This document shows, piece after piece, positions 1 to 64,000 of a DNA stretch of 64,000 nt. How positions within the stretch are numbered: position 1 is the first letter of the stretch; every line of letters begins with the position of its first letter. The notes under the pieces were generated by a model, which saw only the letters and a list, made by a program, of their open reading frames with translations, was not told the DNA's origin and made no database searches. The position numbers were made by a program, and so were the translations under genes. This stretch comes from Alphaproteobacteria bacterium (GTDB taxonomy: Bacteria > Pseudomonadota > Alphaproteobacteria > RF32 > CAG-239). The DNA lies in contig JAQWBS010000003.1 in the NCBI GenBank assembly GCA_028706255.1, positions 1 through 64,000 of the forward strand, read 5' to 3'.

Positions 1-2
1 AA

Positions 3-686
3 CGACACCGGGGCATACGAGGTTGCATTCAACACGGCCCAGTACCCGGCCAACCTCTCAGATTAGATATTAAAACGCAGGTCACACTTGATGATGATGA
101 AAAAATAGACACTTTGATTGTTGCTGTTCCTTGTAAAAATGCCAAACAACGTGCTTCCGTTGCACAATTGATTGAGCTTTGGTTGAAGAAATATGACCTT
201 TCTGCAAAACATCGCCTGATTGTGAATGGCACGGGAGAATATGTGGTGCATGGCTCAATTGGAGATTGTGGCACAACAGGGCGTAAGCTAGCCGTTGATT
301 TTTATGGTGGAAACTGTCGCATTGGCGGTGGTTGTCCTTGGACCAAAGACGGCACAAAGGCAGACTTAGCCCTCAATTTGTTTGCGCGTCATATTGCGAA
401 GGCAAATTTGATTCATAATGACAAAGCCGTTCAAAAAGTTGAAGTTGCTGTTTCTTGTTGCATTGGTCGTTCAGAAGTTTTGGTGAATGTTTATTTGTTC
501 GGGTTTGACGGTAGCGTTAAAAAACATAATATTGAAGCAGTGGTGTTACCAAGAGAGTTATCTGCTCTTTATGGCTTAACGCAACCAACTTTTGCAAAAT
601 TATATCATACAGGCTTATTCTATGATAAAACCAAAGCTTGGGAACAAGTTGAAACTTTGTCAGAAAAGTTTGTGAAAGATTTTTAA
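3..686 (+). CDS. metK: S-adenosylmethionine synthetase, C-terminal part (5' partial)
   Basis: MetK makes S-adenosylmethionine from methionine and ATP in the cytosol. The frame is open from the window edge to the stop at 686, so the N-terminal half lies outside. Visible family features are the LR-D-KTQVT segment near position 60, the GDCGTTGRK motif and the following GG-rich loop with a KADLALN-type helix, which match the central and C-terminal MetK domains. The sequence is divergent from the common MetK type. An internal TTG at 114 is not the real start. The first 60 bases are about 60% GC against about 32% in the next 60, so the extreme 5' end may be a contig artefact. Confidence 0.82.
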   Translation, partial: RHRGIRGCIQHGPVPGQPLRLDIKTQVTLDDDEKIDTLIVAVPCKNAKQRASVAQLIELWLKKYDLSAKHRLIVNGTGEYVVHGSIGDCGTTGRKLAVDFYGGNCRIGGGCPWTKDGTKADLALNLFARHIAKANLIHNDKAVQKVEVAVSCCIGRSEVLVNVYLFGFDGSVKKHNIEAVVLPRELSALYGLTQPTFAKLYHTGLFYDKTKAWEQVETLSEKFVKDF

Positions 687-697
687 GGGGATGAACA

Positions 698-1078
698 ATG
701 AAAATTAATACCAGATTTGACCATTATAATTTTAATGTGACAGACTTGTCTAAAAGCATTGCGTTTTATGACAAAGCTTTAGGGCTTAAAGTTGCACACG
801 AAAAGAAAGCCGAAGATGGGTCTTTCATTTTGACATATCTCAAAGATGAAAAAACAAATTTTCTTTTGGAATTGACATGGCTTAGAGATTGGAACAAGCC
901 TTATAATTTGGGAGATAATGAGTTCCATCTTTGCATGAAAGTTGAGGGAGATTATGACCAAGTTCGTGCCTTTCACAAAGAAATGGGTTGTGTGGTCTAT
1001 GAAAATGAAGAGATGGGATTATATTTTATAGAAGATCCCGATGGCTATTGGATTGAGATTCTTCCCTTGAACTTTTAA
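698..1078 (+). CDS. VOC superfamily protein, glyoxalase I-like
   Basis: A 126-residue single-domain protein of the vicinal oxygen chelate fold. It opens with FDHYNFNVTDLSKSIAFY, the usual first strand and helix with the metal-ligand His, and ends with YFIEDPDGYWIEILP, the usual last strand with a metal-binding Glu. This fits lactoylglutathione lyase (methylglyoxal detoxification), but other VOC enzymes look alike and the substrate cannot be fixed. The start has a GGGGATG-type ribosome site and follows metK by 11 bases, so the two are probably co-transcribed. Confidence 0.8.
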   Translation: MKINTRFDHYNFNVTDLSKSIAFYDKALGLKVAHEKKAEDGSFILTYLKDEKTNFLLELTWLRDWNKPYNLGDNEFHLCMKVEGDYDQVRAFHKEMGCVVYENEEMGLYFIEDPDGYWIEILPLNF

Positions 1079-1091
1079 ACTAGGAACTTTG

Positions 1092-1622
1092 ATGACTCAA
1101 AAAATTCTCCTCCTTTCTTGTTGTGCGCCTTGTTCTTGTGCTGTGATTGAAAAAATGGCACAAGAGGGCAAGGACTTAACCGTCGCTTTTTATAATCCAA
1201 ATATTCGTCCTTTTGAGGAATATGAACGTCGTCTGCATGAAAATAAAAGACTTTGTCGGGAATATGACATTCCGTTCGTTGATTTGGAATATGACAATGA
1301 GCGTTGGTGCGAATTAACCTCAGGGTTGGAAGATGAGCCAGAGAGAGGAAACCGTTGTTCTATTTGTTTTCATATGCGTTTGAAAAGAGTGATGGAATAT
1401 GCCATTGAAAACGGGTTTGATGCGGTGGCTTCGGTCTTAGGGGTTTCTCGCTATAAAAACCTTGCACAAGTGAATGCTCAGGCTCAAAAAGCCTCTCAGG
1501 AAACAGGCGTGGCATATATTGAAATTGAAGCACGCAAAGGCGGAATGCAAGAAAGAAGAGACGAACTTGTTAAAGAACTCAATTTATATCATCAAGATTA
1601 TTGTGGATGTAAACCTCGATAG
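1092..1622 (+). CDS. queH: Epoxyqueuosine reductase QueH
   Basis: QueH (formerly DUF208) reduces epoxyqueuosine to queuosine in tRNA, the last step of queuosine synthesis, and replaces the unrelated QueG. The diagnostic cysteines are present: SCCAPCSC near the N-terminus, RCSICFHMR in the middle and YCGCKP at the very end. Length (176 residues) is normal. I chose ATG 1092, with AGGAAC eight bases upstream, over the TTG codon just before it. It follows the glyoxalase gene by 13 bases and closes the metK-led cluster. Confidence 0.9.
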   Translation: MTQKILLLSCCAPCSCAVIEKMAQEGKDLTVAFYNPNIRPFEEYERRLHENKRLCREYDIPFVDLEYDNERWCELTSGLEDEPERGNRCSICFHMRLKRVMEYAIENGFDAVASVLGVSRYKNLAQVNAQAQKASQETGVAYIEIEARKGGMQERRDELVKELNLYHQDYCGCKPR

Positions 1623-1665
1623 TCACCTTTCGGTTATGAACACCTAACTAAATATAAAGTTTAAA

Positions 1666-1702
1666 AACCAATCTTATGGATTATATCTATTAGAGATTGG
1701 TT
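1666..1702 (+). other. Inverted repeat in the leader of the HdeD-like gene
   Basis: A 9-bp perfect inverted repeat, AACCAATCT (1666-1674) and AGATTGGTT (1694-1702), with a 19-base loop. It has no T-run, so it is not an intrinsic terminator. It lies 27 bases before the next start codon and could be an operator or a leader hairpin. Confidence 0.35.
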
Positions 1703-1728
1703 ATAACTATATTTCGGAGGATACTTAA

Positions 1729-2253
1729 ATGATTGGTAGATTTAATAAAAATCATAAAAACTGGATTTTGTTTCTTTCTCTCGTGATGATTGCTCTTGGT
1801 GTATATGTTTGGTTTCATCCAGTTGGGGCAATGATGGCTTTGGCGCTTTATCTCGGAATTGCCTTTATTGGCGTTGGTGTGTGCTATTTATGGGCATATA
1901 GCCATTGGAAAAACGCTTGGGATTTAGCATTGGGCATTCTTGACGTTTTAGTTGGGTTGGTCTTTGTTTCAAACTTGGGTTTGACTGCAGAAACAATTCC
2001 TCTTTTCTTTGCATTTTGGACGCTTTTTATTGGCGTGATGCAACTTACCGCAGCCTTTGATATGAAAGAAGTTGGCATTAAAGATTGGAAGCTCATCGCA
2101 GTTGCAGGGCTTCTCAGTATTCTCTTTGCCTTTGTCATTCTCTCTATGCCAATCGTTGGTGCATTGACAATTACTATTTTGATGGGCTCTTATCTCATCT
2201 TGTATGGCGTTGTCGGTCTGTTTGAATATAAACTGATTAGAGAAATGAAATAA
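1729..2253 (+). CDS. HdeD-like (DUF308) inner-membrane protein
   Basis: A 174-residue protein made almost wholly of hydrophobic segments, about six membrane helices in three hairpin pairs, as in the HdeD/DUF308 family. Family members are linked to acid resistance in enterobacteria, but their molecular role is unclear. Cytoplasmic loops are short and basic (FNKNHKNW at the N-terminus, EYKLIREMK at the end). A strong GGAGG site lies eight bases before ATG 1729. The gene has its own leader with an inverted repeat and a terminator directly after it, so it is probably monocistronic. Confidence 0.75.
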   Translation: MIGRFNKNHKNWILFLSLVMIALGVYVWFHPVGAMMALALYLGIAFIGVGVCYLWAYSHWKNAWDLALGILDVLVGLVFVSNLGLTAETIPLFFAFWTLFIGVMQLTAAFDMKEVGIKDWKLIAVAGLLSILFAFVILSMPIVGALTITILMGSYLILYGVVGLFEYKLIREMK

Positions 2254-2263
2254 GTTTTTTGAA

Positions 2264-2295
2264 AAGAGGAAGAATTGCTTACTTCCTCTTTTTTT
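2264..2295 (+). terminator. Intrinsic terminator after the HdeD-like gene
   Basis: Perfect 9-bp stem AAGAGGAAG (2264-2272) with CTTCCTCTT (2282-2290), a 9-base loop and a run of T residues. It separates the membrane-protein gene from the structured RNA candidate that follows. Confidence 0.85.
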
Positions 2296-2302
2296 AATTA
2301 TT

Positions 2303-2588
2303 TATCTTGCAATTTATCATAAAATCTTTAGTGTTAATAACAGCTGTTATGCGTTTTAGTATAGCAGTTAGACGCAAGTCGGAGCCTTAGAAAGCTCTTA
2401 TGTAACACGGTGTTGGATATAACATCGATAGTTGTTTTTTTAAAAACAATAGAGATATCCCCGATTTGTTTTATGGTCGGGGTGGTTTTGACGTATGTTC
2501 AGAAGCTTCGGCTTTAAAGGTTAAAACGGTCATTTTGTTACATATGATTTTCTAACACTCCGGCCACCTTTTTTGAGGTGGTCTTTTT
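2303..2588 (+). ncRNA. Candidate structured RNA, copy A (unrecognised family)
   Basis: About 280 bases without a plausible ORF that fold into many hairpins. Stems seen: TGCGT 2350-2354 with 2372-2376; GAGC 2382-2385 with 2394-2397; outer stem TGTAAC 2401-2406 with GTTACA 2537-2542. Enclosed by it are GGTGTT/AACATC (2409-2425), TTGTTTTT/AAAAACAA (2432-2449), CCCCGA/TCGGGG (2459-2482) and a C(UUCG)G tetraloop hairpin (2503-2514). A terminator ends the unit at 2561-2588. Its first 50 bases (TCTTGCAATTTA and beyond) are clearly homologous to those at 5251, where a second unit has the same plan. I do not recognise it as tmRNA, 6S, SRP or RNase P RNA. The 5' end is uncertain because no clear promoter is seen. 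Confidence 0.55.
2561..2588 (+). terminator. Intrinsic terminator of structured RNA copy A
   Basis: Stem GGCCACC (2562-2568) with GGTGGTC (2577-2583), one G-U pair, followed by TTTTT. It lies upstream of the kinase start at 2623, so the RNA ends before that gene, or the hairpin acts as an attenuator for it. Confidence 0.8.
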
Positions 2589-2622
2589 GTTTGTTTTACA
2601 AAAGATTATGGAGATAAATCGT

Positions 2623-3345
2623 ATGATTAAAATTGAAAAAGAATTGTCAAAGAGATATGGAGAAAAAATTGAAGTTTTTCCAATTTGGCAAGGAGATTAT
2701 AAAGATATATATAAGTTTTCATTAAAAAACAGAGCGTTAGTTGTTGCTGTGAATAAGAAAAAATCAATGAGCAGAAGCTATCGCACGGTTCTTTCTAATG
2801 CACTACAACAGTGGCTTTTTTTGAAGGGTTTGAATGTTCCAGAAGTTTATGATTTTTTTGAAGTTGGAGAGTTGCTTTTCGCTGTACATTCTTACATTGA
2901 TGGGAAAACATATTCTGATTTTAAGGAACATCAGCTTTATTTGATTGGTCGAATTGTTGCTCAATTACATTCGCTGACTTATCAAAATAGACCTTATGTG
3001 AAAGTTTCTAAAAAAGCATATTTCTTCTGTGGCGCCATAGAACTTTTGTCAAGAGCGTTGAGAAATGTAAAAAACCTTATTACAGATAAGTTTTATCGAA
3101 CGCTTCCTGTCGGCATTTGTCATCTTGATTTAACAGCTAATAATTTTCTTTTTAATGAAGAAGATGTTTGGTTGATAGATTTTGATAAACAAAAAAGACA
3201 ACCATATGCTTATGAAATTTATAGATTTCTGAAAAATGATATTTCACGAATAAATAGAACTCTATTTATAAAAGGTTACGAATCTGTTCGAGTGTTAAAT
3301 AATAAAGAGAAAAACTATCTTGCTTTTAAAGGAATAGAATTTTAA
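2623..3345 (+). CDS. Small APH/LPS-kinase-like phosphotransferase
   Basis: A 240-residue protein with the kinase-like fold. The catalytic loop is HLDLTANNFLF (HxDxxxxN) and the metal-binding motif is LIDFD, about 20 residues later, as in aminoglycoside/choline kinases and the WaaP/Kdo-kinase group. It lacks a clear glycine-rich loop, which is normal for these families. The substrate cannot be told; sugar or lipid headgroup kinases are as likely as antibiotic kinases. I chose ATG 2623 because a GGAG site precedes it and the longer reading starts inside the upstream terminator. The gene follows structured RNA copy A by 35 bases and has its own terminator. Confidence 0.6.
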   Translation: MIKIEKELSKRYGEKIEVFPIWQGDYKDIYKFSLKNRALVVAVNKKKSMSRSYRTVLSNALQQWLFLKGLNVPEVYDFFEVGELLFAVHSYIDGKTYSDFKEHQLYLIGRIVAQLHSLTYQNRPYVKVSKKAYFFCGAIELLSRALRNVKNLITDKFYRTLPVGICHLDLTANNFLFNEEDVWLIDFDKQKRQPYAYEIYRFLKNDISRINRTLFIKGYESVRVLNNKEKNYLAFKGIEF

Positions 3346-3350
3346 TAAAA

Positions 3351-3388
3351 GAAAGGATTTAGCCTTGCGGTTAAATCCTTTCTTCTTG
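3351..3388. terminator. Bidirectional terminator between kinase and flavodoxin genes
   Basis: Stem GAAAGGATTTA (3351-3361) with TAAATCCTTTC (3372-3382), loop of 10 bases, A-rich before and T-rich after. It serves the plus-strand kinase gene and the convergent minus-strand flavodoxin gene. Confidence 0.75.
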
Positions 3389-3410
3389 TCGTAGAGGATT
3401 TTTAGATTGC

Positions 3411-3836
3411 TTAATAATTAGCGATTTCTTTCGCAAAGTCGACACAGCGGGTTTCTTCCACGCCGTCTGGGAAACCTAAAACAGTGAGTGGTTCATTGAT
3501 GACTTTTGCACCAGCTTTTTCCATTCTCTCTTGCCATGCACGCATCCATTCACCATCACCCCAACCATAAGAACCGAAAAGGGCTAGTTTCTTACCAGAA
3601 ACATTTTTTTCTGCAGAATTTAAAAATTCAAGCACTTCTGGAACATCAATTTCTTCTTCTCCCATTGCAGGAGCACCTAAAACCAAAACTTCAGATTTCT
3701 GAATGATGTCTTGAGGGGCGTTTTCAAAGGTGTGTTCTGAAACTTCTTTGCCAGAACTTTTAAGCTCTTGAGCAATGAGTTCGGCCATTTTTTCCGTGTT
3801 TCCTGTTCCGCTCCAGTGGATGACAGCATAAGTCAT
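3411..3836 (-). CDS. Flavodoxin
   Basis: A 141-residue short-chain flavodoxin, a soluble FMN electron carrier that replaces ferredoxin when iron is short. The FMN phosphate loop SGTGNTEKMA lies at residues 8-17, followed by LGAPAMGEEE and GSYGWGDGEW, the loops that flank the isoalloxazine ring. I chose ATG at 3836 (AGGAG six bases upstream) over the longer reading from 3863. A near-consensus Fur box lies 40-58 bases upstream, fitting induction by iron starvation. Confidence 0.9.
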   Translation of the reverse strand: MTYAVIHWSGTGNTEKMAELIAQELKSSGKEVSEHTFENAPQDIIQKSEVLVLGAPAMGEEEIDVPEVLEFLNSAEKNVSGKKLALFGSYGWGDGEWMRAWQERMEKAGAKVINEPLTVLGFPDGVEETRCVDFAKEIANY

Positions 3837-3875
3837 AAATTTTCTCCTAAAAAAGAATTGCATTTCTTATATATT

Positions 3876-3894
3876 AATAATGATAATTATTATC
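3876..3894 (-). promoter_or_regulatory. Fur box upstream of flavodoxin
   Basis: AATAATGATAATTATTATC matches 17 of 19 positions of the classic GATAATGATAATCATTATC Fur box. It sits 40 bases upstream of the flavodoxin start, in the promoter zone. It could also influence the divergent gene at 4024, 130 bases away. AT-rich sequence raises the chance of a random match, but the fit and the flavodoxin context together are persuasive. Confidence 0.7.
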
Positions 3895-4023
3895 AAGTCA
3901 ATATATATTTTAAAATGCACAATGTTTTTTTAGAGCTATCTTTCGATAGGATATTTTTTCGAGAAGTAATGTGCTAAACTATAAGGGTTAATTACATTTA
4001 TTCACATTATTAATTTTATTGTT

Positions 4024-4413
4024 ATGAAAAAATATTTTGCTTCATTAAGAAATATGTTCTTATTTTTGACAATTGTTGATTTGCTTGCTCTTGTTGTTGT
4101 TTATGAGGGAGATTCTTCTCTTTTAGCTATCGTTTTCATAGCGACAGTAACTGTTGCACTTCTCTCTGGTCTTGTTTATGATTCAATAGGATTTTCAACA
4201 ACAAAAGGCAACGAGAAATTATATAGTTCGTTGATGATTGCTGTGCAGACATTTTGCCTCTATTTTGTTGTCATCATTGCTGTTAGCTATTTTACAGAAG
4301 TTGATGCTTATACAGAGATGAAATCTGTTTCAAGACTTGTGAACAAGTTTCTGTGTCTTGCTTTGGGGTTTGCTCTTGGCATAAAAGCTTTTGCAGGCGT
4401 TCAAAAGAAGTAA
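4024..4413 (+). CDS. Small four-helix membrane protein, unknown
   Basis: I do not recognise this 129-residue protein. It shows about four hydrophobic segments (residues about 10-28, 33-52, 70-88 and 110-122) with a basic start (MKKYFASLRN) and end (GVQKK), so it is an inner-membrane protein. No clear ribosome site precedes ATG 4024. It is divergent from the flavodoxin gene and followed at once by a strong terminator, so it forms its own unit. Confidence 0.6.
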   Translation: MKKYFASLRNMFLFLTIVDLLALVVVYEGDSSLLAIVFIATVTVALLSGLVYDSIGFSTTKGNEKLYSSLMIAVQTFCLYFVVIIAVSYFTEVDAYTEMKSVSRLVNKFLCLALGFALGIKAFAGVQKK

Positions 4414-4421
4414 AAAATCGG

Positions 4422-4457
4422 AAAAGACACTATCTCTCGGGATAGTGTCTTTTTTTA
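4422..4457. terminator. Bidirectional terminator between membrane protein and ung
   Basis: Perfect 13-bp stem AAAAGACACTATC (4422-4434) with GATAGTGTCTTTT (4441-4453), a 6-base loop and flanking A and T runs. It lies between convergent genes. Confidence 0.9.
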
Positions 4458-4458
4458 T

Positions 4459-5124
4459 TTACCATTCAATTGGGGTAAGGTAATGTGCTTTGAGATAATC
4501 ATTTGCTTTAGAAAAATGATGATTACCAAAGAATCCACGATGTGCCGCCAGAGGAGACGGATGAACACTTTTGAGAATTAAATTTTCTTGAGGGTTCACA
4601 AATGCCGCTTTCTTTTGGGCATAGCTTCCCCAGAGGAGATAAACAATGTTTTTACGTTGTGAGGCGAGGGTGTGAATGACCGCATCTGTAAAGGTCTCCC
4701 AACCTTTGCCGGTGTGAGAAGCGGCTTGATGTGCTTGAACGGTGAGTGTTGAATTAAGTAGGAGAACGCCTTGTGCTCCCCATTTGCTTAAATCGCCTTG
4801 GGTGAGGCTTTTATGCCCCAAATCGCTCTCAATCTCTTTATAAATATTTTGCAAAGAAGGTGGCAATGCAACGCCTTGTTGCACTGAAAAACAAAGCCCG
4901 TGAGCTTGGTTTGGTTCGTGATATGGGTCTTGTCCAATGATGACAACTTTGACCTTATCTAAAGGACAAAGATTGAAAGCATTAAAGATATTTTTTGCAG
5001 GAGGGAAAATCTTTTTTCCTGATTGATATTCTTCCCGAACAAAATTTGTGAGCTTGATAAAATAGTCTTTCTCAAATTCAGAACTTAAAGCTTGCTTCCA
5101 ACTTTCTTCAATCTTGACGTCCAT
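4459..5124 (-). CDS. ung: Uracil-DNA glycosylase
   Basis: Family 1 UDG removes uracil from DNA and starts base excision repair. All signature motifs are present: the water-activating loop GQDPYHEPNQAHG, LLLNSTLTV, the LLWGSYAQ strand and the HPSPLAAHRGFFG leucine-insertion loop. Length is 221 residues, normal. I chose the ATG at 5124 because the AAGGAT site sits seven bases ahead of it; the ATG at 5130 is too close to that site. It is monocistronic. Confidence 0.96.
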   Translation of the reverse strand: MDVKIEESWKQALSSEFEKDYFIKLTNFVREEYQSGKKIFPPAKNIFNAFNLCPLDKVKVVIIGQDPYHEPNQAHGLCFSVQQGVALPPSLQNIYKEIESDLGHKSLTQGDLSKWGAQGVLLLNSTLTVQAHQAASHTGKGWETFTDAVIHTLASQRKNIVYLLWGSYAQKKAAFVNPQENLILKSVHPSPLAAHRGFFGNHHFSKANDYLKAHYLTPIEW

Positions 5125-5250
5125 TTTCATATCCTTTTACACACCATTTTCTCTTTCATAACCTATTACGATTTTTAAGAAAAGTAAATGCTTTGTGAGT
5201 TTTTTTATTCAAATACAATTTATGAAGTTATGCAATCATAACTTAATTTA

Positions 5251-5512
5251 ATCTTGCAATTTAGATAAAATTCTCTAGTCTTTATCTTAGCTATTATAAA
5301 TTTTTATAATGGTTAGCATCAGAGATGATGCGGGGTGTCGTAACCCTTTTATACAAGCAGTCATTTAGCATAATGACTCAAATTCTTATGCCGATTTCTA
5401 TCCTATGGGTGGATGTCGGTGAATAAGGCTTAGGTCGAATAAACCGAGCCGTCAGCTTGTATGCGGTTACGAACATCCACTCGCCAGATTTTTTTTTGGC
5501 GAGTTTTGTTTT
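5251..5512 (+). ncRNA. Candidate structured RNA, copy B (unrecognised family)
   Basis: Second unit of the RNA seen at 2303. The 5' block (ATCTTGCAATTTA, ATAAAATTCT, AGCTATTAT) aligns with copy A. A hairpin GCATCA/TGATGC (5316-5331) has a GAGA tetraloop. The outer stem CGTAACC (5339-5345) with GGTTACG (5465-5471) takes the place of TGTAAC/GTTACA in copy A. Inside are ATACAAGC (5351-5358) with GCTTGTAT (5455-5462), AGTCATT/AATGACT (5359-5378), CCGA plus ATCC with GGAT plus TCGG (5391-5419), and GGCT/AGCC (5427-5450). A terminator closes the unit. Sequence inside the outer stem has diverged, but size (about 133 versus 142 bases) and layout are kept. Confidence 0.55.
5480..5512 (+). terminator. 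Intrinsic terminator of structured RNA copy B
   Basis: Perfect 7-bp stem CTCGCCA (5480-5486) with TGGCGAG (5497-5503), followed by TTTTGTTTT. It begins nine bases after the outer stem of the RNA and ends 30 bases before the lipoprotein start. Confidence 0.85.
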
Positions 5513-5541
5513 AACTTAACAAAATAAAGGATGTTAATCGT

Positions 5542-5967
5542 ATGAAAAAACTAGTACTAATTTTAATTTTAGGGATGTTTGCAGGGGTTTTGAGTGGTTG
5601 TTCAACAATCATGAGAGATGGCAAACAAGTTGTGTCGGTAAAATCTAATACGGATAGAGTAAATATAAAAATTGCCGATAAGTTTGGAGAAACAATATTT
5701 GAAGGACAAACTCCGGTTACAACAACTCTGAAAACTTCTGCAGGAGGATATTTTGATCCAGAAAAATATACCGTCACCGCAACAAAAGAAGGATATGCTT
5801 CGCAAACAGTGAGAATAGACTGGCATGTGAGTAAGTGGTATTATCTCGGAAATTTGGGTTTTGGTGGTCTGATTGGATATCTGATTGTCGATCCAGTTTC
5901 AGGACACATGTATTATCTTGATGAAAATGTCTATGTGAATATGACTCCTTTGGCTTCAAAAAGTTAG
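5542..5967 (+). CDS. Small lipoprotein with PEGA-like domain
   Basis: A 141-residue protein with a lipoprotein signal: MKK, a hydrophobic stretch and lipobox LSGC with the lipidated Cys at residue 20. The mature part has a beta-rich region with GQTPVTTTLKTSAGG and YTVTATKEGYASQT, like the PEGA repeat that follows an N-terminal anchor, then a hydrophobic LGFGGLIGYLIVDP segment. The +2 residue is Ser, which suggests outer-membrane sorting. Function is unknown. It lies 30 bases after structured RNA copy B and 11 bases before the Cys-rich peptide gene, so the pair is likely one operon. Confidence 0.65.
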   Translation: MKKLVLILILGMFAGVLSGCSTIMRDGKQVVSVKSNTDRVNIKIADKFGETIFEGQTPVTTTLKTSAGGYFDPEKYTVTATKEGYASQTVRIDWHVSKWYYLGNLGFGGLIGYLIVDPVSGHMYYLDENVYVNMTPLASKS

Positions 5968-5978
5968 GGAGAAAATAG

Positions 5979-6188
5979 ATGAAAAAAATCATTATAGGCT
6001 CCTTTGCTTGCTTCATGTTTGTTTGTCAAATGAAGCTGGGATATCTTTCATATCAAAAACCAAATATGACAATGCTAGAAACATATAATAGACGAGGATG
6101 TTGTTCTTGGCATAATGGTGTCTGTGGCTGTAGTAGGGGGAGAGCTTTGTGTTGTGATGGAACTTTAAGCCCAAGTTGTGGCTGCTGA
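5979..6188 (+). CDS. Small secreted Cys-rich peptide
   Basis: A 69-residue protein with a basic start and hydrophobic segment (possible signal peptide, residues 1-16). The C-terminal block is Cys-rich: RRGCCSWHNGVCGCSRGR, then ALCCDGTLSPSCGC. The CCSxHxGVCGC and CCDGTLSPxC pattern recurs in short bacterial exported proteins of unknown role; the paired cysteines could bind metal or form disulfides. It directly follows the lipoprotein gene and is followed by a terminator. Confidence 0.55.
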   Translation: MKKIIIGSFACFMFVCQMKLGYLSYQKPNMTMLETYNRRGCCSWHNGVCGCSRGRALCCDGTLSPSCGC

Positions 6189-6208
6189 TAGATATTATTG
6201 AAACTAAA

Positions 6209-6243
6209 AAAAGAAGCTCATTTTACATTGAGCTTCTTTTTTT
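6209..6243 (+). terminator. Intrinsic terminator after the Cys-rich peptide gene
   Basis: Perfect 12-bp stem AAAAGAAGCTCA (6209-6220) with TGAGCTTCTTTT (6229-6240), an 8-base loop and a T-run. Confidence 0.9.
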
Positions 6244-6319
6244 GTTAAATGGCATAATATAAAGTTATCATTGCGATTGAGTGCAATAGTTTGAATGGAA
6301 AAATCATGCAGTTTTTTAC

Positions 6320-6404
6320 TGTCATATTCGGGCTTGACCCGAATATCCATAAATAAGCTGAATTCTGTTTAAGGTGGATTCCCAATCAAGTTGGGAATGA
6401 CAGA
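6320..6404. repeat. MITE-like palindromic repeat, copy 1
   Basis: An 80-odd-base element with a second copy at 57928. It starts TGTCATATTC and ends GGGAATGACA, giving imperfect terminal inverted repeats. Inside are two palindromes: ATTCGGG with CCCGAAT, and ATTCCC with GGGAAT. The middle TGTTTAAGGTGGATTCCC is shared by both copies. It resembles the short palindromic elements scattered in alphaproteobacterial genomes, and no protein is encoded. Confidence 0.7.
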
Positions 6405-6431
6405 AAGACGTGAGGATGATGAGAGGTTGTA

Positions 6432-6571
6432 TTCGGGAGTAGAGCGCACTTTGTTTGCTCCAGTTCGGCTCTGGGCTTTGCCCACCGGCAGTCTTTCGTC
6501 TGCCTGAGCCTCCTAGTGAACCCCCTCTTTCGGGGTTTCAAAACGTCTGCTCGCAAATTACCATTAAAAAA
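6432..6571. repeat. Hairpin-rich direct repeat, unit 1
   Basis: A 140-base unit repeated 177 bases further on with only a few differences. It contains successive hairpins: GGAG with CTCC around a GAGC/GCTC stem, GGGC/GCCC, GGCAG/CTGCC and ACCCC/GGGGT. The unit ends in CAAATTACCATTAAAAAA. Open frames on either strand are by-products of the repeat. The 37-base spacer to unit 2 holds an ACACACC/GGTGTGT hairpin. Confidence 0.7.
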
Positions 6572-6608
6572 ACACACCCTAAAGGTGTGTTGAGTTTGGA
6601 TTAGCTCG

Positions 6609-6749
6609 TTCGGGAGTAGAGCGCACTTTGTTTGCTCCAGTTCGTCTCTGGGCTTTGCCCACCGGCAGTCTTTCGTCTGCCTGAGCCTCCTAGTGAACCC
6701 CTTTTTTCGGGGTTTCAAAACGTCTGCTCGCAAATTACCATTAAAAAAA
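6609..6749. repeat. Hairpin-rich direct repeat, unit 2
   Basis: Second copy of the 6432 unit. Differences are few (for example TCTC for GCTC near the first hairpin, and a longer T-run before CGGGG), and the hairpins are kept. It ends about 60 bases before the first intrinsic terminator preceding the prophage. It may be a non-coding mobile repeat or a structured RNA. Confidence 0.7.
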
Positions 6750-6764
6750 AGTTTTACGCAAAAA

Positions 6765-6808
6765 ATGAAACCCGCAGAATCACTAGGTTCTGTGGGTTTT
6801 ATTTTTTT
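6765..6808 (+). terminator. Intrinsic terminator at the left prophage border region
   Basis: Stem AAACCCGCAGAA (6768-6779) with TTCTGTGGGTTT (6788-6799), one G-U pair, then a long T-run. The following 260 bases up to 7069 hold no gene I can support and probably contain the left prophage end. Confidence 0.8.
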
Positions 6809-7068
6809 GCCTTATTTTTTATGGTGGTAATGTGTAGCAGGGTTAGCGTTATTGCTTTGCTTCAAAACTCCCTGTTTTTATCTTTGTGTCCGCACCCAAT
6901 TTTCCCCATTATTTTTCATTTTTTAATACACGAATCCCGTAATCCTTTGGCATATCCGCCACATATTTCCCCATATTTTCCACCCTTTTCGTAATAGATT
7001 TAGAGCAGATTTATCTGTTTTTCCGCGCTATGTTTTTCCTGTGTATAACCCAACAACAGGAGCATAAA

Positions 7069-7284
7069 ATGACCCCCTTTACACTTTCACAAGATGACCG
7101 TTGCCTTAAAACTTCGGAAGCCGCCGAGTATCTTGGCCTATCTCAAAAAACACTTCAAATGTATCGCTACGATGGAATCGGGCCGGCGTTTGTTCGGTTC
7201 GGAAAAACCGTGCGTTATCGTCTATCTGACATAAAGGCATGGCGCGACAGCCGTCTTTGCAATCCCGGCAAAAAAGAAAATTAG
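7069..7284 (+). CDS. AlpA/excisionase-like helix-turn-helix protein
   Basis: A 71-residue MerR-type winged-helix DNA-binding protein of the HTH_17/AlpA group. It shows the signature LKTSEAAEYLGLSQKTLQMYR, then GPAFVRFGKTVRYRLSDIKAWRDSR, the wing and last helix. Such proteins direct excision or activate the integrase gene of mobile elements. ATG 7069 has a CAGGAG site; the longer reading from 7030 lacks one. It is the first gene of the prophage and lies 105 bases before the integrase start. Confidence 0.85.
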   Translation: MTPFTLSQDDRCLKTSEAAEYLGLSQKTLQMYRYDGIGPAFVRFGKTVRYRLSDIKAWRDSRLCNPGKKEN

Positions 7285-7294
7285 CGACACGCTA

Positions 7295-7337
7295 TTTTTT
7301 AGCTGGACTTTCAAAAATATGTCCGGCAGATTGCCAA
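7295..7337 (+). repeat. Leader repeat 1, before integrase
   Basis: A 43-base segment (TTTTTT, GCTGGACTTTC, TCCGGCAGATTGCCA) repeated with few changes at 8795. It contains the inverted repeat GGCA-GAT-TGCC. It lies 52 bases before the integrase start, so it may be an operator or leader element. It overlaps no clear coding frame. Confidence 0.55.
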
Positions 7338-7388
7338 TCCAATCGCTGGAAAACCCTTGGTTTTCCGCCAAAACGAAAGGAAAATAGA

Positions 7389-8765
7389 ATGCAAATAAAA
7401 TGCCTATACTTTAAGAAAAAACTGACGGCGGAATTTTTGGAGCGTATAAAATCCGATAACGATTTACAGATAAGCGACACAGAAGTTCCCGGATACCACC
7501 TGCGCTACTCAACCAAAACGGGACGCAAAGTTTTATATCTCAACTACACGCTCCGCTTGGACGCAATGCGAAAACAGCGTAATTTGAAACTGGGTATGTT
7601 CCCCGAAATATCCGCGCCCATTGCCCGCGCCGAAGCCATCAAGTTTCGCGGGCAAATACTGAACGGCATAGACCCTATGCTGGAACGCCAGCAACGCCTG
7701 CGCCAAGCGATGGGCGAGCAGGAAAAACAAATCCCCCTTAAAACCATTATGGAAAAGTATTTGGAAGAACATTCCAAACCGCTTAAAAAGGCCGGCACTT
7801 CCCGGCGCGAATTCCAGCTTGCCCGAAAGTATGTAATCCCTATGATGGGCAGTGTTCCGATAAACGAGATAAATGTTCGCCACCTTGAAAAAATGCACCT
7901 GACCGTTGGCGAACATACGCAGGTTCAAGCGAACCATTGCCTTATGTTCTTATCGTATTTTCTAAACTGGTGCGAAAAGCAGGAGTATCGCACCCTTGGC
8001 ACTAACCCCGTCCGCCTTATCCGCAAGTTCAAGACCAAAGGCCGCGACCGCGTTCTTTCGGACGAAGAATATCAACGCGTCTTTGAAGCGATGGACTTGG
8101 GGCGGCGCACCAACCTGCTGAACCCTGTTGGCTTTGATATTTTGGCTTTCATAATCTTTACAGGTTGCCGTTCCAGCGAAGCGAAAAAGCTGACTTGGGA
8201 CGAAGTCGATTTTGATAACAGTATCCTGCGCCTAAAAGACAGCAAGACTGGCGCAAAATCCATTCCTATCAGCAGTATTGCACTGGACATTATCAAAGCC
8301 GCCCTGCCCAAAAAGACCAGTTCCACTTCCCCTGTATTTCCAAACACGCACGGCAAAGCCTTTCCCGACGAGGGGCTTGCTAAGCATTGGGAGTTCATCC
8401 GCGAACACGCGAAATTGGAAAATGCTAACATTCACGACCTGCGCCACTCGTTCGCAACTACGGGAAGCATGACGGGCGAAAACATTGCCGTTATCGGCAA
8501 GGTGCTTGGGCATAGCACGATAGCCACAACCAGCCGCTATACCCATATCAACAACATCAAGGGAATTGAAGTTGCCAACAACATTGCCGAGCGCATAGCG
8601 AAAAAAGCAAAGCTGAACAAACAACCGACGGCGCAAAAACTTATGGAAATGCTGGACGGCGACGACGCGGAAACCGAGGTTGAAACGCGCGGTCGCGGGC
8701 GGAAGAAAAAAGACCCGACCGCCGCCCCTAAAAAACGCGGTCGGCCGAGCAAAAAGAAAAGTTAA
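7389..8765 (+). CDS. int: Tyrosine-type integrase (P4 integrase group)
   Basis: A 458-residue site-specific recombinase that inserts and excises the prophage. An N-terminal DUF4102-like arm-binding domain (residues about 10-100) is followed by a core-binding domain and the catalytic domain. Catalytic residues visible are FTGCRSSEAKKLTW (first Arg), IHDLRHSFATT (HxxR) and LGHSTIATTSRYTH with the Tyr nucleophile. The C-terminus is a lysine/arginine-rich tail (GRGRKKK, KKRGRPSKKKS) resembling AT-hook motifs, which is unusual. I chose ATG 7389, preceded by an AAAGGAA site; the upstream extension overlaps the HTH gene. Confidence 0.93.
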   Translation: MQIKCLYFKKKLTAEFLERIKSDNDLQISDTEVPGYHLRYSTKTGRKVLYLNYTLRLDAMRKQRNLKLGMFPEISAPIARAEAIKFRGQILNGIDPMLERQQRLRQAMGEQEKQIPLKTIMEKYLEEHSKPLKKAGTSRREFQLARKYVIPMMGSVPINEINVRHLEKMHLTVGEHTQVQANHCLMFLSYFLNWCEKQEYRTLGTNPVRLIRKFKTKGRDRVLSDEEYQRVFEAMDLGRRTNLLNPVGFDILAFIIFTGCRSSEAKKLTWDEVDFDNSILRLKDSKTGAKSIPISSIALDIIKAALPKKTSSTSPVFPNTHGKAFPDEGLAKHWEFIREHAKLENANIHDLRHSFATTGSMTGENIAVIGKVLGHSTIATTSRYTHINNIKGIEVANNIAERIAKKAKLNKQPTAQKLMEMLDGDDAETEVETRGRGRKKKDPTAAPKKRGRPSKKKS

Positions 8766-8794
8766 AAAATGGCGGATTTCTCTCACTTTTCGCG

Positions 8795-8837
8795 TTTTTT
8801 CGCTGGACTTTCCAAAAGTGTTCCGGCAGATTGCCAG
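8795..8837 (+). repeat. Leader repeat 2, before the DUF3768 gene
   Basis: Near-copy of the 7295 repeat. Here TGGACTTTCCA also forms a short palindrome next to GGCAGATTGCC. It ends 35 bases before the next start codon, about the same position as copy 1 relative to the integrase. The core TTTTTTGCTGGACTT appears a third time at 25573-25587 before the Fic gene. Confidence 0.55.
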
Positions 8838-8872
8838 TGTAGTAAAAACAATGGAAAAACAAGGAGTTAAAT

Positions 8873-9256
8873 ATGGTTATACAGACAGCGGCTTTGACGG
8901 CGAACGTAAAAAATAACGCCGTCGGCTCGACCACACGGGTGCGCGAATTAAATGATACTTTCCGCCGAGATATATTCAATATAAATCTCGGCACTTTGTT
9001 TTTTACGCCGGGCGTTGCGGCATTAAAAGACGGCGACCGCTTTGCACTCATCACCGAAGTTCAATGCTTTGAAGACTTTAATGAAAACAACGACCCTTGG
9101 CAGGAACACGATTTTGGGCGCATAGATTTCCAAGGCGAAAGATACTTCTTCAAGATTGATTATTACGACAAGGCTATGCAGTTTCATAGCCCCGATAAAT
9201 CTGACCACACTTTAACCAACCGCGTGCTTACCATTATGCACGCAAGCGAATACTAA
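8873..9256 (+). CDS. DUF3768 family protein
   Basis: A 127-residue protein that matches the DUF3768 pattern common on alphaproteobacterial mobile elements: RVRELNDTFRR, LFFTPGVAALKDGDR, NDPWQEHDFGRIDF, FFKIDYYDKAMQFHSPD and LTNRVLTIMHASEY. The function of the family is unknown; it usually accompanies plasmid or phage accessory genes. ATG 8873 is preceded by a clear AAGGAG site. It follows the integrase by 107 bases, with a copy of the leader repeat between them. Confidence 0.8.
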   Translation: MVIQTAALTANVKNNAVGSTTRVRELNDTFRRDIFNINLGTLFFTPGVAALKDGDRFALITEVQCFEDFNENNDPWQEHDFGRIDFQGERYFFKIDYYDKAMQFHSPDKSDHTLTNRVLTIMHASEY

Positions 9257-9275
9257 AACCAAAAAGGAGTATAAT

Positions 9276-9902
9276 ATGAAGCATGAAACCATGAAGGGCT
9301 GGCGCGACGCGCTGGCAAAGATAGCAACGGCGCAACTGCCCAATTGTGAAATCAAAACGGACGAGTTCCACGACAACAGGGTTGAAATATATTTGCCGGA
9401 ACAGGATGAAAAACGCTGGCCGATGGTAAGCGTTGAGATTGAAGCCGCTGGCAAAATCAAGCGCGACCGCATTCGGATTTTCAAGAATTATCGTCCGATA
9501 CGCGATTATGAAACTGATGAGCAGTATGCACGAAACATTGCCAAAGTCGTTGCGGAAGTCCGCTCCGATTATGCCAAAGCCAAGGAAGAAGAACGCATAA
9601 GGGCGGAACAAGAAAAAGCCGACAAGGAACGCAAGGAAACGCTTGAAACCATTGCGCTGGCGGCGGTAAAAGCGGCGTTTTCAAATCATAAGGTTGAACG
9701 CTTCAACGCCGAAGGCAACCATAGGGGCGGCAAGGCTTATTTGGACTTTCCGAAAATCAAGGACGCGGACGGATTTGCATGGTGCCGCCGGCTTGAATTG
9801 GAATACAAAGCGAACGACGCGAACGAACTTACTTGGGCAATCGGCGACAATATGCGGATTATCATTCCAGATCTTGCCGCTTTTTCCGAAACAATTTATT
9901 AA
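9276..9902 (+). CDS. Hypothetical accessory protein with coiled-coil centre
   Basis: I do not recognise this 208-residue protein. The middle (residues about 88-118, KAKEEERIRAEQEKADKERK) is a charged helix likely to form a coiled coil, between two mixed domains. No signal peptide or membrane segment is seen. It follows the DUF3768 gene by 19 bases with an AAAGGAG site, so the two probably form one transcript. Confidence 0.5.
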   Translation: MKHETMKGWRDALAKIATAQLPNCEIKTDEFHDNRVEIYLPEQDEKRWPMVSVEIEAAGKIKRDRIRIFKNYRPIRDYETDEQYARNIAKVVAEVRSDYAKAKEEERIRAEQEKADKERKETLETIALAAVKAAFSNHKVERFNAEGNHRGGKAYLDFPKIKDADGFAWCRRLELEYKANDANELTWAIGDNMRIIIPDLAAFSETIY

Positions 9903-9939
9903 AAAAAGCGTTGCCCCCTTGATTTTTAGGATGTTCACA

Positions 9940-10193
9940 CAAATACTACCGAATAAATAGCCGAACGATATATTTTTAATACGGAATGATAAGATTTGCG
10001 CACTCTTTTCGCTGAGTTTTCTACAAAAAATATGCAATATTTGTAGAAAATGACTGGTAATTTGCGCATAAAAAACTATCTATAAAACTATCCTAAAAAC
10101 TAGTAATAACGTATTCCTATTATATGACTTGAACGAATCTGAATACGCAAATACTACCGAATAAAATGCCTACAAAAGCGTTTTATATACGGA
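9940..10193 (+). repeat. Paired 46-bp repeats in a 405-bp intergenic region
   Basis: Two units, 9940-9985 and 10148-10193, each start with the identical 18 bases CAAATACTACCGAATAAA and end with ATACGGA. They are exactly 46 bases long and have different centres. Their ends can partly pair (CCG with CGG; ATAAAA with TTTTAT in unit 2). Between them lies the 11-bp inverted repeat described at 10017. No gene is seen from 9903 to 10307. The region looks regulatory, or like recombination or replication sites, for the ATPase gene that follows. Confidence 0.55.
10017..10050. repeat. Perfect 11-bp inverted repeat
   Basis: TTTTCTACAAA (10017-10027) pairs with TTTGTAGAAAA (10040-10050) around a 12-base AT-rich loop. 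It lies between the two 46-bp repeats. It could terminate the upstream transcript, but no long T-run follows; an operator is equally possible. Confidence 0.45.
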
Positions 10194-10307
10194 AACAATA
10201 AAAGATAGTTGCATTTTATCTATGGAAAAAGCATTGTCTGCTTGCATTTTTAATACTATAATGCTATGATTGCCAACAATGCGTTGTAATTTATAATGGA
10301 GTAAGCT

Positions 10308-11624
10308 ATGAAAAGGCAGGCATTACAAGAGCTTATCAGGTGGAAAAACCGACCCGCGCACAAACCTCTTATAATTCAAGGGGCGCGGCAAGTTGGCAAG
10401 ACTTGGATTATGAAAGAGTTTGGTCGCACCGAATATGAAAACATCGCTTATATTTGGTTTGAAAAGAACGAGCGTATGGCGGCATTGTTTTCCGGTGATA
10501 TGGATACCGACCGCATATTGTTGGGACTAGAAGCCGAAGTCCAGCATAAGATAACGCCCGGCAAAACACTGATTATTTTTGATGAAATACAGGCTTGCCC
10601 GAATGCTTTGACCGCCCTTAAATACTTTAATGAAAATGCCCCGCAATATGATATAGTTGCGGCCGGAAGTTTGCTTGGCGTGTTCTTGCACGAAGGGGTT
10701 TCCTTCCCTGTTGGCAAGGTAGAGTTTATGAATCTCTATCCAATGAACTTTTGCGAATTTTTAGACGCAATGGGCGAAGAAAGGCTTTGCGAATTATTGG
10801 CAAAGCAAGATTGGGAAATGGCCAAGGTATTCAAAGACAAATACATATATTACTTGCGTCTGTATTTTTATATCGGCGGTATGCCCGAAGCTGTTTCGCA
10901 GTTTATAAAAACCAAAGATTATGAAGCGGTGCGCAAAGCGCAAAAAGATATACTTGCCGCGTATAAAGAAGATTTTTCCAACCATGTTCCTAAGGCTCAT
11001 ATTCAAAAAGTCGCACAAATTTGGGATAGCGTTCCATATCAGCTGGCAAAAGAAAACAAAAAATTCGTATATTCGGAAGTTCAAAGGGGCGCACGCGCCA
11101 ACACTTATGAAACCGCGTTGGAATGGCTTATCAAAGGCGGTCTTATTCACCGCGTTTCGCGCGTATCAAAGCCCGCGATTCCGCTCAAAGGCTATGCCAA
11201 CGCCAGCGGCGCATTCAAGTTGTTTATGGTTGATGTTGGCTTGCTGTCCGCCATGTCCAAGGTTGATGTCCGCGCCTTGCTCGAAGGCGACGCACTATTT
11301 ACAGAATTTAAGGGCGCATTGACCGAGCAGTTCGTCTGCCAAGAGCTGCAAACAATGATGGACGATATGGATATAGCATACTGGGCGAATGAAAATCCGG
11401 CCCGCGCCGAAATAGATTTTATCTTGCAACTGGGACGGCAAATTATCCCGCTAGAAGTAAAAGCGGGAGCAAACTTAAAAGCAAAGAGCCTTTCGGTGTA
11501 TCGCGAAAAGTTTAGTCCAAAGGTCGAAGTCCGAACCTCACTGGCGGATTATAAAAAGACGGATAATTTGTATGATATACCGCTGTATGCGCTAGGCTAT
11601 CTAAAAGAAATAATTGAAGAATAA
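10308..11624 (+). CDS. AAA ATPase with DUF4143 domain
   Basis: A 438-residue protein with an N-terminal AAA_14 ATPase (Walker A GARQVGKT at residues about 22-29, Walker B TLIIFDEIQAC, sensor VAAGSLLGV) and a C-terminal DUF4143 domain. The latter includes a PD-(D/E)xK-like stretch AEIDFILQL, PLEVKAG. Members are common on mobile elements and often thought to act as regulated ATPase/nuclease modules; the role is not established. It starts ATG 10308 with a GGAG site and precedes hsdR by 11 bases, so it is the first gene of the restriction operon. Confidence 0.85.
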   Translation: MKRQALQELIRWKNRPAHKPLIIQGARQVGKTWIMKEFGRTEYENIAYIWFEKNERMAALFSGDMDTDRILLGLEAEVQHKITPGKTLIIFDEIQACPNALTALKYFNENAPQYDIVAAGSLLGVFLHEGVSFPVGKVEFMNLYPMNFCEFLDAMGEERLCELLAKQDWEMAKVFKDKYIYYLRLYFYIGGMPEAVSQFIKTKDYEAVRKAQKDILAAYKEDFSNHVPKAHIQKVAQIWDSVPYQLAKENKKFVYSEVQRGARANTYETALEWLIKGGLIHRVSRVSKPAIPLKGYANASGAFKLFMVDVGLLSAMSKVDVRALLEGDALFTEFKGALTEQFVCQELQTMMDDMDIAYWANENPARAEIDFILQLGRQIIPLEVKAGANLKAKSLSVYREKFSPKVEVRTSLADYKKTDNLYDIPLYALGYLKEIIEE

Positions 11625-11635
11625 AGGAAGAAAGC

Positions 11636-14389
11636 ATGGCATTCAACGAAGATACGAGGGTAAAAATACCGGCAATCCTGACGCTTACGCGTCTTGGATA
11701 TGGTTATTTGTCGTTGAAAGACCGCACGGATATTGACCCGCAAACAAACATTTTCAAGGATATTTTCTTTGATTCTTTGCGCAAACTTAATCCAAACACC
11801 GCTGATGAAGAATTACAAAAGTTCTTTCTTAAAATCCAAACTATGCTTGATTATGAAGATTTGGGAAAGGCATTTTATGAGCTTTTAACAAGCGGCGCTG
11901 GTATAAAATTGATTGACTGGGAAAAACCACTTCGCAATACTTTGAATGTTTGCACAGAACTGACTTGCGGGAACAAGGACGAAGATAGTTTCCGCCCTGA
12001 TATAACGTTGCTTATCAATGGAATGCCGCTAGCGTTTATAGAAGTTAAGAAACCTAATAATCGCGAAGGTATTATTGCGGAACGCACTCGTATCAATGAC
12101 CGCTTCAAAAATCGCAAATTCCGTCGTTTTATTAACATTTCCCAAATTCTGTTATTTTCAAACAATATGGAATATGAACAGGACGATACAGACCCAATAC
12201 AAGGCGCGTTCTATGCCGCAAGCAGCAAGGGCAAGGCATTTTTCAATCAATTCAAAGAAGAAAAAGACAATAAAGCCCGCCTATTCGGTATGTTGAAGGA
12301 TGAGAATGACCACATAGAGAACGAAGTCTTGAAAGACAATAACTATGCTACAATGAAGTATAGCAAGGAATTTGAAACCAACAAACGCCCCGACAGCCCT
12401 ACTAACCGCGCCATTGTTTCTCTATTTGCGCCGGAGCGGATTTTTGAATTGCTCCGCTATGGATTTGCCTATGTTGAATATGACGACGAAGATGGTTTGC
12501 ACCATTTGGAAAAGCATATCATGCGCTATCCGCAATTTTTTGCCAGTAAAGCAATCCAATCAACGCTGGATAGTGGTAAAAAGCGTGGAATTATATGGCA
12601 TACGCAGGGTTCCGGCAAAACAGCGTTGGCATATTTTAGCGTGCGCTGGTTGACGGATTATTTTGCAAAAAAGAATACTATTCCACAATTTTATTTCATT
12701 GTGGACAGGATAGATTTGCGCACGCAGGCAGGAAACGAATTCAACATTCGCGGATTAAAAGTCAATAGTATTGAAAGCAAAGAAGATTTTATCAAGCATT
12801 TGAAGCGCAAGGCTACGCGTTCCGGCAATTCCGGCGAACAAGAAATAACTGTTTTGAATATCCATAAATTCTCGGAAGACGCGCGGGCGACAACCCAAAA
12901 AGATTATGATATAAACACGCAACGGGTGTATTTTATTGACGAAGCCCATCGCAGTTATAGTCCGGCAGGAAGCTTCCTTGCCAACCTTATACAATCCGAC
13001 CCTAATGCTATCATTATATCCCTAACAGGAACGCCGCTTTTGGATAAAGGCGAAAAACGGATTGCCAGCACGGAAATCTTTGGGAAATACATTCATAAAT
13101 ACTATTACGACCAGTCCATATCGGACGGTTATACTTTACGCCTGATACGCGAAGAGATAGAAAGTAAATACAAGTTAAAACTGAAAGAAATCTTTGAGAA
13201 AATCCAAGTTCCCAAAGGCGATACCCGTATCAAGCAAATTTACGCGCACCAGAATTTCTGCGCTCCTCTTTTGGAATATATCGCGGAAGATTTGCGCAAA
13301 AGCCGTATCCAGCATAATAACGACACTATCGGCGGAATGGTTGTTTGCCATAGCTCGGAACAAGCGGAAATGTTGTTTGGATTATTCAAAAAAGAATATG
13401 AAGGCAAGGCGACCGACGCGCATATACCAAATACCGCCGCACTGATTTTGCATAATGCAGATGATAAAGCCACGCGCAAAAACTATATCAAGAGCTTTAA
13501 GAATGGCAAGATTGACCTATTATTCGTGTTTAATATGCTTTTGACGGGTTTTGACGCGCCACGTTTGAAAAAACTATATCTCGGCCGCGTCATCAAGGAA
13601 CATAATCTGTTGCAAACGCTGACCCGCGTCAATCGTCCTTACCAAGGCTTTCGTTATGGCTACGTTGTAGATTTTGCCGATATTAAGAAAGAGTTTGATA
13701 AGACAAATCGGGCATATTGGAAAGAATTGCAGACCGATTGGGGTGAAGATATGGACGGCTATAAAAACCTGTTCAAATCCGCCGAAGAAATTGAGCAAGA
13801 TATTAAAGAAATCAAGGATAAATTATGGCTTTTTGACACATTGAACGCCGAAGTTTTCCAACAACAAATCAGCGAAATCAAAGAAAAGAAAGACCTGTTG
13901 AATCTGCGTAAAGCATTACAGCTGGCGACGGAACTTTATAACATTATCCGATTAAACGGCTATGAAGAATTATTAGGCAAGTTGGATTTCAACCAATTCA
14001 AGCGTTTGCTGAATGAAGTAGAAAACCGCATTGGGATTATCAATCAACGTGAAGCCTTGCAAAATGGGGAAGATATTACAGGGCTTTTGAATGAAGCGTT
14101 GGAAGATTCAATCTTTGTTTTCAAAAAAACGGGCGAAAGCGCGCTGGATTTAGCAGCGAATGGCTTAAAAGATTTACTGCGTAAAACGCGCGAAGCGATG
14201 GGGCATAATGTGGACAAGAAAGACCCATCGTGGGTATCTTTGAAGGAAGAACTGGAACGACTACTGCGCGATAAAAATTGGGAAGAAGCCGAAGGAGCTG
14301 ATATAGAAGAAGGCACAAAAATTTTGACAGGCATATATGGACGCATTGCGGAATTGAATCGCAAAGACGCTCAATTATTGGTCAAATAA
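11636..14389 (+). CDS. hsdR: Type I restriction enzyme R subunit
   Basis: A 917-residue motor-nuclease subunit that translocates and cuts DNA in the HsdR2M2S1 complex. It has an N-terminal nuclease with RPDITLL then FIEVKK (residues about 120-136), Walker A HTQGSGKT (about 320-327), DEAH box FIDEAHRS (about 435), TGTPLLD and a late helicase motif LTRVNRPYQGF. Length is somewhat short for the family. It is followed directly by hsdS with no hsdM between or anywhere in the window, which is unusual because HsdM is needed both for assembly and to protect host DNA. Confidence 0.95.
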   Translation: MAFNEDTRVKIPAILTLTRLGYGYLSLKDRTDIDPQTNIFKDIFFDSLRKLNPNTADEELQKFFLKIQTMLDYEDLGKAFYELLTSGAGIKLIDWEKPLRNTLNVCTELTCGNKDEDSFRPDITLLINGMPLAFIEVKKPNNREGIIAERTRINDRFKNRKFRRFINISQILLFSNNMEYEQDDTDPIQGAFYAASSKGKAFFNQFKEEKDNKARLFGMLKDENDHIENEVLKDNNYATMKYSKEFETNKRPDSPTNRAIVSLFAPERIFELLRYGFAYVEYDDEDGLHHLEKHIMRYPQFFASKAIQSTLDSGKKRGIIWHTQGSGKTALAYFSVRWLTDYFAKKNTIPQFYFIVDRIDLRTQAGNEFNIRGLKVNSIESKEDFIKHLKRKATRSGNSGEQEITVLNIHKFSEDARATTQKDYDINTQRVYFIDEAHRSYSPAGSFLANLIQSDPNAIIISLTGTPLLDKGEKRIASTEIFGKYIHKYYYDQSISDGYTLRLIREEIESKYKLKLKEIFEKIQVPKGDTRIKQIYAHQNFCAPLLEYIAEDLRKSRIQHNNDTIGGMVVCHSSEQAEMLFGLFKKEYEGKATDAHIPNTAALILHNADDKATRKNYIKSFKNGKIDLLFVFNMLLTGFDAPRLKKLYLGRVIKEHNLLQTLTRVNRPYQGFRYGYVVDFADIKKEFDKTNRAYWKELQTDWGEDMDGYKNLFKSAEEIEQDIKEIKDKLWLFDTLNAEVFQQQISEIKEKKDLLNLRKALQLATELYNIIRLNGYEELLGKLDFNQFKRLLNEVENRIGIINQREALQNGEDITGLLNEALEDSIFVFKKTGESALDLAANGLKDLLRKTREAMGHNVDKKDPSWVSLKEELERLLRDKNWEEAEGADIEEGTKILTGIYGRIAELNRKDAQLLVK

Positions 14390-15044
14390 GGAATATAAAT
14401 TATCAGAGCTTGGTATATTTGCTCGTGGAAAATCCAAACATCGGCCGCGAGATGATATACGGCTTTTTGAGAATGGTAAGTATCCACTTGTGCAGACGGG
14501 CGAAATAAAAGATGCCTTGCTTTATGTAAATTATCATACTTTGGAATATGGAGACTTTGGATTAAGACAAAGCAAACTGTGGGATAGAGGAACACTCTGT
14601 ATAACCATCGCAGCAAATATAGCAGAAACAGCTATTCTTGACTATCCCATGTGCTTTCCTGATAGTGTTGTTGGTTTTACTGCTGATAAAACAAAAAGTT
14701 CAGAGTTATTTTTGCATTACATTTTCATTTATATTCGCAAGTCGATTCAAAATTCGGCAAGTGGAAGCATTCAAGATAATATAAATCTTGAATATCTAAC
14801 GAACTTAAAATTCAAAATTCCACCAAAGAACTATCAAGATAAAATTGCCATCATATTATCAATGCTTGATGGCAAAATAGAGTTGAATAATAAAATAAAT
14901 TCTGAACTGGAAGCGATGGCACGGGCGTTGTATGATTATTGGTTTGTGCAATTTGATTTTCCTGACGAAACTGGACGACCGCTTACTTCCCGCATTTTTT
15001 CGTGGATAAGAAACGACAGAAAAATGGGGGTGCAGTATGCCTAA
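14388..15044 (+). CDS. hsdS: Type I specificity subunit fragment 1, start codon missing
   Basis: HsdS reads the target sequence. The frame encodes KEYKLSELGIFARGKSKHRP, a typical start of the first target-recognition domain, then one such domain and the conserved helix ELNNKINSELEAMARALYDYW, ending after RPLTSRIF. The frame is open from 14358, yet no ATG, GTG or TTG occurs before GTG 14490, which is inside the domain. The family N-terminus begins right at the hsdR stop codon, so a deletion probably removed hsdM and the hsdS start. A +1 frameshift from hsdR is a less likely route to expression. The 3' end overlaps the next hsdS by 8 bases. Confidence 0.75.
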   Translation, partial: KEYKLSELGIFARGKSKHRPRDDIRLFENGKYPLVQTGEIKDALLYVNYHTLEYGDFGLRQSKLWDRGTLCITIAANIAETAILDYPMCFPDSVVGFTADKTKSSELFLHYIFIYIRKSIQNSASGSIQDNINLEYLTNLKFKIPPKNYQDKIAIILSMLDGKIELNNKINSELEAMARALYDYWFVQFDFPDETGRPLTSRIFSWIRNDRKMGVQYA

Positions 15045-16302
15045 CCCTCAAAAAACCACTTACAAGATAAAAGATTTAGCTGTATCTAATAAACAGAATT
15101 TTAATTTTCGCGGAATTGATCATATCAATTATGTTGATACAAGCTCAATTATAGAAAATACAATAAACTGCACTCAAAGATTAAACTGTAATTCGGATAT
15201 AATTCCTAGTAGAGCAAAAAAAGCAGTTGGGAAGAATACAATAATCTACTCTGCTGTTCGCCCAAATCTCAAACATTATGGCCTTATAAAAAAGCCGTTG
15301 AAAAATATGGTTGTTTCAACGGGATTTATCACTCTTGATTTGATGAAAGAAATTGATCCAGCCTATTTTTACTACAATTTAACTCAGCAAAAATATACGG
15401 ATTTTCTACACACCGTTGCCATAAATAATGCTTCAGCTTATCCTGCTATAAATCCAAGCGATCTAGAAAATCTTGAAATTGATATTTTTGATAGCCTACA
15501 AACCCAAAAAGACATTGGGAACTTCCTTTCCGCGCTAGACGATAAGATAGAACTAAATAATAAAATAAATTCCGAATTTGAGGCGATGGCGCGGGCGTTG
15601 TATGATTATTGGTTTGTTCAGTTTGATTTTCCCGACGGAAAAGGACGACCGTATAAATCCGCCGGTGGTGCGATGGTTTATTCCGACATTCTAAAACGCG
15701 ATATTCCAGCGGGGTGGGAAGTGAAAACGTTGGCGGAAAATAACCTTGCTAAAATACTGAAGCCGGGGATTACAAAGTTTGATGGCGAAAAGACTTATCT
15801 TGCCACCGCTTGCATTGAAAATGACAGAATAACCGACTGCTCAAACAAAATAACTTTTGACAACCGCGAGGGACGGGCAAATATGCAGCCAATCGCCAAC
15901 TCTGTTTGGTTTGCTAAAATGAAAAACACAAAAAAAGTTTTGTATTTCGGTGATTATTCAAGTGAACGAATAGCAGGATTGATAATTTCAACTGGAATGC
16001 TTGGTTTGCAATGCCAAAACTATGCACTAGAATATATTTGGAATCTCATCAACAACGATGTTTTTGAAGTACTAAAAAACAAGTTATCCCACGGAGCAAC
16101 GCAGGAAGGCGTTAATAACGATGATTTGGCGTTTATACCTGTTGTTGTGCCGTCGCAAGAAATTTTAGAACAATACTCCGCACTGGTAAAGCCGATTTAC
16201 CAACAGAAATATTTAAACGAGCGGGAAGCAGAACATCTTGCCACACTTCGTGATTTTTTGTTGCCAATGTTGATGAACGGACAAGTCTGTGTTGCGAATT
16301 AA
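15037..16302 (+). CDS. hsdS: Type I specificity subunit, full length (expressed copy)
   Basis: A 421-residue HsdS with two target-recognition domains (residues about 1-165 and 205-390) separated by the conserved helix ELNNKINSEFEAMARALYDYW and closed by LRDFLLPMLMNGQV. A 105-base stretch (15547-15651) is a direct repeat of 14877-14981 in fragment 1, with about 14 differences. At 15645-15660 the 16 bases ACGACCGTATAAATCC recur inverted at 16902-16917, so the second domain can be exchanged with the convergent silent copy. Confidence 0.9.
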   Translation: MPNPQKTTYKIKDLAVSNKQNFNFRGIDHINYVDTSSIIENTINCTQRLNCNSDIIPSRAKKAVGKNTIIYSAVRPNLKHYGLIKKPLKNMVVSTGFITLDLMKEIDPAYFYYNLTQQKYTDFLHTVAINNASAYPAINPSDLENLEIDIFDSLQTQKDIGNFLSALDDKIELNNKINSEFEAMARALYDYWFVQFDFPDGKGRPYKSAGGAMVYSDILKRDIPAGWEVKTLAENNLAKILKPGITKFDGEKTYLATACIENDRITDCSNKITFDNREGRANMQPIANSVWFAKMKNTKKVLYFGDYSSERIAGLIISTGMLGLQCQNYALEYIWNLINNDVFEVLKNKLSHGATQEGVNNDDLAFIPVVVPSQEILEQYSALVKPIYQQKYLNEREAEHLATLRDFLLPMLMNGQVCVAN

Positions 16303-16917
16303 CCAGCTGAAACCTGCCCATTCATAAGCATAGGAAGCAAGAAATCCCGTAGTTTTGCAAGCTGTGCATTTTCTTGTATGTTTTTTGCGATTATGTCTCT
16401 AAATGCTAGAATATGATTGAAATTTCCAATAACCTCTTGAGAATATGCAACATGATAATCAAGTAATTCATCTGCGCTAACAACAGGCATCTTTGTTCCC
16501 TTGGAACTTGTTATTGCGTGGTCAAATATACTTTCACTAGTTAGTGTTAAAGCAATAAAATTCCAATCTGTATAACAAAGCGGAGAAAATGAATGTATTG
16601 TGCCAGCAACCAAGCCATCAAATGGCGCAAATCCAGACTTTTTCAGATATGGACGAATTGAGCCAAACAGCAAGCTAAATTTTTGCATTTCAAACATATT
16701 TGTTTCAAATGCGTTCCCATCATTACTTCGATTTAGGCACATTGTGCCGCCTGGCATAACTGAAAGGTCAATCAGCCTTTTATTTCTGTTTGGTTCTGTT
16801 TTTTTCTTGTTTGATTTAACCAACGCCCTAAGTTTTTTCACATCCCATCTTTCAGGAATTTCGCGGCCGAGGGTTTTGTTGAAAATCATTTTGCCGCCGC
16901 TGGATTTATACGGTCGT
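15645..16917. repeat. Exact 16-bp inverted repeats bounding an invertible hsdS segment
   Basis: ACGACCGTATAAATCC at 15645-15660 and its reverse complement at 16902-16917 are identical. Inverting the 1.27-kb segment between them would join the first half of the full-length hsdS in frame to the second recognition domain now lying silent on the minus strand. The invertase gene begins 55 bases outside the right repeat. Confidence 0.8.
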
Positions 16918-16961
16918 TTATTTTCGTCGTATATTGCCCTTTGAAATAAAACAAAAAACAA
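16299..16961 (-). CDS. hsdS: Silent hsdS cassette (second-half recognition domain)
   Basis: A 220-residue frame carrying only the second half of an HsdS: linker NKRPYKSSGGKM, a recognition domain unlike those in the other copies, and the C-terminal LRDFLLPMLMNGQV. Homology starts at the inverted repeat near 16917; the first residues (FFVLFQRAIYD) are just open sequence without a ribosome site. It is convergent with the full-length hsdS, the stops overlapping by four bases. It is best read as a storage cassette expressed only after inversion. Confidence 0.85.
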   Translation of the reverse strand: MFFVLFQRAIYDENKRPYKSSGGKMIFNKTLGREIPERWDVKKLRALVKSNKKKTEPNRNKRLIDLSVMPGGTMCLNRSNDGNAFETNMFEMQKFSLLFGSIRPYLKKSGFAPFDGLVAGTIHSFSPLCYTDWNFIALTLTSESIFDHAITSSKGTKMPVVSADELLDYHVAYSQEVIGNFNHILAFRDIIAKNIQENAQLAKLRDFLLPMLMNGQVSAG

Positions 16962-16971
16962 AGGAGCAAAA

Positions 16972-17598
16972 ATGATTTATGGCTATATACGGGTCAGCAC
17001 TTCAACGCAGACTATTGAAAACCAACGTTTTGAAATAGAACAGTTCGTCGCTGGTCACGGGATTGTGATAGATGAATGGATTGAAGAAACTATCAGTTCA
17101 AGGCAAGAGTTGAAAAAACGAAAATTAGGAAAATTGATTAAAAAGATTAAAAAAGATGATATGTTGATTGCAAGCGAGCTTTCGCGAATAGGACGTGATT
17201 TATTACAGATTATGGGGATTCTTAATCATTGTATGGGCATTGGTGCAAATATTTGGACAATCAAGGATAATTATCGTCTTGACGCCGGTATACAGGGAAA
17301 AATTCTCGCATTTGCATTTGGATTAACAGCAGAGCTTGAACGAAACCTTATATCACAACGCACAAAAGAAGCGCTGGCAGCACGGCGAGCAGCTGGTCAA
17401 ATTCTTGGGCGGCCATTCGGTAGTAAAAGCTCATATCTTAAATTGACAGGAAAGGAAAAAATTGTGCAAAAAATGTTATCACGCGGAGAAAGCAAAACGG
17501 CAATTGCCAAAAAATTGCACGTTAATCGCGAAACATTAACATCATTTATAACCAGAAAAAATATCAAGGTTGCGTGTGTTGATTCCAGCATCATATAG
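16972..17598 (+). CDS. Serine recombinase, DNA invertase (Mpi/Hin group)
   Basis: A 208-residue resolvase/invertase. The nucleophile is Ser9 in YGYIRVSTSTQT. The ELSRIGRDLLQIM segment, LAFAFGLTAELERNLISQRTKEAL, the ILGRPFGSKS linker and a C-terminal HTH (KTAIAKKLHVNRETLTSFI) follow in the usual order. It resembles the Mpi-type master invertases best known from Bacteroidetes, which hints at cross-phylum transfer. It starts 10 bases from the silent hsdS cassette, divergently, and most likely inverts the adjacent hsdS segment. Confidence 0.92.
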   Translation: MIYGYIRVSTSTQTIENQRFEIEQFVAGHGIVIDEWIEETISSRQELKKRKLGKLIKKIKKDDMLIASELSRIGRDLLQIMGILNHCMGIGANIWTIKDNYRLDAGIQGKILAFAFGLTAELERNLISQRTKEALAARRAAGQILGRPFGSKSSYLKLTGKEKIVQKMLSRGESKTAIAKKLHVNRETLTSFITRKNIKVACVDSSII

Positions 17599-17657
17599 AA
17601 CTTTTGGCTAATATCCGCGATGTATTAAGAACTTTTTATTGCAATTTACGTTTTTGA

Positions 17658-17667
17658 ATTCTAGAAT
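17658..17667. promoter_or_regulatory. Palindrome upstream of the early-region gene
   Basis: ATTCTAGAAT is a perfect 10-bp palindrome 46 bases before ATG 17714. This 115-base gap separates the restriction cluster from the phage early region, and an operator would fit here. No clear -35/-10 pair is seen. Confidence 0.35.
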
Positions 17668-17713
17668 AGCGAGAGCGAATCAACACTATACAACTATGAG
17701 TTGAGAGGTGTCC

Positions 17714-18490
17714 ATGGAAACTAAGAACAAGATAGATATCGCAAAAGACTACCTAACACTTGACGAAGTTGCTGCCGAATGCGGCGTGCCACTCGAACAT
17801 TTACGATACTTCGGCGAGGAAGGTAATCTCACTATATGCCTTCGCAAGATTCCCGTCAAGGTCGCGATAGAGAATCTGTTAAATACAAAGCCTTATGCGG
17901 AAAACCCTAAAAAGCAAAAAGAGATATTACAAATGCTCGATGAACCGCAGGCATTGCACTCTACGGATATTTACCGAATTTTCGCAAATCGCGATGGTAA
18001 GACCGAGATTACGCGTTTAAAAACGCTTCCGGTTATGAACCTTGTTAATGTGAGCGCGCCGCCGCTTTCCGTGGGATTTGATGACCTTGTGATAACGCGG
18101 GCAGAAAAAGAACGGTTCGCCCATACCTATATCAGAAAATCCGACAGCACTCAAAATCCATTGATTATTGTATCCCCGGATTTCCGCAATTTCATATTGT
18201 ATAACCAAGAATACTTTTTTGGCGAGAAACAGGCGCGGATAATTAAATATCTTTATGAGCGCTATACCGAGGGCAATCCTTGGGTACATAGTAAAAAACT
18301 GCTGGATATTGCAAATGCGCATAGCTGGCGGCTTCATAACTTATTCAATCATAGTAAAAACTGGCGCAACGTTATTCGTGCCGGTAAAAGCGGCTATTAT
18401 ATGTTTAATCTGCCAAGCGACAAGGCCGTGCCAAACAAAAAAGATGAAGACACCGGGCCAGATTTGTTTGATTACGCAAGCAGTAAATAA
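17714..18490 (+). CDS. Phage early protein, possible regulator, unknown
   Basis: I do not recognise this 258-residue protein. The N-terminus (DYLTLDEVAAECGVPLEHLRYF) looks like a short HTH. The C-terminal third (EKQARIIKYLYERYTEGNPWVHSKKLLDIA, then a basic NLFNHSKNWRNVIRAGKSGYYMF) looks like a winged helix. Two DNA-binding ends fit a phage regulator. ATG 17714 has a GAGAGG site; a GTG lies two codons upstream. It heads the early region and is followed by a terminator. No standard CI-type repressor is found in the prophage, so this could be a candidate. Confidence 0.5.
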   Translation: METKNKIDIAKDYLTLDEVAAECGVPLEHLRYFGEEGNLTICLRKIPVKVAIENLLNTKPYAENPKKQKEILQMLDEPQALHSTDIYRIFANRDGKTEITRLKTLPVMNLVNVSAPPLSVGFDDLVITRAEKERFAHTYIRKSDSTQNPLIIVSPDFRNFILYNQEYFFGEKQARIIKYLYERYTEGNPWVHSKKLLDIANAHSWRLHNLFNHSKNWRNVIRAGKSGYYMFNLPSDKAVPNKKDEDTGPDLFDYASSK

Positions 18491-18525
18491 TCCTTCATAA
18501 TTTCTCTCTATTTTTTAAGCGATTC

Positions 18526-18552
18526 GGGCGCATTGTTTTTGCGCCCTTTTTT
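18526..18552 (+). terminator. Intrinsic terminator after the first early gene
   Basis: Stem GGGCGCA (18526-18532) with TGCGCCC (18540-18546) and a T-run. The next 210 bases to 18762 hold no gene I can support; an early promoter must lie there. Confidence 0.8.
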
Positions 18553-18762
18553 GTTGCGCCACACTGCCGCCTTACTCACCCTGTTTTACGCCTTACCTTT
18601 GCCACTCCGAATATCACATAAAATGATATTTCTCTTTGATATTAGCGGGTTTGGAGAGATTTCAATCTCCATACACCAAGCATAATCCATCCGCGTCTTT
18701 TTAATGAAAGCAGCTTCGTATGCTCAAAACAGGTTTAACAGGAAACAAACGGAGCAAATGCG

Positions 18763-19020
18763 ATGGATAACAATAAAATACCACCAAGAGAAGAAATGCT
18801 GACGGAAAAAGAGCTTGCTAAGTTATGGGGAATTGGGGTCAGCACATTACAACATTGGCGTTGCGCCACCGGCGGCAATCTCGGCCCACAGTTTTACAAA
18901 ATCGGTTTTCGTGTTTTTTATCACAAGGACGATATTGCAAACTATGCCCGCGCACGGCTTTTCAAAAGCACAAGCGAACGAGTACAAGCCGAAGGAGTGG
19001 ACGATGGGAAGCAAAAATAA
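18763..19020 (+). CDS. Helix-turn-helix DNA-binding protein
   Basis: An 85-residue HTH_17/AlpA-type protein: MLTEKELAKLWGIGVSTLQHWR, then GPQFYKIGFRVFYHKDDIANYAR, the wing and second helix. It differs from the excisionase-like protein at 7069 and may control the early operon. The start has a GGAGC site. Its 3' end overlaps the next gene by 17 bases, so translation is coupled. Confidence 0.8.
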   Translation: MDNNKIPPREEMLTEKELAKLWGIGVSTLQHWRCATGGNLGPQFYKIGFRVFYHKDDIANYARARLFKSTSERVQAEGVDDGKQK

Positions 19021-19429
19021 TATTGCCCTCTGTCCAACCTGCGGGCAGAAAATTGTTGATTATAAACATAATATCAACAAGACGCTTGTATCCTGCCTTT
19101 GGCATTTGTATTGCGCCGGCGGCCGCGCCCGCTTAGATACGATGAAGCTGGATAACACGCAATTCACGAATTTTCAAAAGCTACGATATTTCCACCTTGT
19201 TGTATCAACCGGCCAGCATAGTGAATGGCAAATAACCAAAGAAGGAACGGAGTTTTTACAAGGTCGCCGTCGCATACCAAAATTTGTCATAACCCGCAAT
19301 GCGCTGGTTAAGCAGGTAAGTGATGAAACTGTGTTCGTTCAAGACGTTAAAGAATGTGTGGCGTTCAAGGTGGAGTGGCAGGAACAAGCCGCCCAGCCAA
19401 CGCTGTTCGACAAAGGAGATGGCAAATGA
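19004..19429 (+). CDS. Phage early protein with Cys motif, unknown
   Basis: A 141-residue protein of unknown function. It begins with a CPTCGQK knuckle (residues about 8-14) and has a later SCLWHLYC segment, so it may bind one zinc ion. The middle (FHLVVSTGQHSEWQITKEGTEFLQGRR) resembles a winged-helix hairpin. I chose ATG 19004 with its AAGGAG site over a longer reading from 18815 that runs through the previous gene. It ends in an ATGA overlap with the next gene. Confidence 0.55.
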   Translation: MGSKNNIALCPTCGQKIVDYKHNINKTLVSCLWHLYCAGGRARLDTMKLDNTQFTNFQKLRYFHLVVSTGQHSEWQITKEGTEFLQGRRRIPKFVITRNALVKQVSDETVFVQDVKECVAFKVEWQEQAAQPTLFDKGDGK

Positions 19430-20004
19430 AAATCTTGATAGACCCTATGCTTGCCGTCCTTGCGCGGGATTTGCCAACCGAAGATAAGGCCGAATTGTTG
19501 ATGTGCATACTGGAATATCCGACCCGCGATTGCGAACTTGGGCTTTGGAAATATATGAAAAAGCAGATAGATATTGACGCGCAAAAATATCGTGAAAAAT
19601 GCGAACGCATTGCCGCCAGCCGTCAAAAGAAATCAGATTTGAAATCAACACTGAAATCAGAGATGGAATCAGACTTGTTTTCGGCGGTAAGTAAAGAAGA
19701 AAGTAAAAATAACATATATAAAGAAAATGGTAATAGTAATGAAAGTGTAAGAGGTAATGCTGGCGGCAGTGTTGAGAACCCTGTTGATAACTTCTTTATA
19801 TCGCCGGACTTTTCCATAGATGACCTTTGCGTGCGGCTTCCAAAACTTTCCGCATACCTTGCAACTTATCTGCCAGCCGTTGTTGAACGAGCGCAAAAAA
19901 CATTGATTAAAAAACGTCAAGGTCAATGGCTAACACTGGCGGAAATCCTTGATTGGATACAGCAGGAAAGTGTCTTTTACAAACAAAATCATGGGGGCGT
20001 ATAA
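19426..20004 (+). CDS. Phage replication-type protein (DUF6291-like)
   Basis: A 192-residue protein. The first 70 residues (LPTEDKAELLMCILEYPTRD, then IDIDAQKYREKCERIAASRQKK) resemble the short N-terminal module of phage replication-initiation or primosome proteins. A low-complexity Ser/Asn/Lys linker and a helical C-terminus follow. The call rests on pattern resemblance only. ATG 19426 overlaps the previous stop (ATGA), and its own stop overlaps the next start (TAATG), so the early genes form a tightly coupled operon. Confidence 0.45.
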   Translation: MKILIDPMLAVLARDLPTEDKAELLMCILEYPTRDCELGLWKYMKKQIDIDAQKYREKCERIAASRQKKSDLKSTLKSEMESDLFSAVSKEESKNNIYKENGNSNESVRGNAGGSVENPVDNFFISPDFSIDDLCVRLPKLSAYLATYLPAVVERAQKTLIKKRQGQWLTLAEILDWIQQESVFYKQNHGGV

Positions 20005-20414
20005 TGAACATATCAAATATCATTTGGTCACCGGAACTGGTGCAGGAATGGCTTGAAATCGCCGCTAAGGTTGAACGTGTCTTGCCGCCGGTTGGCCCGA
20101 AGATGGCACAGGCGCGTTTAATGGTCGTGCGGGATTGGCTCAACCTGCTTTGGGATGAGCTGGATGAAGACGAAAAGTGTAAAGAACCGCGCTTTTATCC
20201 TACAAATGAACAGATAACACAATGGGAAATTGTTGTGTTGCGGTGGTTTCCCCTACTGGCCGATGGACGGGATAAGAGAATCCTATGGTGGCGCGCTTGT
20301 GGTATGGGCTGGGCAAGGATTGCTTCGAGGCTCCACTTTGAACGGCATACTGGAATGCGACGGCATAAACAAGCTTTGGAAGAACTGGTGCGCAAGCTAA
20401 ACGCTGGCTTGTGA
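20004..20414 (+). CDS. DUF6362-like phage protein
   Basis: A 136-residue protein with a Trp-rich C-terminal region: VVLRWFPLLADGRDKRILWWRACGMGWARIASRL, then RHTGMRRHKQALEELVRKL. This is the HTH-like pattern of the DUF6362 family, found in alphaproteobacterial phages just before the packaging genes. A DNA-binding role is likely from the basic helix pair, but the function is unknown. It is translationally coupled to the gene before it. Confidence 0.6.
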   Translation: MNISNIIWSPELVQEWLEIAAKVERVLPPVGPKMAQARLMVVRDWLNLLWDELDEDEKCKEPRFYPTNEQITQWEIVVLRWFPLLADGRDKRILWWRACGMGWARIASRLHFERHTGMRRHKQALEELVRKLNAGL

Positions 20415-20557
20415 TACAAAAGGATACGAAGCCTTACAAAGCGGCAAGGATTATTGGGATTTGCGGCGAAAAACGGCGAGATACACCACAAAATCAGATG
20501 TTCCATTTTCCAAAAGAATATGCCAAGATTTGGATATAATTGGGAACGCATACTATG

Positions 20558-20586
20558 AAAGCCGCAGAACACCTGCGGTTTTTTCT
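20558..20586 (+). terminator. Intrinsic terminator or attenuator before the late region
   Basis: Stem GCCGCAG (20561-20567) with CTGCGGT (20573-20579), extended by A-T pairs and followed by TTTTTT. It ends the early operon and lies 15 bases before the next start, so it may act as an antitermination target. Confidence 0.75.
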
Positions 20587-20600
20587 TTTGGAACAAACAC

Positions 20601-21155
20601 ATGGCAATCATAAACCTATCTTTGGAAGGCGCGGATAACACGCGCTTGCTTACACTATGCGAGAAGGATATTCGTTTCGTTGCCGCCAAAAGCCTGACGC
20701 AAACGGCGCAGGAAGTGCAAGCTGCCGTCCGAGAGCATATCCGCGAAGCCTTTGTGCTTCGTCGTCCAAACTTTGAAAAATCCATCAAGGTGCGCCCCGC
20801 AACCAAGCAAATCTTGGAAGCCACCGTCTATACGATGGCAGGCTTTGCGGCCTTGCAACAAACCGGCGGCAAGCAAATGGCAAAAGCTGGACGACTGGCG
20901 GTGCCGCAATATAACGACCTTAAACAAGTCAAAGTCGGCCGCAAAAGCAACACCGCCGGCTCGTTCTTGCTAAAACTTAAAAGAGGTGGCCACGCTATCG
21001 CCAGCCGTGCGAGTGGAGAGTTTCGTATTCTGTATTACCTCAAACACCTTGCCTATACACCCAAGCGGCTCAATATGCTTGAAATCGGCGAGGAATTATC
21101 CGCGCGCCGCTTTCCACTTATCTTCCGCGATAATATCCGTACTATCCCCTCATAA
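20601..21155 (+). CDS. Phage protein, possibly virion-associated
   Basis: A 184-residue, basic protein without a signal peptide. The stretch RFVAAKSLTQTAQEVQAAVREHIREAF and the later FEKSIKVRPATK resemble tail-completion (HK97 gp10-like) proteins, which trim the head-tail joint. Its position, upstream of the packaging genes rather than after the capsid, does not fit that role well. I therefore leave the function open. Confidence 0.4.
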   Translation: MAIINLSLEGADNTRLLTLCEKDIRFVAAKSLTQTAQEVQAAVREHIREAFVLRRPNFEKSIKVRPATKQILEATVYTMAGFAALQQTGGKQMAKAGRLAVPQYNDLKQVKVGRKSNTAGSFLLKLKRGGHAIASRASGEFRILYYLKHLAYTPKRLNMLEIGEELSARRFPLIFRDNIRTIPS

Positions 21156-21184
21156 AAACAAGGTACTTTTGACACATAAAACGA

Positions 21185-21331
21185 TCGGGGGTAAAGGCGA
21201 CCCCGACGCGAAACGAGTATCTTGAATAAAAAACAGGCCGCCAGCCGCCACTATACAAAAAAGTCAAGTATTCTGCCGATTTTAGTGGCGGCTCGTTCAT
21301 TTAGGCAGCCACCTTGAGTGGCGGCCGCCAC
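21185..21331. other. Palindrome-rich region before the methylase/terminase genes
   Basis: Within 150 bases there is a TCGGGG/CCCCGA hairpin (21185-21206), an 11-bp perfect stem AGCCGCCACTA/TAGTGGCGGCT (21243-21253 with 21283-21293), and a 14-bp perfect palindrome GTGGCGGCCGCCAC (21318-21331). The octamer GTGGCGGC thus occurs four times, two in each direction. No gene fits. It may be an operator array, an attenuator, or a packaging-start (cos/pac) site ahead of the terminase. Confidence 0.5.
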
Positions 21332-21358
21332 CCCACCATGCAAAAAAAGGAAACAAAA

Positions 21359-22708
21359 ATGACAGACATCATCATGCCTGCCGGCATACCTCTTTGGAAA
21401 ACGGACGATTTAGTGCCGTATGCGTTTAACCCCCGCACGCATAGCGAGGAACAAATAGAGCAACTAACAGCCAGTATGCGCGAGTTTGGATTTACTAACC
21501 CAATCTTGATTGATAAGGAAACCAAAGAAATCATCGCCGGCCACGGCCGATTGATGGCCGCCAAGCGCCTTGGATTGGCGCAAGTGCCAGTTGTCGCGTT
21601 GGAACACCTAAACGAAGCACAGCGCCGGAAATTGATTATCGCCGACAACCAGCTTGCCTTAAATGCCGGTTGGGATATGGAATTGTTGGCAACGGAAATT
21701 GCCGCGCTAACCGAAATGGGCGAAGACCTTGATGTACTTGGCTTTAATGATGAGTTTTTAGATGAAGTCCTAAAAACACCTATCGGCGGCGAGCCTGATA
21801 AAAACGCACAAAGAAAATTGGGCAGTTTGACCGATAGGTTCGGTGTACCGCCGTTTTCTATTTTGGAAGTCCGTAAAGGATATTGGCAAGACCGCAAGCG
21901 TCTTTGGAAAAACCTAATCGGCGAAAACGGCGAAACCCGCAAAGGAACACTCTTTGCCGAAAATACTTTTATTGCAGAGCTTGGCACGGTCAGCATTCTT
22001 GACCCCGTGCTTTGCGAAGTGGTGTTGTCTTGGTTTGGTATGCCCACCGGTACAAAATCAAAGTGTTTTGACCCATTCGCCGGCGATACCAGTTTTGGCT
22101 TTGTTGCCGCGACAAAAGGTTGCGAATTTACAGGCATAGAGTTGCGACCGGAGCAAGTTGCCGTTAACCAAGAACGTTGCAAGGAAATGGCCGCACGCTA
22201 TATTTGCGATGATGGGCAAAATGTAGCAAAGCATATTGACGCAAACAGTCAAGACTTTCTGTTTTCTTGCCCGCCATATTTTGATTTAGAAGTTTATTCC
22301 GACCGCCCCGACGACGCAAGCAACCAGCCGTCTTATGCCGAGTTTTTCAAAATCTTGGATAAAGCATTTTCGGACGCTTGCAAATGTTTGAAAAATAATC
22401 GTTTTGCGACAATCGTTGTGTCAAACATACGCGATAAGAAAAACGGCCACTATCGCAATTTTGTGGATGATATAATCCGCCTTTTCCAAAGGAATGGGCT
22501 GGCTTTTTATAATGACATTATTTTGGTGGATAGTCTTGGTTCTGCCCCGCGCCGTGCAGCACATAATATGGCCAGTCGCAAGGTCGTGAAAGTCCACCAA
22601 AATGTTTTGGTCTTTTATAAAGGCGATGTCAGCAAAATCAAAGAAAACTATCCCGATGATGAGGTATTCGTGGACAACTTTGCTGAGGATGACGATGATA
22701 ACAGCTAA
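21359..22708 (+). CDS. ParB-like nuclease domain fused to DNA methyltransferase
   Basis: A 449-residue phage modification protein. Residues about 8-105 are a ParB/sulfiredoxin domain (NPRTHSEEQIEQL, IIAGHGRLMAAKRLG). Residues about 225-430 are a methyltransferase with SAM motif DPFAGDTSFGF and catalytic motif SCPPYFDLEVYS, the PPY form of N4/N6 aminomethylases. Such fusions protect phage DNA or regulate packaging. I chose ATG 21359 with an AAAGGAA site. It overlaps the next gene by 14 bases and lies just upstream of the terminase. Confidence 0.88.
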   Translation: MTDIIMPAGIPLWKTDDLVPYAFNPRTHSEEQIEQLTASMREFGFTNPILIDKETKEIIAGHGRLMAAKRLGLAQVPVVALEHLNEAQRRKLIIADNQLALNAGWDMELLATEIAALTEMGEDLDVLGFNDEFLDEVLKTPIGGEPDKNAQRKLGSLTDRFGVPPFSILEVRKGYWQDRKRLWKNLIGENGETRKGTLFAENTFIAELGTVSILDPVLCEVVLSWFGMPTGTKSKCFDPFAGDTSFGFVAATKGCEFTGIELRPEQVAVNQERCKEMAARYICDDGQNVAKHIDANSQDFLFSCPPYFDLEVYSDRPDDASNQPSYAEFFKILDKAFSDACKCLKNNRFATIVVSNIRDKKNGHYRNFVDDIIRLFQRNGLAFYNDIILVDSLGSAPRRAAHNMASRKVVKVHQNVLVFYKGDVSKIKENYPDDEVFVDNFAEDDDDNS

Positions 22709-23018
22709 GCATAAAATTCTTTCATACTATGGGTGTGAAACTTGCGATTGCACGAATGCCCAGTTTGAAAATGCCGTCCGCAAAACCGGCGCAAAAATCT
22801 TGCAGACTATTTCGCATAAGTTTAAGCCACAGGGTTTATCTATTTTAACCCTGCTGGCCGAAAGCCATGCAAGTTTGCATACATATCCGGAGTATGATTT
22901 TTGCTATTTGGATATTTTCACTTGTGGCAATATGAATGTTGCCGCTTTTGATAAAGAAATGCGCCGGTTGCTTCGTCCAATCCATGTATCGGAGAAAACA
23001 ATCAATCGGAGTGTCTAA
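22695..23018 (+). CDS. Small AdoMet decarboxylase-like (SpeD) protein
   Basis: A 107-residue protein with the core of a class 1 SpeD proenzyme: LLAESHASLHTYPEY followed by CYLDIFTCGNMN. The Ser in ESH is the residue that becomes the pyruvoyl cofactor after self-cleavage, and the downstream Cys of FTCG is the usual catalytic one. SpeD normally makes decarboxylated AdoMet for spermidine, though some homologues have been reported to decarboxylate arginine or ornithine instead. It overlaps the methylase stop by 14 bases and TerS by one base, so it belongs to the packaging operon, an odd place for polyamine metabolism. Confidence 0.8.
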   Translation: MITAKHKILSYYGCETCDCTNAQFENAVRKTGAKILQTISHKFKPQGLSILTLLAESHASLHTYPEYDFCYLDIFTCGNMNVAAFDKEMRRLLRPIHVSEKTINRSV

Positions 23019-23524
23019 TGGGAATCAGCATAAGGGAGTATGCCAAACGCACAGGCCGACATCATTCCAGCGTTCAAAAGGCTATTGCAACCGGACGGAT
23101 ACACCTTTTAGCCGATGGCACGATTGACCCCGAACAAGCAGATAAAGAGTGGGCAGAGAATACAAGAACAACGCCGTCGCAAGCCGAGGAATACCGCAAA
23201 GCGCAAACAATGAAAGTGCGCGCCGAAGCCGGTTCTGCCCAACTTGACCTTAAAATCAAGATGGGACAAGTCGTTGAAACCAAAGTCGTTGTTTCGGATT
23301 TGTACGCACTGACCAGTGACTTGTTTTCGCATTTCGCGGCGCTGGGGCGTTCGCTTATGCCGCGCCTAATCGGGGAAACAGATTTAACCAAAGGAATCCG
23401 CATTATTGATGAGGAAGTGCTTGGATTGATTAAAGAGTATCAAGATGGGGTCGAGAACAGAATACTTAAACGCGCAGCTGCTCACCTTGACGCACAAGAT
23501 AGCGACGAGAGTGATTTTACCTAA
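23018..23524 (+). CDS. Terminase small subunit (Nu1-like)
   Basis: A 168-residue DNA-recognition subunit of the packaging motor. The N-terminal HTH (ISIREYAKRTGRHHSSVQKAIATGRI) fits lambda Nu1 and relatives. The middle is a charged helix (EEYRKAQTMKVRAEAGSAQLDLKIKMGQ) and the C-terminus should contact TerL. It starts in a TAATG overlap with the SpeD-like gene and overlaps the TerL start. Confidence 0.82.
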   Translation: MGISIREYAKRTGRHHSSVQKAIATGRIHLLADGTIDPEQADKEWAENTRTTPSQAEEYRKAQTMKVRAEAGSAQLDLKIKMGQVVETKVVVSDLYALTSDLFSHFAALGRSLMPRLIGETDLTKGIRIIDEEVLGLIKEYQDGVENRILKRAAAHLDAQDSDESDFT

Positions 23525-24233
23525 CTGCCGCCGGATTGTAAGCCCAACGTTTATGGTGTCTGAATGGGCGGACAGATGTCGTATCTTGCCGCAGGAAACG
23601 TCCAGCGAAACCGGCCGTTGGAAAACCAGTCGCACGCCGTATCTAAAAGAGATAATGGACTGCCTGTCAACCAACCACAGCCAAAAACGTGTTGTGTTTA
23701 TGAAAGGCGCGCAAATCGGCGGCACGGAAGCCGGCCTTAACTGGATTGGATACATAATCCACTATGCTCCCGGCCCAACACTTTGCGTTAATCCGACCTT
23801 GGATATAGCAAAGCGCACCAGCAAACAGCGCATAACACCCATGATAGAAAGCACGCCAATTTTGCGTGAGCGTATTACCGCCCCAAAAACAAAGGATAGT
23901 GGCAATACAATTTTGCAAAAGGATTTCAAAGGCGGTAGTTTGATATTCGCAGGTGCTAACGCGCCGGCAGGATTGCGCTCTGTTCCGGTTCGGTATTTGT
24001 TTTTAGACGAAGTGGATGGTTATCCCGACGAAGCCGGCATTGAAGGCGACCCTGTTGACTTGGCCATGCAACGTACAAGCACCTTTATCAATCGCAAGGT
24101 ATTTATGATTTCAACGCCGACCATTAAAGATGCAAGCCGTATCGAGCAAGCGTTTTGGAAGGCGACCAGCGTTATTACCATGTTCCTTGCCCAAAGTGCG
24201 GGCATTATCAAGTCCTGCGTTGGCGCAATGTGA
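23511..24233 (+). CDS. Terminase large subunit, N-terminal part (frameshifted)
   Basis: First part of a lambda GpA-like packaging ATPase. It has VSEWADRCRIL, the deviant Walker A KGAQIGGTE, Walker B LFLDEVDGYP and the coupling motif STPTIKDASRIEQAF. After EQAF the reading frame becomes nonsense and stops at 24233, while the family sequence continues one base back at 24155. The start is GTG 23511 or ATG 23553. A single missing T in the TTTT run at 24153-24156 would explain the break. Confidence 0.88.
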   Translation: MILPNCRRIVSPTFMVSEWADRCRILPQETSSETGRWKTSRTPYLKEIMDCLSTNHSQKRVVFMKGAQIGGTEAGLNWIGYIIHYAPGPTLCVNPTLDIAKRTSKQRITPMIESTPILRERITAPKTKDSGNTILQKDFKGGSLIFAGANAPAGLRSVPVRYLFLDEVDGYPDEAGIEGDPVDLAMQRTSTFINRKVFMISTPTIKDASRIEQAFWKATSVITMFLAQSAGIIKSCVGAM

Positions 24234-25363
24234 TATTTGACAGCAAGAACCTAACAGAAGCCTGCTACAAATGTGAAAGTTGCGGCGACCTTTGGCACGA
24301 TTGGCAAAAGGACGATATTTTGCGTCGCGGGCATTGGATAGCGAAAAAGCCTTATAATACAAAGGTTGCAAGTTTTCATTTGTCATCGCTTTACAGTCCG
24401 CATGGCTGGGTGTCTTGGACAGATATTGCTCGCGAGTTTTTAGAAGTCAAAGATGACCCGTCGCGCTTGCAAGTTTGGACGAACACTAAACTGGCAGAAA
24501 CATGGGAAGATATGGCGGGCGAGCAAATTGACCCGACAAATCTTATGTTGCGTCGCGAACGCTTTGGCGACTATTTGCCCGAAGGTGTGGCAATATTAAC
24601 TGCCGGCGTCGACGTGCAGGATAATCGTTTGGAAGTTGAAGTTGTTGGTTGGGGGCGCGCGGAAGAATCTTGGAGCATTGATTACTTGGTGCTTTACGGC
24701 GATCCGTCTACACCCGAACTTTGGGCAGAATTGGACGCGGTGCTTATGCGCCGTTATACGCATAGCAAAGATATTGCCGACCTTGGCATATTGGCGTGTT
24801 GTGTAGACAGCGGCGGCCACTATACCGACCATGTTATCAATTATTGTTTTGCTCGCGCGCATTATCGCGTCTTTGCTATCAAAGGCGATGGTGGCCACGG
24901 CAAGCCGATATGGCCGGCAACCGCCAGTAAAAACTGGAAAAGCAAAAAACCGGTTTATGTTCTTGGGGTAAACGACGCAAAAGATACGCTTATGCGCCGT
25001 TTGCATAATACCGAAGGCGCTGGGTGTTGGCATTTTCCGATGGAACGCGATCACGAATGGTTTGACCAACTGACCAACGAAGTCGTCCGCAAGAAGTTTT
25101 ATCAAGGCCGGCTTATCCGTGAATGGCGGCCGCGCAAGGAAGGCGCACGAACAGAAGCGCTGGATTGTCGTGTGTATGCGTATGCAGCCTTGCGTGCGCT
25201 GGTTCGTAATTATCGGTTCAATCTTGATTATACCGCAGAACAAATAGCAACGGCAAACGTTCGAACAACGCCGAAACCAGCCGTGAGACAAGTTCAGGCG
25301 GAACAGCGACCAACAACAGCGCCGCACTCACGGCGCGTGAGAAGCAAAGGAATTGACTTGTGA
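24155..25363 (+). CDS. Terminase large subunit, C-terminal part (frameshifted)
   Basis: Continuation of the GpA-like terminase: LEGDQRYYHVPCPKCGHYQ with a zinc knuckle (CPKC, later CESC), then the nuclease domain with TAGVDVQDNRLEVEV, CVDSGGHYTDH and the C-terminal RTEALDCRVYAYAA. The TTG at 24155 is only the point where the frame resumes; no ribosome site precedes it. If the frameshift is real, packaging is lost and the prophage is defective. If it is an assembly error, one gene of about 618 codons spans 23511-25363. Confidence 0.88.
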   Translation: MEGDQRYYHVPCPKCGHYQVLRWRNVIFDSKNLTEACYKCESCGDLWHDWQKDDILRRGHWIAKKPYNTKVASFHLSSLYSPHGWVSWTDIAREFLEVKDDPSRLQVWTNTKLAETWEDMAGEQIDPTNLMLRRERFGDYLPEGVAILTAGVDVQDNRLEVEVVGWGRAEESWSIDYLVLYGDPSTPELWAELDAVLMRRYTHSKDIADLGILACCVDSGGHYTDHVINYCFARAHYRVFAIKGDGGHGKPIWPATASKNWKSKKPVYVLGVNDAKDTLMRRLHNTEGAGCWHFPMERDHEWFDQLTNEVVRKKFYQGRLIREWRPRKEGARTEALDCRVYAYAALRALVRNYRFNLDYTAEQIATANVRTTPKPAVRQVQAEQRPTTAPHSRRVRSKGIDL

Positions 25364-25563
25364 AAACTTATGAACAGCAACTAGAAGAAGTCCAGAAAGC
25401 TATTACTGAAATTCTGACCGGCGCGCAGGAAGCCTCATACAACGGCCAGCGTGTCCGCAAAGCCGATTTGGATATGCTTCAAAAACGCGAAGAATGGCTG
25501 ACAAAGCAGATTGCAACAAAACGACGTGGCGGTATCCGCGTCCGTATTGCAACTCCATTGTAA
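25360..25563 (+). CDS. Head-tail joining protein, gpW-like
   Basis: A 67-residue protein of the gpW family, which plugs the portal and prepares the head for tail joining. The pattern is YEQQLEEVQKAITEILTGAQ, then GQRVRKADLDMLQKREEWL with a basic end, matching gpW in size and layout. The start is GTG 25360 overlapping the TerL stop. In phages of this kind gpW precedes the portal gene; here a Fic gene intervenes. Confidence 0.8.
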   Translation: MKTYEQQLEEVQKAITEILTGAQEASYNGQRVRKADLDMLQKREEWLTKQIATKRRGGIRVRIATPL

Positions 25564-25596
25564 AATATTTATTTTTTTGCTGGACTTATTTGGGGT

Positions 25597-25626
25597 TATC
25601 TAGTAATATCTGGTATTATCTAGTAA
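25597..25626 (+). promoter_or_regulatory. Three 10-bp tandem repeats before the Fic gene
   Basis: TATCTAGTAA, TATCTGGTAT and TATCTAGTAA follow each other with no gap, one per DNA helical turn, ending 15 bases before the start of the Fic gene. Such phasing suits a cooperative repressor, possibly the Fic protein itself, which has a C-terminal winged-helix-like region. A third copy of the prophage leader core GCTGGACTT lies just upstream (25579-25587). Confidence 0.5.
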
Positions 25627-25641
25627 AGAAAGGTAAAAACT

Positions 25642-26700
25642 ATGCCAGATATTAAAAACATAAAGATAACCCCTCAAATGCTTACGGCTATTGCAGAAAT
25701 AGACGGTTTTAAGGGAGCGTGGACTGGCTTTGCACGTTTGCGCCCTGAACAATTAAACCGCCTTAAAAAAGTTTCTACGATTGAATCCATCGGATCAAGT
25801 AATCGTATTGAGGGGAATAAGCTATCTGACGCTGAAGTTGAAAAACTACTTACGCGTATAAATAGAAAATCTTTCAAATCAAGAGATGAGGAAGAAGTTG
25901 CTGGCTATGCCGAGTTAATGAATACCATCTTTGACGATTATGAAGCCATACCGCTAAGCGAAAACTATATTAAGCAATTACACTCTATTTTGTTGCAATA
26001 TGTCCAAAAAGATGAAGGACACCGTGGCGAATATAAAAAAGTTTCAAACTCAGTTGCGGCTTTTGACCCCAGCGGCAAAGAAGTCGGTATTGTTTTTGAA
26101 ACAGCAACGCCTTTTGACACTCCGCGCTTAATGGAAGAGTTGGTGGAATGGACACGAAAGAACCTAGATGACACCTTTTACCACCCGTTAATAGTGATTG
26201 CGGCTTTTGTCGTCAATTTCTTGGCAATACACCCTTTTCAAGATGGAAACGGTCGTTTATCCCGCGCTTTAACAACAATGCTTCTTTTGAAAAAAGGATA
26301 TTCCTATGTACCATATAGCTCGATTGAATCCGTTATTGAAGCAAGCAAAGAAGGATATTACCGAGCGTTACGCCGTACTCAAAAGAATATCTGGACGGGT
26401 GATGTTGATTATGAACCATGGGTATCATTCTTCTTAATGACTCTTGTAAAACAGAAAAAACATTTAGAAGATAAAGTCCAAACGTTAACATTTGACGAAA
26501 CCAAACTATCGCGCCTTGCAAGACAAATTTTGGAGTTATTTGATGAAAAAGCCGAATGGACAATCCCAGAAGTTGTTGAAAAGCTAAAAATCAATATAGA
26601 AACCGGCAGAAAATCAATGAAATCTCTTGTTGATGGCGGTTATGTTGTAAAAAACGGCACAACTCGCGGCGCTTGGTACGAAAAGGCAAGTAAAGATTAA
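25642..26700 (+). CDS. Fic family protein (class II, self-inhibited)
   Basis: A 352-residue Fic enzyme, expected to AMPylate a target protein. The inhibitory helix motif GSSNRIEGN is N-terminal (residues about 50-58), the class II arrangement. The active site HPFQDGNGRLSR is intact near residue 197. The C-terminus (IPEVVEKLKINIETGRKSMKSLVDGGYV) is a winged-helix DNA-binding segment. It sits alone between gpW and portal, with its own upstream repeats and terminator, so it is a moron. It is as likely to be a toxin or host-modifying gene as a self-regulated one. Confidence 0.92.
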   Translation: MPDIKNIKITPQMLTAIAEIDGFKGAWTGFARLRPEQLNRLKKVSTIESIGSSNRIEGNKLSDAEVEKLLTRINRKSFKSRDEEEVAGYAELMNTIFDDYEAIPLSENYIKQLHSILLQYVQKDEGHRGEYKKVSNSVAAFDPSGKEVGIVFETATPFDTPRLMEELVEWTRKNLDDTFYHPLIVIAAFVVNFLAIHPFQDGNGRLSRALTTMLLLKKGYSYVPYSSIESVIEASKEGYYRALRRTQKNIWTGDVDYEPWVSFFLMTLVKQKKHLEDKVQTLTFDETKLSRLARQILELFDEKAEWTIPEVVEKLKINIETGRKSMKSLVDGGYVVKNGTTRGAWYEKASKD

Positions 26701-26725
26701 ATAAACATATTTAACAGGTATTAAA

Positions 26726-26750
26726 AGGTCGCAGTTTTGCGGCCTTTTTT
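26726..26750 (+). terminator. Intrinsic terminator after the Fic gene
   Basis: Stem AGGTCGCA (26726-26733) with TGCGGCCT (26738-26745), one G-U pair, then TTTTTT. It isolates the Fic gene from the structural operon. Confidence 0.8.
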
Positions 26751-26765
26751 GCTATGAGGAAAACA

Positions 26766-28304
26766 ATGAAACTGCCAAAACAAACATTATTGGATAAGGC
26801 AATATCGTGGGTATCGCCGGCCGCCGGATTGGAGCGCTGGAAAGCACGCACACACCTTGCCATGCTGGGCGGCTATACCGGCGCACGCCGCGATAGACAC
26901 CAAACAAAAACTTGGAATACGGCCGGTGGTTCTGCCGACGCGGTATCGCTGGACGATTTACCAACCCTTCGCGACCGAAGCCGTGATTTGCTCCGCAATG
27001 CCCCACTAGCAACCGGAGCAGTCAACACAGTTATCACAAATGTTGTTGGAACAGGTTTACGCCCGCAAAGCCATATTGACCGCGCCGTATTGCGCCCATA
27101 TCTAAAAACAGACGACGCTATGGAAGAATGGGAAGCTGAAGCCGAGCGGATATTTATGCTTTGGGCAAACAGTCTTGACTGCGATATAACGCGCGGCCAA
27201 ACCTTTACAGATTTACAGGCTTTATTGCTCCGGTCTTGTTTGGAAAGTGGCGATGTCTTTGTTTTGCGTAAATACAAAGAGCGCGCGGGTAATCCTTTCG
27301 GAACCGCTTTGCAGGTTGTGGAAGCAGATAGAATTGCTTCGCCAACCGGAAACACCGCAAAAATCATTGCCGGCGTTGAAATAGACACCGATGGCGCGCC
27401 AACAGCATATCATATTTTGAACCGCCACCCCGACGATCATAGCACAGCAAAATTAGAAACAGCAAAAATCCCCGCATTTGATAAGGACGGGCGAAGGCAG
27501 GTTTTACATATCTTCACTCGAACACGCCCAGGACTAACACGTGGCATACCATATCTTGCGCCAGTTATTGAGAGCTTAAAACAACTTGACAGATACACAG
27601 AAGCAGAAATCGCGGCGGCAGTTATATCAAGTATGTTCACAATATTCGTCAAAAGCGAAAGCGAAGAAGGACTTGCGCCCATGTCCGGTGAGCCGCAAAA
27701 AGTTGCCGGCAACAAAGATTACCAACTTTCTCCGGGTGCGATTTTGGATTTGCAACCGAATGAAGCCATAGAAATTGCCAACCCAAACCGCCCAAACCAA
27801 GCGTTTGACGGCTTTGTGCAGTCTATTTTGCGGCAAATCGGCGTTGCGCTGGAAATACCGTTTGAAATCTTAATAAAGCATTTCACGGCTAGTTATTCAG
27901 CGGCGCAAGCGGCACTGGTTGAAGCATGGAAAACATTTAGCACTCGCCGCAAATGGATTGCGGTACAGTTTTGCCAGCCGGTTTATGAAATGGTTATCAC
28001 GGAAGCGATTGCCAAGGGCTTTTTAGACGCGCCTGGCTTCTTTGCCGACCCATTTGTTCGTGCCGCCTATTTGGGGGCGGAATGGATTGGGCCGCCACGC
28101 GGACAGATTGACCAGTTAAAGGAAATCCGTGCCGCCGACTACCGTGTGCGACTTGGTGTTTCAACACTGGAAGAAGAAACCGCACAAATAACCGGCGGAA
28201 GCTGGGAAACCAAGCACACCCAGCGGGCGCGCGAACACAAAATGCGCACAGAAGCCGGCTTGGTTGAAAAGATAGATAATGAAAAGGAAATCAACGATGA
28301 ATGA
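26766..28304 (+). CDS. Phage portal protein (lambda B family)
   Basis: A 512-residue portal, which forms the dodecameric ring at the head vertex through which DNA passes. Family signatures are LRDRSRDLLRNAPLATGAVNTVITNVVGTGL, LESGDVFVLRKY, VEADRI and the RQIGVALEIPFEILIKHF, YSAAQAALVEAW region. I chose ATG 26766, six bases after GAGGA, over ATG 26754. It overlaps the protease start by eight bases. Confidence 0.93.
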   Translation: MKLPKQTLLDKAISWVSPAAGLERWKARTHLAMLGGYTGARRDRHQTKTWNTAGGSADAVSLDDLPTLRDRSRDLLRNAPLATGAVNTVITNVVGTGLRPQSHIDRAVLRPYLKTDDAMEEWEAEAERIFMLWANSLDCDITRGQTFTDLQALLLRSCLESGDVFVLRKYKERAGNPFGTALQVVEADRIASPTGNTAKIIAGVEIDTDGAPTAYHILNRHPDDHSTAKLETAKIPAFDKDGRRQVLHIFTRTRPGLTRGIPYLAPVIESLKQLDRYTEAEIAAAVISSMFTIFVKSESEEGLAPMSGEPQKVAGNKDYQLSPGAILDLQPNEAIEIANPNRPNQAFDGFVQSILRQIGVALEIPFEILIKHFTASYSAAQAALVEAWKTFSTRRKWIAVQFCQPVYEMVITEAIAKGFLDAPGFFADPFVRAAYLGAEWIGPPRGQIDQLKEIRAADYRVRLGVSTLEEETAQITGGSWETKHTQRAREHKMRTEAGLVEKIDNEKEINDE

Positions 28305-29559
28305 TTTACGAGCAATTTCAAAGCATTGGGCAATCGAACCTGACGCTTTACATAATCTTACAGCGAACTTTGAAAAGACCCAAGCGGGTCTTTCTTTATT
28401 TTCTGAACGACCATTGGCGAAAACTCGCACTGCAACCATTCGCGGTGGTGTTGCGGTTATTCCGGTGCATGGTGTTATTACACCGCGCCTTGACCTGTTC
28501 ACGATTCTATTTGGTGGAACGGCGCTGGATTGCTTGGCGCGCGATATTCAAACCGCGCTGGATGATACAGAAGTCCATGCAATCCTTTTAGACATAGATA
28601 GTCCGGGTGGTGTTGCCGTCGGGCCGGCAGAGATGGCCGAAATTATCAACCATGCCAAAGGCATAAAACCTGTTTGGTCTTATGCCGGCCGAAATTGTTG
28701 CTCGGCCGCATATTGGCTAGCGGCGGCAACAGATAAAATCCTTTGTCATAAATCTGCATTACTCGGCAGTATCGGCGTTGTTTCAACAATACCTGTACAA
28801 GAAACCGCCGACGCAGACGGATACAAAATGATTGAAGTTATATCAACAAATGCCAAAAACAAACGCCCAGATCCACGCACTCCCGAAGGTCTTGACACAA
28901 TCCGCGCTGAACTGGACGCATTGGAAACAGAATTTATCAAAAGCGTTGCTGCATACCGCAAGTTGCCCGAAGACACAATCAAATCAGACTTTGGACAAGG
29001 CGGCGTGCTGATTGGCAACAAAGCCGTTACCGTCGGAATGGCGGACGCGCTTGCGACCTATGAAGGTGCGCTGGCACAACTTTCCACTTTAATAACCCCA
29101 CAGAAAGGAGAACCAAAAATGGAAAAGAAAGAAGAACTGGCAATCACGCCGGAACAAGTCGCGGCATACCGCGAAGAAGGTGCAAAGGCCGAACGTGAGC
29201 GCCTGCTTGCGCTGGATGAAGTCGCAATCGTCGGACACGAAGATTTGCTTGCAAAAGCAAAAGCTGATCCTGCGATGACTGCCGAAAAATTGGCGCTTGA
29301 AATTGTTAAATCCGAAAAAGCCAAAGGAAACAAACATCTTGAATCCTTAAAAGCGGCTGAAACCGCAATGCCGGTCATTGAACCAAGCGTGCCAGCGGCA
29401 ACAGAAGCTGTCGGAGCAACGCCGGAAGAACGCGCTGAAAACGAATGGAACGCCAAAGCTGAAATTCGCAAGGAGTTCGGCGGCGACAAAGCGGCATATA
29501 TCGCCTTTGCAGTCGCACAGGAAAACGGCCAAATCAAAATCCAAAAGAAAGGAGAATAA
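28297..29559 (+). CDS. Head maturation protease (S49) with C-terminal scaffold
   Basis: A 420-residue protein like lambda C. The S49 peptidase domain (residues about 40-270) has LLDIDSPGGVAVGPAEM, the catalytic Ser in NCCSAAYWLAAATD and SALLGSIGVVS. The last 146 residues are a charged, helical, Ala/Glu-rich tail typical of a scaffold. A strong internal ribosome site allows the scaffold to be made alone (see 29119). I chose ATG 28297; the codon at 28279 lies deep in the portal gene. Confidence 0.9.
   Translation: MNDLRAISKHWAIEPDALHNLTANFEKTQAGLSLFSERPLAKTRTATIRGGVAVIPVHGVITPRLDLFTILFGGTALDCLARDIQTALDDTEVHAILLDIDSPGGVAVGPAEMAEIINHAKGIKPVWSYAGRNCCSAAYWLAAATDKILCHKSALLGSIGVVSTIPVQETADADGYKMIEVISTNAKNKRPDPRTPEGLDTIRAELDALETEFIKSVAAYRKLPEDTIKSDFGQGGVLIGNKAVTVGMADALATYEGALAQLSTLITPQKGEPKMEKKEELAITPEQVAAYREEGAKAERERLLALDEVAIVGHEDLLAKAKADPAMTAEKLALEIVKSEKAKGNKHLESLKAAETAMPVIEPSVPAATEAVGATPEERAENEWNAKAEIRKEFGGDKAAYIAFAVAQENGQIKIQKKGE
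29119..29559 (+). CDS. Nested scaffold protein (Nu3-like), in-frame internal start
   Basis: An in-frame ATG at codon 275 of the protease gene is preceded by AAAGGAG at the right distance (nine bases). The 146-residue product would be the Ala/Glu-rich scaffold alone, exactly the lambda C/Nu3 arrangement. The call rests on the ribosome site and the analogy. Confidence 0.6.
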   Translation: MEKKEELAITPEQVAAYREEGAKAERERLLALDEVAIVGHEDLLAKAKADPAMTAEKLALEIVKSEKAKGNKHLESLKAAETAMPVIEPSVPAATEAVGATPEERAENEWNAKAEIRKEFGGDKAAYIAFAVAQENGQIKIQKKGE

Positions 29560-29562
29560 ACC

Positions 29563-30033
29563 ATGACGCAATTAAATACCGATACAAACCGCGTTTTTGA
29601 AACGCCGGCAGACAGCAACGCAATTCCTGTCGCGGCCACTGCCAAAATTTATCAAGGCTCGTTGGTTGGAAAAACCGCCTCCGGATATGGCCGCGCATTA
29701 AATGCCGGCGACGTTGCTGTTGGTTTTGCCAAAGACAATACCGATAACACGAACGGTATTGACGGCGAGAAAGTTTGCGAACTGAAAGCCAAAGGCAAAG
29801 TTTCGTTGTTTATCAGCGGAATCACGCTGGGCGATATTGGCCGCAAGGTTTACGCCAGTGATGACAACACTTTTACGCTGACCGCTTCCGGCAATTCCGC
29901 TGTTGGCAAGCTCATCCGCTTTGAAAAAGCCGATTATGGCATTGTCGCATTTGACTTTTTAAGCACGGACGAGGAAACAACCGAAGTTGCTCCAGCCACT
30001 ACACCAACAACCGAAGAACCCGAAGGAGAATAA
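29563..30033 (+). CDS. Head decoration / capsid cement protein (DUF2190-like)
   Basis: A 156-residue small capsid protein: ADSNAIPVAATAKIYQGSLVGKTASGYGRALNAGDVAVGFAKD, then KGKVSLFISG, with a beta-rich build. This fits the capsid cement/decoration family that stabilises the expanded head. The acidic Thr/Glu-rich tail (about 20 residues) is unusual and likely disordered. It lies between scaffold and major capsid genes, as expected. Confidence 0.78.
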   Translation: MTQLNTDTNRVFETPADSNAIPVAATAKIYQGSLVGKTASGYGRALNAGDVAVGFAKDNTDNTNGIDGEKVCELKAKGKVSLFISGITLGDIGRKVYASDDNTFTLTASGNSAVGKLIRFEKADYGIVAFDFLSTDEETTEVAPATTPTTEEPEGE

Positions 30034-30036
30034 AAT

Positions 30037-30996
30037 ATGTCTTTGAATCAACTCTCAAGCCGAGCAATTATCGGCCAGTTTTATAAAAGGCTGAACGAAA
30101 ACGCCGGTATGGAATGGATTACTGCCATTTCCAATTATTTTACCAGCGACCAAGACCATGAAGACTATAAATGGATTGGACAATCGCCGGTTATGCGTGA
30201 ATGGGTTGGTGGCCGCCATGCAAAAGGCTTCACAACCAACGGCATTTCCATTGAAAACAAGCATTTTGAAGCAACGATTGATATTCCTGTCAAACACTTG
30301 CGTCGCGACAAAACCGGACAGATACAAGCGCGTATCGGCGAACTGGCCACACGAACAAACTCACACTGGGCTTTGTTGTTATCTGAATTGATTTCCGGTG
30401 GCGAAACACAGGAATGCTATGACGGCAAGCCATTCTTTGCGGATAATCACAAAGAAGGAAAATCAGGCGCGCAATCCAACAAAATCACTTTTGATTTGGC
30501 AAAAGCCGGTATCAACGGCGAAGTTGGCACACCGACCGCCCCAACAGAAGCCGCACTCCGTGAAGCTATTTTGCAGGGTATCCAGCAAATTATCAGCTTT
30601 AAGGATGACCAAGGGCAACCAACAAACGAAAACGCCACGCGCTTTGTCGTTATGGTGCCGGTATCATTATGGTTTATTGCTAAAGCCTGTCTTGCTGTGC
30701 CACTAACAACCGGTGGCGCAACTAACCCTGTCAAGGTATTGGCGGACTTGGATATCGCGGTTGCGGCCAATCCACGTTTGACCGGCAATAAAATTTATGT
30801 CTTCCGTGCCGATGGCGACGTAAAAGCCTTTATCCGTCAGGAAGAAGAAGCCGTGCAAGTCAAAGCAAAGGCCGAAGGCAGCGAATACGAGTTTGATCAT
30901 GATGCACACCAATACGGTGTGGACACTTGGCGCAACGTCGGCTATGGCTACTGGCAACACGCTTGCTTGGTTGCCTTAACCAAAACAGGTTCATAA
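30037..30996 (+). CDS. Major capsid protein (Mu gpT-like)
   Basis: A 319-residue HK97-fold capsid protein of the Mu gpT type. Typical segments are YFTSDQDHEDYKWIGQSPVMREW, GRHAKGFTTNGISIENKHFEATI, the CYDGKPFFADNHKEG loop and the YEFDHDAHQYGVDTWRNVGYG end. It builds the head shell. It starts three bases after the decoration gene and its stop overlaps the next start (TAATG). Confidence 0.9.
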   Translation: MSLNQLSSRAIIGQFYKRLNENAGMEWITAISNYFTSDQDHEDYKWIGQSPVMREWVGGRHAKGFTTNGISIENKHFEATIDIPVKHLRRDKTGQIQARIGELATRTNSHWALLLSELISGGETQECYDGKPFFADNHKEGKSGAQSNKITFDLAKAGINGEVGTPTAPTEAALREAILQGIQQIISFKDDQGQPTNENATRFVVMVPVSLWFIAKACLAVPLTTGGATNPVKVLADLDIAVAANPRLTGNKIYVFRADGDVKAFIRQEEEAVQVKAKAEGSEYEFDHDAHQYGVDTWRNVGYGYWQHACLVALTKTGS

Positions 30997-31322
30997 TGTT
31001 CGATTTTGATAAATTCGTAAATGAACCGGCGATGGGCATATTCGGACGGGAAACAAAATACCGCCCGAAGAAGTCCGGCTTTGAGCCTTTTGCCATTCAA
31101 GGGGATTTTCACGAAAGTTATATGGACATCAATCTTGTAAATGCCGGCGCGGACATCAGCGCGGCCAAGATTGTTCTGTTCGTGCGGCTTTGTGATTTTC
31201 TCTTGAATTATCCCGAACCCAAGCAAGGGGATTATATCGTTATCAGCGATTTAGAATATCAAATTATTGATATAGAAGCGCATATTCCCGGAAGCAAAAA
31301 ACTGATTTTACACGAAGAATGA
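30996..31322 (+). CDS. Head-tail connector protein
   Basis: A 108-residue protein directly after the capsid gene: FGRETKYRPKKSGFEPFAIQGDFHESYMDINLVNAG and ISDLEYQIIDIEAHIPGSKKL. Position, size and beta-rich pattern fit the adaptor/stopper proteins that bridge portal and tail. I chose ATG 30996, overlapping the capsid stop, over an in-frame upstream reading. The exact family is not certain. Confidence 0.65.
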   Translation: MFDFDKFVNEPAMGIFGRETKYRPKKSGFEPFAIQGDFHESYMDINLVNAGADISAAKIVLFVRLCDFLLNYPEPKQGDYIVISDLEYQIIDIEAHIPGSKKLILHEE

Positions 31323-31750
31323 CACACCCAAGACAACATATCCGCGAAGCCGTCGCCACCCGTTTGCACAAAATATTTGAAAATGTTTATGCCAGCCGTG
31401 CCAAGCCTTTATTTGACCAAGACTTACCGGCCATATTGGTTTATGCGTCCAGCGAAGGCGTAAAACAAGAACGCTGGGATACAGATGGCTTTGGTGCGCT
31501 GACGCGGGAACTGGAATTATTTGTGGAAGCAGTGGATACCGGCAAAGACGATTTGGACGACAAGTTGGACACCTTGGCCGAAAAGATTGAAGCGGCACTG
31601 GACGGTTGGGAAATTCCCGACAGAAAATCCGCCGTATTGCGTTTCAAAGGAACGGATACGGATATGAGTATTGAAGGCAATAAAACCTATGGCGCAGTGC
31701 GCTTGGCATTTTCTTTAACATACCAAACGGCGACGAAAAATGACGATTGA
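31319..31750 (+). CDS. Tail completion protein
   Basis: A 143-residue protein with IREAVATRLHKIFENVYASRAKPL near the start, LPAILVYASSEGV, and a helix-plus-strand pattern (ELFVEAVDTGKDDLDDKLD, ending AVRLAFSLTYQT). This matches the minor tail/terminator proteins of the lambda gpU type, which cap the tail tube at the head end. It is coupled to its neighbours by ATGA-type overlaps. Confidence 0.7.
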   Translation: MTHPRQHIREAVATRLHKIFENVYASRAKPLFDQDLPAILVYASSEGVKQERWDTDGFGALTRELELFVEAVDTGKDDLDDKLDTLAEKIEAALDGWEIPDRKSAVLRFKGTDTDMSIEGNKTYGAVRLAFSLTYQTATKNDD

Positions 31751-32240
31751 ACAAGGACGAGATATAGCGGAACTGTTCCGCCGTGTAAATAATTTGCTCC
31801 GAGTTGGCAAGGTGGTGGACGTAAATTACGCCGCCGCCAAAGCCCGCGTCAAGATTGGCGATATTACAACGGATTTTCTGCCGTGGCTCACACCCAGCAC
31901 CGCCGCTTGGATACCACTTAAAAACGACGAACAAGTCGTGGTGTTATCGCCATGCGGAGATCTGCGCTTTGGAATGATTTTGCCAGCACTTTATCAATCG
32001 GCAAAACCCGCCCCCAGTTCAGACGCGGCGACGATAGCCATTATTGCGGATATTGCACAAACCGGCGGCAAGACTATGACCGGCGATTTAACAACGGACG
32101 CGAACATAACCATCTCCGGAAATATGACCGCAACCGGCGAAGTTGAAGGCAAAGGCATAAAACTCTCGCCACATACCCACGACTTCAACTACAACGCCGG
32201 CCCATCTCCGGCTATGGCAACGACGAAAATTCCGAAGTAA
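31740..32240 (+). CDS. Baseplate assembly protein V
   Basis: A 166-residue P2 gpV-like spike protein. It has an OB-fold N-terminus (VGKVVDVNYAAAKARVKIGDITTDFLPWLTPS, then DEQVVVLSPCGDLRFGMILPALY), a short beta-helix-like repeat region (TMTGDLTTDANITISGNMTATGEVEG) and the iron-binding HTHDFNY (HxH) motif of the tip. It forms the membrane-piercing needle. It begins the contractile tail module and overlaps the preceding gene by 11 bases. Confidence 0.88.
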   Translation: MTIEQGRDIAELFRRVNNLLRVGKVVDVNYAAAKARVKIGDITTDFLPWLTPSTAAWIPLKNDEQVVVLSPCGDLRFGMILPALYQSAKPAPSSDAATIAIIADIAQTGGKTMTGDLTTDANITISGNMTATGEVEGKGIKLSPHTHDFNYNAGPSPAMATTKIPK

Positions 32241-32243
32241 AGG

Positions 32244-32272
32244 TTGAACATTTGATAAAAAGTTCCTATTAT
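32244..32272 (+). promoter_or_regulatory. Promoter of the inserted gene at 32306
   Basis: TTGAAC (32244-32249), a 17-base spacer and TATTAT (32267-32272) give a sigma-70-type promoter just after the gpV stop and 33 bases before the next start. Confidence 0.5.
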
Positions 32273-32305
32273 AATTTATGATAAAAATATAATGAAAGAA
32301 GCAAA

Positions 32306-33280
32306 ATGGAACTCAAAAACAAAGAAAGACAATTTTTATCGGAATTTGCAATATCTATGGTTTCAAATGGTTGTTTGATGTTGCAACAAGACAATTTAGA
32401 TGAAATTGATTCTCAATTGCCACATTCACATATTTATTTTATTTGTCAGAGGCCTTTAATAACTATAAACAAAGACTCAATCAAGAGAAAAGATGATAGA
32501 ATTTATTATCAATTTAATTTTCATGATAAAGATAAAACAACCACATTGGATAAAGATTTTTGGATAGAAAAAAGAGAAGAATCAGATTCGCTGAATGATT
32601 TAATCTGCGAATATCCATATACTTCATTTACAGGTACAGAGAAAGATGGAACAAAATATGGTATGCTAGCATCATGTCTTCTTCAAACAATTGCTAGAAG
32701 AGAAAAAGTTTATGCACCAGATTTAGATTTAGAGGTTTTATACATAGGCCAATCTTACGGAAATGAGGGAAACCGAACTGTATCTGATAGATTGGCGAGT
32801 CATTCAACTTTACAAAAAATATATGCCGATGCTTTAAGTAAAAACAGGGACAAAGAGATATGGATTCTTGCTATGAATTTTTCTCAAAATTTGTTGGGTT
32901 CATTTGTTCCTTCTTCACATATAGAACAAAAAGAAAAAGATGATGAACATCTTAAAAAAGTATTTGATAAAAAGCCTGATGAATCTCAATTTATAAATTA
33001 TCTTGAAGCTTCTCTTATACACTACTTTAAGCCATATTATAACGAAAAATTCAAAGATTTATTTCCAAGTGAAACTCATACCTCATACAGAGATTTTTAC
33101 AAAAATGAGTTTAATGCATTGATGTTTGAAATTTATTTGGGATTAGATGTAGATTCAAATAACCTGAATAGTAGGTTGTACTCAAGTGTAATCAAGCCTT
33201 CTTTTAGTCATACAAATATGCTTACATTATCAGATAAATGGAAGGATTTGTTTGATTTTGAAGGTTTATTAAAAAAATAA
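32306..33280 (+). CDS. Moron gene, possible GIY-YIG nuclease-fold protein
   Basis: A 324-residue protein much richer in AT than its neighbours, set between gpV and gpW with its own promoter and terminator. The middle reads LEVLYIGQSYGNEGNRTVSDRLASHSTLQKI, then later EASLIHYFKPYYNEKFKDLF. This follows the GIY-YIG order: YIG strand, Arg, His, catalytic Glu and Asn. The GIY strand itself is weak. A nuclease acting on rival phages is possible but unproven. The N-terminal 100 residues match nothing I know. Confidence 0.5.
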   Translation: MELKNKERQFLSEFAISMVSNGCLMLQQDNLDEIDSQLPHSHIYFICQRPLITINKDSIKRKDDRIYYQFNFHDKDKTTTLDKDFWIEKREESDSLNDLICEYPYTSFTGTEKDGTKYGMLASCLLQTIARREKVYAPDLDLEVLYIGQSYGNEGNRTVSDRLASHSTLQKIYADALSKNRDKEIWILAMNFSQNLLGSFVPSSHIEQKEKDDEHLKKVFDKKPDESQFINYLEASLIHYFKPYYNEKFKDLFPSETHTSYRDFYKNEFNALMFEIYLGLDVDSNNLNSRLYSSVIKPSFSHTNMLTLSDKWKDLFDFEGLLKK

Positions 33281-33283
33281 CCT

Positions 33284-33308
33284 AAAGCCGCCTTCGGGCG
33301 GCTTTTTT
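33284..33308 (+). terminator. Intrinsic terminator after the inserted gene
   Basis: Perfect 8-bp stem AAGCCGCC/GGCGGCTT with a UUCG loop (33285-33304) and a T-run. With the promoter at 32244 it makes the inserted gene a self-contained unit. Confidence 0.92.
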
Positions 33309-33325
33309 AATACGGAAATTCAAAA

Positions 33326-33664
33326 ATGAATGGAATGGATAACTTGACCGGCAAGCCGCTTGTTGGACTTGCACACCTGCGCCAAAGTATAGCTGACATA
33401 TTGACCACGCCCATTGGCTCGCGGGTTATGCGGCGGGATTATGGCAGTCGAATATTTCAGCGCATAGACGCACCGATAACCGGCGAACTGGTTGCCGAAA
33501 TTTATGCCGACGTTGTGGAAGCTCTTTTTAATTATGAGCCGCGCTTTGAGGTATCCAACGTGTCCGTTGTCAGTATCGCCGACGGCAAAATTGTGCTGGA
33601 TTTGGAAGGAAAATATCTGCCCACCGGCGAAACAATAAAATTTGAAAATCTTAATATTTCATAA
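33326..33664 (+). CDS. Baseplate protein W (gp25-like)
   Basis: A 112-residue member of the GPW/gp25 family, part of the baseplate wedge that triggers sheath contraction. The signature HLRQSIADILTTPIGSRVMRRDYGSRIF is complete, followed by ALFNYEPRFEVSNVSV. It starts at ATG 33326 (a second ATG at 33335 is possible). Confidence 0.9.
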   Translation: MNGMDNLTGKPLVGLAHLRQSIADILTTPIGSRVMRRDYGSRIFQRIDAPITGELVAEIYADVVEALFNYEPRFEVSNVSVVSIADGKIVLDLEGKYLPTGETIKFENLNIS

Positions 33665-33674
33665 AGGGAAAATA

Positions 33675-34565
33675 ATGCAGACAGCAACCAACGAGGACTT
33701 CAAAAAGTTCCTCTCGCTTGACTATATCGATTTATCGGCTCTACCGCCGCCAAAGATTATAGAAGAACTTGATTTTGAGGTAATATTTCAAGAGTTACTT
33801 GCTGATTTTAAGTGGCGTAAACCGAACTATAACGCACTTCTTGAGAGCGACCCTATAATTATTGCACTTGAGTGTGCAGCTTATAGGGAACTCCTTTTGC
33901 GAAACCGTATTAACGAAATGGCAAAGGCAACTATGATGGCTTATGCCATTGGCACAGATTTAGACAACCTTGTCGCTTTTTACGGAATAAAAAGACAAGA
34001 AGGAGAGCTAGATGATCGCTTACGTTACCGGGCATTACTTTCACTTGCAAGCCTAACAACCGCGGGTAGTGAAAAATCTTATTTATTTCACGCTTTGTCA
34101 GCATCATCAAAAGTTAAGTCTGTTAGCGTGCGGTCGCCGGATAAAGGGAAAGTTTTGCTAACCCTTCTCTCTATGGAAGGAAACGGTATAGCCGATGAAG
34201 AACTTATTAAAATTGTAACAGATTATTTAAGCGCAGAAGATAAACGGCCTTTGACTGATGAAATTACTGTGCAATCGGCAGAAATTATCCCATTTACAGT
34301 TCAAGCTAAGATGTTTGTTCATGCCGGTCCAAGTGCTTCGATTACACAGGAAGAATTTAACGCCAATCTACAAACATATCTTAATAAACAACATAATATC
34401 GGTTCTGTCGTTGCAGTTTCGGGAATTTTTGATGCACTTCACTCCGAAGGTGTTCAAAAAGTACAGTTACTAGCGCCGGAAGCTGACATTATAACGAATA
34501 AGGAGCAAGCAGCATTTTGTACAGAAATAAATTTGGAAGTGGAAGTTATCAATGACAGAACATAA
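33675..34565 (+). CDS. Baseplate assembly protein J
   Basis: A 296-residue P2 gpJ-type wedge protein: IDLSALPPPKIIEELDFEVIFQELLADF near the start, LLRNRINEMAKATMMAYAIGTDLDNLVAFYG and DDRLRYRALLSLASLTTAGS. These are hallmark segments of the family. I chose ATG 33675 with its AAAGGG site. It overlaps the gpI start by 14 bases. Confidence 0.92.
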   Translation: MQTATNEDFKKFLSLDYIDLSALPPPKIIEELDFEVIFQELLADFKWRKPNYNALLESDPIIIALECAAYRELLLRNRINEMAKATMMAYAIGTDLDNLVAFYGIKRQEGELDDRLRYRALLSLASLTTAGSEKSYLFHALSASSKVKSVSVRSPDKGKVLLTLLSMEGNGIADEELIKIVTDYLSAEDKRPLTDEITVQSAEIIPFTVQAKMFVHAGPSASITQEEFNANLQTYLNKQHNIGSVVAVSGIFDALHSEGVQKVQLLAPEADIITNKEQAAFCTEINLEVEVINDRT

Positions 34566-35112
34566 AAGCATTTTACCTCCTAACTCCACCTCATTATTAA
34601 AAGATTTTGAAGCCGCGTCCGATACGCGGTTTTCTATTTTGCAAGATAATCCTCTACGTTGGCTCAACAACCCCGACCATTGCCCAGAATATATTCTTCC
34701 TTGGCTAGGCTGGGCATTATCAGTTGACGTTTGGAATGAAAATTGGGCGGTATCTATAAGAAGAAATGTTATCAAAGCCAGTGTTGGTATCCATCGTAAT
34801 AAAGGGACTATTGGCGCTTTGAAACAAGCACTTGAAGCCTTTAGATTTGACAATGTAAAAGTTGAAGAATGGTTTCAATATGGTGGCGACCCTTACATGT
34901 TTAAGGTTTTTATCGAAATTGTTACCGAAGGATTTGATATAAACGACCTAACAGAAGTTTATATCGCTATAAATCAAGCTAAAAACGCCCGTTCTCATTT
35001 GGAAAGTTTGCGAGCTGTTTTATGTAACAATTCTCAAGTTCCATACATTGGCTCAGGTCTTATTTGTGGCGAAATTGTAACAATTCACTCAAAGATTGAA
35101 TATGACATATAG
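34552..35112 (+). CDS. Tail protein I
   Basis: A 186-residue P2 gpI homologue that links the baseplate to the fibres. Visible family traits are LPPNSTSLLKDFEAA, LPWLGWALSVDVWNENW, RRNVIKASVGIHRNKGTIGALKQAL and the end NQAKNARSHLESLRAVL. It is coupled to gpJ and precedes the fibre genes as in P2. Confidence 0.92.
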   Translation: MTEHKSILPPNSTSLLKDFEAASDTRFSILQDNPLRWLNNPDHCPEYILPWLGWALSVDVWNENWAVSIRRNVIKASVGIHRNKGTIGALKQALEAFRFDNVKVEEWFQYGGDPYMFKVFIEIVTEGFDINDLTEVYIAINQAKNARSHLESLRAVLCNNSQVPYIGSGLICGEIVTIHSKIEYDI

Positions 35113-35121
35113 GAAAAAACT

Positions 35122-36096
35122 ATGACAGAGTTTTACTGCATTATTACGGATAAAGGTTTATCCAAGTTAGCTAATGCAAAAATTTCAGGAAACAGCACAA
35201 TACTAACCCAGATGGCTGTTGGCGATGGTAAAGGTGAGTATTATAACCCTCAAGCTGAGCAAACAAAACTTGTTAATGAAAAATATCGGTTTGATATAAA
35301 TCGCATATATATAGACGTTAATAATTACAAACAACTACTGATTGAGGGTTCATTACCAGATGTGGTCGGCGGCTTTTTCATCCGAGAAATTGGTGTATTT
35401 GACAATGAAGGTGATTTGTTTGCCATTGGTAAATATCCAGTAACATATAAACCATCCAGCGAAAGCGGTTCTGGTAAAGATATTTATGTCAGAATGGGAC
35501 TTTTGTTCAGTAATGCGCCCAATACAATTATGTATATGAATCAAAGTTCCGCCGTTGCAAGCATCGATACTGTCGAAACTATGTTGGAACAATTAAATCA
35601 CAACGACTTAAAGGATGCTCAAGGTGGCAAGAAAAATCAATATTATCACATTAACGCCTTAGAACATGGAACTTTCTTGGCTTTATTGGAACTTCTGTCT
35701 GAAGAAAATGCAGGCAAAAATATATCTGTAGGTAGCGATGGTAAGGGTTTTTCGCTTTCATCATCAATGGATGAAATATCTCAAAGCATAGAAGAAATGG
35801 CTGGTAATGTAATAAAAGTTAAAAAATCTTTTTCAATTTATAAAAAAACGATTACAGGGGCGACCAGCTTTTCTTTTGATCTGTCAGAAATAGGAGAAAT
35901 TGGCAACGATAAAGTAATAACTATTGAATTGTTTGTAGTTATGTCAGGAGTTTTCTCAATCACAATGCCTGCAAATATTTCATGGGTTAATAATATTCAA
36001 CCTCTAATGAACAAAGCGGCAAAATATTTATTAGCCTTTAGAAGTTTTGACAAAGGTGTAACATGGATTACAAACATTCAAGCTAGGTGGACATAA
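35122..36096 (+). CDS. Tail fibre protein, copy 1
   Basis: A 324-residue P2 gpH-like (DUF3751) fibre. The conserved N-terminal attachment domain reads FYCIITDKGLSKLANAKISG, LTQMAVGDG, GGFFIREIGVFDNEGDLFAIGKYP and SGSGKDIYVRMGLLFSN. The C-terminal half is variable and beta-rich. A near paralogue with the same plan follows at 36731. These fibres set host range. Confidence 0.88.
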   Translation: MTEFYCIITDKGLSKLANAKISGNSTILTQMAVGDGKGEYYNPQAEQTKLVNEKYRFDINRIYIDVNNYKQLLIEGSLPDVVGGFFIREIGVFDNEGDLFAIGKYPVTYKPSSESGSGKDIYVRMGLLFSNAPNTIMYMNQSSAVASIDTVETMLEQLNHNDLKDAQGGKKNQYYHINALEHGTFLALLELLSEENAGKNISVGSDGKGFSLSSSMDEISQSIEEMAGNVIKVKKSFSIYKKTITGATSFSFDLSEIGEIGNDKVITIELFVVMSGVFSITMPANISWVNNIQPLMNKAAKYLLAFRSFDKGVTWITNIQARWT

Positions 36097-36097
36097 T

Positions 36098-36703
36098 ATG
36101 GGAGTTTGCACTACTTTTACCCCTTTAGGATTTAGCGAATTTGATACTTATCGACCATCTGAAATTGTATTCTCCTCAAGAGCAACCGCAGAAAAAGTCC
36201 TTAACCTAAGAACAGGCATTTACAAACTTGAAATTGTAGGTGCTGGTGGCGGTGGTGGGGGTGTTTGGTCAAAGAATGCTGCCTATTTTCCCGGTGGTGG
36301 AAGCGGAGCGGCATTTGTCGGCGAGATTATGCTAACAGAAGGACAATACAAAGTTAGGGTCGGAACAAAAGGAAGTGTTGGAGGTGTTAATTATAATGGA
36401 AGCGCTGGAAGCTCGTCTTATCTAAAATCTGGTTCTAATACAATCGCAGAAGCAGGTGGTGGCGGTAATGGTATATTTGCCGGCGGCGCTGGTGCTGGCG
36501 GAACAATTACCACAAACAACTCTTTCATTGTAACCACTAACTTACGAACCAACGGCAAAAGTGGCGATGGCTCACATTTATGGTCACCTGTTCCCGGCGG
36601 CGCTTCGGTTTATGGAGGTTTCGGTTTTGGCGGCACCTCAACCGGCGCTGCCGATGATGGTTTTATAAGATTAACATATTTGCGTCAATCCGAAGTTGCA
36701 TAA
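36098..36703 (+). CDS. Glycine-rich tail tip protein, copy 1
   Basis: A 201-residue protein with long glycine runs (GAGGGGGG, AEAGGGGNGIFAGGAGAGG) separated by beta strands, ending GFIRLTYLR. This resembles the glycine-rich receptor-binding tips of contractile phages, where Gly loops form the adhesive surface. It starts one base after fibre copy 1 and forms a two-gene module with it. A paralogous module follows. Confidence 0.65.
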   Translation: MGVCTTFTPLGFSEFDTYRPSEIVFSSRATAEKVLNLRTGIYKLEIVGAGGGGGGVWSKNAAYFPGGGSGAAFVGEIMLTEGQYKVRVGTKGSVGGVNYNGSAGSSSYLKSGSNTIAEAGGGGNGIFAGGAGAGGTITTNNSFIVTTNLRTNGKSGDGSHLWSPVPGGASVYGGFGFGGTSTGAADDGFIRLTYLRQSEVA

Positions 36704-36730
36704 TTTAATCAAACCAAGAGGAGAAACAAA

Positions 36731-37699
36731 ATGTCTGAGTTTTACTGTATAATCACTGATGTAGGTTTATCAAAACTTGCAAGAGCAAAGGTGGCACAAG
36801 AAAACATCGCTTTAACACAAATGGCTGTCGGTGATAGCAGTGGGGCGTATTATGAGCCAAATTCTTCTCAAACGAAACTTATCAACGAAAAGCATAGGTT
36901 TGATATAGCGAGAATTTATATAGATAACATAAATCCAAAACAACTACTTATAGAAGCCTCCGTAAAAGAAAATATCGGGGGCTTTTTCATCAGAGAAGTT
37001 GGTGTCTATGATGATGAAGGTGATTTGTTTGCAATCGGAAAATATCCGGTAACTTATAAGCCGGCTAGCGATAGCGGATCGGGCAAAGATATTTATATGC
37101 GTATGGCGCTTTTGTTCAGCAACACACCAAATATAGCTCTTTATATCAATCCTTATTCGGCAGTGGCCAGTATTGACTTCGTTGAAACTACACTGGAGCA
37201 ATTAAAACATAGCAAATTGAAGGAAATTCAAGGCGGAGGTGTTGATGAGTTTTACCATTTAACCTCATCTCAACATGATACAGCGGAATCTTTAGATTTG
37301 TTGAAGCTAGTTAGCAATAGTGGAAAAAATTTGGCTGTAAACCCTGCTGGCGATGGTTTTTGCGTTGTTCGGCCCGATGAGCTATTCCAAAATATGATTG
37401 AAATACCGGCTAACACTATTGTCATAAAAGACACACATTCAATTTATAAAAAAGTTATTACGACCGCAACAACATTAGCTTTCAATATAACAGATATTAC
37501 AACTACGACGCAAGTTGTAACCTTTGAGATATTTTTAGATATTCGGACGCTATCAACTATAACTTTTCCAAGTAATGTGCGATGGCTTAACGATACAGCT
37601 CCGGCAATCGATTCCGCAAATTACTTTCTGTTTGCATTTAGGAGCTTTGACAAAGGCGTAACTTGGGTGGGCAATATTCAAGGTTGGTGGAAAAGATAA
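36731..37699 (+). CDS. Tail fibre protein, copy 2
   Basis: A 322-residue paralogue of the 35122 fibre. The first 170 residues are strongly alike (FYCIITDVGLSKLARAKVA, GGFFIREVGVYDDEGDLFAIGKYP, SGSGKDIYMRM), and so is the last part (FAFRSFDKGVTWVGNIQ). The middle differs more. A clear GAGGAG-type site precedes ATG 36731. The two copies may act together or arm the phage for different hosts. Confidence 0.88.
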   Translation: MSEFYCIITDVGLSKLARAKVAQENIALTQMAVGDSSGAYYEPNSSQTKLINEKHRFDIARIYIDNINPKQLLIEASVKENIGGFFIREVGVYDDEGDLFAIGKYPVTYKPASDSGSGKDIYMRMALLFSNTPNIALYINPYSAVASIDFVETTLEQLKHSKLKEIQGGGVDEFYHLTSSQHDTAESLDLLKLVSNSGKNLAVNPAGDGFCVVRPDELFQNMIEIPANTIVIKDTHSIYKKVITTATTLAFNITDITTTTQVVTFEIFLDIRTLSTITFPSNVRWLNDTAPAIDSANYFLFAFRSFDKGVTWVGNIQGWWKR

Positions 37700-38307
37700 T
37701 GACAGTTAGAACAAAATTGATCCCTTTGGGCGGACGCAAACCCCCCTATAAGGTCGGCACAACAGTTTATGAAAAAGCAGCCCCAGGCACTTATACCATA
37801 ACCTTAAAAGCCGGAACTTTTGAACTATGGCTTTGTGGTGGTGGAGGTGGCGGAGGTGGTTGTGCAGGCTCGCACTCTTGGTATGGACAGGTTGGTGGTT
37901 CGGCGGCGGCATTTAAGGGCTTAGTTACTCTGCCAGCAGGAACATACACCGTTGTTATAGGCGCTGGTGGCACGGCCGGGGCTGGTTCGGGAAGAAACGC
38001 AACAGCCGGTCAAAATGGTACAGCAAGCAGTTTTAAATTTTCCGACACATCCAAGGCAAATATAACCACTGGTGCAGGCAATGGTGGTTTTGGAACAGGC
38101 AATTATAGTAGTGCAAACAATGGTGCTGGTGGCGTTTTAACCATAAGCGCCTTAACCATCAAATCATCAACTGTCCGAAGCAACGGTGTAACCGCGTCCT
38201 CAACCTCTTTACTTGGAAACGGATACGGAGCTGGTGGAGCGATTCAAAGTGGAACATCAGGGAAACCCGGAACAAGCGGCTACATAAAACTCATATTTAG
38301 ACAATAA
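37699..38307 (+). CDS. Glycine-rich tail tip protein, copy 2
   Basis: A 202-residue paralogue of the 36098 protein: glycine runs (CGGGGGGGGCAG), GTYTVVIGAGGTAG, and the end GTSGYIKLIFR. It is coupled to fibre copy 2 by a TAATG overlap. Sequence between glycine blocks has diverged strongly from copy 1, as expected for receptor-binding surfaces. Confidence 0.65.
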   Translation: MTVRTKLIPLGGRKPPYKVGTTVYEKAAPGTYTITLKAGTFELWLCGGGGGGGGCAGSHSWYGQVGGSAAAFKGLVTLPAGTYTVVIGAGGTAGAGSGRNATAGQNGTASSFKFSDTSKANITTGAGNGGFGTGNYSSANNGAGGVLTISALTIKSSTVRSNGVTASSTSLLGNGYGAGGAIQSGTSGKPGTSGYIKLIFRQ

Positions 38308-38317
38308 GGAAACCTCA

Positions 38318-38731
38318 ATGAAACAATATGCAAAAATAACAGAAAACGGCGAAATAGAAACTCCGCCTACCAATAAAGACAACATCCTAAATTATAATTT
38401 GGATAAAAAAGCACTTAAAAAGGACGGCTATTTAGAGCTAATAACTCAAGAGCCACCTAATGATGGTAAAAAATACCGAACCATGTATGAAGAAAAAGAA
38501 GGTAAAATACATCAACTTTTTATTGAAGAAATTGAGCTATACAATGAACTGCGCGCCAAAGAATATCCGGCAATCGGCGATATTGTTGACGCAATTTGTA
38601 AAGCGTTGGACGGCGATAGATCAGAATTTGACGAATTAAATTCTTTGCGATTATCAATCAAACAAAAATATTCTAAACCCCCAGAAACCTCGGAACAATC
38701 CGAGGTTTCTTCTTTAGTAAAGGAGAATTAA
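38318..38731 (+). CDS. Fibre-associated phage protein, unknown
   Basis: A 137-residue protein that begins MKQYAKITENGEIETPPTNKD, then LKKDGYLELITQEPP and YEEKEGKIHQLFIEE. This pattern is common in small phage tail proteins encoded right after fibres (XkdW/DUF4376-like). A fibre chaperone or accessory role is likely from position. An 11-bp perfect hairpin lies inside its 3' end (38684-38709). Confidence 0.5.
   Translation: MKQYAKITENGEIETPPTNKDNILNYNLDKKALKKDGYLELITQEPPNDGKKYRTMYEEKEGKIHQLFIEEIELYNELRAKEYPAIGDIVDAICKALDGDRSEFDELNSLRLSIKQKYSKPPETSEQSEVSSLVKEN
38684..38709 (+). other. Perfect hairpin inside the 3' coding end
   Basis: GAAACCTCGGA (38684-38694) pairs with TCCGAGGTTTC (38699-38709) around ACAA, followed by TTCTTT. 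It has the shape of a weak terminator but is within codons of the 38318 gene. It could lower read-through from the fibre genes into the sheath gene. Confidence 0.5.
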
Positions 38732-38733
38732 AT

Positions 38734-39939
38734 ATGGCAGACCATTTTTTACATGGCGTGGAAGTTATTGAACTGGACGGTGGCGCACGGCCGATAAGCA
38801 CGGTTGCGTCAAGTGTTATCGGGTTGATTGGTACAGCTCCGCAAGGGCCGGTCAATACGCCGACGCTAATTTTAGGCAGTCGCTCGGAAGCGGTTAAAAT
38901 CTTCGGTGAAGATACCGAAGGCTTTACAATTCCGGCGGCACTGGACGGCATATTTGATCAAGCCGGTGCGGTTGTGGTTGTTATCAACGTTGCCGACCCC
39001 AAAAACGAAGACCATCTTGACGGCGATGGCAATCTTGACCCACAGAAAATAGCGCTTTCCGATATTGTCGGTGGCGTAAATGCAGATGGTACATATCGCG
39101 GTGCGCAATGTTTATTAGCCGCACAAACCGAGTGTAAAGTCCAACCGCGTTTACTCATTGCGCCTGGCTTTACCCACCAAAGACCGCAAGGGCTTGCCAA
39201 TCCCGTTGTATCCGAGTTGATAGGAATTGCCGAACATCTACGCGCGATTATCATTTCAGATTGCCCGAATGGGACAAAGGAAGAAGCTGTTGACTACCGC
39301 GAGGATTATGGTACAGCGCGTTTATTCTGCGCTTATCCATGGGCAAAGGTTTTGAAAGGCGACGATATTGTTGAAGAGCCATTCTCGGCGCGTATTGCTG
39401 GCCTTATTGCCAAATCTGATAATGAACGCGGATTTTGGTGGTCGCCGTCCAATATGAATATTAACGGCATTGTTGGAATTTCCAAACCGATTGACTTCAC
39501 GCTGGGCGACCCTGTGTGCGTGGCTAACTATCTTAACGAAAATAAAGTCGCAACAGTTATTCAGCAAGATGGCTTCCGCTTGTGGGGCAACCGTACTTGC
39601 TCTGCCGACGCAAAATGGTGCTTTATCAGCGTTCGCCGCACGACAGATATGATAAACGACAGTCTGCTTCGCGCGCATTTATGGGCAGTGGATAGAAATA
39701 TCACAAAAACATATTGCGAAGATGTTTGTGAGGGCGTGAATAACTATCTACGTTATCTTAAAAACATTGGTGCAATTATCGGCGGCAACTGCTGGGCAGA
39801 TAGTGCCTTAAACACACCCGACCAAATCCAGCAAGGCAAAATCACTTTTGACTTTGATTTTACACCACCTTATCCGGCCGAACATATCACTTTCCGAAGC
39901 CGCCTAGTCAGCGACTATTTGGAAGAAATCTTTGAATAA
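38734..39939 (+). CDS. Tail sheath protein (P2 FI-like)
   Basis: A 401-residue contractile sheath subunit. Family traits are HGVEVIELDGGARPISTVASSVIGLIGTAP at the start, LIAPGFTHQRPQGLANPVV, ARLFCAYPWAKV, RGFWWSPSNMNINGIVGISKPIDF and the end YPAEHITFRSRLVSDYLEEIF. It contracts to drive the tube through the host envelope. A clear AAAGGAG site precedes the start. Confidence 0.94.
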   Translation: MADHFLHGVEVIELDGGARPISTVASSVIGLIGTAPQGPVNTPTLILGSRSEAVKIFGEDTEGFTIPAALDGIFDQAGAVVVVINVADPKNEDHLDGDGNLDPQKIALSDIVGGVNADGTYRGAQCLLAAQTECKVQPRLLIAPGFTHQRPQGLANPVVSELIGIAEHLRAIIISDCPNGTKEEAVDYREDYGTARLFCAYPWAKVLKGDDIVEEPFSARIAGLIAKSDNERGFWWSPSNMNINGIVGISKPIDFTLGDPVCVANYLNENKVATVIQQDGFRLWGNRTCSADAKWCFISVRRTTDMINDSLLRAHLWAVDRNITKTYCEDVCEGVNNYLRYLKNIGAIIGGNCWADSALNTPDQIQQGKITFDFDFTPPYPAEHITFRSRLVSDYLEEIFE

Positions 39940-39953
39940 GAAAGGAGTGCATT

Positions 39954-40451
39954 ATGCCTAAAATCTTAAAAAACTTTAACCTGTTCGTTGACGGACGAGG
40001 ATATGCGGGGCGTGCCGAAGAAGTATCGCCTCCAAAATTAACCATCAAGACCGAAGAATTGCGCGCTGGTGGTATGGACGCACCGGCCGCGATTGATATG
40101 GGTATGGAAAAGCTGGAAGCTGGCTTTAATCTCGTGGAATACGACCCCGAAATATTAAGGCAGTTCGGGCTTGTTTCCGGAACAGCCGTCCAGCTTACCC
40201 TACGCGGGGCATTGGTAGATGATACCACGACAACGCCAATGGTTATCGGTCTTCGCGGAATGTTCACGGAAATGGATATGGGCAAGTTCAAAGCCGGCGA
40301 TAAGGCAACTCTGCAATGCGCGGTGGCTTGCCGTTATTACAGTCTTGAAATCGGTGGCCGTAAACTGATTGAAATCGACGTAGACAATATGGTCAGAAAC
40401 ATTGATGGCACGGACGTGTTGGCCGAAGTCCGTTCGGCACTTGGTATTTAA
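39954..40451 (+). CDS. Tail tube protein (P2 FII-like)
   Basis: A 165-residue tube subunit: MPKILKNFNLFVDGRGYAGRAEEV, LKTEE-like ITIKT region, GMDAPAAIDMGMEKLEAGFNL and the end GRKLIEIDVDNMVRNIDGTDVL. These match the FII family closely. It forms the inner tube under the sheath and follows the sheath gene by 14 bases. Confidence 0.94.
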   Translation: MPKILKNFNLFVDGRGYAGRAEEVSPPKLTIKTEELRAGGMDAPAAIDMGMEKLEAGFNLVEYDPEILRQFGLVSGTAVQLTLRGALVDDTTTTPMVIGLRGMFTEMDMGKFKAGDKATLQCAVACRYYSLEIGGRKLIEIDVDNMVRNIDGTDVLAEVRSALGI

Positions 40452-40466
40452 TGAAAGGATTTGACC

Positions 40467-40748
40467 ATGAGTAAAATTAAATTGCAATTCCCCATCAAAA
40501 TTGACGGGGCGGAATATAACGAACTAACTATGCGCCGAAGCAAAGTAAAAGACAGATTGGCGGTCGCGGCAATGAAATGCAGCGACGAAGAAAAGGAAAT
40601 CCGTCTATTTGCAAACCTTTGCGAGGTATCGCCGGACATTATCCAAGAATTAGATGAAGTGGATTATGCGGCGGTTCAAAAGGTGTATATGGGTTTTTTC
40701 GGCTCGGCGGAAACATCCGCAGGGAAATCGTCGTCCTCTCCAAAATAA
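40467..40748 (+). CDS. Tail assembly protein E
   Basis: A 93-residue P2 gpE-like assembly chaperone (FPIKIDGAEYNELTMRRSKVKDRLA, LFANLCEVSPDIIQELDEVDY). It coats the tape measure protein while the tube polymerises. I chose ATG 40467 with its AAAGGA site over the TTG two codons upstream. A slippery T-TTT-TTC at 40694-40700 lies near its end and yields the longer E' product. Confidence 0.9.
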   Translation: MSKIKLQFPIKIDGAEYNELTMRRSKVKDRLAVAAMKCSDEEKEIRLFANLCEVSPDIIQELDEVDYAAVQKVYMGFFGSAETSAGKSSSSPK

Positions 40749-40849
40749 CGGGCTGGCCGCTTTCGGAAATCTTGGTGCTGGACGAGGAAGACTTCTTTGA
40801 ATGGCACAAGACCGCGGTGGCGGTTCAAAAGGAAATGAACGGAGAATAA
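40467..40849 (+). CDS. Tail assembly protein E+E' by -1 ribosomal frameshift
   Basis: At the slippery heptamer T-TTT-TTC (40694-40700) a -1 shift continues the frame to the stop at 40847-40849. It adds 49 residues that include ITGWPLSEILVLDEEDFFEWHK, the typical E' end. P2-like phages use this frameshift to make two chaperone forms in a set ratio. The extension is otherwise without a start codon, so frameshifting is the only sensible way to express it. Confidence 0.85.
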
Positions 40850-40850
40850 A

Positions 40851-43106
40851 ATGGCAGTGCAAACCGCAGTATCGGTTGTTATTGGGGCAGAGCTAGGCGG
40901 CAGTTTTAAAGGTGCGTTTGGATCTGTCCAAAAGCAACTGGGAACGCTTGGAAACGCTATAAAGGGGTTAAACTCTACAAGCGCGAATATCAAATCTTTC
41001 AAGGCGTTAGGCAAAGATACTTTGGAAGCCCGTCGCGAATGGAAAAGCGCCGAAGCCGAAGTTGCTAAACTGGCGCAAGCCATACGCGCGACAGATAACC
41101 CCAGCAAATCCTTGCAGGCAAATTTTCGCAATGCAAAAAAGGAAGCCGCTCTTGCCAAATCTGCATATAAACAAAATAGCACGGCATTATCTCAAATGTC
41201 GGCAACACTTAAAACTGCCGGCATTGATACCAAAAATCTAACGGCCGAGCAAACACGGCTTGGCAAAGCGCTTGATACACTCCGCGCCCGCCAAACGGCG
41301 CTTGCCGCGATAGAGAGCAAAAAGCAAGCCAACCTTGCCAATCGTGCGGTATATCGTTCGCAGATTATGGACGTTGTTGCGCTCGGTGGTACGCTTTATG
41401 GAATGATACAGCCGGCGGTGGCATTTGAAAGCGCGATGGCGGACGTTAAAAAGGTTGTTGATTTTGAAAACGATGGCCAAATCCGCGAAATGGAACAGGA
41501 TATTAAGAACTTATCCAAAACCATTCCTCTATCGCTTGATGGACTGGCAGCTATCGTTGCGGCCGGCGGGCAGTTGGGTATTCCGCGAGAACATTTGGCA
41601 GGCTTTGCAGAAACCGCCGCTAAAATGTCGGTTGCTATGGATATGTCAGCAGATGAAGCTGGTCAAGCAATGGCAAAAATGTCCAACGTTTTGAACACTC
41701 CTATCGACCAAATGGGGAAAGTTGGCGATGTTATCAACCATCTTTCAAACAACATGGCGGCAACTGGGCCGGAAATAGTGGAAGTTGCTTTGCGTGCCGG
41801 CGCTATGAGTAAATCGTTTGGTATGACAAACAACGAAGTTGCGGCGCTGGGAGCAACATTTGTGTCGTTAGGCAAAAGTCCTGAAATCGCAGGAACAGCA
41901 ATCAACATGATGGCTAGTCGTTTGAAGCTATTGCCTACTAAAGGCAAAGAAGCCAACAAGATGATGAAACAACTTGGCATTTCAATGAAGGATTACACCA
42001 AGCTGATTGAAAGCGGCCAAGGTCAGGAAGCTTTGCTTATGGTGCTAGAAGATTTACAAAAAGTTCAAGGTGTCAAGCGCGCTGATATTATGAACAAACT
42101 GTTTGGCGAAAACGCCCAACGTCATGTAAATTCTCTTGTTGAAGGATTGGATAAGTATAAGGAGAACCTAAAACTTGTTGCAAACGAAACCGATTATGCT
42201 GGTTCTATGCAAAGGGAATTTATGGCACGTTCTGCCACAACGGAAAACAATATCCAGCTTTTGAAGAACCAAATGGCGGTATTGGCAACGAATGTCGGCA
42301 GTACGCTATTGCCAGCAATCAATTCTGTTGTCGGCATATTTGGTAAAGCCGCAGGCACGTTGGCGGATTTTGCCGAAAAGCACCCTACGCTGATTAAATA
42401 TATCGGCTTGGCGGTCGCGGGTATGGCTTCTATGAAGATTGCCACCTTTGGATTGGGATATGGTTTCACATTCCTAAAAGGCGGCGTGTTATCCATTATG
42501 GGGATATTTACGCAGGCACGGACAGTGTTTTCACTGCTCCGCCTTGGGATTGGCGGGTTGATACCGATTATCAAGGCGGTTGGCATGGCATTCTTAACCA
42601 ATCCGATTGGCTTGGTTATCACAGCGATTGCCGCTGGTGCATTCTTGGTTATTAAATACTGGAAACCCATCAGCGCATTTTTCAAAAACCTATTTGCGCC
42701 GGTGGTTGCCGTATTCAAGCAAGTGTGGTCTTGGGTATCCGGCCTTTGGGAAAAAGCTCAAAACATATTCCAAGGAATAAAGGAATGGGTCAAGGATAGC
42801 TGGGTCGGTAAAGCATGGAACTGGGCATTTGGTGGAGATGATGAAGAAAACGACAAGCCCGCACCACCAAAACTTGGAGAAAGTGTAGCAGAAGACTTTT
42901 CGGCGGTTAGTTCAAACGTGGTGGAACTGCCAAATTCTTCGGTATCCACAAGCACAAGTCAATCCAGTGTTTCTGTCAACGCACCCATAACTATTAACAC
43001 AAGTCCGGGAATGAGCGCCGAAGAAGTGGCAAAACAAGTATCAAAGGAACTGGACGCACGCGAGCAAACCGCCGCGCGCCGGCAAAGGGGAGTGAATTAT
43101 GATTAA
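40851..43106 (+). CDS. Tail tape measure protein
   Basis: A 751-residue tape measure (P2 gpT-like). A long helical N-terminus is followed by the conserved core (AFESAMADVKKVVDFENDGQ, AIVAAGGQLGIPREHLAGFAETAAKMSVAMD, NKLFGENAQRHVNSLV). Hydrophobic segments lie around residues 505-610, and a Ser-rich tail closes it. Its length sets tail length and it is ejected into the host envelope. It starts one base after the E' stop. Confidence 0.93.
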   Translation: MAVQTAVSVVIGAELGGSFKGAFGSVQKQLGTLGNAIKGLNSTSANIKSFKALGKDTLEARREWKSAEAEVAKLAQAIRATDNPSKSLQANFRNAKKEAALAKSAYKQNSTALSQMSATLKTAGIDTKNLTAEQTRLGKALDTLRARQTALAAIESKKQANLANRAVYRSQIMDVVALGGTLYGMIQPAVAFESAMADVKKVVDFENDGQIREMEQDIKNLSKTIPLSLDGLAAIVAAGGQLGIPREHLAGFAETAAKMSVAMDMSADEAGQAMAKMSNVLNTPIDQMGKVGDVINHLSNNMAATGPEIVEVALRAGAMSKSFGMTNNEVAALGATFVSLGKSPEIAGTAINMMASRLKLLPTKGKEANKMMKQLGISMKDYTKLIESGQGQEALLMVLEDLQKVQGVKRADIMNKLFGENAQRHVNSLVEGLDKYKENLKLVANETDYAGSMQREFMARSATTENNIQLLKNQMAVLATNVGSTLLPAINSVVGIFGKAAGTLADFAEKHPTLIKYIGLAVAGMASMKIATFGLGYGFTFLKGGVLSIMGIFTQARTVFSLLRLGIGGLIPIIKAVGMAFLTNPIGLVITAIAAGAFLVIKYWKPISAFFKNLFAPVVAVFKQVWSWVSGLWEKAQNIFQGIKEWVKDSWVGKAWNWAFGGDDEENDKPAPPKLGESVAEDFSAVSSNVVELPNSSVSTSTSQSSVSVNAPITINTSPGMSAEEVAKQVSKELDAREQTAARRQRGVNYD

Positions 43107-43486
43107 GATTTCTTTTTCGGTTTTTTAGCAGGAATAGTTTGAGGTTCTAGGCTTGATCTTTTTTCCATACGAGTTGCTATAAGGTTTGTAATTTTTATTG
43201 ATAATCCTGTTGCTTTATAAACATCTTCAACAGCCTTTATGAACATTTTTTGAGCTTGGCTACAATAAAATTTATATTCCTTATCTGGAGTCCAAATTAA
43301 AGTGCTAGCGGGAAGTTTAAGATATTTATCATCCTTTTTAGAATATCTCTCAGACTTAAAATCATACATCTCTTTACATTGTTTTTTTACAGCATTGTTT
43401 ATTCTTGATTGGGCTTTTGGGCAACTAACATCATAAGCCACCAAAATAGCTATTTGTTTTAATTTATCTTTACTTTGTTTTCTCAT
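43103..43486 (-). CDS. Antisense moron ORF, unknown
   Basis: A 127-residue basic protein on the minus strand, markedly AT-rich, between tape measure and gpU genes. It has YDVSCPKAQSRINNAVKKQCKEMYDF and ends in a Lys-rich tail (AKKPKKKS). I do not recognise it. GGAGGG lies four bases before ATG 43486, a strong ribosome site. Opposite orientation, low GC and its own start signals mark it as an independently expressed insert. Its stop overlaps the tape measure stop by four bases. Confidence 0.6.
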   Translation of the reverse strand: MRKQSKDKLKQIAILVAYDVSCPKAQSRINNAVKKQCKEMYDFKSERYSKKDDKYLKLPASTLIWTPDKEYKFYCSQAQKMFIKAVEDVYKATGLSIKITNLIATRMEKRSSLEPQTIPAKKPKKKS

Positions 43487-43538
43487 ATAACCCTCCATTT
43501 ATTATGGATTTCAATATATTAAAAATAGGAAATAGTCA

Positions 43539-44042
43539 ATGATAACCAGCATAGGGGACTTATCCAAAGCGGCCGGTGGCAAGTTAAATCTGAACGCCAT
43601 GCTGGGCGTGAATATGATGATGATACTTGGCGCATACCGTTTTTGTATTGGAAACGCCGCATATCAAAGTCTTGCCCGCACGACCGAATACAAATGGGAA
43701 GAACAAAAACGCTTGCTGGGCGAACCGGCTATGCAGTTCATGGGCGCAGGCGCAGAAACGATTACACTAGAAGGCGTTGTTTATCCGCAGTTCAAGGGTG
43801 GCTTGCGACAGGTTGCCCTTATGCGTGCTGAAGCCGGTTTTGGTATTCCGCTTATGCTAATTTCCGGCAACGGCGCGGCATTCGGGCGCTGGTGTATAAC
43901 AAGCGTCAACGAAACTCAAACATTTTTCCTAAAAGACGGTACAGCGCGCAAGATTGCTTTTTCGCTAACCCTTAAAAAATATGGCGAAGAAAAGCAGGCT
44001 GGCGCGCTGGGTGTCGTGCAACAACTATTGGGGGCGTTATGA
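43539..44042 (+). CDS. Tail protein U
   Basis: A 167-residue P2 gpU homologue, the tail terminator or completion protein. Visible traits are MMILGAYRFCIGNAAYQSLARTTEYKWEEQKRL, ETITLEGVVYPQFKGGLRQV and WCITSVNETQTFFLKDGTARKIAFSLTLKKYG. It is coupled to gpX by an ATGA overlap. Confidence 0.93.
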   Translation: MITSIGDLSKAAGGKLNLNAMLGVNMMMILGAYRFCIGNAAYQSLARTTEYKWEEQKRLLGEPAMQFMGAGAETITLEGVVYPQFKGGLRQVALMRAEAGFGIPLMLISGNGAAFGRWCITSVNETQTFFLKDGTARKIAFSLTLKKYGEEKQAGALGVVQQLLGAL

Positions 44043-44242
44043 TTTACATTTCCAAAGATGGCGAAACGTTAGATTTTATTTGCTGGCTTCATTATGGCCG
44101 AACGGCCGGCGTGGTTGAAAAAGTGCTGAAAGCCAACCGTCATTTGGCGGAAGTCGGCGCGGTACTATCCGCCGGCATACGCATAACGCTGCCAACCATA
44201 GACGAATCGAAATCAAATAAAAAAATCAAATTATGGCAATAG
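44039..44242 (+). CDS. Tail protein X
   Basis: A 67-residue P2 gpX-like protein with a LysM-like fold: ISKDGETLDFICWLHYGRTAGVVEKVLKANRHLAEVGAVLSAGIRITLP. It is thought to act at the baseplate and bind cell wall. It is coupled to gpU and stands before gpD as in P2. Confidence 0.92.
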   Translation: MIYISKDGETLDFICWLHYGRTAGVVEKVLKANRHLAEVGAVLSAGIRITLPTIDESKSNKKIKLWQ

Positions 44243-44245
44243 AAT

Positions 44246-45223
44246 ATGCAACCAAACTTTAAGATACTTGCAGATAAGGCAGATATTACCAGCCTACTGA
44301 ACGGACGGTTGTTATCGCTCTCCATCACGGATGAAATCGGTTTAGTGAGTGATACACTAACACTAGAACTGGATGATCGTGATGCAGTGCTGGAAATCCC
44401 GCCGCGCGGAGCAGAGATGGAAGCCTTCCTTGGATACGACGAGCTTTATCCAATGGGTAAGTTTATCGTGGACGAAGCCGACATCAAAAGCCCACCGGAA
44501 ACAATGTCTATTACCGGCCGTGCCAGCAATTCAGGTTTTCGGGATATGGGGGCGTTCAAATCGCCACGCTCGTACTCATGGGAAGAATATACCTTGCTCG
44601 GTATTGTGCAAACGATTGCCAAACGATATGGCCTAACCGCAAGTGTTGCCGACGATTACAAGAAAATCCTTGTCAAACATATTGACCAGACAGACGAAAG
44701 CGATTGCGCTTTTATTCAAAGGTTGGCAACCGACTATGGCGCAAGTGTCAAAATAGCCGGCGGGTTATTGCTATTCATCGAACCGTTATCGGGTAAGTTT
44801 CCGGACGGAACGCCTATGCCGGCAATTCCAATCGTCGTCGCCGATATTACCGGATACCGAATGCGACTGGCCGAGCGGGGCAAATACGAAAAGGTTATTG
44901 CCAAGTATTACGATTTTGATGAGGCAGAAGAAAATCAAGTATCTGTTGGGGCGGGAAGCCCCGCTTTCACTTTGCGAGATACCTTCACAAACGCGTCGCA
45001 AGCAAAACTTCGTGCCGCCGCCAAAATGAAAGAAATTGAAGCCGGTACAAAAATATTATCACTGGATTTAATTGGCAATCCACTCATAAGCGCCGAAAGC
45101 ATCATTGAAATGCCGAACCTACGGCCGGAAATTGCCGGCCGCTGGATTGTAAAATCCGTGCGGCATACGCTAACCGTCAGCGGGTACAAAACAAATTTAG
45201 AAGCCACAAAACCGAAAGGATAG
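44246..45223 (+). CDS. Late control / baseplate hub protein D
   Basis: A 325-residue P2 gpD-like hub (gp27-type) that connects tube and spike. It has LNGRLLSLSITDEIGLVSDTLTLELDDRD at the start, RSYSWEEYTLLGIVQTIAKRYGL and ESDCAFIQRLATDYGASVKIAGGLLLF. The end GRWIVKSVRHTLTVSGYKTNLEAT is typical. It closes the tail module. Confidence 0.93.
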   Translation: MQPNFKILADKADITSLLNGRLLSLSITDEIGLVSDTLTLELDDRDAVLEIPPRGAEMEAFLGYDELYPMGKFIVDEADIKSPPETMSITGRASNSGFRDMGAFKSPRSYSWEEYTLLGIVQTIAKRYGLTASVADDYKKILVKHIDQTDESDCAFIQRLATDYGASVKIAGGLLLFIEPLSGKFPDGTPMPAIPIVVADITGYRMRLAERGKYEKVIAKYYDFDEAEENQVSVGAGSPAFTLRDTFTNASQAKLRAAAKMKEIEAGTKILSLDLIGNPLISAESIIEMPNLRPEIAGRWIVKSVRHTLTVSGYKTNLEATKPKG

Positions 45224-45228
45224 AAAAT

Positions 45229-45471
45229 ATGACCGACACAAACAAAGATGGAATGCGCGTACATTTAGGCAGCACAATACTTTATTGCCTTATCGCGGCG
45301 CTTATCGGATTCGTTATACGCGCGGAATCGCAAAGCCAGTCCGTTGAGGTACGAATAGCGCAACTGGAACGCCGCACGGACACGCTGGAAACGGATTTGA
45401 AGGCTATCAAGGAATCCCTCTACGAAATAAAGGGCGATGTGAAGCTTTTAGTTAAAGGAGCGCAGAGATGA
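45229..45471 (+). CDS. Small membrane protein of the lysis module
   Basis: An 80-residue protein with one membrane helix (STILYCLIAALIGFVI) followed by a coiled coil (VEVRIAQLERRTDTLETDLKAIKESLYEIK). This fits a holin partner or antiholin-type protein of phage lysis modules, but single-helix coiled-coil proteins are too simple to name. It overlaps the holin start (ATGA). Confidence 0.55.
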   Translation: MTDTNKDGMRVHLGSTILYCLIAALIGFVIRAESQSQSVEVRIAQLERRTDTLETDLKAIKESLYEIKGDVKLLVKGAQR

Positions 45472-45680
45472 AAAGCATATTGAGCTATCTCGCCCGCCTT
45501 TTTAGTGATCGCACGGGCGACCCGTCGGCAAAACGCTATGCCTGCGCTTTATTTGCAATCACGGCGATTATCTTGGCCGTTTGTGGTTATGACGTTGAAA
45601 TCGTCGGTATATTCGTGGCGGCCGCACTTGGCGAAAATATAACCAGCATTTTTGAAAAAGGAGATAATGATGACAAATAA
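45468..45680 (+). CDS. Putative holin
   Basis: A 70-residue protein with two membrane helices (KRYACALFAITAIILAVCGY and VEIVGIFVAAALGENI) and charged ends. Size, topology and place directly before the endolysin gene fit a class II holin, which opens the inner membrane at the time of lysis. It overlaps the endolysin start by 11 bases. Confidence 0.72.
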   Translation: MKSILSYLARLFSDRTGDPSAKRYACALFAITAIILAVCGYDVEIVGIFVAAALGENITSIFEKGDNDDK

Positions 45681-46080
45681 AAAAATCCCGCGCGGGATAA
45701 GAAACAACAATCCGGGCAACATACGATATAATGGAACAGCTTGGAAAGGACTTGCAACGCCCCCGACAGATGGGGCGTTTTGCATATTTACGCACCCCGA
45801 GTTTGGGCTTCGGGCGTTGGCCAAACTACTTCGCAATTATAACCGATATTATGGCATACGGACAATAAAAAGTATTATTAACCGCTTTGCGCCCGATACC
45901 GAAAATAATACAACGGCTTATATACAATCGGTTTGCAAGGCAACCGGCTTTGCTGACTATCAGCAGTTGGACTTGGAGGTCGAAAGCGTTTTATTGCCTC
46001 TGATGAAAGCAATAATCAAGCATGAAAACGGCCAACAACCTTATTCTGACCAACAGATTTTAGAGAGCATAAAATGTTAG
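45670..46080 (+). CDS. Endolysin-type lytic enzyme (PRD1 P5-like name group)
   Basis: A 136-residue cell-wall enzyme candidate: GIRNNNPGNIRYNGTAWKGL, FCIFTHPEFGLRALAKLLRNYNRYYGIRTIKSIINRFAP. The NNNPGN and PExGxRA motifs are typical of the short phage lysozyme/transglycosylase group found between holin and spanin genes. No signal peptide is seen, so it needs the holin. I chose ATG 45670, six bases after AAGGAG. Confidence 0.8.
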   Translation: MTNKKIPRGIRNNNPGNIRYNGTAWKGLATPPTDGAFCIFTHPEFGLRALAKLLRNYNRYYGIRTIKSIINRFAPDTENNTTAYIQSVCKATGFADYQQLDLEVESVLLPLMKAIIKHENGQQPYSDQQILESIKC

Positions 46081-46295
46081 AAAAATTAAAAAAAGTTTGG
46101 AACGATTTCCGTTTGGCAATTATCGCCGGCACGTTGGCGCTAGTTTATTTTTTTGGCAGAAAAAGAGGGAAAGATAATGAAAAAGCATCGCAAAATAAGA
46201 AAATTTTGGAGAACATGGCACGGGCTAATAAAGCTCGCGCTTCTCTTAATAATCCTGATACTACTAAGCGGTTGCACGACAAATATAAGCGGTGA
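46074..46295 (+). CDS. Inner-membrane spanin (Rz-like)
   Basis: A 73-residue protein with an N-terminal membrane helix (LAIIAGTLALVYFFG) and a charged, helical remainder. It overlaps in another frame with the small lipoprotein gene at 46177, the hallmark of Rz/Rz1 spanin pairs, which fuse inner and outer membrane at lysis. Confidence 0.75.
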   Translation: MLEKLKKVWNDFRLAIIAGTLALVYFFGRKRGKDNEKASQNKKILENMARANKARASLNNPDTTKRLHDKYKR

Positions 46296-46407
46296 TTACT
46301 GCTTATTATATCGCCCAATATATGCGGATTATGAACACGATACCGCCGAAACAATCCGGCAAATAGACGACAATAATATCGTTTATGATACACTTTGCGA
46401 GCAATAA
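46177..46407 (+). CDS. Outer-membrane spanin lipoprotein (Rz1-like)
   Basis: A 76-residue lipoprotein: basic start, hydrophobic LIKLALLLIILILLSGC with lipobox LSGC, then a short mature part. It starts inside the Rz-like gene in another frame and ends beyond it. It is the last phage gene I can recognise; 0 bases of clear terminator are seen before the convergent operon. Confidence 0.75.
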   Translation: MKKHRKIRKFWRTWHGLIKLALLLIILILLSGCTTNISGDYCLLYRPIYADYEHDTAETIRQIDDNNIVYDTLCEQ

Positions 46408-46408
46408 G

Positions 46409-46675
46409 CTAACAACAACCGCCGCAAGAACAGGATGTTTGGGACTTGAACCAGCCCTCAACATCTTTTTCGGTTGGTACAGCGCCAACAAGGACGATTT
46501 TGTCGTCAATGACAACGGCGGGCGTAGCCATAACTCCATATTTCAATAAAGATGTGATGTCCTCATCTTTTACGACTTCAACCTCAACCCCCAATTCCTT
46601 TACCTTTTTATTGATAAGTTCATAGGTTTTTTTGCAGTTGGAACAACCCGAACCCAGCACGATAATTTTCTTCAT
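46409..46675 (-). CDS. Small thioredoxin-like protein (redox-active disulfide protein 2)
   Basis: An 88-residue thioredoxin-fold protein with CSNC active site (LGSGCSNCKKTYELI) and cis-Pro strand GVMATPAVVID. The end SCSCGGCC is a Cys cluster that could bind a soft metal such as arsenic. Proteins of this type accompany ArsP/DUF318 permeases. It is the last gene of a five-gene minus-strand operon. Confidence 0.85.
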   Translation of the reverse strand: MKKIIVLGSGCSNCKKTYELINKKVKELGVEVEVVKDEDITSLLKYGVMATPAVVIDDKIVLVGAVPTEKDVEGWFKSQTSCSCGGCC

Positions 46676-46687
46676 TTTTATTCTCCT

Positions 46688-47650
46688 TTACAAAGCGTTT
46701 AATATATAACCGGTAATGATAAAAGCCACCAGCAGGAAGCCGGTAAAGATGGCCAACAGCTTATAAGTGAAAACCTTTTTAAGCATAATCATTTCCGGCA
46801 ATGAAATGGCCGTTAAGCTCATCAGCATAACCAAGGCCGTGCCGACCGGAACACCCTTCATTAAAAGCACTTGGATAATAGGCACAACACCGGCGTGGCT
46901 CGTATATAAAGGAATACCAATCACCGAAGCCAAAGGAACAGCGAACAGATTATCCGCGCCCAAGTATTTCACGAACAGTTCTTGTGGAATGTAGCCGTGC
47001 ATAAACGCACCTATAACCAAGCCGATAAGGATATAAAGGCCGATGGATTTAATCGTGTCCATAGCGAAGCCGTTGGCGTATTTGATGAGGGCGACCGCCT
47101 TTTCCTTCATGGACGTACAACCGCATGTCTGTGGCGTTTTCATATCAATTTTAATCGCCAAAAAGCGTTCAATATTGAACTTATCTGCCAGCCAACCGGC
47201 AAGAACCGAAATAACCGTACCGGTCAAAATGTAAACGCCTGCGACATACCAACCGGCACCTTCCATACTTAACAGCATAATGGCGGCAATCTCGCTAATC
47301 AGCGGCGAACTGACAAGGAAGGCAATCGCCACACCGAACGGAACGCCAGCCGCAATAAAACCCATAAATAGCGGGATTGACGAGCAGGAACAAAACGGCG
47401 TAACCACACCTAAGAAAACTGCCAACAAATAGCCGTACCACTTGGACTTTCCAGAAAGGTATTCGCGTACCTTTTCGGGTGATAACTGCGAACGAAACAG
47501 CGAAATAAAGAAAATCAGAACATAGATTAAAAAGAAAATCTTGGTCGTATCTTCAATAAAGAAATGGACGGCCTGCCCAAAGTGAGTATCCAAAGTCAAC
47601 CCCATTTGTGCAATCGACCAATCCGCTAATTTTGTAAAAACTTCTAACAT
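46688..47650 (-). CDS. ArsP-like permease (DUF318 family)
   Basis: A 320-residue inner-membrane permease with about eight helices. The conserved VFLGVVTPFCSCSSIPLFMGF motif with its CSCSS cysteines, PLISEIAAIMLL and SLTAISLPEMIML mark the ArsP/DUF318 group, whose studied members export trivalent organoarsenicals. A Cys pair TCGCTS lies in the central loop. I chose ATG 47650, six bases after GGAGG, over ATG 47656. It overlaps arsR by seven bases. Confidence 0.88.
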   Translation of the reverse strand: MLEVFTKLADWSIAQMGLTLDTHFGQAVHFFIEDTTKIFFLIYVLIFFISLFRSQLSPEKVREYLSGKSKWYGYLLAVFLGVVTPFCSCSSIPLFMGFIAAGVPFGVAIAFLVSSPLISEIAAIMLLSMEGAGWYVAGVYILTGTVISVLAGWLADKFNIERFLAIKIDMKTPQTCGCTSMKEKAVALIKYANGFAMDTIKSIGLYILIGLVIGAFMHGYIPQELFVKYLGADNLFAVPLASVIGIPLYTSHAGVVPIIQVLLMKGVPVGTALVMLMSLTAISLPEMIMLKKVFTYKLLAIFTGFLLVAFIITGYILNAL

Positions 47651-47943
47651 TTGCATCCTCCATCACAGCAGTCTTTTAGCAAGAACTCCGCTACTTTTTT
47701 TATTACTGAACAATTCGGTTTATAAATAATTTGTTTGCCATTTTTACTGGTATTGCAAAGCCCGGCATGGCTGAGCGCATTCAAGTGAAACGACAGCGTG
47801 TTTCGCGGCATATTCCCCATCAACGTCGCAATTTCGGTCGGCGTGATGCCGTCTTTTGAATGCTCGACCAAGATTCTAAAAACCCTTAAACGGTTCTCCT
47901 GGCTGAGAGCATTAAAAATATTTGAAACTTCATTTATTTTCAT
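47644..47943 (-). CDS. ArsR-family repressor
   Basis: A 99-residue metal-sensing winged-helix repressor: IFNALSQENRLRVFRILVEH, then TPTEIATLMGNMPRNTLSFHLNALSHAGL. It ends in CCDGGCKC, a Cys cluster suited to As(III) or another soft metal, replacing the usual Cys pair in the DNA-binding helix. It lies within the operon it probably controls, coupled to its neighbours by overlaps. Confidence 0.9.
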   Translation of the reverse strand: MKINEVSNIFNALSQENRLRVFRILVEHSKDGITPTEIATLMGNMPRNTLSFHLNALSHAGLCNTSKNGKQIIYKPNCSVIKKVAEFLLKDCCDGGCKC

Positions 47944-48596
47944 ACGAAAACCCTCCCAATATAGTAAAATCCAACAATGATAAAGATAATTGCCGTTATA
48001 CGCCTTGCGTACTTTTCAAAAGTCTTGGTGGCATTATAAACAGACGACAGCTTGCCTGCACAAAAAGCAAGCACCACGGCAAAAGCGACAACCGGCAATC
48101 CCGTTCCGATACCATACAAAGCAAGGACAAGAACATTGCCTTCGCTTTGGATAAGGTTAGAAAAGAAAAAAGCGGCCGATACCGGGCATAGCATGGCGGC
48201 GAACAAAAACCCAAGGATCAAAGCCCCCAGCAGGCCCAGCCGATCCATTTTCCCTTGTGTTCTTTCCGAAAGACTAAACTTTGGCAGGTTTAGCTTGAAA
48301 ATATCCAGCATGATAAATCCAAGCACGATCAGCAACGGACCGGCGACATAAGCCATATTGCTTTGCAACCAATCAGACACCGCCGGAATCGACTGCATTG
48401 AAAAGGACAATGCCACACCCAAAACCGTATAGAACAGGCTTCTACCAGCCGTATAAAGCAACCCGCTTAAGAGTACATAATAAGGTTTGGCAATCTTCCG
48501 GCCGATAAACGAAACGGCGGCGATATTACTCGCCAGCGGGCAAGGACTGATAGATGTTAAAATACCAAGCCAAACGGCCGACAAAAGAGCAATCAT
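47940..48596 (-). CDS. CcdA/ArsG-like membrane transporter
   Basis: A 218-residue membrane protein with six helices like the CcdA/DsbD core. The first helix carries ISPCPLASNIAAVSFIG and the fourth AMLCPVSAAFFF, the two conserved Cys-Pro motifs that can form a transmembrane disulfide. NCBI names such proteins ArsG, a partner of ArsF in aromatic arsenical export. The name is used here by context: it overlaps arsF by four bases. Confidence 0.78.
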   Translation of the reverse strand: MIALLSAVWLGILTSISPCPLASNIAAVSFIGRKIAKPYYVLLSGLLYTAGRSLFYTVLGVALSFSMQSIPAVSDWLQSNMAYVAGPLLIVLGFIMLDIFKLNLPKFSLSERTQGKMDRLGLLGALILGFLFAAMLCPVSAAFFFSNLIQSEGNVLVLALYGIGTGLPVVAFAVVLAFCAGKLSSVYNATKTFEKYARRITAIIFIIVGFYYIGRVFV

Positions 48597-48979
48597 TTTT
48601 TAGCCTTTGTAAAATCATTGATACCATCTACGATATATGCTTTGAAATCCGCTTCATTCCTGACCAAAGACCATATCTTATCAAGGTTTTTCCAATTCCC
48701 TTGTTCATCGGCCAAAACGACTGATTTCGTATAAAGCGAATAATCTTTCAGAAAATGCTTGTTGGCAGGTTCATCTGTATTGACCGCTTTGAAAACAATG
48801 TTTTTGTTATCTTTGAAATTCGCCTCCACGGCTTCCTTGGTAAAGGCTTCCATCTTATTGCAGGTTACGCAACGGACGTTGGAGTGAAAGTAATAAACCA
48901 TAATTTTGTCGGTTTCAGCTTTAGCCGCTCCCATCAGGCCGAAAAAAGCAACAGCGACAATAAGAATTTTCTTGAGCAT
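48593..48979 (-). CDS. ArsF-like periplasmic thioredoxin-fold protein
   Basis: A 128-residue protein with a cleavable signal peptide (LKKILIVAVAFFGLMGAAKA) and a thioredoxin-like body with CVTC (NVRCVTCNKMEAF). This matches the ArsF family described as a subunit in the reduction and export of nitrophenyl arsenicals. No partner nitroreductase (ArsE) is present. It is the first gene of the operon; an AGGAGAT site precedes its start. Confidence 0.82.
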   Translation of the reverse strand: MLKKILIVAVAFFGLMGAAKAETDKIMVYYFHSNVRCVTCNKMEAFTKEAVEANFKDNKNIVFKAVNTDEPANKHFLKDYSLYTKSVVLADEQGNWKNLDKIWSLVRNEADFKAYIVDGINDFTKAKK

Positions 48980-49065
48980 AATATCTCCTTTTATATTTCC
49001 TCATTTCCAGACATATAGAAATATAAAATCGCAAAAAACAATAGTCAAGAAGTTTTTTTAATAAA

Positions 49066-49090
49066 TGAAAAAAGCCCCGAAAGGGGCTTT
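49066..49090 (-). terminator. Intrinsic terminator of tRNA-Met
   Basis: On the minus strand, an 8-bp perfect stem AAAGCCCC/GGGGCTTT (49071-49078 with 49083-49090) is followed by T residues. It lies six bases after the tRNA 3' end. Confidence 0.9.
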
Positions 49091-49096
49091 GAATTT

Positions 49097-49173
49097 TGGT
49101 AGCGGGAGAGGGATTTGAACCCCCGACACGCGGATTATGATTCCGCTGCTCTAACCAACTGAGCTATCCCGCC
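49097..49173 (-). tRNA. tRNA-Met (CAT), elongator
   Basis: A complete 77-base tRNA with encoded CCA. Acceptor GGCGGGA pairs with TCCCGCT, D arm AGCTCAGTTGGTTAGAGC, anticodon stem GCGGA/TCCGC around ATCATAA with anticodon CAT, T arm GGGGGTTCAAATCCC. The sequence matches alphaproteobacterial elongator tRNA-Met rather than initiator or Ile2. Its 3' end points at the prophage, the orientation expected if it serves as the attachment site. Confidence 0.95.
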
Positions 49174-49340
49174 ATAACTTTTCTTTCTATGTCTATCCCG
49201 ATGTCTATGCTATGTAAAACAATCCATCAGTCTAGTTTTGTTCTAACCTCATCTGCGGCTAAACCTTTTTTATCCTAACCTCGCTTGACGCCGCTGTCAA
49301 ACTGGGTTTCTTTGTCTTGGCAAGCCCTCTTGCTAATCTA

Positions 49341-49389
49341 GCGCAGGGGATTATGATTCCTCTGCTCTAACCAACTGAGCTACCCCGCC
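49341..49389 (-). pseudogene. 5' fragment of a second tRNA-Met
   Basis: Minus-strand GGCGGGGTAGCTCAGTTGG and the following D and anticodon arms (AATCATAATC core) copy the intact tRNA at 49097. The anticodon stem carries a mismatch, and the T arm and 3' acceptor strand are absent. It lies 167 bases from the intact gene. The rest of 49174-49526 holds no gene I can support. Confidence 0.85.
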
Positions 49390-49526
49390 ATCGAAATTCT
49401 TTGTCTTTAATAATATGTATCAATTCGCTTGTCAATAATTATTTTCAACGTTTTTCACATTTCTCTTATATGGCTTTAATGGAAAAGCATTTAAAATTGC
49501 TTTTGATAAAAAAGAGTCGTTAATTT

Positions 49527-49949
49527 TTAGAGCTTTTCTTTAAGAAGCTGTTTGTTTTCTTTAATAAATTTCAATGCAGGAAGAAATAGGTTTTCAGGCA
49601 AGTCGTCAAGGCTTGTCCATTTCCATTGTTCAAATTTATCAGGTTCATTTAAGTTTAATTCGCCAGAGAATTTTCGACTAAAAAGATGAATGGTTACAAA
49701 GTGTTTGCCTTCGTTTTCGTGAACATCACTCGTTACGCCAAGAATTTTCAGATCTTTTTCTTTGAGATCTAAGTTGCACTCTTCTTTGGCTTCTCTGATG
49801 CCGCAAGCTTCAAAACTTTCTGAAAATTCTAGTTTCCCTCCAGGGGGTGACCAAGTGCCGTTGCCATGTTTGCTTTTACGAAGTCCAATTAAAAGCTCAT
49901 TCTTTTCATTGAGGAGATAAACGCCGATGCCAACGCCAATATTTGTCAT
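49527..49949 (-). CDS. Nudix hydrolase
   Basis: A 140-residue Nudix protein that splits nucleoside-diphosphate-linked compounds. The Nudix box is GGKLEFSESFEACGIREAKEEC, with the usual final Gly replaced by Cys-Asn. TWSPPGGKLEF and the YLLNEKNELLIGLRKS strand resemble MutT-like dNTP cleaners. It overlaps the HD-protein stop by four bases, so the pair is co-translated, fitting nucleotide-pool control. Confidence 0.9.
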   Translation of the reverse strand: MTNIGVGIGVYLLNEKNELLIGLRKSKHGNGTWSPPGGKLEFSESFEACGIREAKEECNLDLKEKDLKILGVTSDVHENEGKHFVTIHLFSRKFSGELNLNEPDKFEQWKWTSLDDLPENLFLPALKFIKENKQLLKEKL

Positions 49950-50482
49950 TTCTTTTGCCTTTTGATGAGTTGTTCAATCAGAGCATTTGCTTCAAAATTA
50001 TTAGTGCTAAATTCTTGGTAGAGGCTTTCCCATTTGATGTTCGGATTGTCTTGATATTCCGTGGTGCGATTGCCTTCTTGATAATATTTTGCTTGTAAGA
50101 CAGAATCTAGTCTATCTGCTTTTTTTACGAATTTTGCTTCTTCACAGTCTTGTTTTTCATATTCAATAAATTGTTCTGCAAGTTTTGGATAGTTCAAATC
50201 GGTTGCAATTTTTTGAATTGCCTCAATTTCAAGCTTATGTTTTTCTTCTTTAGAAATTTGTTTTGGGGTGAAGTCGCCAACGATGGCTTCCGCAAGGTCG
50301 TGAATGATAGCAAATTCTAAACATTTTTGCTTGTCTAAGCTGTCAGGGCAGAGCAGATAAGTGAGCAGTGCCACGCCAAAGGAATGGTCAGCAACAGATT
50401 CCGCATCACTCACTTTGCGAATTTGCCAACCTGTTCGTTTGAGGTCTTTTATTTTGCCTAAAATTTCTACATATTTATCCAT
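49946..50482 (-). CDS. HD-domain nucleotide phosphohydrolase (YfbR/HDDC2-like)
   Basis: A 178-residue HD hydrolase. Metal ligands are His in ADHSFGVALL, the HD pair in IIHDLAEAIVGD and the later Asp in VKKADRLDSVLQAKYY. This order fits the YfbR/HDDC2 5'-nucleotidase group, which removes phosphate from deoxynucleoside monophosphates. It forms a unit with the Nudix gene and follows the helicase by five bases. Confidence 0.88.
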   Translation of the reverse strand: MDKYVEILGKIKDLKRTGWQIRKVSDAESVADHSFGVALLTYLLCPDSLDKQKCLEFAIIHDLAEAIVGDFTPKQISKEEKHKLEIEAIQKIATDLNYPKLAEQFIEYEKQDCEEAKFVKKADRLDSVLQAKYYQEGNRTTEYQDNPNIKWESLYQEFSTNNFEANALIEQLIKRQKK

Positions 50483-50487
50483 GTTTT

Positions 50488-52779
50488 CTAAACCTTAGTC
50501 ACATAATCTGCCATAAGTTTTTTATGCCCGAAATTGTCGAAATAAATGTGTAATTTATTTCCTTCAACACCCGTTATTTTGCCATATCCAAAGGTTTCAT
50601 GAAAAACTTTCGTCCCAATTTCGCTATGTGGTTTTGGGGCATATTCTTCATCTCGGACATAGCTATATCTTTTGTCGTCATCATAAGTGATATTAGATTT
50701 TTGGAAAGTCTTTTTCTTTTGCCAACTATTATTGCCATAATTGTTATTTCCATAATTGTTCTGTGCAAAATAGCGAGAAGCATTATTGCTCAGTTCAATA
50801 TTTTGAGGTGGCAATTCGTTGATGAAACGAGAAGGAATGTTATTTTGCCATTGTCCATAAACACGGCGGTTAAGGGCTGTTGTGATATAGAGTTTTTGTC
50901 TGGCACGCGTGATGGCGACATATGCTAAACGGCGTTCTTCTTCCAAAGATTCCGCCCCGCCTTCATCCAAACTTCTTTGGTGTGGAAACAAGCCTTCTTC
51001 CCACCCAGGGAGAAAGACAACATCAAATTCCAACCCTTTAGCAGAGTGAAGCGTAATGAGCATTACTTTGTTGTTATCCGTGGCGTCGTCTTTGTCAATT
51101 ACAAGGCTGACGTGCTCCAAGAAAGTTGCCAAGTTTGGATATTGCTCTTCATCAGAGATAACGTTCACAAGTTCTCTTAAGTTTTCAAGTCTGCCAGGGG
51201 ATTCAGCGGATTTATCCATTTTAAGCATTTCAATATAACCGCTATCTTCCAAAATTTGGTTGGTTAAATCTGCTGGCGTTAAGATATTGAGAAGCTTCTG
51301 CCATTCGGCAAAATTTTGCATAATCTCAGAGATGGCGTTTTTGAGTTTTCCAGTGAACCCGTCTGTTTCCAACATATAATTGATGGTTGAAAACATCGAT
51401 TTTTGAGAAAATCTGGCTTCTTGAACAATTTTATCAAGGGTTTTGTTGCCAATGCCTCTTGTTGGTTTATTGATAATTCGCATTAAGGCAAGGTCATCAT
51501 CAGGTTGAGCGACAACTCTTAAATAAGCCAAAGCATCTCTGATTTCTGCACGTTCATAGAACTTTGGACCGCCAATGACGATATATGGAATGGCTTCTTT
51601 GATGAATTTTTCTTCAAATTCTCGGGTTTGGAAAGCTGTTCTAACTAAAACGGCAATTTGTTCATATTCATAGCCTTGACGAAGGCAATTATCAATTTCG
51701 CTGACCACATAATTTGCTTCATCTTCACCGTTATAATTGCTGACGACTTTAATTTTGGTGTTTTCAACTTTGGAAGCAGGTGAGTTTTCTGCAACTTTCA
51801 AGGTTTTTCCAAGTCTGCCGTGGTTGTGGCTGATGAGATTGGACGCTGCTGCCAAGATGTTGGCTGTTGAGCGATAATTTCGCTCTAAGCGAATGATTCT
51901 TGCATCGGAAAAGTCTTTTTCAAAACGAAGAATATTCTCAATTTCCGCCCCACGCCAAGAGTAAATTGACTGGTCGTCATCACCCACACAACAAATGTTG
52001 CGGTGTCTTTGAGAAAGCAAACGCAACATGAGATATTGTGTGACGTTGGTGTCTTGATACTCATCGACCATGATATATTTGAATTTTTCTTGATAGCTTT
52101 TTAAAATTTCTGCATTTTCAAGTAAGATATTGAGTGTGTGAAGCAAGATGTCTCCAAAGTCGACACAGTTGAGTTCAATCAATCTTTTTTGATAGAGTTT
52201 GTAGACGTGTGTGGTGGTGGTGTCTTTAAATTGGTTGCCGATTTTGTCAATGGTTATGCCTTTGTCTTTCCAACGTTGGATAACGTCTAAGAGCGATTGA
52301 GGCGGATATTTTTTATCGTCAATATTTTCAGCTTCAAGAATTTGCTTAATTAGTCTTTTTTGATCGTCTTCATCTAAAATGGTAAAATTAGATTTTAAGC
52401 CGACAAGTTCGGCATGCGTTCGCAAAATTTTAACGCCAATGCTATGAAATGTGCCGAGCCAAACCGAATTTGCCACATCGCCAATCATATCAATTGTGCG
52501 TTGCTTCATCTCTTTTGCAGCACGGTTTGTGAAGGTGACGACCAAACAGTTCCAAGGTTGTGCTTTTAGATTTGCCAAAATATATGCTAAACGGGTGGTC
52601 AAAACTTTTGTTTTCCCTGTTCCTGCACCAGAAAGCACCAAAACCGGACCTTCTGTTGTGGTGACGGCTTGTTTTTGCTCAGGATTAAGCATTTCTAACC
52701 ATTCAAATGCAGGAGTTAGTTTTGAGGTGTTGTCGAATGTTTTTGCTTCATCTTCTAGTTTAAATATATCATCAATCAT
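50488..52779 (-). CDS. UvrD/PcrA-type DNA helicase
   Basis: A 763-residue superfamily 1A helicase for repair and replication. Motifs run in order: Q motif LNPEQKQAV, Walker A GAGTGKT, DEYQDTN, GDDDQSIYSWRGAE, RNYRST, LHSAKGLEFDVVFLPGWEEGLFP and VAITRARQKLYI. The C-terminal Asn-rich linker and final GTKVFHETFGYGKITG Tudor-like domain match PcrA/UvrD. I chose ATG 52779; the longer reading from 52902 crosses the divergent promoter. Confidence 0.95.
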   Translation of the reverse strand: MIDDIFKLEDEAKTFDNTSKLTPAFEWLEMLNPEQKQAVTTTEGPVLVLSGAGTGKTKVLTTRLAYILANLKAQPWNCLVVTFTNRAAKEMKQRTIDMIGDVANSVWLGTFHSIGVKILRTHAELVGLKSNFTILDEDDQKRLIKQILEAENIDDKKYPPQSLLDVIQRWKDKGITIDKIGNQFKDTTTTHVYKLYQKRLIELNCVDFGDILLHTLNILLENAEILKSYQEKFKYIMVDEYQDTNVTQYLMLRLLSQRHRNICCVGDDDQSIYSWRGAEIENILRFEKDFSDARIIRLERNYRSTANILAAASNLISHNHGRLGKTLKVAENSPASKVENTKIKVVSNYNGEDEANYVVSEIDNCLRQGYEYEQIAVLVRTAFQTREFEEKFIKEAIPYIVIGGPKFYERAEIRDALAYLRVVAQPDDDLALMRIINKPTRGIGNKTLDKIVQEARFSQKSMFSTINYMLETDGFTGKLKNAISEIMQNFAEWQKLLNILTPADLTNQILEDSGYIEMLKMDKSAESPGRLENLRELVNVISDEEQYPNLATFLEHVSLVIDKDDATDNNKVMLITLHSAKGLEFDVVFLPGWEEGLFPHQRSLDEGGAESLEEERRLAYVAITRARQKLYITTALNRRVYGQWQNNIPSRFINELPPQNIELSNNASRYFAQNNYGNNNYGNNSWQKKKTFQKSNITYDDDKRYSYVRDEEYAPKPHSEIGTKVFHETFGYGKITGVEGNKLHIYFDNFGHKKLMADYVTKV

Positions 52780-52858
52780 TTCATTGCTTCTTGTATTTTC
52801 TTTTTTTGCATAATATATATAGTATATATAACAATTATTGGAAAGGGAATTTTTAGAT

Positions 52859-53803
52859 ATGCCGAACTTTGAACAAAAAAAACGTGATAGCGAAGAAGCC
52901 AAAATTTTCCAACAGGGGGATGATGCTTGGAAACTAGGAAAATATGACGAAGCAAAAAAGAACTATCTCAAAGCTTCCAAACTTTATCATGAAAAAGAAG
53001 ATTTCGAAGGTATGGCAATTGTCGAGTTGAGAAGAGCCGATTTGGAACTCAGCTTGGAAAATTTCAAAGAAGCGGATAAGTCTTTGCTCTTTTCAGTTAG
53101 TTTTGTGGAAAACTTGGATTATGCTCAAGCCACATATCTTGAAATTTTGCTGAAACTGGCAAAATCAAAATCTATGCAAGCTAACGGAATTGAGGCTTTC
53201 AAATTTCTTGAAAAAGCAAAAAAAGTTGCGACTGAAATCGGGAGTTATGATTTGCTTGGTGACGCCTTGGATTTAGAGGCTTTAATTTATCTTCAAGAAA
53301 ACAAAGAAAAGAAAGCTCTTCAGGCTTATAAAGAAGCGGCGGAAGCCCATGAAAAAAGTGGCACAAGCTTAAAAGAAGCTGCCACTCTCAGAGCAATTGC
53401 TCGCATTGAAATCAAAAACAAAAACTATGACGTGGCACATGATGTTTTAGAAAAGTGTCGTGATTTATATCGTGAAAATGGCGACCTTTTAGGCGAAGCA
53501 AGTGCTTTGTCAGCAATTGGCTCGCTTCGTTACATCATCAGAGACATTGAAAATGCTCGTAAGGCATTGCAAAAATCTGTTTATCTTTATGGCAAAGTTT
53601 CTCACCATTTTGCAGAGGCAGAGGCCTTACTTTATTTGGCAAAAGTGGAAGCGTTCAACCGTCAAGAAGGCGATTTTGAAAGAGCAAAAACACACTATAA
53701 ACGTTCTATTGAATTGTTTGATTTCTTGGATAATCAAACCATGAAAGATGCCGTTTTAGAAGAATATTATAACTTTTTGAACAGAACAAACATTGGGGAA
53801 TAA
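52859..53803 (+). CDS. TPR-repeat protein
   Basis: A 314-residue soluble protein made of about seven tetratricopeptide repeats (for example KLGKYDEAKKNYLKASKLYHEKEDF). It has no signal peptide or membrane helix. Such proteins are protein-binding scaffolds. I chose ATG 52859. The gene is divergent from the helicase, with AT-rich promoter sequence between them, and is followed after one base by the MoxR gene, so it probably works with MoxR. Confidence 0.8.
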   Translation: MPNFEQKKRDSEEAKIFQQGDDAWKLGKYDEAKKNYLKASKLYHEKEDFEGMAIVELRRADLELSLENFKEADKSLLFSVSFVENLDYAQATYLEILLKLAKSKSMQANGIEAFKFLEKAKKVATEIGSYDLLGDALDLEALIYLQENKEKKALQAYKEAAEAHEKSGTSLKEAATLRAIARIEIKNKNYDVAHDVLEKCRDLYRENGDLLGEASALSAIGSLRYIIRDIENARKALQKSVYLYGKVSHHFAEAEALLYLAKVEAFNRQEGDFERAKTHYKRSIELFDFLDNQTMKDAVLEEYYNFLNRTNIGE

Positions 53804-53804
53804 G

Positions 53805-54791
53805 ATGTCTGAAATCAGAGAAAAAATCGTTGGCTTACAAAAGTTCATAGAAAGCAAAATTTTAGGTCAGGAAGACTTGGTCAAAAAGCTGATTATTGCT
53901 CTGTTGGCTGATGGTCATGCTCTGGTTGAAGGTGCTCCTGGTTTGGCAAAGACCAAAGCAATTAAAACATTGGCGGAATCTATTGAAGTTCAATATAAAC
54001 GCATTCAGTTTACGCCGGATTTGTTGCCGTCAGACATCACTGGAAGTGATATTTATGTTTCGCAAAAAGGTGAATTTGAGTTCAGAAAAGGTCCGATTTT
54101 TGCCAATTTTGTTTTGGCAGATGAAATCAACCGTGCTCCTGCAAAAGTTCAGTCGGCTTTGTTGGAAGCTATGGCAGAAAGACAGGTGAGTGTTGGCGGA
54201 GAAACTTATAAGTTAAATAAACTTTTTATGGTTATGGCAACTCAAAACCCAATTGAACATGAAGGAACATATAACCTCCCTGAAGCACAATTAGACCGTT
54301 TTTTGATGTATATTAAAATTGACCAACCTAAGGCAGCCGTTGAAAAGCAAATCTTGCGTTTGGTTCGTCAGGAAGTTAAGGACCGTTCAGGAATTTCTTC
54401 ACTTGATGTAGACTATGAAAAAATTGCACGTGTTTCTCAAGAAGATGTTTTGAAGGCTCGTCAGGAAGTTTTAGAGGTTCATTTGAGCGATGCTTTGGAG
54501 GAATATTTGGTGCAATTGGTCGTGGCAACTAGAAATTCACAAAAATATGATGCCACGCTTGATGGGTTGATTTTATATGGTGCAAGCCCAAGAGCAACCA
54601 TTGCTTTAGACAGATGTGCCAGAATTCATGCTTGGTTGGAAGGAAGAGATTTTGTAACCCCTGAAGATGTGCATGCAGTTGTTTTTGATGTTTTAAGACA
54701 TAGAGTTGTTTTGAGCTTTGAAGCTGTTGCTGAGGGGCATTCTGCTGACGATGTGATTAGTCGTCTAATTAAGGCTGTTCCGCTTCCGTAA
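53805..54791 (+). CDS. MoxR-family AAA+ ATPase
   Basis: A 328-residue AAA+ chaperone ATPase. Walker A is EGAPGLAKT (residues about 42-50), Walker B LADEINRAPAKVQSALLEAMAE, sensor VMATQNPIEHEGTYNLPEAQLDRF, then the lid with LYGASPRATIALDR. MoxR proteins help assemble or activate partner proteins with von Willebrand domains, such as the DUF58 protein encoded next. I chose ATG 53805 with a GGGG site. Confidence 0.94.
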   Translation: MSEIREKIVGLQKFIESKILGQEDLVKKLIIALLADGHALVEGAPGLAKTKAIKTLAESIEVQYKRIQFTPDLLPSDITGSDIYVSQKGEFEFRKGPIFANFVLADEINRAPAKVQSALLEAMAERQVSVGGETYKLNKLFMVMATQNPIEHEGTYNLPEAQLDRFLMYIKIDQPKAAVEKQILRLVRQEVKDRSGISSLDVDYEKIARVSQEDVLKARQEVLEVHLSDALEEYLVQLVVATRNSQKYDATLDGLILYGASPRATIALDRCARIHAWLEGRDFVTPEDVHAVVFDVLRHRVVLSFEAVAEGHSADDVISRLIKAVPLP

Positions 54792-54797
54792 GGATAA

Positions 54798-55754
54798 ATG
54801 ATGAAGAGAATTAGAGAAATTGCGAAAAAGTTTTTTCTTAATCCCTTTGAAAATGAAAAGGGCGAGGGACTTTTTGCAACTTTGGAAGATTTAATTTCTC
54901 AAAAAAAATATACTAAATATTTCAATGTTTATCGCTTAAACAAAGCATATTCTCCAATGAGTGGCGATGTGAAATCTGTGTTTAAAGGACGAGGGGTTGA
55001 ATTTGAAGAAATTCGTGCTTATGAATATGGAGATGAGGTGAGGGATATTGACTGGCGTGTAACAGCTAGAAAATCTGTGCCTTATACAAAAATATATAAT
55101 GAAGAGCGTAATCGAGATATTTATGTTTTTTTAGATTTATCCTCCTCAATGGTTTTTGGAACGCAAAAAGAACTTAAGTCTGTTTTAGCATCAAAAATTG
55201 CAGCATTATTAGCTTGGCTTGCCTTAGAAAATAAAGACAGGTTAGGGTGTCTGATTTTTGATGGGCAGAAAACTTTTCTCTTTAAGCCTAAAAACTATCG
55301 AGAAAATGTTCTGGCAATTTTGAAGAAGATTTCTGAAATCAGCAAAGAAATTGTTGAGCGAAAAGGTTTTCTTTCCCCTGAAATTTCTTTTGCGAAAGTG
55401 ATTCAGCAGTTGCAAATGGCAATTAAGACTAGGTCTAGCGTTTTTCTTATTAGTGACTTTGTTGAATTTCAGGAAGAAGCAAAGAAAAATGTGGTGATTC
55501 TTGCTGCAAAAAATACGGTTTACTTAATTAAAGTTTTTGATAGACTGGAAAAGGACGCCCCTTCTCAGGGTGAATATATGATAAGCTCTGGTGAGAATCT
55601 GGTGTTTGAGACAACAAAGGAGACATTTAAAGAAGCATATTCTTCAATATTTGTCCATAATAGTGAAGATGTTAAGCGTTTTTGTCACAAATTTTCATGC
55701 GGATTTATTGAGGTAAATACTGGTGTTTCAGCCTTTAATAGGATAAAACTTTGA
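54798..55754 (+). CDS. DUF58 (von Willebrand-like) protein
   Basis: A 318-residue DUF58 protein. It has the family signature GRGVEFEEIRAYEYGDEVRDIDWRVTAR and a metal-site strand FLDLSSSMVFG (DxSxS). No membrane segment is seen. DUF58 and MoxR genes are paired in most bacteria and often linked to envelope or stress functions. The usual downstream BatA/BatB-type genes are absent here. Confidence 0.92.
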   Translation: MMKRIREIAKKFFLNPFENEKGEGLFATLEDLISQKKYTKYFNVYRLNKAYSPMSGDVKSVFKGRGVEFEEIRAYEYGDEVRDIDWRVTARKSVPYTKIYNEERNRDIYVFLDLSSSMVFGTQKELKSVLASKIAALLAWLALENKDRLGCLIFDGQKTFLFKPKNYRENVLAILKKISEISKEIVERKGFLSPEISFAKVIQQLQMAIKTRSSVFLISDFVEFQEEAKKNVVILAAKNTVYLIKVFDRLEKDAPSQGEYMISSGENLVFETTKETFKEAYSSIFVHNSEDVKRFCHKFSCGFIEVNTGVSAFNRIKL

Positions 55755-55772
55755 CAAGTACGTAAGAAAATA

Positions 55773-55801
55773 TTGACAGAAATTATTTTGAATGTTAAGT
55801 T
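55773..55801 (+). promoter_or_regulatory. Possible promoter before the second TPR gene
   Basis: TTGACA (55773-55778), a 17-base spacer and TAAGTT (55796-55801). The -35 is perfect, the -10 is weak. It lies 45 bases before the start codon. Confidence 0.35.
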
Positions 55802-55846
55802 CGTGATTATGATTATTTTGTAACTATAATTGAAAAGAGAAAAAAT

Positions 55847-56830
55847 ATGGTTAAAGCAAATGAAAACACAGCATATAAAAGAGGTCAGGAATTATTAGAT
55901 CAAGGTGCATTCAAAGATGCCATCACTCAGTTTGATGTTGCCATTAATGAACAGCCAAAATCTTGGAAAGCCCTAAATAGTAAAGGGTTCGCACTCCAGA
56001 AAATGAGCCGATATACCGAAGCCGTCGAATGTTTCGATAAAGCGCTCGAAGTTAATCCAAAATCAGTTGAAGTTCTTAATAATAAAGGTGTTACGCTTAG
56101 TATGCGTGGCCTTTATAAGGACGCTATTTTTTGTTTCAATGAAGCAATTGGCATTGGCCCAACTTCTTTGGAGGCTTTGAACGGCAAGGCAATTGCTTTG
56201 CAGCACACGTTCTCATATAAAGAAGCCCTTGATGTGCTTGAGCAAGCAATGAAAATTGACAATCGTCATGTTCAAACATTGCTTAGTATTGCTGTGACTT
56301 TACAAAAATTAAAACAATATGACCGTGCAATTTCTTTTTTCAAAAAAGTTTTAGCAGCTGATAAAAATAATATCAAAGCATGGAACGGCGTGGGTGTGAC
56401 TTATCAGTTGATGGGTGATAATAATTCTGCGTTGAAATGTTTCACTAAAATTTTGAACATTGATAGCCGTGAAATTCAAGCTTGGATTAGTATTGGTTTC
56501 GTTTATCAAAAAATGATGAAGTTTCAAGATGCATTGAAATGCTATAAAAAAGCACAAACAGTTATCAATGGTCGTTACCACCACAAGCTTTATGATGGTT
56601 TAGCAAGTTGCCTAACAAAACTTTCTGAATTTGACCAAGCTGTTGAAATTTATAAAGAAATCTTCCAAAAAGAAGAAGGAAAGAAAAAGTGGGACGCACA
56701 ACGCTCAATCAAATTTGTTGGCAAGTTGAAACGTAAAAAAGCTATGGGCACACTTCCTGATTTAGGTGGTGACGCTAATGGTGATGATGTTTTAGCTGAG
56801 GCTTTAGACAGTGAAGATGCTGTGGTTTAA
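55847..56830 (+). CDS. TPR-repeat protein, second
   Basis: A 327-residue protein with about seven regular TPRs (for example YTEAVECFDKALEVNPKSVEVLNNKGVTL), close to the consensus, and an acidic tail (DDVLAEALDSEDAVV). No signal peptide is present. Its role is unknown. It is not closely similar to the first TPR protein. It follows the DUF58 gene by 92 bases with a possible own promoter and ends at a strong terminator. Confidence 0.8.
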   Translation: MVKANENTAYKRGQELLDQGAFKDAITQFDVAINEQPKSWKALNSKGFALQKMSRYTEAVECFDKALEVNPKSVEVLNNKGVTLSMRGLYKDAIFCFNEAIGIGPTSLEALNGKAIALQHTFSYKEALDVLEQAMKIDNRHVQTLLSIAVTLQKLKQYDRAISFFKKVLAADKNNIKAWNGVGVTYQLMGDNNSALKCFTKILNIDSREIQAWISIGFVYQKMMKFQDALKCYKKAQTVINGRYHHKLYDGLASCLTKLSEFDQAVEIYKEIFQKEEGKKKWDAQRSIKFVGKLKRKKAMGTLPDLGGDANGDDVLAEALDSEDAVV

Positions 56831-56849
56831 AAATCTCTTTTCAATCCAT

Positions 56850-56880
56850 AAAAAAAGCTCCGAATTTCGGAGTTTTTTTA
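56850..56880 (+). terminator. Intrinsic terminator after the second TPR gene
   Basis: Perfect stem CTCCGAA (56858-56864) with TTCGGAG (56866-56872), flanked by A and T runs. Confidence 0.85.
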
Positions 56881-56908
56881 TAATTTAGTTTTTGGTTGGG
56901 ATATAAAA

Positions 56909-56942
56909 AACCCTCTCATTGCAGATGCAACAGGAGGGTTTT
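56909..56942 (-). terminator. Intrinsic terminator of the YdcF-like gene
   Basis: Stem AACCCTC (56909-56915) with GAGGGTT (56934-56940) and an inner TTGC/GCAA stem; T-run on the minus strand. Confidence 0.8.
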
Positions 56943-56959
56943 AACTTGGTTAAAGCTCA

Positions 56960-57829
56960 TTAGAACTTATGTCTTTTAATGGCTTTTTCTTCATCTTCAA
57001 TGTGCTTTTCCGCATTCCAGAATATATCCCAGATGATGGGAATATATTGCAGTTTTGCGAAAATTCCTTTGAATCCGGTGAGTCTTTGTTTTATCAAAAA
57101 GCGTTTTGCAAGATAATCTGCTGCTTCTTTCACTTCAAACTCAGGTTCAAAGGGACGAGTCAGAAATTTGTTGTGATAGACATCAAATCTTTTGCTCAGT
57201 GCAGCAAAACCATGAAGTGCAACACGTCTATTTCCAGCAGCTTGGAAGTTATACCATCTGGCAGTTTCCTCTGCTGTTTGTTCAACGCAGTAAATGTCGT
57301 AAACAAAACGTGTCATTCCAAAAGTTGCTGGATGTGAATTACACTGATATCCGGCAGATTGTTTGAAAATCATTCCCAATCTTTGTGTGGAAATCACCAA
57401 AGAAGGTTGTTGTTTTGCTAGCCACGACATTTCTTGCAAGTTTTCAGTGGTGTTTGTTCCTGAATCCAAAATGATAATCTTTTCTTCTGGAATTCCGAGA
57501 GCAATCGCCACACGAGCCAAGCGTTGAGCTTCAGTTTCTTTGCGAAGTTTGGAAAGGAGTTTTTTCTTTCCACGAACTTTTAGAGCAACTCTCATCACTT
57601 TATAAGCTGTTGCAAGCAATCCTTCACCACCAACCATCACAACTTTTGCTTCTGGGTTGCGATCCAAAACTTTTTCGTAAACTTTTTTAGATTCGAGTAG
57701 GGCAGTGATGTCATCGTCAAAATAGAAAATATATGAATATCTTCTATTTGGGTCAAAGGTTGATTTAACTTTATAGGCTTGGTTTATCACTTCTGCCATA
57801 GCAAAGTCATCATCAAATTTTCTTTTCAT
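56960..57829 (-). CDS. YdcF/DUF218-like protein
   Basis: A 289-residue protein with the DUF218 pattern: EAKVVMVGGEGLL, TEAQRLARVAIALGIPEEKIIILDSGTNTTENLQEM, then SLVISTQRLGMIF. It lacks the usual N-terminal membrane helices, so this form is soluble. Family members are proposed to act on envelope or S-adenosylmethionine-linked steps, but the role is unknown. It has its own terminator. Confidence 0.75.
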   Translation of the reverse strand: MKRKFDDDFAMAEVINQAYKVKSTFDPNRRYSYIFYFDDDITALLESKKVYEKVLDRNPEAKVVMVGGEGLLATAYKVMRVALKVRGKKKLLSKLRKETEAQRLARVAIALGIPEEKIIILDSGTNTTENLQEMSWLAKQQPSLVISTQRLGMIFKQSAGYQCNSHPATFGMTRFVYDIYCVEQTAEETARWYNFQAAGNRRVALHGFAALSKRFDVYHNKFLTRPFEPEFEVKEAADYLAKRFLIKQRLTGFKGIFAKLQYIPIIWDIFWNAEKHIEDEEKAIKRHKF

Positions 57830-57927
57830 AATGCTATAATTTTAATTAATAATATTCTTCGACAAAAAACATAACATATTATGTATTTTTGTCAAGTTAA
57901 GAATAAGGAAAATGACACGATACATTT

Positions 57928-58008
57928 GTCATATTCGGGCTTGACCCGAATATTAATCTTGGTTTGAATCCTGTTTAAGGTGGATTCCCGATTTCTCGGG
58001 AATGACAA
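57928..58008. repeat. MITE-like palindromic repeat, copy 2
   Basis: Second copy of the 6320 element: TGTCATATTCGGGCTTGACC at the start, TGTTTAAGGTGGATTCCC in the middle and GGGAATGACA at the end. The second palindrome differs by compensating changes (CCCGATTTCTCGGG against CCCAATCAAGTTGGG). It lies in a 307-base gene-free stretch. Confidence 0.75.
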
Positions 58009-58027
58009 AGATTTGTTGTTTGATTGG

Positions 58028-58049
58028 ATTGCCACGCTACGCTCGCAAT
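58028..58049. repeat. Short palindromic repeat of a second type
   Basis: ATTGCCACGCTACGCTCGCAAT has inverted ends ATTGC/GCAAT. It matches the widespread GGATTGCCACGC...GCAATGAC class of short repeats of many bacterial genomes. Only one copy is in this window. Confidence 0.5.
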
Positions 58050-58111
58050 GACAAGGAAGTTTTTTCCAACTTCGCCAGTGCAATCTAACGTATCGGGCAA
58101 TAAAAAAAGGT

Positions 58112-58136
58112 CACCATAAAGGTGACCTTTTTTTAT
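58112..58136. terminator. Terminator downstream of the tRNA pair
   Basis: Perfect stem AAAGGTCACC/GGTGACCTTT around ATAAA, with A and T runs on both sides. On the minus strand it follows tRNA-Asn directly. Confidence 0.88.
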
Positions 58137-58211
58137 TGGCTCCGACTGTTGGGATCGAACCAACGACCAATCGGTTAACAGCCGATTGCTCTACCGCTGA
58201 GCTAAGTCGGA
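58137..58211 (-). tRNA. tRNA-Asn (GTT)
   Basis: Complete 75-base tRNA with encoded CCA. Acceptor TCCGACT pairs with AGTCGGA, anticodon loop CTGTTAA gives GTT, T arm TTGGTTCGATCCCAA. It lies downstream of tRNA-Cys on the same strand, 28 bases apart. Confidence 0.96.
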
Positions 58212-58239
58212 ATAAGCGGTGTGTCTCTAACGACGTTAC

Positions 58240-58313
58240 TGGAGGCCGGTACCGGAATCGAACCGATATTTAAGGATTTGCAGTCCTCCGCATAACCATT
58301 CTGCCAACCGGCC
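58240..58313 (-). tRNA. tRNA-Cys (GCA)
   Basis: Complete 74-base tRNA with encoded CCA. Acceptor GGCCGGT pairs with ACCGGCC, anticodon loop CTGCAAA gives GCA, T arm TCGGTTCGATTCCGG. It is first of a two-tRNA transcript with tRNA-Asn. Confidence 0.95.
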
Positions 58314-58462
58314 CACCGTTGTACGTCCTCAGTGAGTACTATATATACAAACTTTTTTGCCTTAGTCAATAACTTTTTTTTGATTATTTTAAAAAAACCT
58401 TTTTTTATTCTTTATATAGTATATCATACTTTTCAAATGTCGTGTTTTTTAAGGAGTTTAGT

Positions 58463-58900
58463 GTGAAAATAGCAATTGCCGCAGACCATGGTGGATATGG
58501 TTTAAAACAAGCCCTAATGGCTTATTATCACAATAAAAATCAAGATATCAAATTGGAAGATTTAGGCACATATTCTGAAGAATCGTGCGATTATCCTGAT
58601 GTGGTGAAGCCTGTTGTTGCCGAAGTTTTGAATAAGCAGTGTGACTTCGGAATTTTAATTTGTGGCACAGGAGTCGGCATTTCAATTGCTGCGAATAGAT
58701 ATAAAGGGATTCGGGCTGCTTTGGTTTATAATGAGTTTGTGGCTCAGGTCGTGAAAGAGCATAATAATGCAAATATTTTGGTGTTTGGCGGGCGTACGAT
58801 GACTTTGGAAGAAGTGGTCAGATATATTGAAATCTTTAACGCAACAAGCTTTGAAGGTGGCAGACATAATCGTCGAATTGAAAAATTGGATAAGATTTAA
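58463..58900 (+). CDS. rpiB: Ribose-5-phosphate isomerase B
   Basis: A 145-residue RpiB that interconverts ribose-5-phosphate and ribulose-5-phosphate in the pentose phosphate pathway. It has AADHGGYGLKQAL at the start, LICGTGVGISIAANRYKGIRAAL with the catalytic Cys, then EHNNANILVFGGRTM. The start is GTG 58463, with AAGGAG seven bases upstream. It leads a run of housekeeping genes, with glyA 20 bases later. Confidence 0.94.
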   Translation: MKIAIAADHGGYGLKQALMAYYHNKNQDIKLEDLGTYSEESCDYPDVVKPVVAEVLNKQCDFGILICGTGVGISIAANRYKGIRAALVYNEFVAQVVKEHNNANILVFGGRTMTLEEVVRYIEIFNATSFEGGRHNRRIEKLDKI

Positions 58901-58920
58901 TTATTGAGAGGGTTTAAGAA

Positions 58921-60222
58921 ATGGACTTTGAAAAGAATTTACAAGAAGAAGATTTGAAAATTTTTGATGCAATTGAATTAGAGCTAAAACGTCAGCAAGA
59001 CCAGATTGAGTTGATTGCCTCTGAAAACATTGTTTCAAAAGCAGTTTTACAAGCTCAGGGAAGCATTTTAACCAATAAATATGCTGAGGGTTATCCGCAT
59101 AAGCGTTATTATGGTGGGTGTGAATTTGTGGATATGGTTGAGGATTTGGCAATTGAACGTGCAAAAAAACTTTTCAAAGCAGAATTTGTGAATGTGCAAT
59201 CTCATTCAGGCTCTCAAGCAAACACCTCTGTTTATGTGGCTTTGTTGCAACCGTCAGATACAATTCTTGGAATGTCGCTCGATTCTGGTGGACACCTCAC
59301 GCATGGCGCAAAAGTTTCTTTATCTGGAAAATGGCTTAATGCCGTTCAATATGGCGTGAAGCAAGACACACAACTCATTGATTATGAACAAGTTGAAAAG
59401 TTGGCCGTTGAACACCAACCAAAACTCATTATTGCAGGCGGTTCGGCTTATCCTCGCCAGATAGATTTTAAAAAGTTTAGAGAAATTGCCGACAAAGTTG
59501 GAGCATATTTAATGGTTGATATGGCACATTTTGCAGGACTTGTGGCTGGTGGTGTTCATCCGAATCCAATGGAATATGCCGATGTTGTCACAACCACAAC
59601 ACACAAGACCTTGCGTGGTCCAAGAGGTGGAATGGTTTTGACCAACAATCCTGAAATTGCTAAAAAAATTAATTCTGCTACCTTCCCAGGGATTCAGGGA
59701 GGACCTTTAATGCACGTGATTGCTGGTAAGGCAGTTTGTTTTGGCGAGGCTTTGACGCCTAATTTCAAAAATTATGCGGCACAAGTGGTTAAAAATGCTC
59801 AGACAATGGGTCGTGTTTTCAAAGAAAGAGGGCTGAATTTGGTTTCAGGCGGAACTGACACACATTTGTTGCTGGTTGATTTGCGTCCGAAAGGCTTAAC
59901 GGGAGATGTGGTTTGTGAGGCTTTGGAACAGGCAAACATCACTTGTAATAAAAACGCCATTCCATATGACCCGCAACCACCAAGAGTGACTTCAGGAATC
60001 AGAGTGGGAAGTCCAGCTGGAACGACGAGAGGGTTTGGAGAAAAAGAATTTGAACTTATTGCAACTTACATTTGCGACATTGTTGATGCTTTGGCAGATG
60101 TGCAAATGCACAGTGGTGCTTGTGATGTGTGTGAAGCAGCTGAAATTGTGAGAGCAATTAGAGCAACGAGAGAAAAAGTTTCTGCCCTTTGCGAAAAATT
60201 TCCGATTTATGCTGATTTATAA
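58921..60222 (+). CDS. glyA: Serine hydroxymethyltransferase
   Basis: A 433-residue PLP enzyme that converts serine to glycine and feeds one-carbon units to folate. Signatures are [51 protein letters not shown] and the PLP-lysine motif [15 protein letters not shown]. It is complete and of normal length. The rpiB-glyA order is typical of Alphaproteobacteria. Confidence 0.97.
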
Positions 60223-60234
60223 TTGAGAGAAAAA

Positions 60235-61305
60235 ATGCAACCAATTGATTTTATTGAAGCTAAAAGCTTAAAAGCAAAGCCTCAAGACATTTCCAATGTG
60301 TCTTTTGGTAAGCTGTTTACAGATTATATGTTTGAAATGGATTATGCTCCTGAAAAAGGGTGGCACGGGGCGAAAATTTTGCCTTATGCTGAAATTGCGC
60401 TTGCTCCTTCAAATGCAACGCTTCACTATGGACAAGCAGTTTTCGAAGGCATGAAAGCTTTTCGTTCTAAAGAAGGTGCTGTGCGTGTGTTTAGAGCAGA
60501 AGACCATTTAAACAGATTAAATAATTCAAATCGGATTTTAGATATTCCGCAAATTGATGTGGCATTCGTTAAAAAGGCTTTGTTTAAGCTTTTGGAACTT
60601 GAAAAAGACTGGGTGCCTAGTTTGAAAGGATCAAGTCTTTATATTCGCCCCTTCATTTTTGCGACAGATGAATATCTTGGGGTTGGCGTAAGCAAAACTT
60701 ATAAGCTGATGATTATTCTTTCGCCTGTTTCCGCATATTATGTGAATGGATTTGCACCTGTTAAGATTATGGTTGAAGATAAATATGTGCGTGCAGTTCG
60801 TGGGGGCTTGGGAGAAGCGAAAACCCCAGCGAATTATGCCGCAAGTTTACATGCTGGTTCAGAAGCACATAAAAAAGGCTATGACCAAGTTTTATGGCTG
60901 GATGGGGTTGAGCATAAGTTTATTGAAGAAGTTGGTTCAATGAACATCTTTTTCAAAATTAATGGTGAAATTGTGACGCCTGCGCTTAACGGAAGCATTT
61001 TGAGTGGCATTACCAGAAAGACAGTTTTGGAAATTGCTAAAAAATGGGGCTATCCAACTTCTGAGCGTCGTTTGTCGATAGAGGAAGTTTGCGAGGCTTA
61101 TGATGAAGGTAAGCTTGAAGAAGTGTTTGGAAGTGGCACAGCGGCAGTGATTTCTCCTGTGGGTGAGTTGCTTTATAAAGATAAAAAGATGCTTCTGAAT
61201 GATGGAAAAGTTGGTGAGTTTTCACAAAAAATCTTCGATTATGTAGCTGATTTACAAACTGGTGTCGAAACAGATTCTTTTGGTTTTTTTGAAAAAATAG
61301 CTTAG
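60235..61305 (+). CDS. ilvE: Branched-chain amino acid aminotransferase
   Basis: A 356-residue class IV PLP aminotransferase for the last step of valine, leucine and isoleucine synthesis. The long (eukaryote-like, type II) form is shown by LHYGQAVFEGMKAFR, IRPFIFATDEYLGVG, the PLP-Lys region GLGEAKTPANYAASL and EEVGSMNIFF, then ALNGSILSGITRK. I chose ATG 60235 over the TTG at 60223. It follows glyA by 12 bases. Confidence 0.95.
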   Translation: MQPIDFIEAKSLKAKPQDISNVSFGKLFTDYMFEMDYAPEKGWHGAKILPYAEIALAPSNATLHYGQAVFEGMKAFRSKEGAVRVFRAEDHLNRLNNSNRILDIPQIDVAFVKKALFKLLELEKDWVPSLKGSSLYIRPFIFATDEYLGVGVSKTYKLMIILSPVSAYYVNGFAPVKIMVEDKYVRAVRGGLGEAKTPANYAASLHAGSEAHKKGYDQVLWLDGVEHKFIEEVGSMNIFFKINGEIVTPALNGSILSGITRKTVLEIAKKWGYPTSERRLSIEEVCEAYDEGKLEEVFGSGTAAVISPVGELLYKDKKMLLNDGKVGEFSQKIFDYVADLQTGVETDSFGFFEKIA

Positions 61306-61380
61306 CAAATTTGTTGTATTTTTTGCTGATTGTGATATTTTAATTCCATTATTAAGTTGTGTTTATGGAAAGGCGTTCTT

Positions 61381-62763
61381 GTGTTTAGAGTGAATTCTAA
61401 AAAAATTGCTGAAATTTTATGTTCAGTTTCAAATGTGGTTGACGTTGATTTTGATAATGTTTCAACAGATAGTCGCAACATCAGAAAAGGCGATTTATTT
61501 ATCGCAATCAGAGGTGAAACTTTTGACGGTCACAATTTTGTGGCTGATGTGGTTGAAAAAGGGGTTGATGTTGTGGTGGTTGAAAAACTTCTGCCTGATG
61601 TGCCAACCGTTCGCCAGATTGTTGTTGCTGACACTAAAGAGGCCTTTTTGACAATTGGCAAGTTTATCCGTGACAGTTTTGACGGAAAAGTGATTGCCCT
61701 AACAGGAAGTGCTGGCAAGACAACCACCAAAGAAGCTTTGAAATTTGTCCTTTCTAAATTTGCACCAACTTATGCGACAACAGGTAATTTTAATAATAAT
61801 ATCGGCGTGCCAAAAACGTTGTGTGATATGGATATGACAGCAGATTATGCCATCATTGAAGTGGGGATGAGCTCTAAAGGTGAAATTGCTTCAATGATTG
61901 GTTATGTTGAGCCAGATGTTGCAATTGTGACCAACGTTTATCCAATGCATATTGAGTTTTTTGAAAATATTGAAGGCATTGCTTATGCAAAATCTGAAAT
62001 TTTTGAAGGATTAACAAAAAAAGGCGTGGCAGTGATTAATGAAGACACAAATTGTGTTGATATTTTGTTGTCACAGGCGGAAAAAAAGACCACTCATCTT
62101 ACCACTTATGGCAAGAAAAACTTGATTAAAGTTGAAGAAAAAGATGAGTTGACTCATGTGGTGGCACAAATTGGTTCAACAGAGGTTTCTTTTGAGCTTT
62201 CAAATTTGGGTGAACATCATGTTTCTAATGCTTTATGCGTGTTGAATGTGGTTGATGTATTGGGGCTTGATGTTGCGAAAGCGGCATCATATTTGAAAGA
62301 TTTTGGAGCTGTTGACGGACGTGGTAAGCGATATAAAATTGCGTTGCCAACTGGTGGAAGTTTTACGCTTATAGACGATAGTTATTCTGGACAACCTGAG
62401 GCAATGAGATTGGCTTTGAAGTCTTTGAGTGAGATTAAAACCAAGGGCAGAAAAATTGCAGTGCTTGGCAAAATGGCGGAACTAGGCGCACATTCTCAAG
62501 AAGAACATATTGCTGTTGGAAAAGCGCTTGAGCAAACAAAGATTGATGTTGTGGTTTGTGTTTGTCCTGAAACGAAGGACATTCTCGCCCAATTAGGTGA
62601 TAAGTTTGAAACCCACTATTTTGAAAATAATGAAAATTTAGGCAACTTTTTGCTAAATAATTTGTTGCAAAACGATGATACTATGCTAATAAAAGGAGCA
62701 AGATATTCTTCAAAGCTTTATAAAACAGCAGAATTTTTGATTTTGAATGGAGAAAAGAAGTAA
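61381..62763 (+). CDS. murF: UDP-MurNAc-tripeptide:D-Ala-D-Ala ligase
   Basis: A 460-residue Mur ligase adding D-Ala-D-Ala to the peptidoglycan precursor. Visible motifs are [17 protein letters not shown]-loop [28 protein letters not shown] and [15 protein letters not shown], and [15 protein letters not shown]. The start is GTG 61381 (GGAAAGG upstream). It stands outside the usual dcw cluster and overlaps nrdR by one base. Confidence 0.94.
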
Positions 62764-63236
62764 TGCGATGTCCTTTTTGCAACAGTTTAGACACTCAGGT
62801 AAAAGATTCTCGAACAACAGATGACAGCACAACCATTCGACGTAGAAGAGAATGTTTAGAATGTGGTTCTCGGTTTACAACGTTTGAACGTGTGCAACTC
62901 AGAGAATTAGTTGTGGTGAAAAAAAATGGTGACAAAACGCTTTTTGATAGAGAAAAGTTGGCAAAGTCAATTCAAATTGCCGTCAGAAAACGTCCTGTTA
63001 GTCCTGAAAGAGTTGAAAAAATTGTCAACTCAATTCAAAGAAGATTGGAAAGTTCAGGAGAAGCAGAGATTGCCACACGCACCATTGGGGAATGTGTTAT
63101 GGAATCATTGCTCAGCCTTGATCACATCGCCTACATTCGTTTTGCTTCTGTTTATAAAGACTTTAGAGAAGTGAAGGATTTTGAAGAATTTGTTGACACA
63201 ATTGACCAATTGGCAAAGCCAAAAGAAGAGGAATAG
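62763..63236 (+). CDS. nrdR: Transcriptional repressor NrdR
   Basis: A 157-residue zinc-ribbon and ATP-cone repressor of ribonucleotide reductase genes. The N-terminus [21 protein letters not shown] with CxxC, the second [10 protein letters not shown] and the ATP-cone [19 protein letters not shown] are complete. It begins in a TAATG overlap with murF. A place near glyA and nusB is usual. Confidence 0.97.
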
Positions 63237-63245
63237 AAAAAGAAA

Positions 63246-63734
63246 ATGGGAAAGTTTATTTCAAAAAAAATTAAAATGAAAACTATGGCAAGATTGGCTG
63301 CCGTTCAGGCAACTTATATGTCTGATTATAGCAATTTACCAGTTGATGAAGTGATTCAAGATTTTATTCGTGGTGAAGTTGGTCGTTATGCAATCAGAGA
63401 AGATTTCGAACATAATATTGAAGAGCTAGAAGAACTTTCTGAACTTGACGCAACTTATTTTGAAGAGATTGTTCGTGGGGTTCACGCAAATAAAGAAAGT
63501 TTAGAAAAATCTATCAACGAATTTTTGTCTGAAGATTTTGTTTTTGAGCGTTTTGACGGCACGTTGCAAGCTCTCTTGCTTTGTGCAGTTTATGAAATTG
63601 TTTATAATTCTCAAACAGATTCTCGTGTGTTAATTCAAGAATATGTTGATTTGGCATATGCTTTCTTCACAAAAAAAGAACCTAAAATGGTGAATGCGCT
63701 TTTAGATAAAATTGCGAAGGCAACGAGAGAATAA
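63246..63734 (+). CDS. nusB: Transcription antitermination factor NusB
   Basis: A 162-residue NusB that binds boxA RNA with NusE for rRNA antitermination. It has KMARL-type start KTMARLAAVQATYMSDY and the C-terminal LQALLLCAVYEIVYNSQTDSRVLIQEYVDLAYAFFTKKEPKMVNALLDKI, both typical. It follows nrdR by nine bases. Confidence 0.93.
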   Translation: MGKFISKKIKMKTMARLAAVQATYMSDYSNLPVDEVIQDFIRGEVGRYAIREDFEHNIEELEELSELDATYFEEIVRGVHANKESLEKSINEFLSEDFVFERFDGTLQALLLCAVYEIVYNSQTDSRVLIQEYVDLAYAFFTKKEPKMVNALLDKIAKATRE

Positions 63735-63746
63735 GCGGAGATTAAT

Positions 63747-64000
63747 ATGGCAAAATTGAAAGTTTTGGAACATCCTAATCCTATCTTAAAGAAAAAAGCA
63801 CAACGTGTTGAAAAAGTTGATGATGAAGTCAGAAAACTGCTCGATGATATGCTGGAAACAATGTATGACGGCGGAGTTGGTTTGGCTGCCCCTCAAGTTG
63901 GGGTTTCTAAACGAATCATTGTCGTTGATGCTTTTCAGCCAGAAGGTGGTGGACAGGGTGAGCCGATGTATTTTGTTAATCCTGAAATTATTTGGAATAG
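63747..64000 (+). CDS. def: Peptide deformylase (3' partial)
   Basis: The N-terminal 84 residues of a deformylase that removes formyl groups from new proteins. The first metal-site motif [12 protein letters not shown] (GxGLAAPQ) is present, after [35 protein letters not shown]. The EGCLS and HExxH motifs lie beyond the window. ATG 63747 has a GCGGAG site, 12 bases after nusB. Confidence 0.95.

Follow-up and report, generated by a model that had tools for sequence, protein, structure and literature searches.

Putative antisense-RNA leaders built like phage P1 c4 in uncultured gut Alphaproteobacteria

The closest described systems are found in the immI region of phages P1 and P7, where the elements follow one another in the order a1, b1, antisense RNA, a2, b2 and start codon (Rfam C4, RF01695, and c4-a1b1, RF03163). 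The P1 record lists a1, b1, c4, a2, b2 and icd in this order and notes that C4, at a2/b2, represses icd-ant translation; excerpts of PMC5320573 describe how RNase P matures C4 at a GGW and how its segments a' and b' act. According to the same excerpts, the C4-derived Group 1 sRNAs of Acinetobacter baumannii are c4-type RNAs that occur in several chromosomal copies and are processed at GGW out of a longer transcript. sRNA-Xcc1 (RF02221), which is kept separate from C4 and c4-a1b1 both in the literature and in Rfam, was mapped in Xanthomonas as an 88-base RNA (PMC2996969) and was reported in 2025 to lie upstream of symE and to be carried by integron cassettes (PMC12444791); the title of Chen et al. 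2011, as cited in that paper, calls it a trans-acting sRNA. Our literature search found no paper linking sRNA-Xcc1 to C4, and no report of such a regulator in uncultured gut Alphaproteobacteria.

Here we compare with these systems two units, A and B, at the start of contig JAQWBS010000003.1 of Alphaproteobacteria bacterium GCA_028706255.1 (lineage RF32; CAG-239), of which positions 1-64,000 of the forward strand were analysed (64,000 nt, hereafter the window). The comparison suggests that the units belong to a large, hitherto undescribed family of antisense-RNA leaders in gut bacteria, whose members apparently can fold across the start of the gene that follows, are built like P1 c4 and stand mostly before cell-surface genes. 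On this reading C4, c4-a1b1 and sRNA-Xcc1 would be joined into one architecture, and the c4 principle would extend from phage immunity to many surface genes of uncultured gut Alphaproteobacteria; the exact base pairs are given below and are open to test.

Two units and their place in one family

Reading of the sequence places unit A at 2303-2588 and unit B at 5251-5512, with predicted folds of -91.2 kcal/mol (z -7.4 against shuffles) and -98.7 kcal/mol (z -9.4), respectively. Aligned directly, the two have a 5' block in common (78% identity across ~57 bases) and only scattered identity beyond it. The first-pass annotation, which had proposed two divergent copies of one unrecognised structured RNA, was right about this block and about the terminators closing both units, which a terminator scan places at 2562-2588 and 5479-5508. 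It had also taken the block as the beginning of each unit; the block is alignable, but judging from its sequence (2307-2334 and 5254-5281) it most likely represents the promoter side and lies outside the folded core, even though a promoter scan called the TTGCAA...TAGTNT block of neither unit. The system in turn extends past the terminator, into the ribosome-binding site of the next gene. The elements, all on the plus strand, are as follows.

Unit A
2307..2334, +, probable promoter TTGCAA-16 bases-TAGTGT (sequence; aligned relatives have TTGAC/TATCCT at the same place)
2342..2380, +, two 5' hairpins ahead of the core (fold; the second is kept in relatives)
2382..2397, +, hairpin P1, with a1 as its loop, 2387-2393 (P1 100% paired, with covariation)
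2400..2407, +, b1, the 5' strand of P2 (P2 98.8% paired, both-side changes in 8/8 pairs)
2408..2427, +, hairpin H1, whose loop 2415-2420 pairs with 2455-2460 (alignment helices 4 and 5)
2475..2565, +, c4-like antisense domain (outer stem, A-type model match, sub-threshold sRNA-Xcc1 match): outer stem 2475-2484/2556-2565, H4 2485-2527, P5 2529-2548 with b' 2536-2543 in its loop, a' 2549-2555
2562..2588, +, intrinsic terminator, overlapping the 3' arm of the outer stem (scan; U-tract in 31/31 A-type copies)
2609..2626, +, target region, from the Shine-Dalgarno sequence 2610-2613 to the start codon 2623-2625 (pairs with 2540-2562)
2623..3345, +, gene for an APH/choline-kinase-like phosphotransferase (Pfam APH 4.2e-13, Kdo/WaaP 2e-5)
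Unit B
5254..5281, +, probable promoter TTGCAA-16 bases-TAGTCT (sequence)
5289..5331, +, two 5' hairpins ahead of the core (fold, alignment)
5333..5346, +, hairpin P1, with a1 as its loop, 5337-5343 (P1 98.8% paired)
5351..5358, +, b1, the 5' strand of P2 (both-side changes in 8/8 pairs)
5359..5378, +, hairpin H1, whose loop 5368-5373 pairs with 5386-5391 (alignment helices 4 and 5)
5407..5482, +, c4-like antisense domain (sRNA-Xcc1 alignment, B-type model match): outer stem 5407-5416/5473-5482, P5 5449-5466, b' 5455-5462, a' 5467-5472
5479..5508, +, intrinsic terminator (scan; U-tract in 94/96 B-type copies)
5528..5545, +, target region GGATGTTAATCGTATG, Shine-Dalgarno sequence to start codon (16 bases pair with 5460-5478)
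5542..5967, +, gene for a small lipoprotein without a Pfam match, of a type (CATIMR..) shared with the genes behind many other copies

Units A and B belong to a single RNA family, though diverged: a covariance model built on either type finds the other. The B-type model (R1) and the A-type model (R2), of 31 sequences each, score 145.3 bits on unit B (5332-5485) and 180.8 bits on unit A (2381-2565); the B model, trained without A, matches unit A at 2382-2568 (28.3 bits, E 8e-6), and the A model matches about 20 B-type copies with identical boundaries. The earlier view that inner sequences differ while the plan is kept thus needs amending: the plan is indeed kept, with covariation, but the inner sequences are homologous as well.

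The family is widespread in its order. A family-wide DNA search found the B type in 66 of 126 genomes and the A type in 90, and the covariance models recovered A in 128 and B in 125 of 153 genomes of the order (~82%), often in several copies, with at least 16-19 matches in the richest genomes (lower bounds, since scoring covered the top candidates of each genome). Most of the named records are MAGs of gut and rumen Alphaproteobacteria, Azospirillum sp. CAG:239 among them. The two models match 28 and 23 of 385 genomes in a class-wide sample, from about 20 families and including genomes of 3.8-5.1 Mb with a single copy, while in a sample of the phylum the matches of the A model are confined to Alphaproteobacteria. 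Thirteen viral contigs carry a family copy, all 13 confirmed by model; the matches among phage records are two unannotated fecal phage fragments only. In the roe-deer MAG RGIG4812 (JAFUTN01) at least 15 B-type copies occur, many of them ahead of BspA-type leucine-rich repeat secreted proteins (loci L087, L091, L099, L100, L104, L112, L120, L124, L130, L132, L137, L142, L154 and L156).

The source genome itself contains a second A-type copy ahead of a glycosyltransferase (C11:264479-264699) and a second B-type copy (C3:26837-26961). Directly behind the latter (L018 6030-5715, minus strand) there is no intact gene; complementarity to the tail persists in the sequence past its terminator (CGGGTGTTTGAAAAG), as might be left by a decayed target gene.

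Both types share one plan, in which the P1 loop pairs with the tail, P2 joins the stretch behind P1 to the P5 loop, and the H1 loop pairs with the strand ahead of H3, followed by H4, P5 and the tail. The A alignment has ten helices, several of them pseudoknotted, with 95.1% of cells paired and both-side changes in 38 of 63 pairs; the B alignment follows the same plan with 92.6% paired and both-side changes in 20 of 45 pairs, and 0 of 500 shuffles were as good in either case. It is important to note that the structures were drawn by hand from the same alignments used for counting, which is partly offset by slid-structure controls on both alignments, where pairing falls to near 40% (~42% when the A structure is slid by one base). 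Covariation extends to P1, P2, H1, H4, P5 and the pseudoknots. The helix between the P1 loop and the tail is 96.8% paired in type A, with both-side changes in 4 of 7 pairs, and the corresponding a1:a' of type B is 96.4% paired, with both-side changes in 3 pairs. The 3' arm of H3 and the tail can pair over 10 bases in every A sequence (310/310 cells, 31 sequences); this outer stem can form in all copies tested, with at least 8 of 10 positions in 173, and its 5' GG and the 3' RCC are present in most copies.

This plan changes how the outer stems first described for the two units are to be understood. Both helices exist, but they are not equivalent: TGTAAC/GTTACA in A is P2 (b1:b'), and CGTAACC/GGTTACG in B is the pseudoknot between P1 loop and tail (a1:a'); each unit has both. 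Covariance models, related genomes and Rfam, part of the check proposed in the first-pass annotation, yielded homologues with covariation and no Rfam family at cut-off, so that a structured RNA family of this lineage is borne out as such, and the earlier reading as a whole is partly supported.

Resemblance to sRNA-Xcc1 and C4

At cut-off, an Rfam scan of the whole window returned no match except tRNAs, and the family as such corresponds to no known Rfam family. To that extent the RNA was rightly called unrecognised, but its 3' half aligns end to end with sRNA-Xcc1. With a permissive threshold, positions 1-87 of the sRNA-Xcc1 model align with 5407-5490 of unit B (33.8 bits, E 1.8e-4, in a 251-base stretch), untruncated and with the outer stem of the model formed by the 3' arm of H3 and the tail. 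The gathering cut-off of 53 bits is reached neither by unit B, nor by unit A (2476-2572, 20.7 bits, sub-threshold), nor by the C3 copy of the same genome (40.9 bits). sRNA-Xcc1 matches overlap those of the family models in G000:C3 and G608:C9. The 87-base model is exactly the 3' domain of the family: outer stem, H4, P5, a' and the RCC end.

The Rfam entry differs in describing this 3' domain alone. True sRNA-Xcc1 loci, above cut-off in 39 of 398 genomes of the phylum, were read by hand; in several of them (among others L305, L306, L312, L320, L331 and L332) the same 5' half is found upstream, unannotated, with a P2 strand and a P1 hairpin whose loop is the complement of the tail. The a1/b1 strands recur near the start codons of sRNA-Xcc1 loci; at L332, for example, the start-codon region (CCGAAAAGGAGCAACAAG) echoes the P1 loop CCGAAAA and the P2 strand CAACAAG. 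R1 weakly detects two true loci (22.4 and 19.8 bits), and genes begin 23-53 bases behind most of them. A plasmid search with one sRNA-Xcc1 locus gave no match. The true members differ from the window in what they precede, their downstream proteins including SymE, Bro-N, KilA-N, P22_AR_N and Rha among others (phage antirepressors included), whereas the window genes encode a phosphotransferase and a lipoprotein; Pfam found no symE behind unit A or B. sRNA-Xcc1 has been discussed as a virulence sRNA that acts in trans. The present observations indicate that its 88 bases form the 3' domain of a self-contained system controlling the next gene.

C4 (RF01695) has no match at cut-off in the window, nor any up to E 10 in 2200-5600, and neither R1 nor R2 matches P1 c4; because there is no direct match either way, the tie to C4 runs through sRNA-Xcc1 and the shared plan. 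The P1 c4 leader shares sequence with 6 of 30 sRNA-Xcc1 leaders, at E 5e-5 to 0.007, and a reversed control gave no such match. The chain in sequence is thus weak between C4 and sRNA-Xcc1 and sub-threshold but end to end between sRNA-Xcc1 and B, with A joining via B.

In plan the likeness is close. The Rfam C4 and c4-a1b1 models have the same helices as A and B, and like C4 both units have an outer stem, a hairpin, a second hairpin with b' in its loop, and a single-stranded a'. Upstream lie a1 and b1, complementary to a' and b' in helices that covary (P2 and the P1-loop helix), with a1 in a hairpin loop closed by GGG/CCC as in c4-a1b1, and a GG stands at the position of the mapped RNase P site of C4. 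The two 5' hairpins of unit A (2342..2380) are the counterpart of the first hairpin in c4-a1b1. Counterparts of a2/b2 occur at the ribosome-binding site of the next gene, strongly for B and modestly for A alone. A and B seem to differ from P1 C4 in carrying an intrinsic terminator between antisense domain and gene, and they do differ in their targets, chromosomal surface/envelope genes rather than icd-ant; no icd or antirepressor gene lies behind unit A or B. The A. baumannii Group 1 sRNAs differ in being from Gammaproteobacteria and recognised by the Rfam C4 model, and the excerpts of PMC5320573 do not describe their copies as each lying ahead of a surface gene. Two other Rfam entries have no match in the window: c4-2 (RF02944), which has the c4 name in the Rfam 15 paper, and isrK (RF01394), whose model gives a partial match to the P1 leader between a1b1 and the terminator (L333 48230-48311; 35.1 bits, cut-off 50), so that isrK is possibly the 5' element of such a leader. 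The outer stem followed by ACCA also brought a tRNA-like or tmRNA-like element into consideration, but an RNase P substrate of the C4 kind was preferred.

Downstream genes and the proposed mechanism

Across 31 A-type, 99 B-type and 49 other copies (the last from the wider class and mixing lineages), the median distance from the core to the best start codon behind it is 48-51 bases; the distance falls within 40-60 bases in 94 of the 99 B-type and 24 of the 31 A-type copies. A U-tract separates core and gene in 125 of 127 copies of the two types together, and in 28 of 47 in the wider class. Simple N-terminal patterns mark most downstream proteins as lipoproteins, signal-peptide proteins, OMP-like MKNKLL proteins or prepilins, and Pfam matches extend the list to BspA leucine-rich repeats, phosphotransferases, porins, glycosyltransferases, capsule synthesis, EcoRI-type methylases and HTH regulators.

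The antisense domain is complementary to the start region of its own locus. When duplex energies with own and with other loci's start regions were compared over 2000 permutations, the own pairing was equalled in 0 for type B, 1 for type A, 7 for other Alphaproteobacteria and 0 for the sRNA-Xcc1 group (own -18.3 versus swapped -13.8 kcal/mol). Taken singly, the duplex of unit B with its target (-17.7 kcal/mol) is as strong in 0 of 1000 shuffled sequences, while that of unit A (-13.4 kcal/mol) is modest, with 53 of 1000 as strong.

Given the architecture, covariation, gene linkage and locus-specific complementarity to the ribosome-binding site found here, we think it probable that each unit is a c4-type antisense-RNA control system that represses the gene immediately following it, the two being separated by an intrinsic terminator. 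Transcription would start upstream and produce the 5' decoy, a1 in the P1 loop and then b1, followed by an antisense domain of ~75-90 bases, in which a long outer stem encloses two hairpins, the second with b' in its loop, and a' lies ahead of the 3' arm. Most transcripts would then end at the terminator, and read-through would yield the mRNA, with a second decoy copy, a2/b2, at the Shine-Dalgarno sequence and start codon. The a'/b' segments could pair either with a1/b1 of the precursor or with a2/b2, in which case the ribosome-binding site would be covered and translation blocked. By analogy with P1, RNase P may cut at the GG with which the outer stem begins and so free the antisense domain from a1/b1 as an active repressor. 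We infer a repression, in cis or in trans, that some signal would relieve.

The features that invite another reading are the multi-pseudoknot fold, the overlap of terminator and outer stem, and a highly conserved non-helical core in type A (GGAUAU, GUAUGUUCAGA..UUUAAAG): the 5' half might sense a metabolite or protein, riboswitch-like, its fold setting termination against read-through and a free against a sealed ribosome-binding site, with no antisense RNA released. Sets of surface genes would suit such a common signal, but the targets (phage antirepressors, SymE, DNA methyltransferases, lipoproteins) seem too varied for one metabolite, the 3' domain recurs as sRNA-Xcc1, which Xanthomonas produces as an RNA of 88 bases (PMC2996969), and a1/b1 are repeated at the ribosome-binding site, the hallmark of C4; we regard this cis attenuator as unlikely. 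An independent small RNA gene, in line with the small RNA family first proposed for the units and with the view taken for sRNA-Xcc1, would act in trans on distant targets and merely lie upstream of unrelated genes. The terminator after each unit, the trans-acting label in the title of Chen et al. 2011 (cited in PMC12444791) and copies without an adjacent gene, such as that in G000:C3, speak for it. It is made quite improbable by the constant start-codon spacing in almost all of ~180 copies and by the locus-specific pairing with the adjacent start region: each unit is a leader physically tied to the next gene, whose start codon lies ~50 bases behind the core.

There is some indirect evidence for the mobile RNA element of the first-pass annotation, in the several copies per genome, the relatives on phage contigs and the integron cassettes with sRNA-Xcc1 (PMC12444791), but no transposition machinery or element ends were found. 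The same evidence could be taken for a mobile DNA element or recombination site in which the folded strand matters, as in attC, rather than an RNA. That we consider hardly credible, since the helices tolerate G-U pairs in an RNA-like manner, a U-tract terminator follows, the Shine-Dalgarno region is complementary, and neither terminal repeats nor linkage to a recombinase was seen.

If the units are c4-type control systems, it is tempting to speculate that gut Alphaproteobacteria have expanded the c4 design into a network with cross-talk, in which expression of surface lipoproteins, pilins, porins and LRR proteins would be coordinated or made mutually exclusive via antisense RNAs. We offer this tentatively. 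A genome may contain up to a dozen or more similar antisense domains, whose a' and tail appear to fit many sibling start regions besides their own; such a network requires swapped pairs to be stronger than shuffled ones, and for type B they are (-12.3 versus -9.4 kcal/mol).

Some copies precede an integrase-like or DNA methyltransferase-like protein (L146 4188-5177 and L289 2934-3923), so the control may also be used on mobile or defence genes. In the window, a small cysteine-rich ORF with a possible signal peptide and no Pfam match (5979-6188) lies directly behind the lipoprotein gene of unit B. Further downstream are two near-identical direct repeats of ~135 bases (6430-6567 and 6605-6745), followed by ORFs resembling an excisionase (7030-7284), a tyrosine integrase (7239-8765), an ATPase (10308-11624) and a type I restriction subunit (11636-14389); together these look like the edge of an integrated element.

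What the first reader, a model, noticed from the sequence alone, without database searches (positions are those of the whole stretch)
15645..16917. Invertible hsdS switch with its own Mpi-like invertase inside a prophage
An exact 16-bp inverted repeat bounds the second half of the full-length hsdS and the convergent silent half. Inversion would swap recognition domains in frame. A serine invertase starts 55 bases outside. A 105-base direct repeat between the first two hsdS genes gives a second recombination route. So the phage-borne system should phase-vary its target. The invertase resembles those of Bacteroidetes, suggesting transfer across phyla.
Basis: partly seen in the sequence, partly recalled or inferred. 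Interest (0 to 1): 0.62.

Follow-up and report, generated by a model that had tools for sequence, protein, structure and literature searches.

The report
Invertible hsdS switch missing its methyltransferase
A prophage in a gut alphaproteobacterium carries a DNA segment built to flip and swap half of a DNA-recognition protein, next to its own flipping enzyme, but in this assembled copy the methylating enzyme that the switch should steer has been deleted.

Summary
In detail: an exact 16-bp inverted repeat (15645-15660 / 16902-16917) brackets the 3' half of hsdS and a convergent silent half. Inversion keeps the frame (421 aa to 408 aa) and the invertase starts 55 bases outside. The repeat is weak statistics alone (5% of shuffles), but relatives make the inverton convincing. 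In another genus (G022) the orthologous hsdR-hsdM-hsdS contig and the invertase contig both end on the last base of the same repeat, as expected if both orientations were sequenced. Similar core sites bracket hsdS halves of a different HsdS family, in another reading frame, beside related invertases. The site fits the published Mpi consensus except its central dinucleotide. Two inferences fail. There is no phase-varying R-M system in the assembled genome: hsdM is gone, hsdR has lost about 96 C-terminal residues, and hsdS1 has no start codon. Recent cross-phylum transfer of the invertase is not supported. Best reading: a serine-invertase (Mpi-type) version of the known hsdS inverton, structurally intact but uncoupled from methylation here. 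Inversion in this genome itself is unobserved.

The parts
11636..14389 (+). hsdR, C-terminally truncated (917 aa; ortholog in G022 is 1013 aa)
   Evidence: HSDR_N, SWI2_SNF2, T1R_D3-like; 77% identical ortholog with 96 further residues followed by hsdM; homology stops just before the stop codon
14378..14396 (.). inferred deletion junction: hsdR tail, hsdM and (by comparison with G022) a 244-aa gene and the hsdS1 start are missing
   Evidence: gene order hsdR-hsdM-X-hsdS in L052 and hsdR-hsdM-hsdS in L136; no hsdM match in the window
14394..15044 (+). hsdS1: half HsdS without start codon, ending just past a degenerate site copy (14975-14990)
   Evidence: Methylase_S 9.5e-20; Specificity_I 1.3e-58; no start in frame upstream of 14490; site comparison
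15037..16302 (+). hsdS2: full-length hsdS, 421 aa, now in reading position
   Evidence: Methylase_S on first half; Specificity_I 20-420, 1.6e-76
15645..15660 (+). left arm of the inverton, ACGACCGTATAAATCC
16299..16919 (-). silent convergent hsdS 3' half (second TRD); ORF runs open to 16961
   Evidence: Specificity_I 1e-27 to the C-terminal half of PDLC03068; becomes in frame with hsdS2 on inversion
16902..16917 (-). right arm of the inverton; with its outer flank identical over 27 bases to both arm copies of G022
16972..17598 (+). Mpi-family serine DNA invertase, 208 aa
   Evidence: NF009949 285.2 bits over cut-off 272; Resolvase domain; phrog_125 DNA invertase
10308..11624 (+). AAA_14 / DUF4143 ATPase beside hsdR (PADLOC candidate PDC-S01); neighbour, role unknown
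7239..8765 (+). prophage tyrosine integrase (context)
23445..45223 (+). phage structural genes: terminase, portal, protease, tail fibre, sheath, tape measure, tail (context)

Best explanation
The locus is an hsdS inverton. A Mpi-family serine invertase recombines two inverted copies of a short site with core AACG-AC-CGTATAAATC (left arm GGACG-AC-CGTATAAATC), flipping about 1.27 kb so that the second target recognition domain of HsdS is swapped in frame between two alternatives. In intact relatives this would switch the target of a type I HsdR-HsdM-HsdS enzyme. In the window's prophage the switch parts (both TRD halves, sites, invertase) are intact, but a deletion fused truncated hsdR to the start of hsdS1 and removed hsdM. 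As assembled the switch therefore has no methyltransferase to steer: a decaying or uncoupled copy. Shown: anatomy, in-frame swap, Mpi-family membership, loss of hsdM and of the HsdR tail, site conservation, contig breaks in a relative. Inferred: that the invertase acts on these sites, that inversion happens here, and that the lesion is a real deletion rather than an assembly error.
For: In-frame swap and full-length HsdS in both states. Mpi equivalog over cut-off. In 152 genomes of the family the 16-mer occurs only as the window pair and at the two contig ends of G022 (2 of 152 genomes). There the hsdR-hsdM-hsdS contig and the contig with the 63% identical invertase end on the same base of a 28-bp repeat. 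That assembly shows 55-base contig overlaps and keeps several 29-52 bp repeats unbroken, so a 28-bp repeat alone should not break it. Core sites recur beside related invertases in a different HsdS family, read in another frame (NGRINS and NEPLNP against KRPYKS): L082, L119, L186, L120. Published Mpi repeats ARACGTTCGTN (PMC8375218, passages) match AAACGACCGTA except the central two bases. In the sister system the same TRD1 is active in L119 and silent in L082 (78% identity; the two active TRD1s share 50%). Missing hsdM.
Against: No read data; the window genome assembles in one orientation. The IR alone is near chance. In L119, L186 and L082 the arms are 64-342 nt long, so shared sites inside them are not independent proof. 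The degenerate site word as a single hit is not enriched in family genomes: 25 matches against 45 for the reversed control by my count of the table. Three members of the window's invertase clade (L131, L147, L155) showed neither hsdS nor the site in what was read. A multi-copy hsdS arm elsewhere could also break the G022 assembly. Transcription and invertase activity are untested.
Confidence: 0.8

Rival explanations
1. A fully working phase-variable type I R-M system on a prophage; HsdM is supplied by another gene of the genome.
For: hsdS2, the silent half and the invertase are open and intact; the genome has other N6_Mtase genes.
Against: The two large N6_Mtase proteins match the ortholog HsdM of G022 only at 24% and 21% over about 300 residues and lie beside their own specificity genes. 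HsdR lacks its last 96 residues. hsdS1 has no start.
Confidence: 0.07
2. The hsdM loss is an assembly error: the real prophage carries hsdR-hsdM-hsdS like G022 and L136, and the switch works.
For: Both nearest relatives of the system keep hsdM; rearranging loci assemble badly.
Against: The junction shows no long repeat that would misjoin an assembly; any shared bases are short (inference). The contig runs through it and the genome is rated 99.6% complete with no stray hsdM of this family in 16 contigs.
Confidence: 0.1
3. No switch at all: the repeat is a by-product of two homologous hsdS copies that share the RPYKS motif, one of them an inverted duplicate.
For: The arms encode the same peptide; a chance 16-bp IR occurs in 5% of shuffles.
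Against: Two hsdS genes with the same motif but no invertase in the stretch read differ at 6-7 of 15 core bases (L200, L201), while window, G022 and L136 are identical (only two controls). G022 contigs break exactly at the arm. Similar cores occur in another frame in other hsdS genes beside related invertases.
Confidence: 0.05
4. A prophage-borne specificity cassette: having shed its own methyltransferase, the invertible HsdS borrows HsdM from hosts that carry a matching type I system and retargets it.
For: S genes, sites and invertase stay open after hsdM loss; hosts with matching hsdM exist in the family (G022).
Against: No matching HsdM in the present host; a recent deletion explains intact neighbours as well.
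Confidence: 0.08

Closest known systems
Inverting type I R-M loci (SpnIII / cod locus of Streptococcus pneumoniae with PsrA; loci surveyed in REBASE)
   Same: Convergent hsdS copies with inverted repeats between TRDs, recombinase in the locus, inversion changes HsdS (PMC7394358 passages; PMC7096588 and PMC4948785 listings)
   Different: Pneumococcal recombinase is tyrosine type (PMC7096588 title and abstract start); here a serine Mpi-family invertase with a short site, and hsdM is missing
hsdS shufflon of Bacteroides fragilis NCTC 9343 and 638R
   Same: TRD shuffling by site-specific inversion in a gut bacterium
   Different: Adjacent recombinases are tyrosine integrases, with another 38-bp repeat (PMC3090145 passages)
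Mpi master invertase of Bacteroides fragilis and its promoter invertons
   Same: Invertase family (NF009949) and the site frame ARACG-NN-CGTN
   Different: Mpi flips at least thirteen regions across the genome (PMC5903667 passage); here the exact site is found only at this locus of the genome and lies inside a coding gene; central dinucleotide AC instead of TT
G022 hsdR-hsdM-X-hsdS locus and L136 (Gastranaerophilales-labelled bin)
   Same: Same HsdR/HsdM kind, same site core, invertase nearby
   Different: hsdM present; no prophage genes seen in the stretches read; in G022 the inverton itself is unassembled
L082/L181, L119, L186 (related gut MAGs, mostly alphaproteobacterial)
   Same: hsdR-hsdM-hsdS-silent hsdS-Mpi-like invertase
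   Different: Another HsdS family, longer arms; L082 has two site pairs with central bases GT and AG

Membership tests
Phase-variable (inverting) type I R-M locus | two alternative TRDs joined in frame by inversion between inverted repeats | tested here: met
   both forms match full-length Specificity_I
Phase-variable (inverting) type I R-M locus | methyltransferase HsdM encoded with the hsdS genes | tested here: not met
   no N6_Mtase on contig C1; present in relatives
Phase-variable (inverting) type I R-M locus | both orientations occur in a population | tested here: inconclusive
   no reads; indirect support from contig ends of G022 and TRD exchange between L119 and L082
Type I restriction enzyme HsdR | N-terminal nuclease region, SF2 motor and full C-terminus | tested here: not met
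   HSDR_N, SWI2_SNF2 and T1R_D3-like present, last 96 residues missing against the ortholog
Mpi-family serine DNA invertase | curated family cut-off | tested here: met
   NF009949, 285.2 bits, cut-off 272
Mpi-family serine DNA invertase | catalytic serine and arginines (naming recalled) | tested here: met
   R7, S9, R72, R75 invariant in alignment A1 of 6 proteins
Mpi-family serine DNA invertase | recombination site of the Mpi kind (ARACGTTCGTN) | tested here: inconclusive
   AAACGACCGTA in the right arm matches except the two central bases; left arm GGACGACCGTA
Mpi as genome-wide master invertase | many target regions in one genome | tested here: not met
   exact 16-mer only at this locus in the genome; other site versions not excluded
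Tyrosine-recombinase hsdS shufflon | tyrosine recombinase next to hsdS | tested here: not met
   neighbour is a Resolvase-domain protein; the only tyrosine recombinase identified near is the prophage integrase at 7239-8765
Prophage | integrase plus packaging, head and tail genes | tested here: met
   ends and induction not tested

The most novel reading that the evidence does not exclude
A branch of Mpi-type serine invertases in gut Alphaproteobacteria has become a portable editor of DNA-recognition proteins. Its site (about AACG-NN-CNTNTAAATYC) has been written into unrelated hsdS families in different reading frames (and a similar core into a type IIG methyltransferase), with the central two bases as an address so that different recognition domains switch independently (GT and AG pairs in L082). 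The window shows such a cassette riding a prophage without its own methyltransferase.
Probability: 0.35. Interest if true: 0.65.

Novelty: new variant of a known kind. Interest (0 to 1): 0.48.

Why it matters
In the hsdS invertons whose recombinase type I saw named in print, it was a tyrosine recombinase. Here a serine invertase of the Mpi family does the job in several loci, mostly from gut Alphaproteobacteria, with a short candidate site that can be tested directly and that explains assembly breaks near such genes. The window copy also warns that an intact-looking switch need not be a working epigenetic switch: the methyltransferase gene is gone.

Tried and rejected
Cross-phylum transfer: tree of 107 invertases does not support a recent move from Bacteroidota; the 9-row clade around the window has only moderate support (89), so deep history is open. 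L136 is labelled Gastranaerophilales but may be mis-binned.

IMG/VR scan for the 16-mer: 9 matches, none in an hsdS context, so chance. IMG/VR scan with hsdR found no relative, with the silent half none; with the first hsdS half 5 loci, none with this invertase in the stretches held. Phage records: no record covers most of the locus; the best DNA match is 305 bases of the invertase of Bacteroides phage B124-14 at 69%. Attachment sites: no convincing repeat; the best, 27 bp, looks like a dispersed repeat. Context of 29 loci (28 with an invertase hit or fragment, plus L100 without one) searched with window hsdS queries: the only hsdS beside an invertase at E below 1e-3 was in L082; the wider search gave L016, L082/L181, L119, L136, L186, of which L016 is a separate hsdS about 4 kb away with no inverted half seen. 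The degenerate site as a single word is not enriched against the reversed control. ACGNNCGT within 250 bp upstream of invertases: 4 found, 2.1 expected, over 72 loci whose start was recognised, so the octamer alone is no general marker. Literature: searches showed no hsdS inverton run by a Mpi-type serine invertase; only CC-licensed PMC papers are held, so absence there is weak.

Full report
OBSERVATION. The window holds hsdR (11636-14389), a half hsdS (14394-15044), a full hsdS (15037-16302), a convergent half hsdS (16299-16919, minus) and a serine invertase (16972-17598). The exact repeat ACGACCGTATAAATCC lies at 15645-15660 and inverted at 16902-16917; inverting the segment yields an open 408-aa HsdS in place of the 421-aa one. 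Both forms match a full-length specificity-subunit model. By itself the repeat is weak: 5% of 500 shuffles of the 3.2 kb contain a 16-bp inverted repeat. The claimed 105-base direct repeat is 87% identical at best, 76% over 156 nt.

CONTEXT. The locus lies between a tyrosine integrase and phage packaging, head and tail genes, so a prophage is supported; its ends were not found. The terminase gene is split over two frames, so the prophage may be defective, or the assembly has an indel.

THE METHYLTRANSFERASE IS MISSING. A whole-genome search for N6_Mtase finds three places, none on this contig. Two lie next to their own specificity genes and the third looks like an unrelated methyltransferase. 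The genome has one HSDR_N gene, this one. In 152 family genomes only G022, of another genus, has a close HsdR (77%). There hsdR is 1013 aa and is followed by hsdM (539 aa, N6_Mtase 4.7e-64), a 244-aa Hypoth_Ymh gene and hsdS. The hsdR of L136 also ends with such a tail and is followed by hsdM. In the window hsdR stops at residue 917, right where homology to G022 ends, and the next bases already read as hsdS1, which has no ATG, GTG or TTG in frame before 14490. The simplest reading is a deletion that removed the HsdR tail, hsdM and the hsdS1 start. The loss of the HsdR C-terminus probably also harms assembly with HsdM (recalled general knowledge, not tested).

IS THE INVERTON REAL? (a) Of 152 family genomes, the 16-mer occurs in two: as the window pair, and in G022 at the very ends of two contigs, the hsdR-hsdM-hsdS contig and the contig with a 63% identical invertase. 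Both contigs end on the same base, the inner edge of a 28-bp repeat, where the two arms of the window also diverge. That assembly shows 55-base overlaps between contig ends and keeps several repeats of 29-52 bp intact in the 347,652 bases examined; a 28-bp repeat should not break it unless reads support two continuations. This is indirect evidence for both orientations in that sample. L122 is the same contig under its public name: same length, first 400 bases identical. (b) Of the 80 kept genome loci with a Mpi-like invertase (best 80 of 486 confirmed), 14 have a contig end within 300 bp upstream of the gene and 1 downstream, a pattern expected if the DNA upstream rearranges. (c) hsdS with a convergent copy next to a related invertase occurs in L082 (the same locus as L181), L119, L186 and L136; the L120 contig starts inside an hsdS.

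THE SITE. In L082, L119, L186 and L120 the HsdS family and the reading frame differ (peptides NGRINS or NEPLNP instead of KRPYKS), yet the DNA core is similar: AACGGTCGTATAAATTC, AAACGAGCCTTTAAATCC, AAACGGTCGTATAAAT beside AAACGACCGTATAAATC of window, G022 and L136. This speaks for a recombinase site rather than protein conservation. Two hsdS genes with the same motif and no invertase in the stretch read differ at 6 and 7 of 15 core bases (L200, L201; only two controls, from other organisms). The Mpi repeats of B. fragilis are given as ARACGTTCGTN in PMC8375218 (passages read; the original paper is not held); the right arm matches except for the two central bases. Against over-reading: the degenerate word is not enriched as a single hit (25 matches against 45 for the reversed control in 136 genomes, my count of the table); only close inverted pairs stand out (two pairs in G013, plus the contig ends of G022).

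EXCHANGE IN RELATIVES. In L119 the active TRD1 is 78% identical to the silent TRD1 of L082, whereas the two active TRD1s share 50%. The same recognition domain is thus active in one genome and silent in another, as inversion predicts. This is the sister system, not the window's own locus.

INVERTASE. It passes the Mpi equivalog cut-off. Mpi-like genes occur in 24 of the 31 family genomes searched (own included) and 0 of 24 others. In a tree of 107 sequences (duplicates L053 and L082 dropped) the window pairs with L119 (SH-aLRT 98) within a 9-row clade, mostly alphaproteobacterial (89), that also holds L181, L120, L122 and L186; most Bacteroidota rows fall in a separate 41-row clade (99). Three of the nine (L131, L147, L155) showed neither hsdS nor the site in what was read. 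Recent transfer from Bacteroidota is therefore not supported; a Bacteroides phage with a similar invertase shows that phages can carry such genes.

COMPARISON. In the hsdS invertons whose recombinase type I saw named, it was a tyrosine recombinase: PsrA of S. pneumoniae (PMC7096588, listing), B. fragilis shufflons (PMC3090145, passages), and tyrosine-type recombinase genes enriched at a gut inverton group that overlaps specificity-subunit genes (PMC11892184, passages). The REBASE survey PMC7394358 (passages) speaks of recombinase/integrase genes and does not use the word serine. A Mpi-type serine invertase in this role is a new variant of a known kind as far as the searches reach.

VERDICT. 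The inverton is very likely real as a structure and as a working kind in relatives; in this genome, as assembled, it is uncoupled from methylation. Inversion in the window genome itself remains unobserved.

Noticed in passing
L082 (G013:C5) 3687-6335: Two nested site pairs with different central bases (GT outside, AG inside) around TRD1 and TRD2 of one hsdS locus; predicts four HsdS forms with independent switching.
   Followed up: partly
L014 5684-9938 (IMGVR_UViG_3300000304_000212): Type IIG-like Eco57I methylase with a convergent second TaqI_C specificity half, 291-nt inverted repeat and a Mpi-like invertase: an inverton of a different methylase kind; its arm contains ACGACCG, as does the start of L133.
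   Followed up: partly
L119-L198: 14 of 80 Mpi-like invertases have a contig end within 300 bp upstream, 1 of 80 downstream: assemblies seem to break at their targets.
   Followed up: partly
window 23445-25363: Terminase large subunit split into two overlapping frames; frameshift or assembly indel in the prophage.
   Followed up: no
window 21314-22708: Prophage ParB-like / N6_N4 DNA methylase fusion, a separate solo methylase.
   Followed up: no
G000:C4:271681-272265 (L016 13663-14313): A second Mpi-like invertase, 61% identical, elsewhere in the same genome; its target was not identified.
   Followed up: no
window 6320-6346 and 57927-57953: 27-bp exact direct repeat, partly palindromic, probably a dispersed repeat.
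   Followed up: no
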